From Rikenellaceae bacterium (GTDB lineage: Bacteria > Bacteroidota > Bacteroidia > Bacteroidales > Rikenellaceae), in contig JAUMXM010000008.1 of NCBI GenBank assembly GCA_030529085.1, positions 8,347-55,167 on the forward strand: DNA of 46,821 nt, in the 5' to 3' direction. Within the stretch, counting starts at the first letter, position 1. Each line of letters opens with the position of its first letter. Shown piece by piece: positions 1-46,821 of the stretch. Position numbers and translations under genes: made by a program. A model generated the notes under the pieces. It saw nothing but the letters and a program-made list of their open reading frames with translations. It ran no database searches and was not told the origin of the DNA.

Positions 1-538
1 AACGGGTACGGCCGACCTGGCAATCGATATGGCCGAAGCGATGTCTGAGGTGCGCATCACGGGCGTCGATCTCTCGACCGAGATGCTCGCCGTGGGGCGC
101 GAGAAGGTGGCTCGTGCCGGCTTCTCGGAGCGTGTGACCCTGCTTGAGGGGGATGCCGAGCAGCTGCCCTTCGCCGACGAGACGTTCGATGCCGTTACGG
201 TCGCCTTCGGCGTACGAAACTTCGCCGATCTGCCGTTATGCTTGCAGGAGATGCGTCGCGTGTTGCGCCCGGGTGGCTGTGTGGTGATCTTGGAGCTCTC
301 CACGCCGCAGAATCCCGTGGTGCGCTTTTGCTACGAGTGCTACGCCTTCCGCTTCCTGCCCTGGATCGGCGGCCTGGTCTCGAAGGAGCAGGGTGCCTAC
401 CGCTATCTTCCCGCCTCGATTCGCGCCTTCCACAAGCCGACGACGGTGGTCGAGATGATGCAACAGGCGGGATTCACGGCTTGCCGTGCCGAGCGCAAAA
501 CGTGTGGTATTGCCCACATTTATTATGCGGTAAAATAA
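1..538 (+). CDS. menG: Demethylmenaquinone methyltransferase (MenG/UbiE), 5' end cut off by the window
   Basis: Class I SAM-dependent methyltransferase that makes the last methylation in menaquinone synthesis, converting demethylmenaquinone to menaquinone in the cytoplasm/inner membrane face. The reading frame is open from base 2 and begins with TGTADLAID, the end of the glycine-rich SAM-binding motif I, so roughly the first quarter of the protein lies upstream. Further on are GVDLSTEML (motif after beta-2), LLEGDAEQLPF (acidic adenine contact), the family-typical GVRNFADL and MRRVLRPGG, and a C-terminal KTCGIAHIYYAVK tail usual for MenG/UbiE. The first in-window ATG (base 29) is internal, not the start. 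A 9-12 base gap to the next gene suggests cotranscription. Menaquinone rather than ubiquinone is assumed because Bacteroidetes use menaquinone. Confidence 0.93.
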   Translation, partial: TGTADLAIDMAEAMSEVRITGVDLSTEMLAVGREKVARAGFSERVTLLEGDAEQLPFADETFDAVTVAFGVRNFADLPLCLQEMRRVLRPGGCVVILELSTPQNPVVRFCYECYAFRFLPWIGGLVSKEQGAYRYLPASIRAFHKPTTVVEMMQQAGFTACRAERKTCGIAHIYYAVK

Positions 539-549
539 TTGAGAAACCT

Positions 550-1059
550 ATGAAATACAGAATTTTAGCTATTTTATTAGTCGCCTTTTCACTCGGCCTC
601 GGCTCCTGCTCGAAGAGCATCAGCAAGATGCGTCAGAAGGTCGCCCTGCAGGGGATCGAGGATGTGCGTGTGGTGAGCCTCTCGTCGGTGCAGATCGACT
701 TCCGCATCCAGAACGAGACGGCCTACAATCTCCACCTCAAGGATGCCGTTGCCCACCTCTACTACCGCGACGAGGTGATTGGCACGATGACCCTGCGCGA
801 TCGCGTCGAGGTGCCCCGTAAGACCAAGAGTGAGGTCTTCTCCACGATGTGGAATGTCGATTTGGGCAACCCCCTTAAGCTGCTCCCCATCCTGGGCAAG
901 GTGCGCAGTGGCGACCTCTCGGAGCTGTGGGTCAATCTGGAGCTGGAGGGTCGCGGCGGCCCGGTGCCGGTCAATCTTTCGCGCCAAAAGATGCCTTTGT
1001 CGGATTTTTTACGTACCTTTGGTGTAGATGTAACTAACTTTACGAACCTTTTGAAATAA
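550..1059 (+). CDS. LEA14/WHy-type lipoprotein
   Basis: Predicted 169-residue lipoprotein. A hydrophobic signal ends in the lipobox LGLGSC, with Cys20 as the lipidated residue. The mature part has the single beta-sandwich pattern of LEA14/water-stress-hypersensitive proteins: alternating strands such as VQIDFRIQNETAYNLHLKDA, followed by a strand-turn repeat where a residue is compared with an ordinary peptide layout (YYRDEVIGTMTLRDRVEVP). The family is structurally known, but its function in Bacteroidetes envelopes is not. The start at 550 was chosen over an open frame reaching back to 238 because it gives the signal peptide directly and avoids overlap with menG. It sits 11 bases after menG and 7 bases before the SPOR-like gene, so the three are probably one transcript. 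Confidence 0.8.
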   Translation: MKYRILAILLVAFSLGLGSCSKSISKMRQKVALQGIEDVRVVSLSSVQIDFRIQNETAYNLHLKDAVAHLYYRDEVIGTMTLRDRVEVPRKTKSEVFSTMWNVDLGNPLKLLPILGKVRSGDLSELWVNLELEGRGGPVPVNLSRQKMPLSDFLRTFGVDVTNFTNLLK

Positions 1060-1066
1060 TCGAGAA

Positions 1067-1546
1067 ATGATAACAATCTGTAAGCGAATCCTTATTTCGG
1101 CTATTTTGTTAGTAGTTTCGGCGGGTGTTGCCGAGGCGCAATCGTTGGGGGCTTTCAAGCAGCAATTGGCGCGAGAGGTCGTTACGCCCGAGGCTCCCGA
1201 GGGGGCTCGTGTCGAGGTGGCGGAGATGGGCTCGGCAGCCGATGCTGTGGAGGCTCTTTCAAATCATAATAACGCGCCCGCGCGCATACGTGGCTATCGC
1301 GTCTGCATCTTCTTCGATAACGGACAGGATGCACGTGCCGGCGCTATGGAGGCCAAAACCCTCTTCCAGGAGCACTATCCCGATGTAAAGCTCTATATGG
1401 TCTACGAAAATCCCTATTTCCGTGTGACGGTGGGCAACTGCCTTACGATCGAGGAGGCCATTATCCTCAAAGGACGCCTGGCCACTTACTTCCCGAAAGC
1501 CTTCCCGAAGAGCGAAGAGCTGGCTCTTTCGGACCTTTTGGAGTAA
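1067..1546 (+). CDS. Secreted SPOR-like domain protein
   Basis: 159-residue exported protein. A type I signal peptide (about residues 1-25, ending in VAEAQ) is followed by a linker and then a SPOR-like fold: the strand RGYRVCIFFDNGQDAR, a helix with AMEAKTLFQEHYP, the strand VKLYMVYENPYFRVTVGNC and a helix EEAIILKGRLATYFPKAF. SPOR domains bind denuded peptidoglycan at division sites or bind other cell-wall targets; many small Bacteroidetes proteins carry a single such domain. Whether this copy binds glycan strands cannot be told from sequence. It is the last gene of the menG cluster. No hairpin with a T-run is obvious after its stop codon. Confidence 0.75.
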   Translation: MITICKRILISAILLVVSAGVAEAQSLGAFKQQLAREVVTPEAPEGARVEVAEMGSAADAVEALSNHNNAPARIRGYRVCIFFDNGQDARAGAMEAKTLFQEHYPDVKLYMVYENPYFRVTVGNCLTIEEAIILKGRLATYFPKAFPKSEELALSDLLE

Positions 1547-1582
1547 TAAAATGTAACTTTATGCTAAAAAGTTTCGCTTTTT

Positions 1583-1614
1583 CTTGCTATTTATAGGTCG
1601 AATGTCTATATTTG
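1583..1614 (+). promoter_or_regulatory. Bacteroidetes-type promoter for the small lipoprotein
   Basis: A CTTG at 1583-1586 stands 20 bases before TATATTTG at 1607-1614, matching the -33 TTTG / -7 TAnnTTTG layout of the Bacteroidetes primary sigma factor. The start codon follows 45 bases later. The -33 element has one mismatch. Confidence 0.6.
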
Positions 1615-1659
1615 CCGCTGTATTACTTTTTAAATCCTATCAATTTAAAAGAAAGAGCT

Positions 1660-1938
1660 ATGAAAAAGATTTACATGTTCGCTATCGTTCTGGCTGCTGC
1701 TGCCATGGTTAGCTGCGCCGGTAACGCCAACAAGGCCGCTGAGGCTGCTGAAGAGGTTGTAGAGTGCGCTGAGGGTGCTGCTTGCGAGACTTGCGAGGCT
1801 GCATGCGAGGCCGGTAAGAGCGTAGAGCAGGCTGCTGAGGAGGCTGCTGAGGCTGTAAAGGACGCTGCCAAGGAGGCCGCTGTTGAGGCTATCGACGAGG
1901 CTGCTGCCAAGGCTGCTGCTGCCATCAAGGGCGAGTAA
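1660..1938 (+). CDS. Small Ala/Glu-rich lipoprotein with a four-cysteine cluster
   Basis: A 92-residue protein I do not recognise as a named family. A signal peptide with lipobox AMVSC puts lipidated Cys19 at the mature N-terminus. The mature part is mostly Ala, Glu and Lys in a pattern expected for a continuous amphipathic helix (EAAEAVKDAAKEAAVEAIDE), interrupted early by four cysteines in the arrangement C36-x5-C42-x2-C45-x3-C49. The cysteines could bind a metal or form disulfides; both are inference. The ATG at 1660 is preferred to an upstream in-frame start at 1612 because only it gives a signal peptide at the N-terminus and because the upstream one lies inside the -7 promoter box. It is a single-gene unit with its own promoter and terminator, and its codons (GCT, GAG, GTA) look like those of well-expressed genes. 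Confidence 0.8.
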   Translation: MKKIYMFAIVLAAAAMVSCAGNANKAAEAAEEVVECAEGAACETCEAACEAGKSVEQAAEEAAEAVKDAAKEAAVEAIDEAAAKAAAAIKGE

Positions 1939-1954
1939 GCTGCGTTGCTCGAAA

Positions 1955-1994
1955 GAAAAAAGGGGGATTCAGGCGATGATTCCCTCTTTTTTTG
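1955..1994 (+). terminator. Rho-independent terminator of the small lipoprotein gene
   Basis: AAAAAAGGGGGA at 1955-1967 can pair with TCCCTCTTTTTTT at 1981-1993 (one G-U pair), ending in a run of seven T. It lies 17 bases after the stop codon. Confidence 0.8.
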
Positions 1995-2024
1995 TGCTTC
2001 CTTGCCAAATTTTTGTTACCTTTG
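1991..2024 (+). promoter_or_regulatory. Bacteroidetes-type promoter for the permease gene
   Basis: TTTG at 1991-1994, 22 bases, then TACCTTTG at 2017-2024, with the start codon 26 bases downstream. The -33 box overlaps the T-run of the preceding terminator. Confidence 0.6.
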
Positions 2025-2049
2025 TTTATTGTAAAAATCCTAAAACTAT

Positions 2050-3348
2050 ATGCAACAGGTAGAACTTTGGATGCTTCTCCCCTTTGTGGTGATGCTGCTG
2101 ACGATTGCCATCGCACCGCTCGTCGCCGAACATTGGTGGGAGAATAACCGCAACAAACTTATCTTTACACTCATCGTCTCCGTTCCGACAGCTATCCTGC
2201 TCGTCGCCAAGGGGCTGGGACACAATGTCGAGCACCAACTACTCTTCGACTACATCCCCTTCATTATTCTTCTCTTGGCGCTCTTTGTCGTTACGGGTGG
2301 TATCAACATCCGAGGCGATATTGCCGCCACGCCTGCCGTCAACACCTTCCTGCTCTTTGGCGGATGGCTCCTGGCCTCCTTCATGGGTACGACGGGCGCC
2401 GCCATGTTGATGATTCGCCCCTTGTTGCAGATCAACCAGCAGCGTAAACACCGCGTACATACGGTGCTCTTCTTTATCGCGCTGGTGGCCAACTGTGGTG
2501 GCCTTCTAACGCCGCTGGGCGATCCCCCGTTGTTCCTTTTGTACCTGCGTGGAGCCTCGTTCGAGTGGTTCTTCACGTTGTTGCCGCAGTGGGCCTTTGT
2601 AGGTTTCGTGCTGCTCACGATCTATGTCCTGTGGGATAAATACTACTTCGCCCAGGAGCCTGCCGAGTTGCGTAAACGCGATGTCGAGGAGCAGGAGCCG
2701 ATCCATGTAACCGGTTCGATCAACTTCATCTGGTTGGCTTGTGTGGTTGGTGCGGTTGTCTTTTTGAACCCCTCACACATCCCGGCTATGGCCGACCACG
2801 ATGCTCCGATCTATCTGCGCTTCCTGCGCGAGATCGTCCTGCTGGTGATCATCTTTGTTTCGCTTAAGACAACCAGCGCCGAGGCTCGCAAAGCGAACCA
2901 CTTCTCGTGGGAGCCGATTGCCGAGGTGGCGATCCTCTTTGTGGGTATCTTCACGACGATGACCCCTGCGCTGCTCTATCTGAATGTACACGCCCCCTCG
3001 ATGGGTCTGAGCGAGCCGTGGCACTTCTACTACCTGACGGGTGCCTTGTCCTCGTTCCTGGATAATGCCCCGACGGCTGTCGCCTTCCATACGGTGGCTA
3101 CGGGTCTGCCCGTGGTGGAGGGTATTCCCTACGTGGCGGGTATCCCCGAGGTGCTTCTGAAGGCTATTTCGCTCGGTGCCGTCTTCTTTGGTGCGATGAC
3201 CTACATCGGCAACGGCCCCAACTTCATGGTCAAGGCCATCGCTGAGAGCGAAGGGGTCAAGATGCCCTCCTTCTTTGGCTATATGGTGAAATTCTCGCTC
3301 GTTGTACTGCTGCCCGTCTATATCATGGCACAGCTCCTCTTCTTCTAA
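2050..3348 (+). CDS. Ion-transporter-superfamily permease, Na+/H+ antiporter or citrate-transporter type
   Basis: 432-residue inner-membrane protein with about eleven hydrophobic segments, beginning with an uncleaved N-terminal helix (LLPFVVMLLTIAIAPLVAEHWW). It has the two re-entrant loop signatures of the ArsB/NhaD/CitM superfamily: TGAAMLMIRPLLQ with LLTPLGDPPLFLLYLRG in the first half, and LSSFLDNAPTAVAFHT with MTYIGNGPNFMVKAIAE in the second half. Bacteroidetes members are commonly named sodium:proton antiporters or putative citrate transporters; the sequence does not settle which ion or substrate moves. It is a stand-alone gene with its own promoter, ending head-to-tail against the converging B12 operon, with a shared terminator between them. 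Confidence 0.85.
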   Translation: MQQVELWMLLPFVVMLLTIAIAPLVAEHWWENNRNKLIFTLIVSVPTAILLVAKGLGHNVEHQLLFDYIPFIILLLALFVVTGGINIRGDIAATPAVNTFLLFGGWLLASFMGTTGAAMLMIRPLLQINQQRKHRVHTVLFFIALVANCGGLLTPLGDPPLFLLYLRGASFEWFFTLLPQWAFVGFVLLTIYVLWDKYYFAQEPAELRKRDVEEQEPIHVTGSINFIWLACVVGAVVFLNPSHIPAMADHDAPIYLRFLREIVLLVIIFVSLKTTSAEARKANHFSWEPIAEVAILFVGIFTTMTPALLYLNVHAPSMGLSEPWHFYYLTGALSSFLDNAPTAVAFHTVATGLPVVEGIPYVAGIPEVLLKAISLGAVFFGAMTYIGNGPNFMVKAIAESEGVKMPSFFGYMVKFSLVVLLPVYIMAQLLFF

Positions 3349-3370
3349 AAGGAGGAGACTCGAGAGACAG

Positions 3371-3404
3371 AAAAACGCAACCTTTCGGGGTTGCGTTTTT
3401 TTTT
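3371..3404. terminator. Bidirectional terminator between converging transcripts
   Basis: AAAAACGCAACC at 3371-3382 pairs with GGGTTGCGTTTTT at 3388-3400 and is followed by more T, while the A-run on the left side gives a T-run on the minus strand. It can serve both the permease gene (plus) and the B12 ABC operon (minus); the last stop codon of that operon overlaps the T-run. Confidence 0.85.
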
Positions 3405-4122
3405 ATGCGAGGTTGAAGCAGCGTTCGATGTGGCCGCTGCGCTGCATTTCGTCGATCGGGAGGTGGTGCAGATGCGGATTGTCGACCAGCGCAATGGCAT
3501 CGCATAGGGAGCGGGCAATATCCAGCTCGTGGGTCGAGAAGAGGATGCACTTCCGCTCCTCGTGGGCCAGACGCTGGAGCAGACGCCCCAACTCATAGCG
3601 GTTGGGCAGGTCGAGGAACGAGGTCGGCTCGTCGAGCAGCATGATCGGCGTCTCCTGGGCCAGCGCACGGGCGATCATCACACGCTGACACTCGCCGTCG
3701 GACATACGATCCATCGTGCGGTCGGCAAACGCAGCCATCCCTACGGCCTCCAGTGCGTAGTCGCAGATGCGGCGATCCTCCTCCTGCATGCGACCGATCC
3801 AATTTGTGTAGGGGGCGCGGCCGAGGGCCACCACATCGCGGCAACGCAGGTTGGCGATGCGCACCCGCTCGGTCGTCACGAAGGCGATGCTTTTCGAGAG
3901 CTCGTGGGGGGCTATTTCGGTTTGCGGAGTGCCGGCAATGCGAATGGAGCCCCCTGCGATGGTGCTGTCATCGAGTCCTGCGATTGTACGCAGCAGGGTC
4001 GATTTGCCCGAGCCGTTGCGCCCGATAAGGGCCGTAAGCTGCCCTACGGCAAAGGTGGCGGAGACCTGCTTGAGCAGCGGACGGTCGGCATAGCCGAGCG
4101 AGAGATTTTCGAGGCGTATCAT
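3403..4122 (-). CDS. btuD: Cobalamin ABC transporter ATP-binding protein
   Basis: 239-residue ABC ATPase that powers import of vitamin B12 across the inner membrane. Visible motifs are Walker A GRNGSGKST (residues 34-42), signature MSDGECQRVMIARAL, Walker B IMLLDEP followed by TSFLD, and the H-loop STHE. The signature MSDGE is a variant of LSGGQ often seen in FecE/BtuD-type proteins. The start at 4122 was chosen because the protein then begins MIRLENLSLGY, the usual first strand; an in-frame start at 4176 would overlap the permease by 41 bases. It is the last gene of the riboswitch-controlled operon, 13 bases after btuC. Sequence alone cannot separate B12 from haem or siderophore ATPases; the riboswitch decides for B12. 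Confidence 0.88.
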   Translation of the reverse strand: MIRLENLSLGYADRPLLKQVSATFAVGQLTALIGRNGSGKSTLLRTIAGLDDSTIAGGSIRIAGTPQTEIAPHELSKSIAFVTTERVRIANLRCRDVVALGRAPYTNWIGRMQEEDRRICDYALEAVGMAAFADRTMDRMSDGECQRVMIARALAQETPIMLLDEPTSFLDLPNRYELGRLLQRLAHEERKCILFSTHELDIARSLCDAIALVDNPHLHHLPIDEMQRSGHIERCFNLA

Positions 4123-4135
4123 CGTTTTGCAGTCG

Positions 4136-5140
4136 TTAAGCAATGGTTTTATGGCGCCATACGACCCACACCACAATCGGAATACCCATCAGGGCCGTTA
4201 CGGTGTTGATCGGTAGCGTGAGGCTCTTCGATACCAGGTCGCAGAGGAGCAACACGCAGCTACCCATCAGGGCCGAGGCGGGAATCAGGATGCGGTGGTC
4301 GGCCTCGCGGAAGAGCATGCGTGTCAGGTGGGGCACGGCGAGTCCGATGAAGCCCACCGGGCCGCAGAAGGCGGTCACGGTGCCGGCCAGCAGGGTGGTC
4401 GAGAGGAAAACGAGCGAGCGGGTGCGGCGGATGTTGAGTCCCATCGTGCGGGCGTAGTTCTCGCCCAGGAGGAGCAGGTTGAGGGGCTTGATGGCGGCTA
4501 CGGCGAGAATCAGACCCGCGACAACGGCTATAGCCAGCAGGCCCAACTGAATGGTTGTCACATCACCGAGCGACCCCATCGTCCAGATAACGAAGGATTT
4601 GAGAGCCCCCTCGTTGCTCACGTATTGCAGAATCTGCACCACGGCATCGACGCCCGACGAGCACATCATACCGAGAATCAGGATCACCATGATATCCTTC
4701 ACGCGGCGACTTACGGCGGCCACCAACATCAGCACCAGGGCAGCACCTGCCCAGGCGGCACCTGCCACACCTAACGATGCGAAGAGGGTCGAGCCGCTCC
4801 ACCCCAGGAGGGGCGCTCCGAGCAGCACGAGGGCGACACCAAGGCTCGCGCCCGAGCTGATACCCAACACAAAGGGGCCTGCCAGGGGGTTGCGGAAGAG
4901 GGTCTGCATCTGCAGGCCGCTCACCGAGAGGGCTGCACCGGCCAGGAGCGCCACGACGGCCTTCAGCAGGCGGATCGAGCGCACGATTTTGGCCGTAGCC
5001 GGGGCTACATCGCCACCGGTCAGGGCGCCCCATACCTCCCCGAAGCCGAGCTGCACGGAGCCGACCATCAGGTCGGCCGCGAAGAGCGCCAGCCCCAAGA
5101 GCGAGAGTGCGACAAAGAGTATGCGGTTACGCGATTTCAT
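4136..5140 (-). CDS. btuC: Cobalamin ABC transporter permease (FecCD family)
   Basis: 334-residue inner-membrane permease of the FecCD/BtuC family with about ten transmembrane helices. The family hallmark is GLQMQTLFRNPLAGP followed by LGISSGASLG near residues 80-105. The cytoplasmic coupling region lies around ENYARTMGLNIRRTR, and the C-terminal GPVGFIGLAVPHLTRM box is also typical. Two copies plus two BtuD subunits would form the channel. The gene follows btuF by 24 bases on the same transcript. Its length and motif order match the family; nothing appears missing. Confidence 0.9.
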   Translation of the reverse strand: MKSRNRILFVALSLLGLALFAADLMVGSVQLGFGEVWGALTGGDVAPATAKIVRSIRLLKAVVALLAGAALSVSGLQMQTLFRNPLAGPFVLGISSGASLGVALVLLGAPLLGWSGSTLFASLGVAGAAWAGAALVLMLVAAVSRRVKDIMVILILGMMCSSGVDAVVQILQYVSNEGALKSFVIWTMGSLGDVTTIQLGLLAIAVVAGLILAVAAIKPLNLLLLGENYARTMGLNIRRTRSLVFLSTTLLAGTVTAFCGPVGFIGLAVPHLTRMLFREADHRILIPASALMGSCVLLLCDLVSKSLTLPINTVTALMGIPIVVWVVWRHKTIA

Positions 5141-5164
5141 CCTTATAAAGATCGGAAATTTCGG

Positions 5165-6295
5165 TTATTGAAGTCGATGGTGGTAGACGAATTGGTAGTT
5201 TGGATCCAACTCGGGGTGGAGCAGGTGTTGCAGGTCGCGCAGCACCACATCGGGTTCCACGACCCCCTGTTCCCAGAAGTCGTTGCCACCGGCAGGGCTG
5301 AGGCGCGCGTTGTTGTTCCAGACCTGCTTTTCGCGTACGGCACGTACATCGGCAAAGCGCGGGAAGCGGCTGCTGAGCTCCTCCAACGTATGGAAGATGC
5401 CGGGGTTGAGCCAGATATCGGCCTCCGAGGCGAGTAGGTAGGCCTCCTCGATGTCAATGACATCGCTGCGGTTGTCGCCGTCGTCTTGGTAGATGTAGGC
5501 ACCGCCGGCGTCGGTCAAGAGTTGTACCATATAGCTGTTTGCAGGGGGCATAAACCAATTCTCGCGGTAGGGCGAGTTGAACATCACGCGCGGTTTGGGC
5601 TCGCATTGGGCACTTTGGGCAATCGCTTCGTAGCGCGCTTCGATCGGGCGGTAGATCTTTTCGGCCTCCGCACGAAGCCCCACCAATTCGGCGACGAAGA
5701 TCATCCACTCCGCCTTACCCAGGGGGTGTTGCTCGAGGTATTCGCCCACATAGACATAGGGGATTCCGAGCTCCGCGAGGCGCCCCTCCATCTCCGAGGC
5801 GCCGCTTACGCCGTAGAGCAGCACCAGATCGGGGTCGAGTGCCACAACCAACTCGTAGTTCAGGTTGCCGTCGTAGCCCACATCCCCGATTTGTGCACGA
5901 TGGGCGTGGATGTAGCTGTTCGACACGAAGTCGATACCCGAAACCCCGACAACGCGGTCGATGACCCCGATTTTGTCGAGCATCGCAATGTAGGAGCAGG
6001 ACATGCAGATCACACGCTCGGCCTCCCCTTCCAACACCTGTCCTGCGTAGCCTTTCGGTAGGGGCTCGTCGTTGCGGCGAATCAGAAGTTGTGTCGCCTC
6101 GGCAGCACCCTGCCAGGGGCTGGCTGTCGAGAGAAGGGTGGAGCTGCCCGACTCGGTTGCGCGGAGTGTGAAGCCTTGGGCATAACGTGGCGTGTAGAGC
6201 TCCCGATCGAAGGCCTCGAGCGAGGGTCGCTCGTTGCCGCAGGCCATAAAGGCGAGCGTCAGCAGCGAGAGGAGTATGCTTTGAAGGTGCTTCAT
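5165..6295 (-). CDS. btuF: Cobalamin-binding lipoprotein of the ABC importer
   Basis: 376-residue type III periplasmic binding protein, anchored as a lipoprotein (lipobox AFMAC, Cys19), which hands B12 to the BtuCD importer. Domain 1 contains ERVICMSCSYIAMLDKIGVID and VVGVSGIDFVSN; a central helix typical of the clamshell fold links it to domain 2, which ends with VEPDVVLRDLQHLLHPEL. Members of this Bacteroidetes group are often labelled iron-complex binding proteins, but the operon setting and upstream cobalamin riboswitch favour B12. It starts 3 bases after btuB and precedes btuC by 24 bases. Confidence 0.85.
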   Translation of the reverse strand: MKHLQSILLSLLTLAFMACGNERPSLEAFDRELYTPRYAQGFTLRATESGSSTLLSTASPWQGAAEATQLLIRRNDEPLPKGYAGQVLEGEAERVICMSCSYIAMLDKIGVIDRVVGVSGIDFVSNSYIHAHRAQIGDVGYDGNLNYELVVALDPDLVLLYGVSGASEMEGRLAELGIPYVYVGEYLEQHPLGKAEWMIFVAELVGLRAEAEKIYRPIEARYEAIAQSAQCEPKPRVMFNSPYRENWFMPPANSYMVQLLTDAGGAYIYQDDGDNRSDVIDIEEAYLLASEADIWLNPGIFHTLEELSSRFPRFADVRAVREKQVWNNNARLSPAGGNDFWEQGVVEPDVVLRDLQHLLHPELDPNYQFVYHHRLQ

Positions 6296-6298
6296 CGG

Positions 6299-8383
6299 TT
6301 ATTGTTGGCTCTTTTTGCAGCCCCACTTGGGGGTTATCGAGAGGAAAATTTCGTAGTTGATGCCCGGCATCGGACGCGAGAGTACGGTGATGTACTCCTT
6401 GTCGAAGAGGTTATTGATCGCCCCCTTGAGCGAGAGATCGCACCAGCGCAGCGAGAAGTTGCGTGCCAACGAGAGGTTGCTCAGGGCGTAACCCTCGAGC
6501 GTGCCCGTAATCGAGGATCCGTTGCTCGAGAGGGTGTAGCGCTCGCTGTAGGCGCACCACTTGTAGCCCGCCTCCCAACGTCGCCACCCCAGGCGCAGGG
6601 TCGCCGAGGCGGAGTGCTCGGGCACGTAGGGGAGCTGCTTGCCAACCGAGCGGTCGGCCGACGAGAAGGGCTCACCCTCGTTGAGCGAGGGGGTCCAGGC
6701 GTAGGAGGCGTGGAGCTCCACTAACCAATCTTTCGTGGGACGCCAGGCGGTCGTGGTCTCGACCTCGATGCCGTAGGAGTGTACCTCCTTCACGTTGTCG
6801 GGGGTATAGTAGCCCATCGCTTTGGGATACCAAAGAATCCAATCCTCGATGTGGGAGTCGAACCAGGTGAGCGAGCCATCGAACGAGAGCTTCTTGCCTT
6901 GTCCGAGGCGCCAATCGAAGCCCAAATCATAGGACCAACCCTCCTCGGGTTTCAGGTCGGGGTTGCCGCCCGGCTGGAAGTAGAGGTCGTTGAGGGTGGG
7001 GTAGCGGTAGTTGCGCGAGAGGGAGCTTTTGAGCACCAGCTTGCCGCCGCGCAGCAGCTCGCCATCGAGAAAGAGGGCGGGAATCAGGGGCGAGAGTGTG
7101 TCGTCGTAGAGCTCCTCGCGCAGGGTCATACCCACGCCGAGCCAGGGGAGTGCGCGCCAGCGAGCCGTTGCCGTGGCGGTCAGCTCCGTGCGCTGCTCCT
7201 TGAAGCCGATGCGGTGGGTCCCCTCCTCGTCGATCACCTCCTTGCCCGTGGCGCGGCTGCGGTGGTGATGCGCTGCCACCTCGGCCGAGAAGAGCCACCG
7301 CTCCGAGGGGAGATACTCCCCGCTAAAGCGGCCGTAGAGGGTGTTGAGGTGGTTGCGCGAATACTCCATCGTGCCGTCGGGAATCCCCTCGGAGGGGCTC
7401 TCCGTCGAGCTGTTGCCCCCGAGACTCATCTTGCGGTCGTAGGCCGTCCAGGAGTGGATGTAACCCGCCTGTGCCGCGATGCGACCGCGGTCGGCGATGC
7501 GCTCCCAGCCGAGCAGCGTGCGCAGCGACTCCTCGCGTTGGCGATTCTCGATCTCCTCCTCCTCGGCATAGGAGGTCGAGATCATCGGCAGCTCACGATC
7601 CGAAGCGGTGTACCAGGCCGTCAGCGAGAGGCGATCCCGATCCGTGAGGCGGTAGTAGATCTCCTGCAGGGCGTGAAAGTCGGTGAAGGCACCGTTGCGG
7701 TTGCGCTCCGTGGGGTGGTATTGCGAGACGATGTTGTAATCCTCGTCGTAGATGTTGAGCTTCTTGTCGCGGTTTACGAACTTATAGTCGTTGGGCGAGG
7801 TGGCATAGACCAGGCGGGTCGAGAGCTGCCAACGCTCGTTGCCGTAGCCGATGTGGAGGAACTCATCGAAGGTCGAGAAGGAGCCTACGCCCTGCGCAAA
7901 TTGCAGGTGAAAGCCATCCAGCTCTTTGGGGCGGGTCGAGAGCTTCACCGCACCGCCCAGACCGCCTCCCGTCTCGCTCACCGACGAGGAGCCGTGCAGC
8001 AGCGATGCCTCGTCGATGAAGTAGGAGGGGATCATCGAAAAGTCGGTCATACCGAGCATCGGCGAGTTGAGCTTCATCCCGTTCCACAACACCTGCGTAT
8101 GCGAGGGCGAGGTGCCGCGGAAGGCGACCGTCGAGAGGGTGGCACGGCCGTAGCTCTTGACAAAGACCGAGGAGTTGTAGGTGAGCACGTCGGCCATCGA
8201 GAGGGCGATGTTCTCCTTCAGGGCCACCGAGTCGAACTGCGTGCGCTGCACGCCGATCTGTTTCATCGGGCGGCGACCCACGACAGCCACCTCGTCGATG
8301 GCGATGAGCGAGTCGATATCGTCCTGGGCATGCGCCGCCCCGACGACGAGGAGCAGAAGCAGGGTATGCAGCAACTTTTTCAC
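6299..8383 (-). CDS. btuB: TonB-dependent cobalamin outer-membrane receptor
   Basis: 694-residue TonB-dependent transporter. Signal peptide 1-19 (ending AAHAQ) is followed by a TonB-box-like IDEVAVVGRR, then the plug domain with VFVKSYGRATLSTVAFRGTS and LLHGSSSVSETGGGLGGAV. The rest is a 22-strand barrel with many aromatic-flanked strands and a C-terminal strand YEIFLSITPKWG. It lacks the carboxypeptidase-regulatory-like N-terminal extension of SusC proteins, as BtuB-type receptors do. It lies between btuG and btuF, 10 bases after the former. In Bacteroides BtuB forms a pedal-bin complex with the surface lipoprotein BtuG, and the adjacent gene here fits that partner. Confidence 0.88.
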   Translation of the reverse strand: MKKLLHTLLLLLVVGAAHAQDDIDSLIAIDEVAVVGRRPMKQIGVQRTQFDSVALKENIALSMADVLTYNSSVFVKSYGRATLSTVAFRGTSPSHTQVLWNGMKLNSPMLGMTDFSMIPSYFIDEASLLHGSSSVSETGGGLGGAVKLSTRPKELDGFHLQFAQGVGSFSTFDEFLHIGYGNERWQLSTRLVYATSPNDYKFVNRDKKLNIYDEDYNIVSQYHPTERNRNGAFTDFHALQEIYYRLTDRDRLSLTAWYTASDRELPMISTSYAEEEEIENRQREESLRTLLGWERIADRGRIAAQAGYIHSWTAYDRKMSLGGNSSTESPSEGIPDGTMEYSRNHLNTLYGRFSGEYLPSERWLFSAEVAAHHHRSRATGKEVIDEEGTHRIGFKEQRTELTATATARWRALPWLGVGMTLREELYDDTLSPLIPALFLDGELLRGGKLVLKSSLSRNYRYPTLNDLYFQPGGNPDLKPEEGWSYDLGFDWRLGQGKKLSFDGSLTWFDSHIEDWILWYPKAMGYYTPDNVKEVHSYGIEVETTTAWRPTKDWLVELHASYAWTPSLNEGEPFSSADRSVGKQLPYVPEHSASATLRLGWRRWEAGYKWCAYSERYTLSSNGSSITGTLEGYALSNLSLARNFSLRWCDLSLKGAINNLFDKEYITVLSRPMPGINYEIFLSITPKWGCKKSQQ

Positions 8384-8393
8384 GATCGTCGGC

Positions 8394-9488
8394 CTATTTG
8401 TTCCAGCAGAATTCGGTCGGGATCACACCGACATAGAAGCTGACGAGGCATTTGCCCGTAGCCGAGTAGCGATAGACGATGCCCGGTTGCTGATAGTCGA
8501 TGGCATCGGCCAGGTAGATGTCGTTGTTCTCGGGGTCAATCGTGAGGGCGTAGAAGTAGGACTCTTTCGTGTCGAAGGCCGTAGTTGCAGGCAACTCCGT
8601 GTCCGAGATATTCATCCGATAGGGGGCACCGTTGTTGAGCCAATAGAGCTGATCGCCCGTGCCGTTGATGCGCAGCTTGGAGAGGTAGTCCCCCTTCGAG
8701 AAGGTGTAGCGCGCCTCGACGGTCATCTTTTCGGGGTCGATGCGGCAGAGTACGGGGGCCTCGTAACCTACGGGCGAACCCTCGTAACCGCCATCGCAGA
8801 TGGTCCAGAGCTTTCCGTTGCGATCCTTAACGAGCGATGCGGGCTGGATGCCCACCTCGAGCGTGCCGACGATTTGGTCGGTCGAGGTGTCGATCTTGAC
8901 GATGGTTTTCTCATACGACCAGCAGGTGACATAGAGGTACTTGCCGATTACGGCCATCTCCTCTGTCGATCCCGTGTGGCCGGCGATGGCCGTATTCTTC
9001 GGTACGGTCACCGAACCGATGATCGAGTAGGTCTTGGGGTTGATGATCGTGAGTTGGTCGCTGTACATCGAGCTAACATAGGCCTTCTCGTCCGAGAGGA
9101 AGCAGATGTAGCGGGGCGAAGTGATGCCCGTGATGCGGCCCTTCTCGCGCATCGTCTTCAGGTCGATGATGTAGATAATGTGCGAGTTATTGACCACGAT
9201 CCACCCCGTGTCGTTGTGGATGGACATGGACTGCGCCGTATCGCCCAATTTGTAACCGTTGATTTTGGCAAAGACCTCGTTGTCGTAGCCGTTGCCTACG
9301 GGGTCGTAAAAGGAGAGTGAGGCGTTGCTGGCATTGTAATTGCCGGCATTGACTACAAAGAGTCCTTGCGGAACTTCGACCGGATCAATGGTAGGATTGT
9401 TAGGGTTGTCGTTGTCACTCTCCGAACATTGACACAACAACATCGTTGCCATAAGCAACCATCCCAAGACACAGAGTAAGCGTTTCAT
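8394..9488 (-). CDS. btuG: Surface cobalamin-binding beta-propeller lipoprotein, BtuG-like (DUF5074/YncE type)
   Basis: 364-residue lipoprotein with a seven-bladed propeller pattern: repeated blades such as GWIVVNNSHIIYIIDLKTM, KAYVSSMYSDQLTIINPKT and GKYLYVTCWSYEKTIVKIDT. The signal region ends MLLCQCSESDNDN; either Cys19 or Cys21 could be lipidated, the Q before Cys21 being unusual. The acidic stretch right after it resembles the surface-export signal of Bacteroides lipoproteins. In Bacteroides thetaiotaomicron BtuG proteins of this fold bind B12 with extreme affinity and pass it to BtuB. First gene of the operon, directly under riboswitch and terminator control. Identity rests on fold, lipidation and context. 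Confidence 0.78.
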   Translation of the reverse strand: MKRLLCVLGWLLMATMLLCQCSESDNDNPNNPTIDPVEVPQGLFVVNAGNYNASNASLSFYDPVGNGYDNEVFAKINGYKLGDTAQSMSIHNDTGWIVVNNSHIIYIIDLKTMREKGRITGITSPRYICFLSDEKAYVSSMYSDQLTIINPKTYSIIGSVTVPKNTAIAGHTGSTEEMAVIGKYLYVTCWSYEKTIVKIDTSTDQIVGTLEVGIQPASLVKDRNGKLWTICDGGYEGSPVGYEAPVLCRIDPEKMTVEARYTFSKGDYLSKLRINGTGDQLYWLNNGAPYRMNISDTELPATTAFDTKESYFYALTIDPENNDIYLADAIDYQQPGIVYRYSATGKCLVSFYVGVIPTEFCWNK

Positions 9489-9509
9489 AACTTGTTTTTT
9501 TAGGTTAAT

Positions 9510-9545
9510 AAAAAAAATCGCCGTACTCCTGCTTGGAATACGACG
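9510..9545 (-). terminator. Intrinsic terminator in the btuG leader (riboswitch expression platform)
   Basis: On the minus strand CGTCGTATTCC (9545-9535) pairs over 11 bases with GGAGTACGGCG (9529-9519), two of them G-U pairs, with a five-base loop, followed by a run of T at 9517-9511. It ends about 20 bases before the btuG start. Position after the B12 aptamer suggests ligand-dependent premature termination; the long linker from the aptamer (about 165 bases) is unusual and no antiterminator could be assigned by eye. Confidence 0.82.
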
Positions 9546-9708
9546 TCAAGTTACAAAACGGAAGGGGAGTTGGAGGTTGTTCCTTGCTCCGACCCTTATT
9601 TTTGCCTCCACCTTGCAACCTCCCTCTCTCTTGTCGCCTGGTGAAACCGTCATTTCGGGCCCCTTGAGTTTTGATGCTTGGCCCGTACACCTGCAGGCGT
9701 TTCATCTT

Positions 9709-9880
9709 TTTGCAAGGCAGGTCTTCTGACTTATTCCCCTTCGATGCGCCTTCCCAGTTTCCCAGTGGCAGAAAGCATCAAACTTTGCGGAACTTACAGC
9801 AGCAGGTACTGTTTCGGATTTCCACCGAATTTCCTTTTCACCCCTCGGCTGTTGACAGCCTTCGGAGAACCTTACGGGGA
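9709..9880 (-). promoter_or_regulatory. Cobalamin (AdoCbl) riboswitch aptamer
   Basis: Read on the minus strand, the conserved core elements appear in the proper order: GGTGGAAATCCGAAACAG leading to CTGCTGCTGTAA (9826-9794), the B12 box GCCACTG (9769-9763), GGGGAATAAGTCAGAAGACC (ending at 9720) and the closing CTGCC. These are the defining conserved blocks of the cobalamin riboswitch. A transcript starting near 9874 would carry the whole aptamer. Binding of a cobalamin coenzyme is expected to reduce expression of the downstream uptake operon. Confidence 0.95.
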
Positions 9881-9911
9881 CAAAGGTAGAGAAGATAATT
9901 TAGAATTCAAA
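9881..9911 (-). promoter_or_regulatory. Promoter of the B12 uptake operon
   Basis: On the minus strand TTTG (9911-9908), 19 bases, then TACCTTTG (9888-9881): a full match to the Bacteroidetes promoter consensus. The predicted start of transcription, some 7 bases on, falls at the 5' edge of the riboswitch. Confidence 0.75.
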
Positions 9912-9929
9912 ATTTTTTCGATTTTATAG

Positions 9930-10101
9930 GGCATATTTCGCATCTCCTTGTCCGCCTTGAATGGGCAGTACGCCAAGTACAGCCCATCCAAGCCGAACTG
10001 CGTTCGCCGCAAAATCTGCTCCTCTAAAATCAAAAAAAGGGATAGGGGTTTTCCTTAATTCCCTTTAATATCCTTTAGCTCCCTTTAACCCCCTCCCCGA
10101 C
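9930..10101. other. Non-coding spacer with an imperfect hairpin, between two minus-strand operons
   Basis: The stretch upstream of the B12 promoter holds no convincing gene. It contains the imperfect inverted repeat TGGGC-a-GTAC (9962-9971) and GTAC-a-GCCCA (9977-9986), with a five-base spacer. On the minus strand about 30 codons around it are open in two frames without a start codon, which looks like a relic or a dispersed element. It is followed by a pyrimidine-rich stretch with repeated CCCTTTAA/CCTTTAG units (about 10049-10090). Confidence 0.45.
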
Positions 10102-10145
10102 AAAAAAAAGACCCTGCCCCCGTCGTGGGCAAGGTCTTTTTCTTG
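10102..10145 (-). terminator. Terminator of the minus-strand pectin operon
   Basis: On the minus strand AAAAGACCTTGCCC and GGGCAGGGTCTTTT form a long stem with a small mismatch and end in a run of eight T (plus-strand A-run 10102-10109). It lies 22 bases beyond the stop codon of the last gene in the arm. The opposite side also has a short T-run, so some plus-strand termination is possible. Confidence 0.85.
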
Positions 10146-10167
10146 TGGTCTGAAAACCGTACAATGC

Positions 10168-13100
10168 CTATTGGGCTATCGGCTCCAGCTTGAACTCCAC
10201 GTGCTTGATGCGGCGGCGACGCCACGTGTAGGTGGTGTGGATCGTGCCGTCGGCAGCCTCGATCACGGCCGGGTAGGAGTATTGGCTGATGGGGCTGTCC
10301 TCGAGCGTCATCACGTGCTGCCACTTCTCGCCATCCTCCGAGACGGCCACCGAGAGGGGTGTGCGCGGACCCTTGGGGGTGCCGTCGATCGTCTCGAAGT
10401 TGTTGTAAACCAAGACGTGGCGACCATCGCGAAGCGTCACCGCGTCGATACCCGACTGGTTCTGCTCCAGCTCCTTGTCGAGCGTGAGCTTCGACCAGGT
10501 CGTGCCGCGATCCGACGAGTAGGCGATACCCGTCTTGCCGTTACGCGTGCGGCAGAGCATCTTCAGGCGGCCGTCGGCGAGCTTGATGATCGAGGGCTGA
10601 ATCGCCTCGATGGGCAGGGCCTTCGACTCATCGTAGGCCTCCTTGCCGATGTCGGCCTTCGTGGTGACCAGGGGACGGAAGCGGGTCGGCACGTTCAACT
10701 CCGAGTCGAGCGGCGCGGTGCGCTGCCACGTCTTACCCAGGTCGTCGGTATACTCGAAGTGGACACTCCAGCGACCCATCTCGTCGGACGAGGGGCAGAG
10801 GATGCGGCCATCGATCCAGAGGGGCTTGTTCTTGATTGCGCCGAAGATGCCGTCGGGCAGCTGCTCGGGTTTCGACCAGCTCTTGCCGCCATTCTTCGAG
10901 CGAATCAAGTAGCCTTTCCAGTTCGGAACATTGGGGCCCACCTTGTAGAAGAGCCACAGCTCGCCGCCTTTGGTCGGCACCTGGAAGAGCACCGGATTCC
11001 AGCAGGCGTAGCGCAGCGTGTCGTTCTGGATGCCGTCGGCCACCATACGCGGCTCCGACCAGCTGTCCGAGCCCTTCTTCTTGATCTGGGTCCAGATGCA
11101 GACATCGGGGTTGCGCTCGCGCGTGCCACCGAAGTAGGCAGCGATCAGGTCGCCGTTCGGCAGCTCCTCGATCGTCGAGGCGTGGCACTCGATAAAGGGG
11201 GCCTTCTCGTAGAGAAACTCATCGACGAGGATACCCTCGCGATCCTCACCAATCGAGGGGTCGAGGGCAATCGAGAAGTGGTACTTACCCGAGGGAACAC
11301 GCCAGGTACCCATGCCGTTCTCCTCGCCCAGGAAGCGGACACCCTCCTCTTGGATGGCGTTCGGATCGAGGGTCGGAACAACGATCGTGGCGGTCGTGTT
11401 GCAGGGGATCTCCACATCCCACTCCAGACGCATCGGGCTCTTCGTGTAGCTGCTCACGATCGTGCCGTGGAGCGACTTGTAGGAGGTCTCGATGCGCTCG
11501 AGGTTCTGAATCGAGAAGTCGGGAGCCAGGCGAATCTCCTTGTAGCCGGGCTTCGCAGGGTTGATACCGCCCAAATCGCGGTAGAACCAGGGCACCAGGT
11601 CTCCGAGCATCATCACGTGGTTGCCCGAGTTCATCCAGGGGTTGGCCGTATCACCGTTCCAAAGCTCCCAGATGGTCGTGGCACCGCGCTTGGCCATGTA
11701 GCCGAAGCTGGGGTAGCTGTCCTGCGAGGCGAGCGTGTAGGCCACATCGCCGCGACCCATCTTCGTCAGGTAGCGCAGGGTCCAATTCTGACCGCAGACG
11801 CCGCTGCTGATGTGGTTCTTGTTCTCGACAACGAGCTTGTGCAGGATGCTGCGCTCAACGGCCTCGCGGTACTCCTCGGGTACCAGGTCGAAGGCTACGG
11901 CCAAGAGGTTGGCCGTCACGGTGTTGTTGTCGTAGTAGATGCGGTCGGGGTAGTGGGGATGGGGATACTTCGCGGGCGAAGTCCCCTCCTCGACGTGGAG
12001 GAAGGCGCGGTTGAAGGCCTCCTTCGTAGCCTCGGCGCGGGCGGCGTAATCCTCGCGGTCGGCATCTTCGCCGAGCAGCGTGGCAAACTTAACCATCATC
12101 TTCGAGACCATGCTGTAGTAGGCCGTGGCGATGAGGGCCGAGTTGGTCACACGCATCGGATCCTTCGAGTGGATCAAATCGAGCGACTCGGGCGGTACGC
12201 ACCAGTCGCCATACTTCTCCTTCGTGATCAGACCTTCGGCATTCGAGTAGTTCTCGCGCATGTGGTCGAGCCAGAGCTTCATGGCGCCGTAGTTCTTGCG
12301 CAAGGGCTCGAGGTTGCCCGTCTGCTCGTAGAGCATATCGCAGATAATCGGCAGCACCGACTGCCAAACCATGCCGTCCGTGTAGTAGTTCCAGAAGGCA
12401 GGCACCACATCGGGTATGCAACCATCCTCGCGCTGTGCCTCGCGCATATCATCGACCCACTTGGCATACATCGTGCCGCAGTCGAACATAAAGGTCTCGC
12501 CCCAGGTGCCTACGGCGTGGTCGCCGAGCCAGGGCTGGCGCTCGTTGCGCTGCGGACAATCGAGGGGTACACCCTTGTAGTTCGAGGCGATGCCCCACCA
12601 GGCGTTGCGATAGACCGTGTTCATCACCTCGTTCGAGGAGTGGAAATGACCCACCGTCTCGAAGTTGTCGAAGACAAACTCGGCCTCGAAATCCTCGGCC
12701 GTGGGGTTCTTCATACCCGTCACCTCGATGTAGCGGAAGCCGTGGTAGGAGAAGCGGGCGCTCCACTTCTTGTTCTGCTCCGTGCCGTCGGCGATGTAGA
12801 TGTCGCGGCTGCGGGCGTCGCGCAGGTTGCGCGTGAAGAGCGAGTCGCCGCCGTCGGTCAGACGCTCGGCATAGCGCATCATGATCGTGTCGCCCTGCTT
12901 CGTGTCGCGTACGTTGAGCTTCACCCAGCCGGCCATGTTCTGCCCAAAATCGACAATCGTGCGACCCTCGTAGTGGGTCACCGACTTCACGGGCAGGCGC
13001 TTCATGATCTTCATGTTGGGCGAGGTTGCACCGCGCAGCGTACCGTAGGGGATACCCACGCGCTGTGCCTTGAGCCACGTCGAATCGTCGTAGCCCACTT

Positions 13101-14028
13101 CGGTCCAGGCGCCCAGCTCCTTGTTGGCGTCGTAGATCTCGCCGTCATACTCGTTGTTCGAGCGGATCGGGCCTTGTGCCGTGAGGCGCCAGCTCGGATC
13201 CGAGGCGATGCGCTCGCGCGTGCCGTCCTCATACTCGACAATCAAGTTCAGGCGCATCTTCGGGTAGCCGAAGTTGGGAATCTTGTAGGGCTTGTAGTTC
13301 TGACGCATCGTGTACCAGCGGCCGTTACCCAGCACAACGCCGATGGCGTTCTGGCTCTTGAGCTGCTCCGTGACGTCGAACGAGTTGTAGGTGATCGTGC
13401 GGCGGTAGTCGCTCGGCACGGGGGCCAGGACCTGATCGCCGATGATCTGACCGTTGATGAAGAGCTCGTACATGCCCAGACCCGCGATGTGGATCGTGGC
13501 ACGCTTGATGGGCTTCTCGGCCAGGGCAAACTCGTGGCGGATGTAGCGCGAGCTGAGCTCGCTGATGGTTACCTCCTTATCCCAAGGGAAGGCGGCCTCC
13601 CAGCCGATCCAACGGCCACCCCAGGCACTCTCGCCCAGCAGACCCATGCCCCACTCCGAACTCTCGCTCCACGCCGAGGCGCCTTGCGTCGTGTAGACCT
13701 TCACGCGCCAATAGCAGCGCTGGTTGCTCGTGAGCTTCTTACCGGCGTAGGGTACCCAGATCGATTGATCGGAGGCTACGATGCCCGAATCCCACAGGTC
13801 GGCCTTGCCCTCCTCGAGCAGCGAGGGGTCGGAGGCCACCAGCAGGTGGTAGGCGGTCTGCATAACACCCTTCTCGTCGGAGGTGATGATCCAGCTCAAG
13901 CGGGGCTGGGCACGCTCGATGGAGAGGGGCTTGGTGAGTTGTTCCACTTCGAGCTGACCCACGCGCACCCCTGCCATGGTGAGCAGCGGTGCGACGAGGG
14001 CAACACAAAGTATGAGCAATCTTCTCAT
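10168..14028 (-). CDS. Two-module enzyme: GH78 alpha-L-rhamnosidase fused to a sialidase-like (BNR) propeller
   Basis: 1286-residue exported protein (signal peptide about 1-19, LLTMAG). Residues to about 915 form a full GH78: N-terminal beta-sandwiches, then the (alpha/alpha)6 barrel with CPQRNERQPWLGD (Glu496, Asp503 at the positions of conserved GH78 acids) and TTIWELWNGD later. From about 930 to the end a second catalytic-type module follows, a BNR_2/sialidase-like propeller with Asp-box turns SKNGGKSW, TDDLGKTW and SSDRGTTW, plus RERNPD, CRTRNG and SYPAVIEAADG. No classical RIP motif is seen. Free-standing versions of both modules are common; the fusion is the noteworthy part. In this RG-II locus the likely targets are the terminal rhamnose of side chain C and the Kdo beneath it; this is inference. 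Last gene of the arm, 35 bases after the GH140 gene. Confidence 0.85.
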   Translation of the reverse strand: MRRLLILCVALVAPLLTMAGVRVGQLEVEQLTKPLSIERAQPRLSWIITSDEKGVMQTAYHLLVASDPSLLEEGKADLWDSGIVASDQSIWVPYAGKKLTSNQRCYWRVKVYTTQGASAWSESSEWGMGLLGESAWGGRWIGWEAAFPWDKEVTISELSSRYIRHEFALAEKPIKRATIHIAGLGMYELFINGQIIGDQVLAPVPSDYRRTITYNSFDVTEQLKSQNAIGVVLGNGRWYTMRQNYKPYKIPNFGYPKMRLNLIVEYEDGTRERIASDPSWRLTAQGPIRSNNEYDGEIYDANKELGAWTEVGYDDSTWLKAQRVGIPYGTLRGATSPNMKIMKRLPVKSVTHYEGRTIVDFGQNMAGWVKLNVRDTKQGDTIMMRYAERLTDGGDSLFTRNLRDARSRDIYIADGTEQNKKWSARFSYHGFRYIEVTGMKNPTAEDFEAEFVFDNFETVGHFHSSNEVMNTVYRNAWWGIASNYKGVPLDCPQRNERQPWLGDHAVGTWGETFMFDCGTMYAKWVDDMREAQREDGCIPDVVPAFWNYYTDGMVWQSVLPIICDMLYEQTGNLEPLRKNYGAMKLWLDHMRENYSNAEGLITKEKYGDWCVPPESLDLIHSKDPMRVTNSALIATAYYSMVSKMMVKFATLLGEDADREDYAARAEATKEAFNRAFLHVEEGTSPAKYPHPHYPDRIYYDNNTVTANLLAVAFDLVPEEYREAVERSILHKLVVENKNHISSGVCGQNWTLRYLTKMGRGDVAYTLASQDSYPSFGYMAKRGATTIWELWNGDTANPWMNSGNHVMMLGDLVPWFYRDLGGINPAKPGYKEIRLAPDFSIQNLERIETSYKSLHGTIVSSYTKSPMRLEWDVEIPCNTTATIVVPTLDPNAIQEEGVRFLGEENGMGTWRVPSGKYHFSIALDPSIGEDREGILVDEFLYEKAPFIECHASTIEELPNGDLIAAYFGGTRERNPDVCIWTQIKKKGSDSWSEPRMVADGIQNDTLRYACWNPVLFQVPTKGGELWLFYKVGPNVPNWKGYLIRSKNGGKSWSKPEQLPDGIFGAIKNKPLWIDGRILCPSSDEMGRWSVHFEYTDDLGKTWQRTAPLDSELNVPTRFRPLVTTKADIGKEAYDESKALPIEAIQPSIIKLADGRLKMLCRTRNGKTGIAYSSDRGTTWSKLTLDKELEQNQSGIDAVTLRDGRHVLVYNNFETIDGTPKGPRTPLSVAVSEDGEKWQHVMTLEDSPISQYSYPAVIEAADGTIHTTYTWRRRRIKHVEFKLEPIAQ

Positions 14029-14063
14029 AGTGAAGTTGTGTTTTTTAAGGTTCTTGTTTGTTT

Positions 14064-15497
14064 TTAGAGCGAAAGCTGCTCCTTGGTGATGTAGCTCTTC
14101 GCTGCATCTACGGCTACAAGTACGTGGTCGTTGGCGGGACCTACCTCGCCCTCGGCCTGGAACTCGTGGATGCCGTTCTCATACTCACCGACATACTTCA
14201 GCGAGCCGTCAACGGGCGAGTACCACCATACGTTCTTCTTCTCGCCGCTGATCTTCGCCAGGTCGATCGACATCGGCTTGTTGGTGTAGGTGTATACCAG
14301 CAGGTAGTCCTCACCACGCGTTGCGATGGCGCGGTCGTAGCGGAAGCCGTGCTCGCCGGCGATCACCGTCTGGTCGCCTACGCGCTCAAAGAAGGGGAAG
14401 GCGCAGATGAGCTTCTTGACATACTGCATCTGGTTGAAACCGGGATCCTCGAGACCCTCTTTCCAACTCTTGATGGCACCATAACCGCCCGGCTTCTCGC
14501 CACCGGGGTGCATCTGCATGATCGAGTTGTGGCCATAGGTGTGACCAAAGGCACCGGCAAATACCGACCAGTAGGCGTAGCGGCGTACGTCGTACGACTT
14601 CCACCAGGGCTCGGCGGGGTCGTGCAGACCCTGCGGAATCTCCTCATACGAAGGTTCACCGTCGATGATGGGCTTCATCGGCTCGAGGGCGAAGGCCTCC
14701 TCTACATAGCGCCAGTTATCCTCGGCAACCGAAGCCTGGGCCGTGTCGTCGCCATCACCGCGCGTCTGATCGTAGCGGCGGTGACCCGACTGGAACATGT
14801 TGAAGTCGAGCCACTCGGCGTTGTGGAACCAACGTACCGACGAGGTGCGACCGAAGGGGTGGAAGGTCATCAGGTGGTTCTTGTCGATCGACTTGATGGT
14901 GCGCGCCAGCGTCTCCCACGAAGCGGTCTCCACATCACCCTTGATGTCACCACCGATGAACCAGATGATGTTGGGCGTATCCTTGTAGCGGTTGGCCAGG
15001 AACTCGCCGTAGGCCTGTGCCTGCTCGACGTTCATCAGACCCTTCTTCACCAGGCCACCCCATACGCAGACCATACCGATGTAGATGCCGCGCTTGCCGG
15101 CCTCATCGATGATGTAGTCCATGTGCTGCCAGTAGCCGTTCTCGCCCTCAGCCTCGATGACCGAGAAGTCATAGCCGGCCGGGTGCGAAAGCTTGCCGAA
15201 GACATTCGTGGCGGGTACACCGTTTACGGTCTGCACCTGTACGACGTTGTAGCCGGCCTTCTGGCAGGCATCCAGGTAGTAGATGGCGTTCTCGCGATCC
15301 AGACGCTCGGGCAGCAACCAACCCGTCTCGCCGAGCCAGAAGAAGGGCTCGCCATTCTCGTGCTGGAGGTAGCGACCATTCTCCGATACGACGAGCTTAC
15401 CGTTGTCCCAGGGGAGGTTGTTCTCCTGAACTGCCTCCTTCGGAGCGCAGCTTACGGCCAGCACTGCGAGTGCCAGCATTGCAAAAAGTTTTTTCAT
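14064..15497 (-). CDS. GH140-type apiosidase (DUF4038 glycosidase), lipoprotein
   Basis: 477-residue lipoprotein (lipobox AVSC, Cys17) with a TIM barrel of the DUF4038 family and a small C-terminal beta-sandwich (putative collagen-binding-like domain, ending DHVLVAVDAAKSYI). The barrel opens with GEPFFWLGETGWLLPERLDR. Candidate catalytic acids are Asp184 in FIGGDIKGD and Glu281 in DGEPSYE; the spacing of 97 residues equals that of the pair I recall for the characterised B. thetaiotaomicron apiosidase BT1012. GH140 enzymes release apiose-linked side chains from the RG-II homogalacturonan backbone. The start at 15497 gives the lipoprotein signal; an in-frame upstream extension would run into the preceding gene and lacks one. 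Confidence 0.85.
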   Translation of the reverse strand: MKKLFAMLALAVLAVSCAPKEAVQENNLPWDNGKLVVSENGRYLQHENGEPFFWLGETGWLLPERLDRENAIYYLDACQKAGYNVVQVQTVNGVPATNVFGKLSHPAGYDFSVIEAEGENGYWQHMDYIIDEAGKRGIYIGMVCVWGGLVKKGLMNVEQAQAYGEFLANRYKDTPNIIWFIGGDIKGDVETASWETLARTIKSIDKNHLMTFHPFGRTSSVRWFHNAEWLDFNMFQSGHRRYDQTRGDGDDTAQASVAEDNWRYVEEAFALEPMKPIIDGEPSYEEIPQGLHDPAEPWWKSYDVRRYAYWSVFAGAFGHTYGHNSIMQMHPGGEKPGGYGAIKSWKEGLEDPGFNQMQYVKKLICAFPFFERVGDQTVIAGEHGFRYDRAIATRGEDYLLVYTYTNKPMSIDLAKISGEKKNVWWYSPVDGSLKYVGEYENGIHEFQAEGEVGPANDHVLVAVDAAKSYITKEQLSL

Positions 15498-15552
15498 AGT
15501 GTTTTTTGAGTTATAATTAGTTGTTGAATCTAAGTTTCGGGGTTGTGTGTGG

Positions 15553-18090
15553 CTACTTTTTGGCAGCCTCGGCTGCCGCCTTTTTCTCGGCGTTGCGCTT
15601 GTCGACATAGGCCTTGAAGAGGGCCTTCCAGTTGCGGCCGTTGGCGTTGAGGTACTGCTCGCATTGGGTCTTATAGACCTCGAACACCTGCGAGATGCCC
15701 TTCATGCGGCGGCACTCGAGCGCCTCCTCGCGAGCCGTCTCGAGCAACTTGCGCATCGCGGCAGCCTCCTTATCCGTCAGGTCGGGAACGATGGCGTAGT
15801 AGCCCTTCATCGTGAAGTCGACCTTGCCGATCGTGTAGCCGTCCCAGAGCTGGATGATCTGCTCGTTGGTCAGCTTGAGCTTCTTGAGCCCCTTGAGGAG
15901 CTCCTTGCGCACCGAGGCGGGAATCTGCTGGTCGGCTATCATCTCGCGCTCCACCTCGTTGAGCTTGCGACCCGTCTTGGTATCGATCTCGGGGATGGTG
16001 GTGTAGGGGTGGGCGTTGTGCCACTCCACAACGGCCGTGCGGTGAGCCTTGACCAGCTCCGTAACGGCGGCGGCACGCTCCGCGTCGAGCTTCAGCGGCT
16101 CGACAATCGCAGCGCTGCGGTCGATATACTTCTTGTCGTCGGCAGCCGCCTTCTTCTCGGCGTTGCGCTTATCGACATAGGCCTTGAAGAGTCCGCGCCA
16201 GGGGCGACCCGTATCGGTGAAGTGCTGCTCGCACTTGGTTTTGTGGATCTCGAAGACCTGCGAAATGGCCTTCATGCTCTTGCAGTCGATCGCCTCGCTA
16301 CGCGCCTGCTTCAGGTGACCCAGCAGCACCTTCTCGTCCTCGGCCGTCATGTCGGGAACAATGGCGTGGTAGCCCTGCATCGTGAAGGCCACCTTGCCTA
16401 CCGTATATTCGTCGAAGACCTGCTCGATCTGCTCCTCGGTGAGGACACTCTTCAGGCTCTTCATCAGGCGCTCGCGCTCCTTGATGGGGATCATGCGGTC
16501 GGCCATCATCTCGCGCTCGACCTTCGAGCGCTTCTTGCCCGTAGCCTTATCCACCTCGGGGATGGTGGTGTAGGGGTTGGCGTTGTGCCAATCGCGCACG
16601 GCGCGGCGGTGGTTGTAGACAGCCGTCGTAGCAACGCCGATGGCGCGCTCGTCAGTAAGGTTCAGCTTGGCGATGATCTGCTCGGCCTTGCGGTAGACCG
16701 ACTCATCGGCTGCAGCGGCGCGTACGCGGTCCTTACCGAAGTAGGGGGCGAGCTTATTGACGCTGCGGATTGCGCTCTCGGGCATCAGCTCACCCTTCTT
16801 GCCGAAGGAGAGGAGCGTAGCGGTCGGTACGACGGTCACCTTGCTCTCGTCGACCTTCGAGCTATCCATGCCGAGGCTCTTGGCGAAGAAGGCGTAGGCC
16901 GCCTCGCGCTTGCTCACGCCGTAGTCGTGACCCTCAGTCGCGAAGTGGGCATTCGAGAGCTGGTCGGCGGCATCATACATGGCATAGACCTTCTCGAGGT
17001 AGGGGTACTCGACCGTCGGCACGCTCTTCGTCCAATCCTTGCCGTCGGAGATTACACAGAGGGGCTTCGGGGCGAAGATGGCGGCCATCTCGGCGTTGCA
17101 GGTGCCGTTGGCGGCCGTTGTGATGGGCATGCCGCTCTCGCAGGGGCAACCGCCATCAAAGTAGGAGGAGAGGCTCACTACGGGGCAGAGGGCCGTGTAG
17201 CGGTCGTCGATGACGCTCAATACAACCGACTGCTGACCACCACCCGAGGCACCCGTGACACCGATGCGGCTCTTATCGGCATCTGCGCGCGTGAGGATGT
17301 AGTCCAGGATCGAGATACCGTTCATCATCTGAATCGTGGCGGCATAGGGGGTGCGGTGAGCTGCGCTCGAAACCTGGTGCTCCGACTCGGCGTAGCCAAA
17401 GAGGTCGTAATCGACCGCAATGGCACCCATGCGGGCAAAGGTGGCCATGCGCAGCTGCTGATCCTTGCGGTAGCGACCCTCGTGGAAGTGGCCACAGGGC
17501 GAGATAATCACGGGGTAGGTACCCTTCTTGGCGGGGGCGTAGATCGAACCGCAGACATAGAGGCCGGGGAGGGTCTCCAGGGCGAAGTTCTGCACCGTGT
17601 AGCCGTCGTATTTGCGAATCTTCGAGAGGATGGGGGCCGCCTCGACGCGCTTTTCGAGCAGGGGATCGATCTCCAGCTTTTCGCGCACCTCGCGGCGAAT
17701 CACCTCGGCGCGCTCCTCGAAGACCTTACGGTCGGTGTAGAGCGAGAGGAGGTAGGCGGTCATCTTCTCACCGTCGGGAATCGTGCGACGCATGAACTCG
17801 AAGGGCTGAATCTTGTAGCTCTTCTCGCCCGTCTGGAGGTAGCGCAGGTCGAAAAGACCCAGGATACCCCACAGCGTCTCGTCAATCGAGTAGGGACGGA
17901 TGCGGAAGTCGGCATAGGGAACTTCGAGCCCCTCGATCTTGGCGTCGATCGAAAGTTTCACGTCGAAGTGGTCGGCCACCTCCTCCAACACCTCGCCTAA
18001 GGGACGGGTGAATTGGTTTTCGTAGCGGTTCTGTGCCTCGGCGGTCATCAGGCCACCCAGCAGGAACACAAGCAGTAGTAGTTTTTTCAT
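15553..18090 (-). CDS. Alpha/beta-hydrolase esterase with STN-like N-domain and tandem DUF3826 domains
   Basis: 845-residue exported protein (signal 1-19). Residues about 28-95 resemble an STN/secretin-TonB short domain (PLGEVLEEVADHFDVKLS ... YKIQP). Residues about 150-440 are an alpha/beta hydrolase of the acetyl-xylan-esterase-like/CE19-like type: nucleophile Ser282 in GASGGG, candidate Asp349 in SDGKDW, His388 in EGHDYG. Two DUF3826 copies follow (about 455-645 and 648-845), each with a WHNA-PYTTIPE block, a VEREM-AD block, a GY-AIVPD block and a YVDKRNAEKKAA tail. B. thetaiotaomicron BT1017, a pectin methylesterase of an RG-II locus, has a hydrolase domain of this kind, so removal of methyl or acetyl groups from RG-II is likely. 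The role of DUF3826 is not known. Paralogue of the next gene upstream. Confidence 0.8.
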   Translation of the reverse strand: MKKLLLLVFLLGGLMTAEAQNRYENQFTRPLGEVLEEVADHFDVKLSIDAKIEGLEVPYADFRIRPYSIDETLWGILGLFDLRYLQTGEKSYKIQPFEFMRRTIPDGEKMTAYLLSLYTDRKVFEERAEVIRREVREKLEIDPLLEKRVEAAPILSKIRKYDGYTVQNFALETLPGLYVCGSIYAPAKKGTYPVIISPCGHFHEGRYRKDQQLRMATFARMGAIAVDYDLFGYAESEHQVSSAAHRTPYAATIQMMNGISILDYILTRADADKSRIGVTGASGGGQQSVVLSVIDDRYTALCPVVSLSSYFDGGCPCESGMPITTAANGTCNAEMAAIFAPKPLCVISDGKDWTKSVPTVEYPYLEKVYAMYDAADQLSNAHFATEGHDYGVSKREAAYAFFAKSLGMDSSKVDESKVTVVPTATLLSFGKKGELMPESAIRSVNKLAPYFGKDRVRAAAADESVYRKAEQIIAKLNLTDERAIGVATTAVYNHRRAVRDWHNANPYTTIPEVDKATGKKRSKVEREMMADRMIPIKERERLMKSLKSVLTEEQIEQVFDEYTVGKVAFTMQGYHAIVPDMTAEDEKVLLGHLKQARSEAIDCKSMKAISQVFEIHKTKCEQHFTDTGRPWRGLFKAYVDKRNAEKKAAADDKKYIDRSAAIVEPLKLDAERAAAVTELVKAHRTAVVEWHNAHPYTTIPEIDTKTGRKLNEVEREMIADQQIPASVRKELLKGLKKLKLTNEQIIQLWDGYTIGKVDFTMKGYYAIVPDLTDKEAAAMRKLLETAREEALECRRMKGISQVFEVYKTQCEQYLNANGRNWKALFKAYVDKRNAEKKAAAEAAKK
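15556..16713 (-). repeat. Internal duplication encoding the two DUF3826 copies
   Basis: The two halves are clearly alignable at DNA level in their conserved blocks: the stretch around 15590-15620 and that around 16158-16188 differ at only a few bases and encode the same YVDKRNAEKKAAA sequence. Elsewhere the copies are diverged to roughly half identity at protein level, so the duplication is not recent, or the end blocks have been homogenised. Confidence 0.75.
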
Positions 18091-18117
18091 CGGTTTATAG
18101 CTTTTATTCGTTCTCTT

Positions 18118-19506
18118 TTAGCGGAGTGAAACGGCGCGCTCTGCGGCGTAGCGGGGCAGCTCCTCGATCGAGCGTACCGCCTTGGCGGGGAGCTTCTCGC
18201 CCTCGGCACCAAATAATTTCAAGGCCTCGGGGCTTTCGATTACGACCTTCTCTTCGTCGATTTGACCCTTATCCAGCCCAAAGCAGGCGGCAAAGAAGTC
18301 GTAGACGGCCGTGCGTTTATTCACACCGAAGTCGTGTCCCTCATCGGGGTAGTGGTAGAAGCGGAGCTCCGATTCTTTACCCTGCAGGCGGTAGATGGTG
18401 CGCAGGAAGGGCCCCTCGATTTCGGGCACGTGGGCCGTCCAATCCTTGCCATCCGATACGACACCCAACGGACGCGGCGCGTGGGCCGCTGCCAACTCGG
18501 CGTTGCAACTCTCGGCCAAGGTGGGGAGCAGGAAGGCGCTCTCGCAGGGGCATCCTCCGTCGAAGTAGGAGGAGAGGCTGATGACGGGACAGGTGGCCGT
18601 GAAGCGGCTGTCGAGACCCATCTGCATCGTCTGCGTGCCACCGCCCGAAGCACCGCAGAGACCTATGCGCGTGGGGTCGATCTCCTTCATTTCGAGCATC
18701 TTATCGAGCAGCAGACGGCAGTTGGCCCACTGCAGCTCCTGTGCCAGGAGCGAGTGGTGGGTTTTAGCCCCCAACTGCAACTCCGATTCGCCGTAGCCCA
18801 CCAGGTCGAAGCCTACGGCCACAGCCCCCATGCGGGCCCAGGTGGCCAGGCGCAGCTGCGTCTCGGCGATGTAGCGCGGCGTATGGCCGTCGGGCGAGAG
18901 GATCAGGGGGAGCTTCTCGCCACGCTTGAGCTTTTTCGCCGGGCGGTAGATCGAGCCGCAGAGGTAGAGTCCGGGCAGGGTCTCGATCGAGAAGTTCTCG
19001 ACCGTGTAGCCCTCGAAGGTGCGCTTCTTGCCCACCTCGAGCTCCGCCCCCTCGACCATCAGGGCTGCGAGGGCATCGCAACGAGCCGTGATGTGGCCGC
19101 CGATCACCTCGCGCAACTCGGCCATACGTCGCTCGGAGTCGGCCTTCGTGGTGTGGTAGGTCGCGGCGAGGTAGTCGATGTGTTTGCGACCCTCTTCGGG
19201 GGTGCGGTAGTGGGGCTCGTAGGGTTTGATTTTATAGACACGCGCACTCTGCTTGACATACTTGTAGCGGAAGAGCTGCAGGACATTTTCGAGCGACTCT
19301 TCGAGCGAGTAGGGGCGGATGTAGGAGTCGGCGTGGGGGACCACCAGACCGACCGTGTCGACCTGCACGCGCAGACGCGTCGAGAAGCGCTCCGAAATCT
19401 CGCGGAGCACCTGATCGAGCGACTTGGTGTGGGTCGCCGCATGGTCGTATTGTGCCGAGGCGGTATAGACCGTCATGAGCAACAGCAGGGTGAGCAATCG
19501 TTTCAT
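18118..19506 (-). CDS. Alpha/beta-hydrolase esterase with STN-like N-domain, CE19-like
   Basis: 462-residue exported protein (signal 1-18, ending YTASAQ). It is a paralogue of the following gene without DUF3826. An STN-like domain spans about 28-95 (SLDQVLREISERFSTRLR ... YKIKPYEP). The alpha/beta-hydrolase core has nucleophile Ser287 in CGASGGGTQ, candidate Asp352 in SDGKDW and His391 in DEGHDFG. The shared insert SLSSYFDGGCPCES follows the nucleophile strand in both proteins and offers two cysteines that may form a disulfide. By similarity to the BT1017-type methylesterase of RG-II degradation, I infer action on uronic-acid methyl esters or O-acetyl groups. It starts 2 bases after the GH78 stop, so translation is probably coupled. 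Confidence 0.8.
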   Translation of the reverse strand: MKRLLTLLLLMTVYTASAQYDHAATHTKSLDQVLREISERFSTRLRVQVDTVGLVVPHADSYIRPYSLEESLENVLQLFRYKYVKQSARVYKIKPYEPHYRTPEEGRKHIDYLAATYHTTKADSERRMAELREVIGGHITARCDALAALMVEGAELEVGKKRTFEGYTVENFSIETLPGLYLCGSIYRPAKKLKRGEKLPLILSPDGHTPRYIAETQLRLATWARMGAVAVGFDLVGYGESELQLGAKTHHSLLAQELQWANCRLLLDKMLEMKEIDPTRIGLCGASGGGTQTMQMGLDSRFTATCPVISLSSYFDGGCPCESAFLLPTLAESCNAELAAAHAPRPLGVVSDGKDWTAHVPEIEGPFLRTIYRLQGKESELRFYHYPDEGHDFGVNKRTAVYDFFAACFGLDKGQIDEEKVVIESPEALKLFGAEGEKLPAKAVRSIEELPRYAAERAVSLR

Positions 19507-19508
19507 CG

Positions 19509-22265
19509 TTAGAGCGTTTTAGTGAAGGTGTGGTGGCCGCTCGTTACAGCGTGCGGCTCCTTGTCGCCGGGCAGGAAGACCTCGGCACGGCAGTTGGCGG
19601 GCAACTCTACATCGAGCGTGAAGTGCTCCCCCTTGCGCTCCCAAGCCACCGCTACGGGGCCGTAGATCGAGTGGTAGGTGCCCTTCACGTAGCTAAGGTC
19701 GCCCACCACCTCGGGACGAATCGTCAGTCGGCGGTAGCTCTCACCCTCGGTGTCGGGCTGCAGACCCACGAGCGAGCGGAAGAACCACTCGTCGATCTGA
19801 CCCATCATAAAGTGATTCCACGACGAGCCTTGGCGCGGATCCCACTGCTCGGTGAGGGTCGTAGCGCCATACTTGAGCTGGAAACCGTAGCCGGGGGCCT
19901 CCTCGTGGTTGTGCATGGCGTACATCACCTCGTTCTGGCCGTTGCGGGCCAGCGTCTGGAAGAGGTAGCGGTTGCCCACATCACCCGTCGTGAGGCGCGT
20001 GCCATGCTTCTCGATGTCGGCCAAGAGGTTCTGCATCACCGCTTCGCGCTGCTCGGCGGGGGCCATGTCAAGGAACAACGGCAGGGCGTTGCTGCACTGG
20101 CTGGCGGTGCCGTACTGTGCCGTCTCGGGGTCGAAATACTTGGCATTGAAGGCCTTCTTGACCTCCTCGCCCAGGGCGGCATAGCGCTCCGCATCCGACT
20201 CGTTGCCGACCATCTTGGCCGCCTTGACGAGCTGCTGCAGGGCGAAGTAGTAGTGGGCCGAGGCGACCAGACCGACGGGGGTGTTGCGCGAGAATCCGGC
20301 GCGGAAGTCGCCGTAGTCGTACCAATCACCCAAGCCGAAATCGACCAGATGACCCTCGGCGCGCGTACCGAGGTAGTCGACCCAACGACGCATCGTGGGG
20401 TAATATTCGCGGATTAGGCGGTCGTCGCCATAGGTCTCGTAGTATTGGAAGGGGGAGATGACCACCGTGGCGCTCCACTCGGGCGAGTCGGCAAAGAGAT
20501 CCATGATGCCCCCCTCGAAGATTACATAGTTCGGTGCTGTGGTGGGAATCATGCCATCCTCGCGCTGCGAGTCGGCGATGTCGCGCATCACCTTTGGCAG
20601 GTAGGTCGTCAGGTTGTAGTTGTACAACAGACCCGGGCCGTTGAGGTGGACCTGCTCCAACCATCCGAGCTTCTCGCGGTGGGGACAATCGGTCCATACC
20701 GACTGCATATTGCTGCGCACGGCGTTGAGAATCAGGCGGTGAGCCTTGTTGAAAATCTCGTTCGACGACTCAAACGAGGCGATCTCCTCGGCAGCGTTGT
20801 GCACGAAGCAGGAGTGAATCTCCTCGATGACGGGAAGCCCCTCGGGGTTCTCCATATCAGCCAAAACAGCCCCCTCGAGGAGGATGTAACGGAAGCCGTA
20901 GTAGGAGAATCGGGGGTGCCACGTCTCGCTCTCGCCGCCCTTTAAAATATAGGTATAATAGTGCTGACGACCCGTCTGACGCTGCTGTGTGGCGTTTGAG
21001 TTGGTCGTTGCCTCGGCCACAACGAGCGTGATTTTATCGCCCGCCTGACCCTTTACCTTGATCTCGGGGAAGCCTGCCAGATTCTGCCCCATATCGAGCA
21101 GCATGGCCGTAGGCGATACGGTGCGCTTCGTGTCTTTCGTGGCGCGCTCCACCTCCTCGGCGGTCAACTTGTGGACCGAGACGGGGGCGTAGCGTGTGTG
21201 AATCTTCACGGGGGGAGCCTGCTGCGGGGTCAGCTGACCCTTCGGGGCCTCCTGCACGACTACCGGCAGCCAAGCCTGGTCGTCGAACTGCGGCTCATCC
21301 CAGCCCGCCTGCTCGAGGCGTGCATCGTAATCCTCGCCGCCGTAGATTGTGTTGAAGGTGATCGGGCTCAGGTCGTAGCGCCAGGTCTCGTCGGTGGCGA
21401 TGAGCTGCTCGGTGCCATCCGTGTAGCGGATGCGCATCTTGAGGTTGAGCGTCTCGGGGCCGAAGCCGATTTGGAGCTTGCGGTAGCGCGAGCGGTCGGC
21501 GATGTTGTAGAAGCCGTTACCGAGGATTACACCGAGGGCATTCTCCCCCTTGAGGAGCTGCTCGGTGACGTCGTAGGTGTTGTAATAGACCGTCTTGTGG
21601 TACTCCGACCAGAGGGGGGTGAACTCGCCGTCGCCCACCTTCTCGCCGTTGAGCGAGAGTTCGTAGTGGCCCAGACCGCAGACATAGACAATTGCCTCGT
21701 CGACTGTTTTATCGGTTGCAAACTCCTTGCGAAGCTGGATGCTGCGCCAAGCCATCGAATCGACTGCCTCCCAGGCGGCGCGTACCTCGGGCTTGCGCAG
21801 CTCGCCGCCGTGGAACTTGCGTCCCTCGGGCATGGCGGCCTTCTCGTAGCTTACGGCTCCGATCCAGGCGGCATCCATCCACGCTTTGCTCGGTGCGAGG
21901 CGGAAGGTGCTCCAATCGCTCCAGGCCGAGGCCTTGTCCGCCTCGTTCCAGACCTGCACACGCCAACGGTAGGGCTCCATTGGCTGCAGCTCCTCGCCCC
22001 CGTAGGGGATCAGCTGGCTCTGCTCCGAGCTTACTTTGCCCGACTGCCATACCAGGCTCTTGTCGGCATCATAGACCTCGATGGCATAGGCCGTCTGCAT
22101 GGCACCCTGACGACCGGCGAGCTCCCAACCCAGGCGGGGAGCTTCACAGTCGAGTGCCAAAGGCTCCGTTTGGAGTTCGGCGGTGGTCTTTACCACCTCG
22201 ATAGCGGGGCTGCAGGCCGCACAGCAGAGCAGTGCGGCCGCAGCAAGAAGTTGATTCAAATTCAT
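19509..22265 (-). CDS. GH78 alpha-L-rhamnosidase, lipoprotein
   Basis: 918-residue lipoprotein (lipobox CCAAC, Cys18). It has the full GH78 layout: fibronectin-like N-domain (ETEPLALDC-like ECAPRLGWEL region), two beta-sandwich domains with VYVCGLGHYELSLNGEKVGD, the (alpha/alpha)6 barrel with DCPHREKLGWLEQ (Glu531), TTLTEQWDP and SWNHFMMGQIDEW, and a C-terminal beta-domain. The WLEQ in place of WxGD is seen in a large GH78 subgroup. Target is probably one of the rhamnose residues of RG-II side chains. It follows the GH143-GH142 gene by 3 bases and is followed 2 bases later by the esterase, so this is a tightly packed operon. Confidence 0.9.
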   Translation of the reverse strand: MNLNQLLAAAALLCCAACSPAIEVVKTTAELQTEPLALDCEAPRLGWELAGRQGAMQTAYAIEVYDADKSLVWQSGKVSSEQSQLIPYGGEELQPMEPYRWRVQVWNEADKASAWSDWSTFRLAPSKAWMDAAWIGAVSYEKAAMPEGRKFHGGELRKPEVRAAWEAVDSMAWRSIQLRKEFATDKTVDEAIVYVCGLGHYELSLNGEKVGDGEFTPLWSEYHKTVYYNTYDVTEQLLKGENALGVILGNGFYNIADRSRYRKLQIGFGPETLNLKMRIRYTDGTEQLIATDETWRYDLSPITFNTIYGGEDYDARLEQAGWDEPQFDDQAWLPVVVQEAPKGQLTPQQAPPVKIHTRYAPVSVHKLTAEEVERATKDTKRTVSPTAMLLDMGQNLAGFPEIKVKGQAGDKITLVVAEATTNSNATQQRQTGRQHYYTYILKGGESETWHPRFSYYGFRYILLEGAVLADMENPEGLPVIEEIHSCFVHNAAEEIASFESSNEIFNKAHRLILNAVRSNMQSVWTDCPHREKLGWLEQVHLNGPGLLYNYNLTTYLPKVMRDIADSQREDGMIPTTAPNYVIFEGGIMDLFADSPEWSATVVISPFQYYETYGDDRLIREYYPTMRRWVDYLGTRAEGHLVDFGLGDWYDYGDFRAGFSRNTPVGLVASAHYYFALQQLVKAAKMVGNESDAERYAALGEEVKKAFNAKYFDPETAQYGTASQCSNALPLFLDMAPAEQREAVMQNLLADIEKHGTRLTTGDVGNRYLFQTLARNGQNEVMYAMHNHEEAPGYGFQLKYGATTLTEQWDPRQGSSWNHFMMGQIDEWFFRSLVGLQPDTEGESYRRLTIRPEVVGDLSYVKGTYHSIYGPVAVAWERKGEHFTLDVELPANCRAEVFLPGDKEPHAVTSGHHTFTKTL

Positions 22266-22268
22266 TTT

Positions 22269-25200
22269 TTAGAGTACGTTTTCACACACAATGCGACCCA
22301 ATTCGGGCTGGTTGGCCACCTTCTTGCCATCGACCAGGATGGTCAGACCCTTGCCCTGGTGGTACTTGTCGCCGTGGCGGTCCCAAAGGATGGTGATGAT
22401 GTGGTTGTGGTAGCGCACATTGTCCAGGCAGAACCAATCCCACTCGGCAGCGGGCACCAGCGGATTGATCTCGAGCGTGCGGTCGGCGCGCGGACGCAGA
22501 CCCATCAGGCCCGTAATCATCAGGTCGTTGAAGGTCGAGTGGTTGTAGTAGCGGGCGCGCTCCTGGTCACCCTTGAGCCAGTAGCCCGTCACCTCGTCGA
22601 GGTACTCGCCGATGTAGGGGCGACCGCGGTGGTAGCACGACTCAACGTAGAGCTCCATCTGGCGGAAGTAGTCCTCCTTGTTGACAATCGGAGTCGAATC
22701 GGTATTGAGGTAGTTGGCCAGTGCCGTCAGGGTCTGTGCCGAGGCGAAGGGCCAGATGGCACCGTCCCACTCACAGCGACCCACGCCGCGCGTGCGGAAC
22801 TCGGGGTGGCGACGCTCTGCGGTCGTCAGACCATAGGGCGAGAGGAAACCGCCCTCGTCGTTGATCTGCAGCCAAGCCTTCTCGTGCTGCTTCTCGGGCA
22901 GGTTGAAGTACCAGGGGATGTAACCGATTGCCTCGCGGGCGCAGCAGAGCGTGTCGGCACGACGCGTCTCGAAGAAGTCGCGCTCCTCGTTCCAGAGCTT
23001 GCCATAGACCAGATCCTTGATCTCCTCGGCCTTCTTCTCATACATTGCGGCATCCGACTCGTTGCCTACCAGGCGGGCCATCTCGACCATCGCCTTGGCG
23101 TTACCATACATGTAGCTGTTGATCGAGGGGCGCGCAAACTGCTTCTTGCGGCCGCCGCTGATCGACTCCTCCATGCCGTCCTTGACATCCTCCTGCCAAT
23201 AGAGACCATCGGGCAGGCGGTGGGTATCCTCCCAGTAGGCGTACTCGGCCTTCAGGTCGGCGTAGAGATCCTTCACGTAGGCTTCGTCCATGTTCACCAA
23301 GTAGCGGTGGTAGACCGACCAAGGGTTCCACGAGCTGAACTTGTTCATCTTGGCCATTACCTTGCCCTCGTTGCCGCGATACCAGGTGTGGATAATCTGA
23401 TTCAGGTAGTCGTCGTTGTGCAACCAGCGGCTCTCATGGATGTGGTGACCGATGGCGCAGGCGATCAGGTTGTACTTATCCGAGTAGGAGCGCTGCACGA
23501 GGAACTCGGTCATGCCGTAGCCAACGGGGGTCTCCTTGATGTGCTTGCGCAGCGACCACCAACGGAAGTAGAACATCTCCTCGAAGTTGTGTTGCGGGCA
23601 CTCGAAGAGGGGGATGTTCTTCTCCATCCAGGCCGAAGACTCGCTGTTGGGAATTGCCTGGGCGATATTCTCATCCTCCGAGGCGTTGAAAAGCTCGGCG
23701 TAGTGGGCAAAGTCGGCATAATCCAGGACGGCAGCCGTGCTGTTTACGTCGGCCGACGAGGTGCGGAAGTTACCGATGCGGAAGATTGCCTCCTCATCCA
23801 TGCCGTTGCAGTTCGGCAGGTCGTCGTAGCGGTCGGCCCAGGTATCCACGGTGGGGTGGTGGCGACGCTCGCCGGTGCGGAACACCACGCGCTCGATCGA
23901 CTCCACGGGGGCGTAGAGCATGCGGGTCGTCGTCTTTTTGCCGTCGATGTAGACCACCGAGTTGCGGTTCTCGCAGGTGATGACCACCTTCACGCGGTAG
24001 CTCTTGCCCGGCTCGTACATCGTCACGCGGCCGTAGCGGGCACCGCCCTTCGAGCGCATCTCGCCCTGATCGGTCAGGTCGATGCGGGCGCAAGCCGTAC
24101 CCTCCGAGTCGATGAACTCGATCTCGAGGTGACCCTTGTCGTTCTGCTCTGCCTGGAGGTCGAACTCGACGGTCAGCTCGCGCGAGGCGGGAATCTTGCG
24201 CTCCACCTTGGCATCGAAGAAGGGATCCTTATCTTTGAGCGTGAGCCACTTGCCCTCGAGCGTCACGGGAGCCCATACGCCCGAGTAGAGGTTCCACATC
24301 GTCAGGTCGCTCAGTTTCTCGAACTTTGCGAAATCCTCGTCGGCGTGGGCCGTGGCGTGCTGCTGCACGGGCACCGGTACGCGACTTACCCACATGTCCT
24401 CCTTGTTTACGCTGTAGGTAAGCCACAGATCGCCATCTTCGGGAGTGCCGTTACCCTCTTGAATACCACGCACATACTGCGGGCCGTAGGATTTATACTG
24501 ACCGGCGTAGCGCATCGGGGGCACCTCGCCATAGATCAGGTTTAAGGTCGTGTACTCCAGACCATCCTTCGAGAGCGAGATGGCGAGCGGCCAGCGGAAC
24601 TCCGAGGGGTTGTAAACGGTGGCATAGGTGCCGTCCGAAAGGCGCTGACCCCAAATCTTGGCGTTGCTGTTCACGAAACCCTTGGCGCGGGCAATCGGCT
24701 CGGCCCAGGTGTTGCCGCCGTCGCTCGAAATCGAGGTCAGGGCGTGCTTCCAGAGCGCAACTTTGCGGCCATCCTCGAGCGTGTAGTAGCAGAAGGCCTT
24801 GTAGGGCTTGTTGAGCGGAATCAGCTCCTCGTCGCGGTCGGCCTCCTCGACCCAACCCATGCGCTGCAGGGGGCTGGCCAGGATCTCCTCGCAAGCCTCG
24901 CGGAAGCCCTTATCCTTCGAACGGGTGTAGTAGGGATAGGCGGCATTCTTCTCGTTGAAGGCGTGGTTGAAGTAGATGAAATAGATGGGGCCAAACGAGC
25001 CATCCTCGTAGATCTCGCGCACCACGCGACCGATGCCGTTACCGTCGTTCGGGTCATCCTTCGGGAAGAGCGAGATGCCGTAGTTGCCGATAGCCAGCAG
25101 GCGATCGCCCTTCGAGACGTAGAAGCCTACGCGTTGGTGCATGATGGCATCCATATCCTTGGCTACCACTGTGCCGTCCTTTGTGAAGCCGTCGGGAATG

Positions 25201-25583
25201 CGGTAGGTGGGGAAGAGGATCTCGGGGTCGCTCCAGGTGTAACCGTCGGCCGAGCTCTGGAGCATGGTCATCGAGGGGGGTACATGCTCATCGACCGGGT
25301 CGCAGAGGTAGTGCATATAGAACTTGCCGCGCCAGTAGGCCAGGAACGACTGGTGGTTGTAGGTCCAGCCGTTGCCGTTGGTGGCGTAGGGCAGCTTGCG
25401 GTTGGCGCGCATCGTCTGGATGTTGTGCACACCCACCACGGGCGAAAGACCGCCGTCGTGCAGGTTGGGGTTCGAGAGCTCGCTGCCCGTGTAATGGACG
25501 CGGTCGCTCTCCTGGGCTGCAACCGAGAGCGAGACGACAAGAGCTGCCGCCACGAGGGTCGCTGTTTTGAGGAATTTGGTCAT
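22269..25583 (-). CDS. Two-module GH143-GH142-type enzyme for RG-II side chain D (BT1020-like)
   Basis: 1104-residue exported protein (signal 1-23, SLSVAAQ). Residues about 25-430 form a sialidase-like propeller (SADGYTWSDPEIL, SSDGGNTWAEPI, SLSKDGLEYTTL), followed by a beta-sandwich (about 440-620). From about 640 there is an (alpha/alpha)6 barrel of the MGH1-like glycosidase group (WWSLRKHIKE, WNPWSVYHRYLVNMDEAY, RPSINSYMYGNAKAM, CEWDGAIWPFASAQTL). This order, length and style match BT1020, where the GH143 module hydrolyses the Dha linkage and the GH142 module removes beta-L-arabinofuranose, so one protein dismantles side chain D. Assignment is by recall of that family, not alignment. First gene of the minus arm. 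Confidence 0.8.
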   Translation of the reverse strand: MTKFLKTATLVAAALVVSLSVAAQESDRVHYTGSELSNPNLHDGGLSPVVGVHNIQTMRANRKLPYATNGNGWTYNHQSFLAYWRGKFYMHYLCDPVDEHVPPSMTMLQSSADGYTWSDPEILFPTYRIPDGFTKDGTVVAKDMDAIMHQRVGFYVSKGDRLLAIGNYGISLFPKDDPNDGNGIGRVVREIYEDGSFGPIYFIYFNHAFNEKNAAYPYYTRSKDKGFREACEEILASPLQRMGWVEEADRDEELIPLNKPYKAFCYYTLEDGRKVALWKHALTSISSDGGNTWAEPIARAKGFVNSNAKIWGQRLSDGTYATVYNPSEFRWPLAISLSKDGLEYTTLNLIYGEVPPMRYAGQYKSYGPQYVRGIQEGNGTPEDGDLWLTYSVNKEDMWVSRVPVPVQQHATAHADEDFAKFEKLSDLTMWNLYSGVWAPVTLEGKWLTLKDKDPFFDAKVERKIPASRELTVEFDLQAEQNDKGHLEIEFIDSEGTACARIDLTDQGEMRSKGGARYGRVTMYEPGKSYRVKVVITCENRNSVVYIDGKKTTTRMLYAPVESIERVVFRTGERRHHPTVDTWADRYDDLPNCNGMDEEAIFRIGNFRTSSADVNSTAAVLDYADFAHYAELFNASEDENIAQAIPNSESSAWMEKNIPLFECPQHNFEEMFYFRWWSLRKHIKETPVGYGMTEFLVQRSYSDKYNLIACAIGHHIHESRWLHNDDYLNQIIHTWYRGNEGKVMAKMNKFSSWNPWSVYHRYLVNMDEAYVKDLYADLKAEYAYWEDTHRLPDGLYWQEDVKDGMEESISGGRKKQFARPSINSYMYGNAKAMVEMARLVGNESDAAMYEKKAEEIKDLVYGKLWNEERDFFETRRADTLCCAREAIGYIPWYFNLPEKQHEKAWLQINDEGGFLSPYGLTTAERRHPEFRTRGVGRCEWDGAIWPFASAQTLTALANYLNTDSTPIVNKEDYFRQMELYVESCYHRGRPYIGEYLDEVTGYWLKGDQERARYYNHSTFNDLMITGLMGLRPRADRTLEINPLVPAAEWDWFCLDNVRYHNHIITILWDRHGDKYHQGKGLTILVDGKKVANQPELGRIVCENVL

Positions 25584-25883
25584 AATAAGTTGGTTTTTGT
25601 TATATTTGTTTTTGCTTTTTTTTGGTGGTGTTGTTTAGCCCCTTTTCGGGCCCCTTGTTGTGTCGAAAAAGTCCCCCTAATTCCTTTTTTTTGCTCCCGA
25701 AAAGCTTCTGAAAAAGTAGGGCCACATTTGCCCAATTTCAACATCAGACGAAATTACGCATAAAAGATGAATTTAGCTATAAAATATTGCCATTTTTTTT
25801 ACCCTTTTTGGGAAAAAGGACAAAATATTAAAAAATAACCCGTATATTTGTTAGTAAGAATAACTATTTACACAAAAGAACCT
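25584..25883. promoter_or_regulatory. Divergent control region between the two arms of the pectin locus
   Basis: AT-rich 300-base spacer without a gene. For the plus arm, TATATTTG at 25843-25850 is a good -7 box 33 bases before the start codon, but no TTTG stands at the right distance upstream, so an activator may be needed. For the minus arm the best candidate is TTG (25741-25739), 20 bases, TACTTTTT (25718-25711), which is weak and would give a 5' leader of about 120 bases. A small GCCC-GGGC inverted repeat lies at 25638-25651. No operator could be identified. Confidence 0.5.
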
Positions 25884-27992
25884 ATGATAAAACGAATTTT
25901 TGGATTTTTGGCGACAGGCCTTCTCGTGCTTGGTGCCACTTCGGTCAGCGCCCAGGATGCCGCTACGGCGGGTCTGATGGATGCCCGTCAAAGTAAGTAT
26001 GCCAAGATGGCCAATGTCCCCCTGGGAGCAGTCCGCTGGACGGGCGGTTTCTGGGGCGAGCGCTTCGAGGTTTATAGCAAGACCTCGGTGCAGCACATGT
26101 GGGATATTTGGCAGGCTCCCGAGATCTCGCACGGCTTCCGCAACTTCGAGATTGCAGCCGGTACTTGCGAGGGTGTACACTCGGGTCCCCCGTTCCACGA
26201 CGGCGATATGTACAAGTGGATGGAGGGTGTTGCCGCGGTCTATGCCATCACGAAGGATCCCGAGTTGGACAAAATCATGGATACCTTCATTGCGCAGGTG
26301 GTCAAGGCACAGCGCGAGGATGGCTACATCCACACCCCCGTTATCATCGACGAACGCAACAAGGGCATCGACACCCACAAGCAGGCTCCCAAAGAGCAGC
26401 AGGCCATCGGTACGAAGGTGGGCGGTGCTGACGAGAAGGGCGCCTTTGCCAACCGTCTGAACTTCGAGACCTACAACCTGGGTCACCTGATGACGGCCGG
26501 TATCACCCACTACCGCGCAACGGGTAAGCGCACCCTCTTCGAGGCTGCGATCAAGGCCACCGACTTCCTCTGCCACTTCTACGAGACCGCCTCGGCCGAG
26601 CTGGCGCGCAACGCCATCTGCCCCTCGCACTATATGGGTGTGACGGAGATGTACCGCGCTACGGGCAACCCCCGCTACCTGGCTCTGGCCAAGAACCTGA
26701 TCGATATTCGCGGTATGGTCGAGAATGGTACCGACGACAACCAGGACCGTGTTCCCTTCCGTGAGCAGTACAACGCCATGGGTCACTCGGTGCGTGCAAA
26801 CTACCTCTATGCCGGTGTGGCCGATGTCTATGCCGAGACGGGTGAGGAGCAGCTGATGAAGAACCTGACCTCGATTTGGAAGGATATCGTGACCCGCAAG
26901 ATGTATGTGACGGGTGCTTGCGGTGCCCTCTACGACGGCACCTCGCCCGACGGTACGGTCTACGATCCCGATCTGATTCAGAAGGTGCACCAGAGCTACG
27001 GCCGCCCCTATCAGCTGCCGCAGTCGACCGCCCACAACGAGACTTGTGCCAACATCGGTAACATGCTCTTCAACTGGCGTATGCTGCACTCGACGGGTGA
27101 TGCCAAGTATGCCGAGATTGTCGAGATGGCCCTCTACAACAGTGTCTTGAGTGGTGTGAGCCTCGATGGTAAGCACTACTTCTACACCAACCCCCTGCGT
27201 CTGAGCCACGACCTGCCCTACACGCTGCGTTGGTCGAAGATCCGCGAGGAGTACATCTCGCTCTGCAACTGCTGCCCCCCGAACACGCTCCGCACGATCT
27301 GCGAGGCGCAGAACTACGCCTACACGATGTCGGATGACGCCCTGTGGTGCAACCTCTACGGCGAGAGCGAGCTGACGACGACCTATGCCGGTAAGCCCTT
27401 CGTGGTGAAGCAGTTCACAGGTTATCCCTACGACGGCAAGATCCGCCTCGAGGTGGCCGAGATTGCCAAGAAGAGCGCCATGAAGCTCTACCTGCGCATC
27501 CCTGAGTGGTGCGACAAGGCGACCGTGACGGTCAATGGCAAGGCGGTCGATGTGGCTACGAAGGCCAACACCTATGCCTGCATCGAGCGCACCTGGAAGA
27601 AGGGAGACGAGGTGGTGCTCGACCTCGAGATGCGCGTCAAGCTCCTCGAGTCGAATCCGCTGGTGGAGGAGACCCGCAACGAGACCGTCGTGAAGCGCGG
27701 TCCGCTGGTATACTGCCTCGAGAGCTGCGACATCGAGGGTGGCAAGAAGATCGACAACGTGCTGATCCCGAGCGATATCGAGTTCGAGGCTGTCCCCTAT
27801 GAGATTGCCGGCTCGAAGATGGTTGCCCTGGAGGGTACGGCCCGCCTGATCAACGACGATTCGTGGAAAGATACCCTCTATCGTGAGGTAGGCAAGGCCG
27901 ATGGCGAGGTGAAGATTCGCCTGATTCCCTACTTCGCGTGGGGTAACCGCGACCATGCCGAGATGACGGTGTGGATGCCCCTGGCACGTTAG
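25884..27992 (+). CDS. GH127-family glycosidase, probable aceric acid hydrolase or beta-L-arabinofuranosidase
   Basis: 702-residue exported protein (signal 1-24, SVSAQ). It is a GH127 (alpha/alpha)6 barrel opening VRWTGGFWGERFE. The zinc-cysteine site typical of the family is present: Glu386-x-Cys388 in NETCANIGN and Cys463-Cys464 in CNCCPPN, Cys being the nucleophile in characterised members. Within RG-II loci a GH127 (BT1003) was shown to act on aceric acid in side chain B, while other GH127 enzymes cut beta-L-arabinofuranosides; sequence alone cannot choose, context favours aceric acid. The ATG at 25884 gives the signal peptide; a TTG further upstream lies inside the -7 box. First gene of the plus arm, followed by a 172-base spacer. 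Confidence 0.85.
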   Translation: MIKRIFGFLATGLLVLGATSVSAQDAATAGLMDARQSKYAKMANVPLGAVRWTGGFWGERFEVYSKTSVQHMWDIWQAPEISHGFRNFEIAAGTCEGVHSGPPFHDGDMYKWMEGVAAVYAITKDPELDKIMDTFIAQVVKAQREDGYIHTPVIIDERNKGIDTHKQAPKEQQAIGTKVGGADEKGAFANRLNFETYNLGHLMTAGITHYRATGKRTLFEAAIKATDFLCHFYETASAELARNAICPSHYMGVTEMYRATGNPRYLALAKNLIDIRGMVENGTDDNQDRVPFREQYNAMGHSVRANYLYAGVADVYAETGEEQLMKNLTSIWKDIVTRKMYVTGACGALYDGTSPDGTVYDPDLIQKVHQSYGRPYQLPQSTAHNETCANIGNMLFNWRMLHSTGDAKYAEIVEMALYNSVLSGVSLDGKHYFYTNPLRLSHDLPYTLRWSKIREEYISLCNCCPPNTLRTICEAQNYAYTMSDDALWCNLYGESELTTTYAGKPFVVKQFTGYPYDGKIRLEVAEIAKKSAMKLYLRIPEWCDKATVTVNGKAVDVATKANTYACIERTWKKGDEVVLDLEMRVKLLESNPLVEETRNETVVKRGPLVYCLESCDIEGGKKIDNVLIPSDIEFEAVPYEIAGSKMVALEGTARLINDDSWKDTLYREVGKADGEVKIRLIPYFAWGNRDHAEMTVWMPLAR

Positions 27993-28020
27993 TCGCGCCC
28001 CCTGTCGCGAGGCGCATGTG

Positions 28021-28103
28021 CCGCTCAAGCAAAGCCTCGGAGTCTGCTTCGTATCGCATCGGTACGGGAGGACTCCGAGGCTTCGCGAGCCTAAAACGAG
28101 CGG
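28021..28103 (+). repeat. Large nested hairpin between the GH127 and MFS genes
   Basis: AAGCCTCGGAGTC (28032-28044) is perfectly complementary to GACTCCGAGGCTT (28071-28083). Inside its loop GTATCG/CGGTAC (28051-28056 and 28060-28065) can pair again with one G-U, and outside it CCGCTC (28021-28026) matches GAGCGG (28098-28103). There is no T-run, so a simple terminator is unlikely. It could stabilise or process the mRNA between cistrons or be a repetitive element. Confidence 0.75.
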
Positions 28104-28164
28104 GTTGCGAAGAGCCTTGCGATGCCCTGGAATGAAAATCTAAAATACTAAAACTTAAATACTT

Positions 28165-29520
28165 ATGGCAAAAGAAAAAAACAGCCTGAAAAGTACGCTG
28201 GCTGTATCTTTGACAAACTACCTCGATGCAGGTGCCATTGTTGCCGGTGCCAGCGGTCTCTCGCTTTGGCAGTCCTATCTTGGTCTTTCGGAGGGTCACC
28301 TCGGTTGGCTCAATGCGATCTCGGCTAACTGCCTTGGTGCCGCTATCGGTGCCATTATCGGCGGTTTCCTGGCCGATAAGTATGGTCGCAAGGCGATCTA
28401 CACCTACAACATGCTGGTCTATATGGTCGGCGTGGCACTCATCATGTGCTCGGTGAACTTCGCGATGTTGCTCTTCGGTTTCCTGGTGACGGGTATCTCG
28501 GTCGGCGTGGGTGTTCCCGCCTCGTGGACCTACATTTCGGAGAACTCGGAGGTGGGCAACCGTGGTCGTAACATCGGTATCTCGCAGATGGCCTGGGGTA
28601 TCGGCCCGCTCGTAATTCTGTTGCTGGGTACGATTCTGGCTCCCCCGACGGGTGGCGCAGCCGGTGTGGCCTATCCGCTGGTGGAGACGATCGCCTCGTG
28701 GTTTGGTGTCGAGGGTGCTGCTATGCACGTCTTCTCGAGTCGTCTGGTCTTCCTCTCGCTCTTTGTGGTGGCCTTCATTGCCTGGAACCTGCAGCGTCGC
28801 CTCGACGAGTCGGCCGAGTGGCAGGCAGCCAAAGAGGAGGCTTCGAAGGCTCCTACGACGGGTGGTGTCTTTGCATCGTTCGGTAAGCTCTTTACCAACA
28901 AGACCAACATCATCACGATGCTCTTCCTGGCCGGTATGTACCTGACCTGGAACCTTGTATGCTCGGTGATGGGCTTCTTCCAGCCCCACATCTACGAGAC
29001 GGCCGGCGGCCTCTCGAACGAGTATGCCAATATGCTTGCTGCGGGTCAGTGGGTGATTATCATCATCACCACCTTCATCTTCTCGCTCATCGTCGATAAG
29101 GTGAATCAGCGTTGGCTCTACGCCCTGGGTGTGAGCTTCGGTGTCTTGGCCTGGGTGATTGTCGTGGTGATCGGCATCGGCAGTATGAGCGGTCTGCTCT
29201 TCTTTACGCTGCTGTGGGCCCTGCAGGCCGGTATTTCGGTGCAGTCGTTCTACGCCTTGTGGGCTTCGGAGCTCTTCCCCGCGAAGTATCGCGCCGCCGC
29301 ACAGGGTGTGATGTTCTTCATCGTGCGCGGCCTCTCGGCTGTTTGGGGCCTGGTCTTCGTCTATATCTACGGCGAGAACGGCGAGGGCTTCACACTGGCC
29401 GGTACGATTATGATGTGCTTCTTCATTATTTCGCTCCTCATCGGTACGATTTGGGCCCCCGTGACCCGTGGTAAGAGTCTGGAGCAGATTACCCGTGAAC
29501 GTTATGGCGATGACTTCTAA
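28165..29520 (+). CDS. MFS sugar transporter
   Basis: 451-residue inner-membrane carrier of the major facilitator superfamily with twelve predicted helices. The loop-2/3 motif is GGFLADKYGRKAIY (about 67-80), and the middle cytoplasmic loop is ESAEWQAAKEEASKA. The RLDES-A region after helix 6 and ASELFPAKYRAAAQG after helix 10 are typical of sugar-porter-like members. Substrate cannot be read from sequence; its neighbours suggest a sugar or small oligosaccharide released from RG-II, such as a rhamnoside. Its 3' end overlaps the next gene (cytoplasmic GH78), which suggests translational coupling and shared substrate. Confidence 0.85.
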   Translation: MAKEKNSLKSTLAVSLTNYLDAGAIVAGASGLSLWQSYLGLSEGHLGWLNAISANCLGAAIGAIIGGFLADKYGRKAIYTYNMLVYMVGVALIMCSVNFAMLLFGFLVTGISVGVGVPASWTYISENSEVGNRGRNIGISQMAWGIGPLVILLLGTILAPPTGGAAGVAYPLVETIASWFGVEGAAMHVFSSRLVFLSLFVVAFIAWNLQRRLDESAEWQAAKEEASKAPTTGGVFASFGKLFTNKTNIITMLFLAGMYLTWNLVCSVMGFFQPHIYETAGGLSNEYANMLAAGQWVIIIITTFIFSLIVDKVNQRWLYALGVSFGVLAWVIVVVIGIGSMSGLLFFTLLWALQAGISVQSFYALWASELFPAKYRAAAQGVMFFIVRGLSAVWGLVFVYIYGENGEGFTLAGTIMMCFFIISLLIGTIWAPVTRGKSLEQITRERYGDDF

Positions 29521-31642
29521 AGCAACTTGGATTTGGTACCCGGGCGACTATGAGATTTGGCTCGGAAACAAGATGAATAACCGCCGCACGGAGCGCGGTG
29601 CCTTCTTCCCGCCCTTCTGGAAGACCGACAGCCACTATGTGACCGTCGAGTTCTCGACCGTGGTCGAGCTGGCCGAGGAGGAGGAGATTACGATTGCCGC
29701 CGAGGGTATCTTCAACATCAAACTCGATGGCAAGCTCCAGTTCGGTATGCCTGCGACCTTCCTCCTTCCGGCAGGTCGCCACAACCTCAATATCAAGGTC
29801 TGGAACCAGATGACACCCCCGGCACTCTTTGTCGAGGGTAAGACGATCAAGAGCTCCTCGGCCTGGCGTGTGACGTTCGAGGACCTGGAGTGGATCGACG
29901 AGAGCGGCAAGGCGAGCGACACCTCGGCTACGGTCTATCAGGCTGCCGGCTGCTGGAACTTCGGTCGTGAGGAGCGACCCTCGGCCTACAAACTCTGTCG
30001 CGAGGCGCTGCCCGCCGTGGCTTGCAGCGCGCAACAGGAGGGCAAGCTCTACGACTTTGGCCGCGAGACCTTCGGTTACCTCGTGTTGGAGGGCGCGAAG
30101 GGCAACGGCGAGGTGAAGATCTTCTACGGCGAGAGCCCCGAGGAGGCGATGGATAAGGCCTTCTGCGAGACCCTCGACCGCATTGCCGTCAACGAGGCCG
30201 GCTTCACGGACCTGGCTACGGGTGCCGTTGTGGCGGCTTCGGAGCGCTATGTGCTCGACAACAGCAAGGCCTTCCGCTATGTCTATGTGGAGTGCGAGGG
30301 CGTTACGCTCGAGGGGGTTTCGATGGAGTATGAGTATGCCCCCGTCAGCTATCGCGGCTCGTTCCGCTCGAACGACGAGGAGCTGAATCGCATCTGGGAG
30401 ATTGGTGCCTATACGATGCACCTCACCACGCGCGAGTTCTTCATCGACGGCATCAAGCGCGACCGTTGGGTCTGGAGCGGCGATGCTGTGCAGAGCTACC
30501 TGATGAACTACTACCTCTTCTTCGATTCGGAGTGCGTGAAGCGCACGACGTGGCTGCTGCGCGGCAAGGATCCCGTGACGGCCCACACGAATACGATCAT
30601 GGACTACACCTTCTATTGGTTCATCGGTATCTACGACTACTATATGTACACGGGCGATCGCCTCTTTGTTGAGCAGATCTACCCCCGTATGCAGACGATG
30701 ATGGCCTTCGTTGAGGGTCGTGCTAACGAGCGCGGCATGGTCGAGGGTCAGACGGGCGACTGGGTCTTTGTCGATTGGGCCGACGGCTACCTCGACAAGA
30801 AGGGCGAGTTGGCCATCGAGCAGGTGTTGCTCTGCAAGAGCCTCGAGACGATGGCACTCTGCGCCGAACTGGTGGGCAACGAGGCCGACCGTGCGAAGTA
30901 TGCCGAACGTGCCGCCACGCTGCGTGCCCTGCTGCTGCCCACCTTCTGGAACGAGACGAAGCAGGCGCTGGTCCACAACTGTGTCGAGGGCAAGCAGTCG
31001 GAGGCGGTGACTCGCTATGCCAATATGTTTGCCACCTTCTTCGGCTACCTCAGCCCCGCCCAGCAGCAACAGATCAAACACTCGGTGCTGCTCAACGACG
31101 AGGTGCTGAAGATTACGACCCCCTACATGCGCTTCTACGAGCTCGAGGCACTCTGCGTGCTGGGTGAGCAGGAGGCCGTGATGGGCGAGATGAAGGATTA
31201 CTGGGGCGGTATGCTCCGCGAGGGTGCCACCTCCTTCTGGGAGAAGTACAACCCCTCGGAGAGCGGTACGCAGCACCTGGCCATGTATGGTCGCCCCTAC
31301 GGCAAGAGCCTCTGCCACGCCTGGGGCGCCTCGCCGATCTACCTCTTGGGTCGCTACTACCTCGGCGTGAAGCCCACCAAGCCGGGCTATGCCGAGTTTG
31401 AGATTCGTCCCACGCTGGGTGGCCTGGAGTGGATGGAGGGTACGATTCCCACCCCCGACGGCGAGATTCGCGTGAAGATGAACAGCGAGCAGATCGAGGT
31501 CGAGGCTACGGCCGGCTGCGGTTGGCTCTATCTGGCAACAGGGCAGACCCCGAGTGCCTCTGTGGGCACGTTCGAGTCGGTGGGCGAGGGCGAGTATCGT
31601 CTGCGCATCGAGGCCGGCAAGGCTGTGACAATTTGCTACTAA
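29504..31642 (+). CDS. Cytoplasmic GH78 alpha-L-rhamnosidase
   Basis: About 712 residues, with no signal peptide or lipobox: the protein begins MAMTSKATWIWYPGDYE. A shortened GH78: a beta-sandwich (to about 290) and an (alpha/alpha)6 barrel with FIDGIKRDRWVWSGDAVQ (Asp320, Asp327 counted from 29504) and TSFWEKYNPSESGTQH later, ending in the C-terminal beta-domain. It overlaps the MFS gene by 17 bases (or 11 if the ATG at 29510 is used). In-frame codons further upstream lie deeper in the MFS gene and are less likely starts. I infer that it hydrolyses a rhamnose-containing product imported by the neighbouring carrier. The acid motif RDRWVWSGD differs from that of the other two GH78 proteins here. 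Confidence 0.87.
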   Translation: MAMTSKATWIWYPGDYEIWLGNKMNNRRTERGAFFPPFWKTDSHYVTVEFSTVVELAEEEEITIAAEGIFNIKLDGKLQFGMPATFLLPAGRHNLNIKVWNQMTPPALFVEGKTIKSSSAWRVTFEDLEWIDESGKASDTSATVYQAAGCWNFGREERPSAYKLCREALPAVACSAQQEGKLYDFGRETFGYLVLEGAKGNGEVKIFYGESPEEAMDKAFCETLDRIAVNEAGFTDLATGAVVAASERYVLDNSKAFRYVYVECEGVTLEGVSMEYEYAPVSYRGSFRSNDEELNRIWEIGAYTMHLTTREFFIDGIKRDRWVWSGDAVQSYLMNYYLFFDSECVKRTTWLLRGKDPVTAHTNTIMDYTFYWFIGIYDYYMYTGDRLFVEQIYPRMQTMMAFVEGRANERGMVEGQTGDWVFVDWADGYLDKKGELAIEQVLLCKSLETMALCAELVGNEADRAKYAERAATLRALLLPTFWNETKQALVHNCVEGKQSEAVTRYANMFATFFGYLSPAQQQQIKHSVLLNDEVLKITTPYMRFYELEALCVLGEQEAVMGEMKDYWGGMLREGATSFWEKYNPSESGTQHLAMYGRPYGKSLCHAWGASPIYLLGRYYLGVKPTKPGYAEFEIRPTLGGLEWMEGTIPTPDGEIRVKMNSEQIEVEATAGCGWLYLATGQTPSASVGTFESVGEGEYRLRIEAGKAVTICY

Positions 31643-31687
31643 ATCAAAAAGGAAACCCCTACAAAAAACAACCCCCAAACTAAACCT

Positions 31688-34351
31688 ATGAAGAAGATTT
31701 TGTTTTCCGTGTTGTTGCTTACGGCAGCAATGTTTGTGAGCAGTTGCTCGAAGGAGCGTGTGCAGCTTATCCTGCCTGAGAATCCAACCGAGCAGACGCA
31801 ATTTGCTGCCGATCATCTGGCCGAGGCGCTGGCAGCCAACGGTTATGAGTTGACCGATGCCGAGGCCGATTATACGATCGCCTTGGCGCTCGATACCGAG
31901 GCCGACCTGAAGAAGGAGGGCTTCCGCCTTACGTGTGCCGATAAGGCGATTTCGATCACCGGTAAGGATGTTGGCGGCCTTTTGTACGGTTGCCGCGAGG
32001 TGATCGACCGCATGGAGGCCGCAGGCGAGCTCTCGGTGCCCGAGGAGATGGAGGATGCCCCCGAGATGGTGCTGCGCGGCACCTGCATCGGTGTGCAGAA
32101 GACCTACTACCTGCCCGGCCGCACGGTCTACGAGTACCCCTATACGCCCGAGAATTTCCCCTGGTTCTACGACAAGGAGCTGTGGGTGAAGTACCTCGAT
32201 ATGTTGGTCGAGAACCGTATGAACTCGGTCTACCTCTGGAACGGTCACCCCTTTGCATCGCTCGTCAAGCTGGAGGATTACCCCTTTGCCATCGAGGTTG
32301 ACGACGAGACCTTTCGCAAGAATCAGGAGATCTACGGCTTCATTACCCAGGAGGCCTCGAAGCGCGGTATCTTTGTGATCCAGATGTTCTACAACATCCT
32401 CGTCTCGAAGCCCTTTGCCGAGCATTACGGCATCCGCACGCAGGATCGCAACCGCCCGATTTCGCCCCTGTTGAGCGACTATACGCGCAAGAGCATCGCC
32501 GCCTTTGTCGAGACCTATCCCAATGTGGGCCTCTTGGTCTGCCTGGGTGAGGCGATGGCTACCTATGAGGATGATGTCGAGTGGTTTACGAAGACGGTTC
32601 TGCCGGGTGTGAAGGATGGTCTGAAGGCCCTCGGTCGCACCGACGAGCCCCCCGTGCTGCTGCGTGCCCACGATACGAACTGCCGCATGGTGATGGATGC
32701 CGCGCTGCCGATCTACAAGAACCTCTACACGATGCATAAGTACAACGGCGAGTCGCTGACGACCTACACGCCGGGCGGCCCCTGGGGCGATATCCACAAG
32801 GACTTGAGCTCGCTCGGCTCGACCCACATTTCGAATGTCCACGTCTTGGCGAACCTCGAGCCCTTCCGCTGGGCTTCGCCCGACTTTACGCAGAAGACCG
32901 TGCAGGCGATGCACGATGTGCACGGAGCCAACGCCCTGCACCTCTATCCGCAGGCCTCCTATTGGGATTGGCCCTACACGGCCGATAAGGTAGCCGACGG
33001 CAGCCGCCTCGAGCAGCTCGACCGCGACTGGGCTTGGTACAAGGCGTGGGGTCGCTACGCTTGGAATTGCCGCCGCGACCGCACCGAGGAGATGGCATTC
33101 TGGGATAAGACCTATGGCGAATTTTTCGGCATGAGCGCCGAGGATGCCGCTTCGGTACGCGAGGCCTACGAGGAGATGGGCGAGATTGCCCCCAAGACGC
33201 TGCGTCGCTTCGGTATCACGGAGGGTAACCGCCAGACGCTGTTGCTCGGTATGTTCATGAGTCAGCTGGTTAATCCCTATAAGTATACGATCTACCCGGG
33301 CTTCTACGAGAGCTGCGGTCCCGCCGGTGAGAAGCTCATCGAGTGGGTCGAGAAGGAGTGGAAGGGTCAGCCCCACGTCGAGAATGGCGAGTTCCCGCTC
33401 GATATCGTAGAGCAGTGCATCGCCCACGGTGATGCCGCTGTCGAGGCGATCGAAAGCGTGAAGGCCAAGAAGAATGTCGAGGAGTTTGCCCGCCTGAAGA
33501 ATGATGTGCGCTGCTACCGCGCCTTTGCCTACGCCTTCTATTGGAAGGTCAAGGCGGCACAGCAGGTGCTCAACTACCAGTGGTCGAAGGATTTGAACTA
33601 TCTCGACGAGGCTATTCCGCTCCTCGAGAAGAGCTTGGCCTACTACCGCGAGCTGGCCGACCTGACGAAGGATACCTACCACTACGCCAACAGTATGCAG
33701 ACGGCTCAGCGTCGCATTCCGATCAGCGGTGGCGAGGGTAAGAACAAGACCTGGGTCGAGATGGTGCCCCACTACGAGGCGGAGTTGGCCGCTTTGAAGG
33801 CCAATACCGAGCTGCTGAAGAGTGGCGGTAAGAGCGAAATAGAGGTTGTCGAGGCCAAGGATGCTGCCGTGAAGTTGCAGGGTGCTTGGCGCCGCGTGAA
33901 GATGCAGGAGGGTGTCTCGCCCTTCTCGAACAACCCGGCCCTGAAGATCGAGGCCATTGCCCCCGAGTTGGAGGGGTTGACGGGCTTTGTATTCGATGGC
34001 GAGCTGAAGCGCACCGAGGCCACCACCTTCAGCTTCTCGTGCGAGAAACCGGTGACGCTCCTGGTGGGCTACTTCAAGGGTGACAACAAGCGTTTTGCCC
34101 CTGCTCCGAAGCTCGAAACCGATGCTACGGCCAACGACTACAACCAGGCCGAGCCGCTGCTGCAGAATGCCGTGAAGGTGAAGGATTGGGCGCTGGCCAA
34201 TGTGCACCCCTACCGCTTTGCTGCCGGTGAGCATACGGTGACCCTGCCGCGAGGTTACCTGCTGGTGCTGGGCTTCACCGATACGGAGCTGAAGTCGCGC
34301 AACGTAGGTCTTGCCGGCTCGGACGATGCTATTGATTGGTTATTCTACTAA
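31688..34351 (+). CDS. GH138-type alpha-D-galacturonidase (BT0997-like), lipoprotein
   Basis: 887-residue lipoprotein (lipobox FVSSC, Cys20). An N-terminal alpha/beta domain of the GH20b/GH67-like kind (VQLILPENPTEQTQFAADH, GKDVGGLLYGCREVIDRM) precedes a TIM barrel beginning MVLRGTCIGVQKTYYLPG and including NRMNSVYLWNGHPF, LLVCLGEAMATYEDD and LLRAHDTNCRMV, then helical and C-terminal beta-sandwich domains. Length, N-terminal style and position directly before a GH137-GH2 gene match BT0997, founder of GH138, which removes galacturonic acid from RG-II side chain A. Assignment depends on recall and synteny. It starts 45 bases after the GH78 gene and ends 6 bases before the next one. Confidence 0.8.
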   Translation: MKKILFSVLLLTAAMFVSSCSKERVQLILPENPTEQTQFAADHLAEALAANGYELTDAEADYTIALALDTEADLKKEGFRLTCADKAISITGKDVGGLLYGCREVIDRMEAAGELSVPEEMEDAPEMVLRGTCIGVQKTYYLPGRTVYEYPYTPENFPWFYDKELWVKYLDMLVENRMNSVYLWNGHPFASLVKLEDYPFAIEVDDETFRKNQEIYGFITQEASKRGIFVIQMFYNILVSKPFAEHYGIRTQDRNRPISPLLSDYTRKSIAAFVETYPNVGLLVCLGEAMATYEDDVEWFTKTVLPGVKDGLKALGRTDEPPVLLRAHDTNCRMVMDAALPIYKNLYTMHKYNGESLTTYTPGGPWGDIHKDLSSLGSTHISNVHVLANLEPFRWASPDFTQKTVQAMHDVHGANALHLYPQASYWDWPYTADKVADGSRLEQLDRDWAWYKAWGRYAWNCRRDRTEEMAFWDKTYGEFFGMSAEDAASVREAYEEMGEIAPKTLRRFGITEGNRQTLLLGMFMSQLVNPYKYTIYPGFYESCGPAGEKLIEWVEKEWKGQPHVENGEFPLDIVEQCIAHGDAAVEAIESVKAKKNVEEFARLKNDVRCYRAFAYAFYWKVKAAQQVLNYQWSKDLNYLDEAIPLLEKSLAYYRELADLTKDTYHYANSMQTAQRRIPISGGEGKNKTWVEMVPHYEAELAALKANTELLKSGGKSEIEVVEAKDAAVKLQGAWRRVKMQEGVSPFSNNPALKIEAIAPELEGLTGFVFDGELKRTEATTFSFSCEKPVTLLVGYFKGDNKRFAPAPKLETDATANDYNQAEPLLQNAVKVKDWALANVHPYRFAAGEHTVTLPRGYLLVLGFTDTELKSRNVGLAGSDDAIDWLFY

Positions 34352-34357
34352 ACGACT

Positions 34358-41813
<7,456 letters not shown>

Positions 41814-41833
41814 AAAATTTTCATATATCTGTC

Positions 41834-41878
41834 AAAAAACCGCACGGATTGTCAAAAATGACAAAGTGCGGTTTTTTT
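41834..41878 (+). terminator. Terminator of the plus-strand glycosidase operon
   Basis: AAAAAACCGCAC (41834-41845) pairs with GTGCGGTTTTTTT (41866-41878). Within the loop TTGTCA-AAAA-TGACAA forms a second hairpin. The T-run has seven bases. It sits 20 bases after the GH2 stop codon. Confidence 0.87.
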
Positions 41879-41923
41879 ATTGCTATTTCTGTCGAAAAAT
41901 ACTCATAAAATCGAAGAAAATCT

Positions 41924-41953
41924 TTTGGATTGAAAGATAAATAGTTACCTTTG
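41924..41953 (+). promoter_or_regulatory. Promoter of the susCD pair
   Basis: TTTG at 41924-41927, 18 bases, then TACCTTTG at 41946-41953: a complete match to the Bacteroidetes promoter consensus, giving a 5' leader of about 55 bases before the susC start. Confidence 0.75.
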
Positions 41954-42016
41954 CGGCAAAATTGAAAGCAAACAACACTATATACAACTATTTATCAACC
42001 AAAACCCAATCAATTT

Positions 42017-45000
42017 ATGAGAATTTTTACAAATGTGATTGAGAAGTGTCGCCTGGCACAGGTGATGCTTGTCTTCGCTGCTCTGGTGTGCGTGAACACG
42101 GTTTACGCTCAGCAGGTGATCAAGGGTAATATCGCTTCGTCGAATGGCGAGGCCATTATCGGTGCAAGCGTTATTGTAGAGGGTACGACGACGGGTACGA
42201 CGACCGACCTGGACGGTAACTTCCAGCTGGAGGCTCCCGCCAAGTCGTCGATCGTTGTTTCGTACCTGGGCTACCAGACGCAGACGCTGGCTGCAACGAC
42301 CGCCTTCATGAAGGTCGTTATGGTCGAGGATAACGCACTGCTCGACGAGGTTGTTGTCGTAGGTTACGGTACGATGAAGCGTAGCGATTTGACCGGTTCG
42401 ACGACCCAGGTTAAGAGCGAGGCTATCACCTCGGTGATGGCTGCCAACCCCCTCGAGGCACTGCAGGGTAAGTCGACCGGTGTGGCTGTCTTCACGAACA
42501 ACCAGCCGGGTGAGGCTCCCACGCTCCGCATTCGTGGCTCGGCTTCGATCAACGCCGGTACCGACCCGCTCTACGTAGTAGACGGTTTCCCCCTCACGGA
42601 TGCCAACATGAACGACTTTAACCCCGCCGACATCGAGTCGATGGAGATCCTCAAGGATGCTTCGGCTACGGCTATCTACGGTTCGCGTGGTGCCAACGGT
42701 GTTGTGATGATCACCACGAAGAAGGGTTCGGAGGGTCGCCACAATATCAGCTTCCATGCCAACATGGGTATCCAGATGCGTTCGCGCCTGCTCGAGACCA
42801 TCACGGGTGACGAGTTCATCGAGTACATCAACACCGCTACGGTAAACCAGGGTGGCTCGAAGCCCTTCCCCAACGGTTACAACGGTAAGTTCTACGATTG
42901 GCAGAAGGAGATTATCCAGAAGTCGGCCATCTCGCAGGACTATGGTGTATCGCTCGACGGTATGGCCAAGGATACGAAGTATATGTTCTCGGCCGGTTAC
43001 TACAACCAGGACGGTCTGATCGAGTCGCAGGGCTACGAGAAGTTCTCGGTACACAGCAACCTCGAGCACGACTTCAACAAGTACTTCACGATCGGTGCCA
43101 ACATGCAGTTCACGACCGCTACGCAGCGCATCCAGACTGACCCGATCACGAACGATATCTTCCGCTATGGTTGGCCGACCGACCACCTCATCAACGAGGA
43201 TGGCTCGTTCAACATCGTACAGCACGGTGAGGCCTTCAACCCCCTGGCCGACATCGCCGCTACGAACGACAAGGTGAAGAGCGCTCGCTTTGTGGGTAAC
43301 TTCTTCGCTCAGGTGAACTTCACCGACCACTTCAACTACCGTCTGAACATCGGTTACGACACGAAGACGGCTAACCGCTACCAGTTCCTTAGCTCGCAGA
43401 CGGCTAAGGGTATCCAGGCCGGTTCGACGACCAGCAAGGGTATGCACAACTGGAATCGCCAGGAGTCGCGCCTGATGGATAACATCTTCACCTACTCGAA
43501 CCAGTGGGGTGACCACCGTATGTCGTTGACGGGTGTTTACTCGTGGCAAGACTACAAGTTCAACACCTCGCGCATCGAGGGTAACTTCTCGAACGACGCG
43601 CTGGGTGCTTGGGACTTCGCAGGTGCTGACCAGGCTTCGCTGAAGGCCACGTCGGATATCTACAGCAACCGCCTGATTTCGTGGACGGCTCGCGGTACCT
43701 ATGCTTTCAAAGATAAGTACCTCTTGACCGCTACGGTTCGTTTCGACGGTTCGTCGCGCTTCGGTGCCGATTCGAAGTGGGGTACCTTCCCCTCGGTAGG
43801 TTTGGCATGGCGTGCTTCGGAGGAGAACTTCCTGAAGGATAGCAACGTGATCACCAACCTCAAGATCCGTGGTAGCTACGGTGTGACGGGTAACCAGGAG
43901 ATCGGTAACTACCAGTCGCTGGCTCGTCTGGCTACGAAAGATGGCGACTCGAACTACTCGGATGGTGTAAATAACGTCCAGGGCTTCTATGAGTCGGTAG
44001 GTAACTCGAAGCTCCAGTGGGAGAAGACCACGCAGGTTGACCTCGGTTTCGACCTGACGATGTGGGATCTGCTCCACGTAAACTTCGACTACTACAACCG
44101 TCAGACTTCGGACCTGCTCTACACGGTTCCCATCCCCTCGACCTCGGGTTACTCGTCGGTACTGAGCAACGTGGGTGAGGTGAGCAACCAGGGTATCGAG
44201 TTGGCTGTTAGCGCTGATGTATATCGCTCGAAGGATTGGACGATCACCGTAGGCGGTAACTTCACCTACAACACCAACGAGATCAAGAAGCTCTACGACG
44301 GTGCAGACCGCATCACGGTTTACGACGGTTCGGGTACGACGGGTCTCTCGCGTGTGCTGGAGGTTGGTCAGCCTGTAAACGGTGTGTTCGGTTTCCGCTC
44401 GCTGGGTATCATCAAGAACGAGCAGCAGCTGGCCGACTATATCGAGGCTATGCCGAAGCTGGCCGGTACGGTTGGCGTAGGTTCGGAGATGTATGCCGAC
44501 GTTGATGGCGACGGTGGTCTTTCGATCAACGACGCAGAGTGCATCGGTAGCGTTGAGCCTTCGTTCTTCTACGGTTTCAACCTGGGCGTTCAGTGGAAGC
44601 AGCTCAAGCTTAACATCTATGGTCAGGGTGCTTGGGACTACGCTTCGATGGCCGGTTCGGAGGACTACTACAACAACGGTTCGAAGTGGGCTATCGCTTA
44701 CCAGAACACGGGTAACTACGCACTTTGGGCTAACAACACGGTTCGCAACCAGATTGGTCTTCCGACCAAGGATGGCTACCGCGATATGTGGAGCCCCTCG
44801 AACCCCAACGGTAAGGCTCCTATGGCCGGTGCCAAGGGTATCCTCCTCTCGGATCGCACCAACGCTGATTGGGCTTACTTCATCCTGAAGAACATTCAGC
44901 TTTCGTACGACTTCTCGGATCTGATCAACACGAAGTACATCAAGGGCTTGGTATTCAACGTAAACTTCCAGAACTTCGGTACGTGGGCTAACCACATCGG

Positions 45001-45076
45001 TTACAACCCCGAGAACGGTGACGTTTCGAACCCCTACGCAAAGTTGATCATGTGTGGTGTTAATATTAAGTTCTAA
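42017..45076 (+). CDS. susC: SusC-type TonB-dependent outer-membrane oligosaccharide transporter
   Basis: 1019-residue TonB-dependent transporter of the SusC/RagA family. A signal peptide ends in VYAQQ; then follow a carboxypeptidase-regulatory-like domain (about 35-110, VIKGNIASSNGEAIIGA), the TonB-box region LDEVVVVGYGTMKR, the plug with LQGKSTGVAVFTNN, LRIRGSASI, YVVDGFPL and ILKDASATAIYGSRGANGVV, and a 22-strand barrel ending in VNIKF. It forms a pedal-bin complex with SusD to import glycans; RG-II or its fragments are inferred from neighbours. Codons are strongly biased (GGT, AAC, TTC, TCG), pointing to high expression. It has its own promoter and is followed 25 bases later by susD. Confidence 0.95.
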   Translation: MRIFTNVIEKCRLAQVMLVFAALVCVNTVYAQQVIKGNIASSNGEAIIGASVIVEGTTTGTTTDLDGNFQLEAPAKSSIVVSYLGYQTQTLAATTAFMKVVMVEDNALLDEVVVVGYGTMKRSDLTGSTTQVKSEAITSVMAANPLEALQGKSTGVAVFTNNQPGEAPTLRIRGSASINAGTDPLYVVDGFPLTDANMNDFNPADIESMEILKDASATAIYGSRGANGVVMITTKKGSEGRHNISFHANMGIQMRSRLLETITGDEFIEYINTATVNQGGSKPFPNGYNGKFYDWQKEIIQKSAISQDYGVSLDGMAKDTKYMFSAGYYNQDGLIESQGYEKFSVHSNLEHDFNKYFTIGANMQFTTATQRIQTDPITNDIFRYGWPTDHLINEDGSFNIVQHGEAFNPLADIAATNDKVKSARFVGNFFAQVNFTDHFNYRLNIGYDTKTANRYQFLSSQTAKGIQAGSTTSKGMHNWNRQESRLMDNIFTYSNQWGDHRMSLTGVYSWQDYKFNTSRIEGNFSNDALGAWDFAGADQASLKATSDIYSNRLISWTARGTYAFKDKYLLTATVRFDGSSRFGADSKWGTFPSVGLAWRASEENFLKDSNVITNLKIRGSYGVTGNQEIGNYQSLARLATKDGDSNYSDGVNNVQGFYESVGNSKLQWEKTTQVDLGFDLTMWDLLHVNFDYYNRQTSDLLYTVPIPSTSGYSSVLSNVGEVSNQGIELAVSADVYRSKDWTITVGGNFTYNTNEIKKLYDGADRITVYDGSGTTGLSRVLEVGQPVNGVFGFRSLGIIKNEQQLADYIEAMPKLAGTVGVGSEMYADVDGDGGLSINDAECIGSVEPSFFYGFNLGVQWKQLKLNIYGQGAWDYASMAGSEDYYNNGSKWAIAYQNTGNYALWANNTVRNQIGLPTKDGYRDMWSPSNPNGKAPMAGAKGILLSDRTNADWAYFILKNIQLSYDFSDLINTKYIKGLVFNVNFQNFGTWANHIGYNPENGDVSNPYAKLIMCGVNIKF

Positions 45077-45101
45077 TCCGTAATACACAGAGAAATATTC
45101 T

Positions 45102-46700
45102 ATGAAAACTTTTAAATATTTTTTCGCAACTCTTACGCTGATCGTGGCTGCTGTGAGCGGCCTGTCGCTGACGAGCTGCAGCGATCTGGACGAGACGCCT
45201 TATACGTTCATTGATCCGAACAGCTACTATTCGACCGAGGCTGAGGTGGAGACCGCTCTCGTGGCTACCTACAACCGTTTCCGTCGTATCTACTCGGGTA
45301 ACAACTCGCTCTACGTAGCTCACGTTGAGCTGCTGACCGAGCAGGGCTGGCCTTGCTACACCAAGGATAACATGGACAACATCAGCAAGTGGGCTTATGC
45401 CAACAACGCCAGCACCGGTGGTGTGATGAAGGTTTGGGCTACGGCTTACGAGTGTATCAACCGTGCCAACATCGTCTTGGGTCGTGTTGAGCAGGTGTCG
45501 ATGAGCGAGGAGTCGCGCAACCGCATCAAGGGTCAGGCTCTCTTCCTGCGTGGTTACACCTTCTTCCACCTGCTTCGTCTGTGGGGTGGTGTACCCCTGC
45601 CGTTGACCTATACGAACGGTATTGAGGGTCTGGAGCTTGGTCGTGCTACGCTGGATGAGACCTACGAGCAGGCTATTAAGGATATCGCCGAGGCTGAGAA
45701 GTTGCTGCCCGAGCGTGGTGCTGCCAACTACGATGTATGGCGCATTTCGAAGGGTGCTTGTAATGCTGCCCTGGGTCAGATCTACCTCTATCGTGCTTCG
45801 ATGAACAACAACAACACCGAGTACCTGTCGCTTTCGCGCCAGTACAGTGAGGCTGTTATCAAGTCGAAGAAGTATGACCTGATGCCCGAGTTTACGGATA
45901 ACTTCTACTGGTTCAACGCCAACGCGAAGAACAACATGGAGTCGATCTTCGAGCTTCAGTACTCGACGCAGAGCGGTCAGAGCAACAACATGCACATCCG
46001 CTTTGGTATCGGTCGTACGAACAACGACTTCTTCGGTTGCTACCAGTATTGCCGCTTTGGTGTATCGGGTTTCCTCTATCAGGAGATGGTAAACAACGGT
46101 GACAAGCGTGCCGAGGCGTTGCTCTCGTACTTCAACGGTGTTGGCGATGATTCGAAGGTGATTCGCGACCACTACTACAACGCTGAGACGCTGCGCTGGG
46201 AGCCTATGATTACCAACGATAAGGGTGGTGAGCACATGTGCGTATTCAACCTGAAGTATTTCGACCGCCTGACCGACTACTCGCTCCAGGCTCCGAATGC
46301 CAACTTCGGTATCCTGCGCTATGCTGACGTACTGCTCAACTATGCCGAGGCTTCGAACCTGCTCAAGGCCGGTGATGGTATTGCCGAGCTGAACCGCGTA
46401 CGTACGCGCGCCGGTCTGCCTGCTCTGCAGTCGACCTCGCAGAGCGAGATCGACGAGGATATCCTCAACCAGCGTCGCTACGAGTTTGTCGGTGAGGCTA
46501 AGATCTACTACGATGAGCTCCGCAAGGATAAGCTGGCTGACTTCGCTGCCGCGAAGTGCGAGCGTGGTGTTGCAGAGGGTATCACCTACCTGAGCGAGCT
46601 GGTATTCAAGCCGAAGCAGAACTACCTGTTCCTGATCCCCCAGGGTGACCTCGACGGTAACAAGGCTCTGGAGCAGAACCCCGAGAACGTGTCGAAGTAA
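45102..46700 (+). CDS. susD: SusD/RagB-type surface glycan-binding lipoprotein
   Basis: 532-residue surface lipoprotein (lipobox LTSC, Cys26, followed by the acidic SDLDE surface-export-like stretch). It has the SusD tetratricopeptide-rich fold: YYSTEAEVETALVATYNRF, AYECINRANIVLGRVEQ, IKGQALFLRGYTFFHLLRLWGGVPLP (the family hallmark), and the C-terminal ILRYADVLLNYAEASNLL, LNRVRTRAGLP and ILNQRRYEFVGEA. It caps the SusC barrel and binds the glycan outside the cell. The pair is not preceded by a sensor or anti-sigma gene in the window. Confidence 0.95.
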   Translation: MKTFKYFFATLTLIVAAVSGLSLTSCSDLDETPYTFIDPNSYYSTEAEVETALVATYNRFRRIYSGNNSLYVAHVELLTEQGWPCYTKDNMDNISKWAYANNASTGGVMKVWATAYECINRANIVLGRVEQVSMSEESRNRIKGQALFLRGYTFFHLLRLWGGVPLPLTYTNGIEGLELGRATLDETYEQAIKDIAEAEKLLPERGAANYDVWRISKGACNAALGQIYLYRASMNNNNTEYLSLSRQYSEAVIKSKKYDLMPEFTDNFYWFNANAKNNMESIFELQYSTQSGQSNNMHIRFGIGRTNNDFFGCYQYCRFGVSGFLYQEMVNNGDKRAEALLSYFNGVGDDSKVIRDHYYNAETLRWEPMITNDKGGEHMCVFNLKYFDRLTDYSLQAPNANFGILRYADVLLNYAEASNLLKAGDGIAELNRVRTRAGLPALQSTSQSEIDEDILNQRRYEFVGEAKIYYDELRKDKLADFAAAKCERGVAEGITYLSELVFKPKQNYLFLIPQGDLDGNKALEQNPENVSK

Positions 46701-46718
46701 TTCGATAAACGCACTATA

Positions 46719-46754
46719 GAAAAGGGCGATCCAAAAGTGGGTCGCCCTTTTTTG
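46719..46754 (+). terminator. Terminator of susCD
   Basis: AAAAGGGCGATCC pairs with GGGTCGCCCTTTTTT across a short A-rich loop, ending in six T, 18 bases after the susD stop. Confidence 0.9.
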
Positions 46755-46769
46755 TTGGAGAGAGGATAT

Positions 46770-46802
46770 GTCATCCCGAGCGAGCCGCAGGCGACGAGGG
46801 AA
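46770..46802. repeat. Probable dispersed REP-like repeat
   Basis: GTCATCCCGAGCGAGCCGCA followed by GGCGACGAGGGA has the wording of short intergenic repeats found in many bacterial genomes (TCATCCCGAGC...GAGGGA). Only one copy is visible here, so repetition is inferred from recall. Confidence 0.45.
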
Positions 46803-46821
46803 CTACCTTGTTCCGTTTTTT

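Follow-up and report, generated by a model that had tools for sequence, protein, structure and literature searches.

A GH78–BNR_2 fusion protein in a Bacteroidales RG-II utilization locus is a probable side chain C enzyme

Few plant glycans are as complex as RG-II. A fusion of the type analyzed here is reportedly already described in the key paper, Ndeh et al. 2017, and another Kdo hydrolase is reported by Zhao and Raetz 2010. Side chain C ends in an α1,5-linked rhamnose and is α2,3-linked, and side chain D ends in a β1,5-linked arabinofuranose (PMC12282258, where the two acids are named the other way round). B. thetaiotaomicron cleaves 21 of the 22 RG-II linkages (PMC7939467), and a "Kdo hydrolase (GH33)" is listed among the RG-II enzymes (PMC11214529). 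Because both of these are in print, the function and architecture of the fusion are very probably already known. For a B. xylanisolvens locus, GH33 and GH78 are listed and not stated to be one protein (PMC4769552); this GH33 label of 2016 could also mean a BT1020-type propeller. The listings of our literature searches, which covered few papers of subscription journals, showed no RG-II paper with BT1013 and neither of the terms GH78-GH33 and GH33-GH78. Similarly, the portions covered of PMC12168206, PMC8702856, PMC10671698, PMC8002723, PMC3342949, and PMC12342981 contain nothing on a GH78-propeller fusion.

Here, we analyze such a fusion in a stretch of 46,821 nucleotides from a Rikenellaceae gut bacterium, the whole of which we refer to as the window. 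The protein and its two modules are located as follows:

10168..14028, minus strand: GH78/BNR_2 fusion protein, 1286 aa, ATG start
11341..13956, minus strand: GH78 module of the fusion, aa 25-896
10237..11154, minus strand: BNR_2 (PF13088) sialidase-like propeller of the fusion, Pfam match at aa 959-1264

A previous sequence-only reading of this DNA had claimed that a GH78 enzyme and a sialidase-fold propeller are joined in one protein, and the Pfam domains of both in the 1286-aa open reading frame confirm this. The GH78 module has its full domain set (N-terminal, concanavalin-like, six-hairpin, and C-terminal), i.e., Ig_Rha78A_N (25-131), Bac_rhamnosid_N (172-342), Bac_rhamnosid (354-452), Bac_rhamnosid6H (458-818; E 6.9e-103), and Bac_rhamnosid_C (821-896). 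BNR_2 follows at 959-1264 (E 3.5e-82), and the limits previously proposed for the propeller, residues 930-1286, are sensible. Both modules are complete and lie in a single reading frame. The N-terminus has a hydrophobic stretch that, judged by eye, resembles a signal peptide, and the protein is likely exported out of the cytoplasm. In the alignment, E496 and E788 correspond to residues 636 and 895 of 3w5m, which serve as general acid and base in Rha78A of Streptomyces avermitilis; both GH78 catalytic Glu residues are kept, and rhamnosidase activity is predicted. The GH78 α-L-rhamnosidases 6i60 and 3w5m share the five Pfam domains and the two catalytic Glu residues; in comparison with these, the fusion has an additional C-terminal propeller.

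The fusion is located inside an RG-II utilization locus with the following features:

14064..15608, minus strand: GH140 apiosidase-type gene, directly adjoining the fusion; a 63% relative adjoins the fusion in B. faecis
15553..18090, minus strand: BT1017-type pectin methylesterase (DUF3826 and alpha/beta hydrolase)
19509..22265, minus strand: second GH78, BT1019 type
22269..25583, minus strand: BT1020-type GH143-GH142 two-module enzyme for side chain D (BT_1020-like propeller and GH142-type module)
29468..31642, plus strand: divergent GH78-clan protein of 724 aa, the third in the locus, assigned to the BT1001 type
42017..46700, plus strand: SusC/SusD pair of the locus

The two-module side chain D enzyme had also been noticed before, and we find it at the position listed. 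The function of BT1017 as a pectin methylesterase has been described (PMC7939467). In 67 of 80 loci, a relative of the BT1019-type GH78 with at least 44% identity lies close to GH143, and the 724-aa protein is 69% identical to a B. faecis protein of 736 aa whose place in the locus fits. We ruled out that the GH78 of the fusion corresponds to BT1019, since this type is represented by the second GH78, and that the fusion corresponds to BT1001, since the BT1001 type is the separate 724-aa gene.

The closest counterpart is the fusion at the BT1013 position in the RG-II locus of Bacteroides faecis MAJ27 (L208:5317-9186), which has the same modules in the same order, both of them related over their whole length, is 54% identical to the window fusion over 1308 aligned positions, and has a GH140 neighbor in the same locus. 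Like the BT1013-position fusion, that of the window lies together with GH140, the BT1017-type esterase, and the BT1019 and BT1020 types. This assignment relies on gene count in B. faecis, and the B. thetaiotaomicron number BT1013 is deduced from it; with this proviso, the earlier caution that a similar fusion may already be present in the B. thetaiotaomicron locus was right. The two loci differ in gene order: in the window, the fusion, GH140, the methylesterase, and the second GH78 are all on one strand, whereas in B. faecis GH140 and the fusion run against the methylesterase and GH78. Moreover, many Bacteroides and Phocaeicola copies of the fusion carry an insert early in the propeller. The BT1020-type GH143-GH142 enzyme resembles the fusion in that an ulosonic-acid propeller is paired with an enzyme for the capping sugar, and GH143 and GH142 also occur as separate genes in four genomes (G658, G540, G504, and G484). 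However, the module order is reversed, the propeller belongs to another family (PF24067), and the partner is different. The parallel logic previously suggested for the two fusions of the window is supported by the gene-neighbor evidence.

We suggest, with a probability of roughly 0.7, that the fusion is the side chain C enzyme of this RG-II utilization locus and an orthologue of the BT1013-position protein. According to this model, the GH78 module would take off the terminal α-1,5-L-rhamnose, and the propeller would then hydrolyze the exposed α-2,3-linked Kdo from the galacturonan backbone. Rha-Kdo is thus the putative substrate of the GH78 module and Kdo that of the propeller, and rhamnose would be removed before Kdo. 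Because the locus has three GH78-clan proteins, the assignment of Rha-Kdo to the fusion is not forced. The changed pocket of the propeller and the gene content of G020, G005, G603, G620, G008, and G172, all described below, also count against the model.

The distribution of the two modules supports a stepwise attack on side chain C. We searched 49 genomes that had been selected because they have GH143, the Dha-hydrolase family. All 49 contained the propeller, and in 48 of them its open frame measures 1255-1427 aa. GH78 and the propeller share the same frame in each of 49 loci that we examined (L158-L206, found by their propeller; L169 is cut by a contig end), arguing that the fusion is no frame accident. 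The fusion is the norm in the Bacteroides-type RG-II loci that we searched and is shared by many related gut bacteria; a special standing of it was not supported, and its presence across these genomes and loci rules out that it is special to the source genus. In a sample of 395 genomes of the phylum, 21 had GH143; a propeller scored high in 19 genomes, among them the window's own, and each of these 19 carried GH143 (Fisher p 1.8e-30, relatedness not corrected; score cut set after a gap in the scores was seen); in 18 of the 19, the propeller and GH143 were within 18 kb on one contig. In most phylum-wide matches, the propeller is a gene of its own of about 335-410 aa. Outside the window's order, GH78 followed by the propeller were separate same-strand neighbors in six of the eight standalone loci fetched, three of these six coming from one genus.

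An unlikely alternative is that the propeller is a Kdo hydrolase, while the GH78 of the fusion takes another RG-II rhamnose and the BT1019-type GH78 uncaps Kdo. In G020 and G005, a standalone propeller lies beside a standalone GH143, with a BT1019-type GH78 elsewhere; the strong GH78 matches of these genomes (G005 is 82% complete) include BT1019-type (52% and 47%) and BT1001-type proteins and none of the fusion type. Neither was a fusion-type GH78 found in G603 and G620 within the 20 kb fetched. However, where both modules were seen, they are fused (the 49 propeller-found loci) or neighbors (six of the eight), even in G008, which has the GH78/propeller pair yet is not among the GH143 genomes, and this points to one shared substrate.

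The propeller itself has a changed pocket compared with sialidases. Its nearest solved relatives in a sequence search against PDB are sialidases, with Sialidase B as the best match (E 1.1e-13); sialidases are enzymes of ulosonic acids. Profile similarity to the GH33 sialidases NanB (2jkb) and NanC (4yw1) is significant (E 2.7e-13 and 4.4e-13). H949, E971, Q1144, R1160, R1222, and Y1252 are invariant in all 40 aligned sequences. H949, just ahead of the BNR_2 match, occupies the slot of the first sialidase Arg as placed by the spacing of the sialidase motif. R1160 aligns with a triad Arg, and R1222 is a likely counterpart of another, although it is five positions off in the alignment. The slot of the acid Asp appears to be taken by E971 (in a 2.4-bit alignment segment). 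Assuming the roles of the Tyr nucleophile and its Glu partner in NanB, the Tyr slot is kept as Y1252, while the slot of the Glu is taken by Q1144. The propeller and NanB/NanC have one or more Arg and the slot of the Tyr nucleophile in common and differ in three pocket slots (His for Arg, Gln for Glu, and, as it appears, Glu for Asp); by sequence alignment, neither the full arginine triad nor the Tyr-Glu pair of GH33 was found in the propeller. Lack of an arginine triad or acid pocket had been named in the sequence-only reading as evidence against its proposal; by sequence alignment, this applies in part, in that one of the three Arg, the first, has an invariant His in its slot. Because four aligned relatives outside RG-II loci have the same pocket residues, the pocket is not a marker for Kdo.

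The Glu-to-Gln and Asp-to-Glu changes in the presumed catalytic slots would fit a propeller that hydrolyzes another RG-II sugar or is a non-catalytic binding module holding side chain C for GH78, as would the case of G172, which has cleanly lost the propeller and kept GH143. We consider this improbable given that the 40 sequences show no variation in the slot of the Tyr nucleophile, in two Arg, and in one acid, and that in most phylum-wide matches the propeller is a gene of its own. Moreover, B. thetaiotaomicron cuts the Kdo linkage with some enzyme, because the single uncut RG-II linkage is another one. A genuine sialidase that attacks host glycans, as the best PDB matches by sequence would have it, is a very improbable identity for the propeller considering the incomplete arginine triad, the strict link to a plant-pectin locus, and the plant-pectin enzymes that are its neighbors.

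Returning to a Kdo-cleaving propeller, we only tentatively raise the idea, doubtful at present, that BNR_2 (PF13088) proteins, often called sialidases, could instead constitute a separate family of Kdo-type hydrolases whose catalytic center is altered (His/Glu/Gln for Arg/Asp/Glu). If so, many sialidase annotations in Bacteroidota would mark ulosonic acids such as Kdo, given that the standalone relatives carry these invariant residues too. The altered pocket, if catalytic, would be a variant of sialidase chemistry worth a structure, and such propellers should not be read as sialidases attacking host mucus. Our comparison indicates that both ulosonic-acid side chains of RG-II are met by matched enzyme pairs, encoded by separate genes in some Bacteroidota and fused in many Bacteroidales. 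With such pairs, the steps for Kdo and Dha can easily be located in a genome, and the pairs provide a marker for RG-II users.

In a propeller tree of 93 of 101 loci and the window (after removal of duplicate rows, of rows containing stops, and of matches shorter than 250 aa), nearly all fusions are in one group, with G484 (fused, other order) and G312 outside it and bootstrap support not settled; two of the tree labels are in error, since L045 is not fused and L169 is a fusion truncated at a contig end. In G020, the standalone propeller has as neighbors a sodium symporter and a gene of the DHDPS family, which we considered as candidates for Kdo uptake and for a Kdo aldolase, respectively, and rejected as evidence: the best PDB match of the DHDPS-family protein is the dihydrodipicolinate synthase 4xky, presumably from B. 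thetaiotaomicron, with an E value of 3.9e-123 compared with ~1e-29 for N-acetylneuraminate lyases.

The sequence-only reading had claimed that a GH78 module and a sialidase-like module are joined in one protein. This claim holds, as the ORF at 10168-14028 on the minus strand encodes 1286 aa, in which Pfam places a complete GH78 domain set (aa 25-896) and, after it, a BNR_2 sialidase-like domain (aa 959-1264, E 3.5e-82; hereafter the propeller). The four solved relatives of the full-length protein found at E 1e-5 (6i60, 3w5m, 6gsz, and 2okx) cover only the GH78 part; based on alignment, E496 and E788 correspond to the glutamates at 3w5m positions 636 and 895, which we take to be catalytic.

The fusion is real and conserved. 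At the family level, 13 of 200 genomes have a propeller match at E 1e-20, and nine of these 13, including that of the window, encode it within a frame 1285-1473 aa long. A GH143 scan, in which the best 80 of 558 relatives gave named loci and the genomes of 49 were then searched, revealed the propeller in all 49, within an open frame of 1255-1427 aa in 48 and a broken frame in one (G203). The genus of Bacteroides faecis had propeller matches in 34 of 99 sampled genomes, with a standalone gene in one (G294). GH78 and propeller share one frame in 49/49 loci kept from the GH143-picked and B. faecis-genus searches. Second fused copies, with 51-53% identity to the window propeller, lie on other contigs in B. 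cellulosilyticus (G216) and B. stercorirosoris (G222).

The window locus contains the following genes around the fusion:

GH140-type gene (Pfam)
BT1017-type methylesterase (Pfam)
Second GH78, BT1019 type, 59% to B. faecis
22269-25583, minus strand, BT1020-type GH143-GH142 (Pfam)
GH127-type enzyme
29468-31642, divergent GH78 of 724 aa, taken as BT1001 type, 69% to B. faecis
GH2 beta-galactosidase-type gene
GH2-malectin gene
SusC/SusD

Because of this gene set, we conclude that it is an RG-II locus. The genes of B. faecis MAJ27 are arranged as GH140, fusion, three ORFs, BT1017-type esterase, one gene, BT1019-type GH78, and BT1020 type; the three ORFs do not overlap and are 261-508 aa long, and one of them may be antisense. 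A passage in PMC7939467 assigns the apiosidase to BT1012 and the methylesterase to BT1017, and the gene count between these two places the fusion at BT1013, with B. faecis MAJ27 and not the B. theta sequence itself as the source. The same passage has Rha-Api cleaved by BT1001, and BT_1019 is listed as a GH78 in part of PMC6828813. The 462-aa protein at 18118-19506 on the minus strand matches no Pfam family over the cut-off and occupies the position of BT1018 in B. theta. Because its region in sister genomes is 45-54% identical to the N-terminal half of the BT1017-type esterase, this protein may be a tandem paralogue of that esterase.

The fusion, a likely side chain C enzyme, has probably been characterized already, and Ndeh 2017 reportedly describes it. 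Side chains C and D are described in PMC12282258, according to which B. theta breaks all RG-II linkages but one; in a passage of PMC7939467, 21 of 22 linkages are cut, the exception lying in 2-O-Me-Xyl-Fuc. PMC11214529 counts a Kdo hydrolase (GH33) among the RG-II enzymes, PMC9120202 places Kdo hydrolase under GH33, and PMC4769552 mentions GH33 and GH78 in a B. xylanisolvens locus that it takes as homologous to a B. theta RG-II locus.

We assign the propeller to an ulosonic-acid side chain because of its co-occurrence with, and proximity to, GH143. In a phylum sample of 395 genomes, 39 have a match to the propeller model at E 1e-40, and 19, the window's own included, have one at E 4.6e-128 or better, a cut placed after the gap to the next matches at 6e-122 had been seen. 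The sample includes 21 genomes with a strong GH143 match (E below 1e-90), and all 19 high-scoring propeller genomes fall within these 21 (Fisher p 1.8e-30, uncorrected for relatedness); the remaining two are G524 and G365. The two genes lie within 18 kb of each other in 18 of the 19 and 176 kb apart in G603. At the family level, where the propeller and GH143 draws are apparently the same 200 genomes, 11 genomes carry a close propeller and 10 of these also carry a full GH143, which is present in 12 genomes when weak fragments in G134 are left out; the exceptions to the pairing are G187, G172, and G055.

For a comparison of neighbors, 20 stretches in or beside 15 propeller loci were fetched. The eight standalone propellers all come from GH143 genomes outside the window's order, and six of them are preceded on their own strand by a fusion-type GH78 (G500, G658, G540, G414, G367, and G504), in some cases with a gap big enough for a short gene; because G658, G540, and G504 share one genus, these six are not all independent. 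No fusion-type GH78 was found within 20 kb of the standalone propeller in G603 and G620. GH143 and GH142 are separate genes in G658, G540, and G504, and also in G484, where the propeller is fused. Thus, each of the two ulosonic-acid enzyme pairs is fused in some genomes and split into two genes in others; this observation most strongly supports the "parallel logic" of the two fusions suggested previously. Near six weaker-scoring propellers (G583, G496, G353, G711, G456, and G524), none of the 16 other window proteins tested was present, except for a SusC/SusD-like pair in G496.

Some loci do not fit this picture. G020 and G005 (L042 and L043) have a standalone propeller beside a standalone GH143, together with GH140 and GH43-like genes; neither GH142 nor a fusion-type GH78 was found in the stretches fetched, and a BT1019-type GH78 lies elsewhere in the genome. 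In G008 (L045:9151-13258), which has 18 GH78-clan matches and is not among the GH143 genomes of the 200-genome family scan, a propeller gene directly precedes a fusion-type GH78 (45%). In G172 (L074:12526-15303), the GH78 part runs into a stop at the place where the propeller would begin; the propeller is missing and GH143 is present.

When the propeller is aligned to NanB (2jkb), with catalytic roles of its residues that we assume, Q1144 pairs with the catalytic Glu, R1160 with a triad Arg, and Y1252 with the nucleophile. A very weak alignment segment pairs E971 with the acid Asp, R1222 lies near the third triad Arg, five positions off, and H949 is placed in the first Arg slot solely from the spacing of the motif. 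The six residues are invariant in 40/40 sequences, four of which come from outside RG-II loci. Judged by this residue pattern, the propeller is sialidase-like but not a regular sialidase, and because the four outside members keep the residues, they do not, at the sequence level, tell RG-II members from others. We consider the altered sialidase pocket a more interesting point than the fusion itself. The window's own genome also has a standalone propeller paralogue (G000:C4, L046:173-1354) with 36% identity and the same invariant residues; it lies next to genes for an S49 peptidase and DNA polymerase I, and its relatives in sister genomes have flanking ORFs of like length.

A cobalamin riboswitch lies at 9699-9889 on the minus strand (Rfam RF00174, 98.3 bits), and downstream of it, at 4136-9488, are genes for a DUF5074 protein, a TonB receptor, a periplasmic binding protein, and a FecCD permease. 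Together, these elements most likely constitute a vitamin B12 uptake operon directly behind the RG-II genes.
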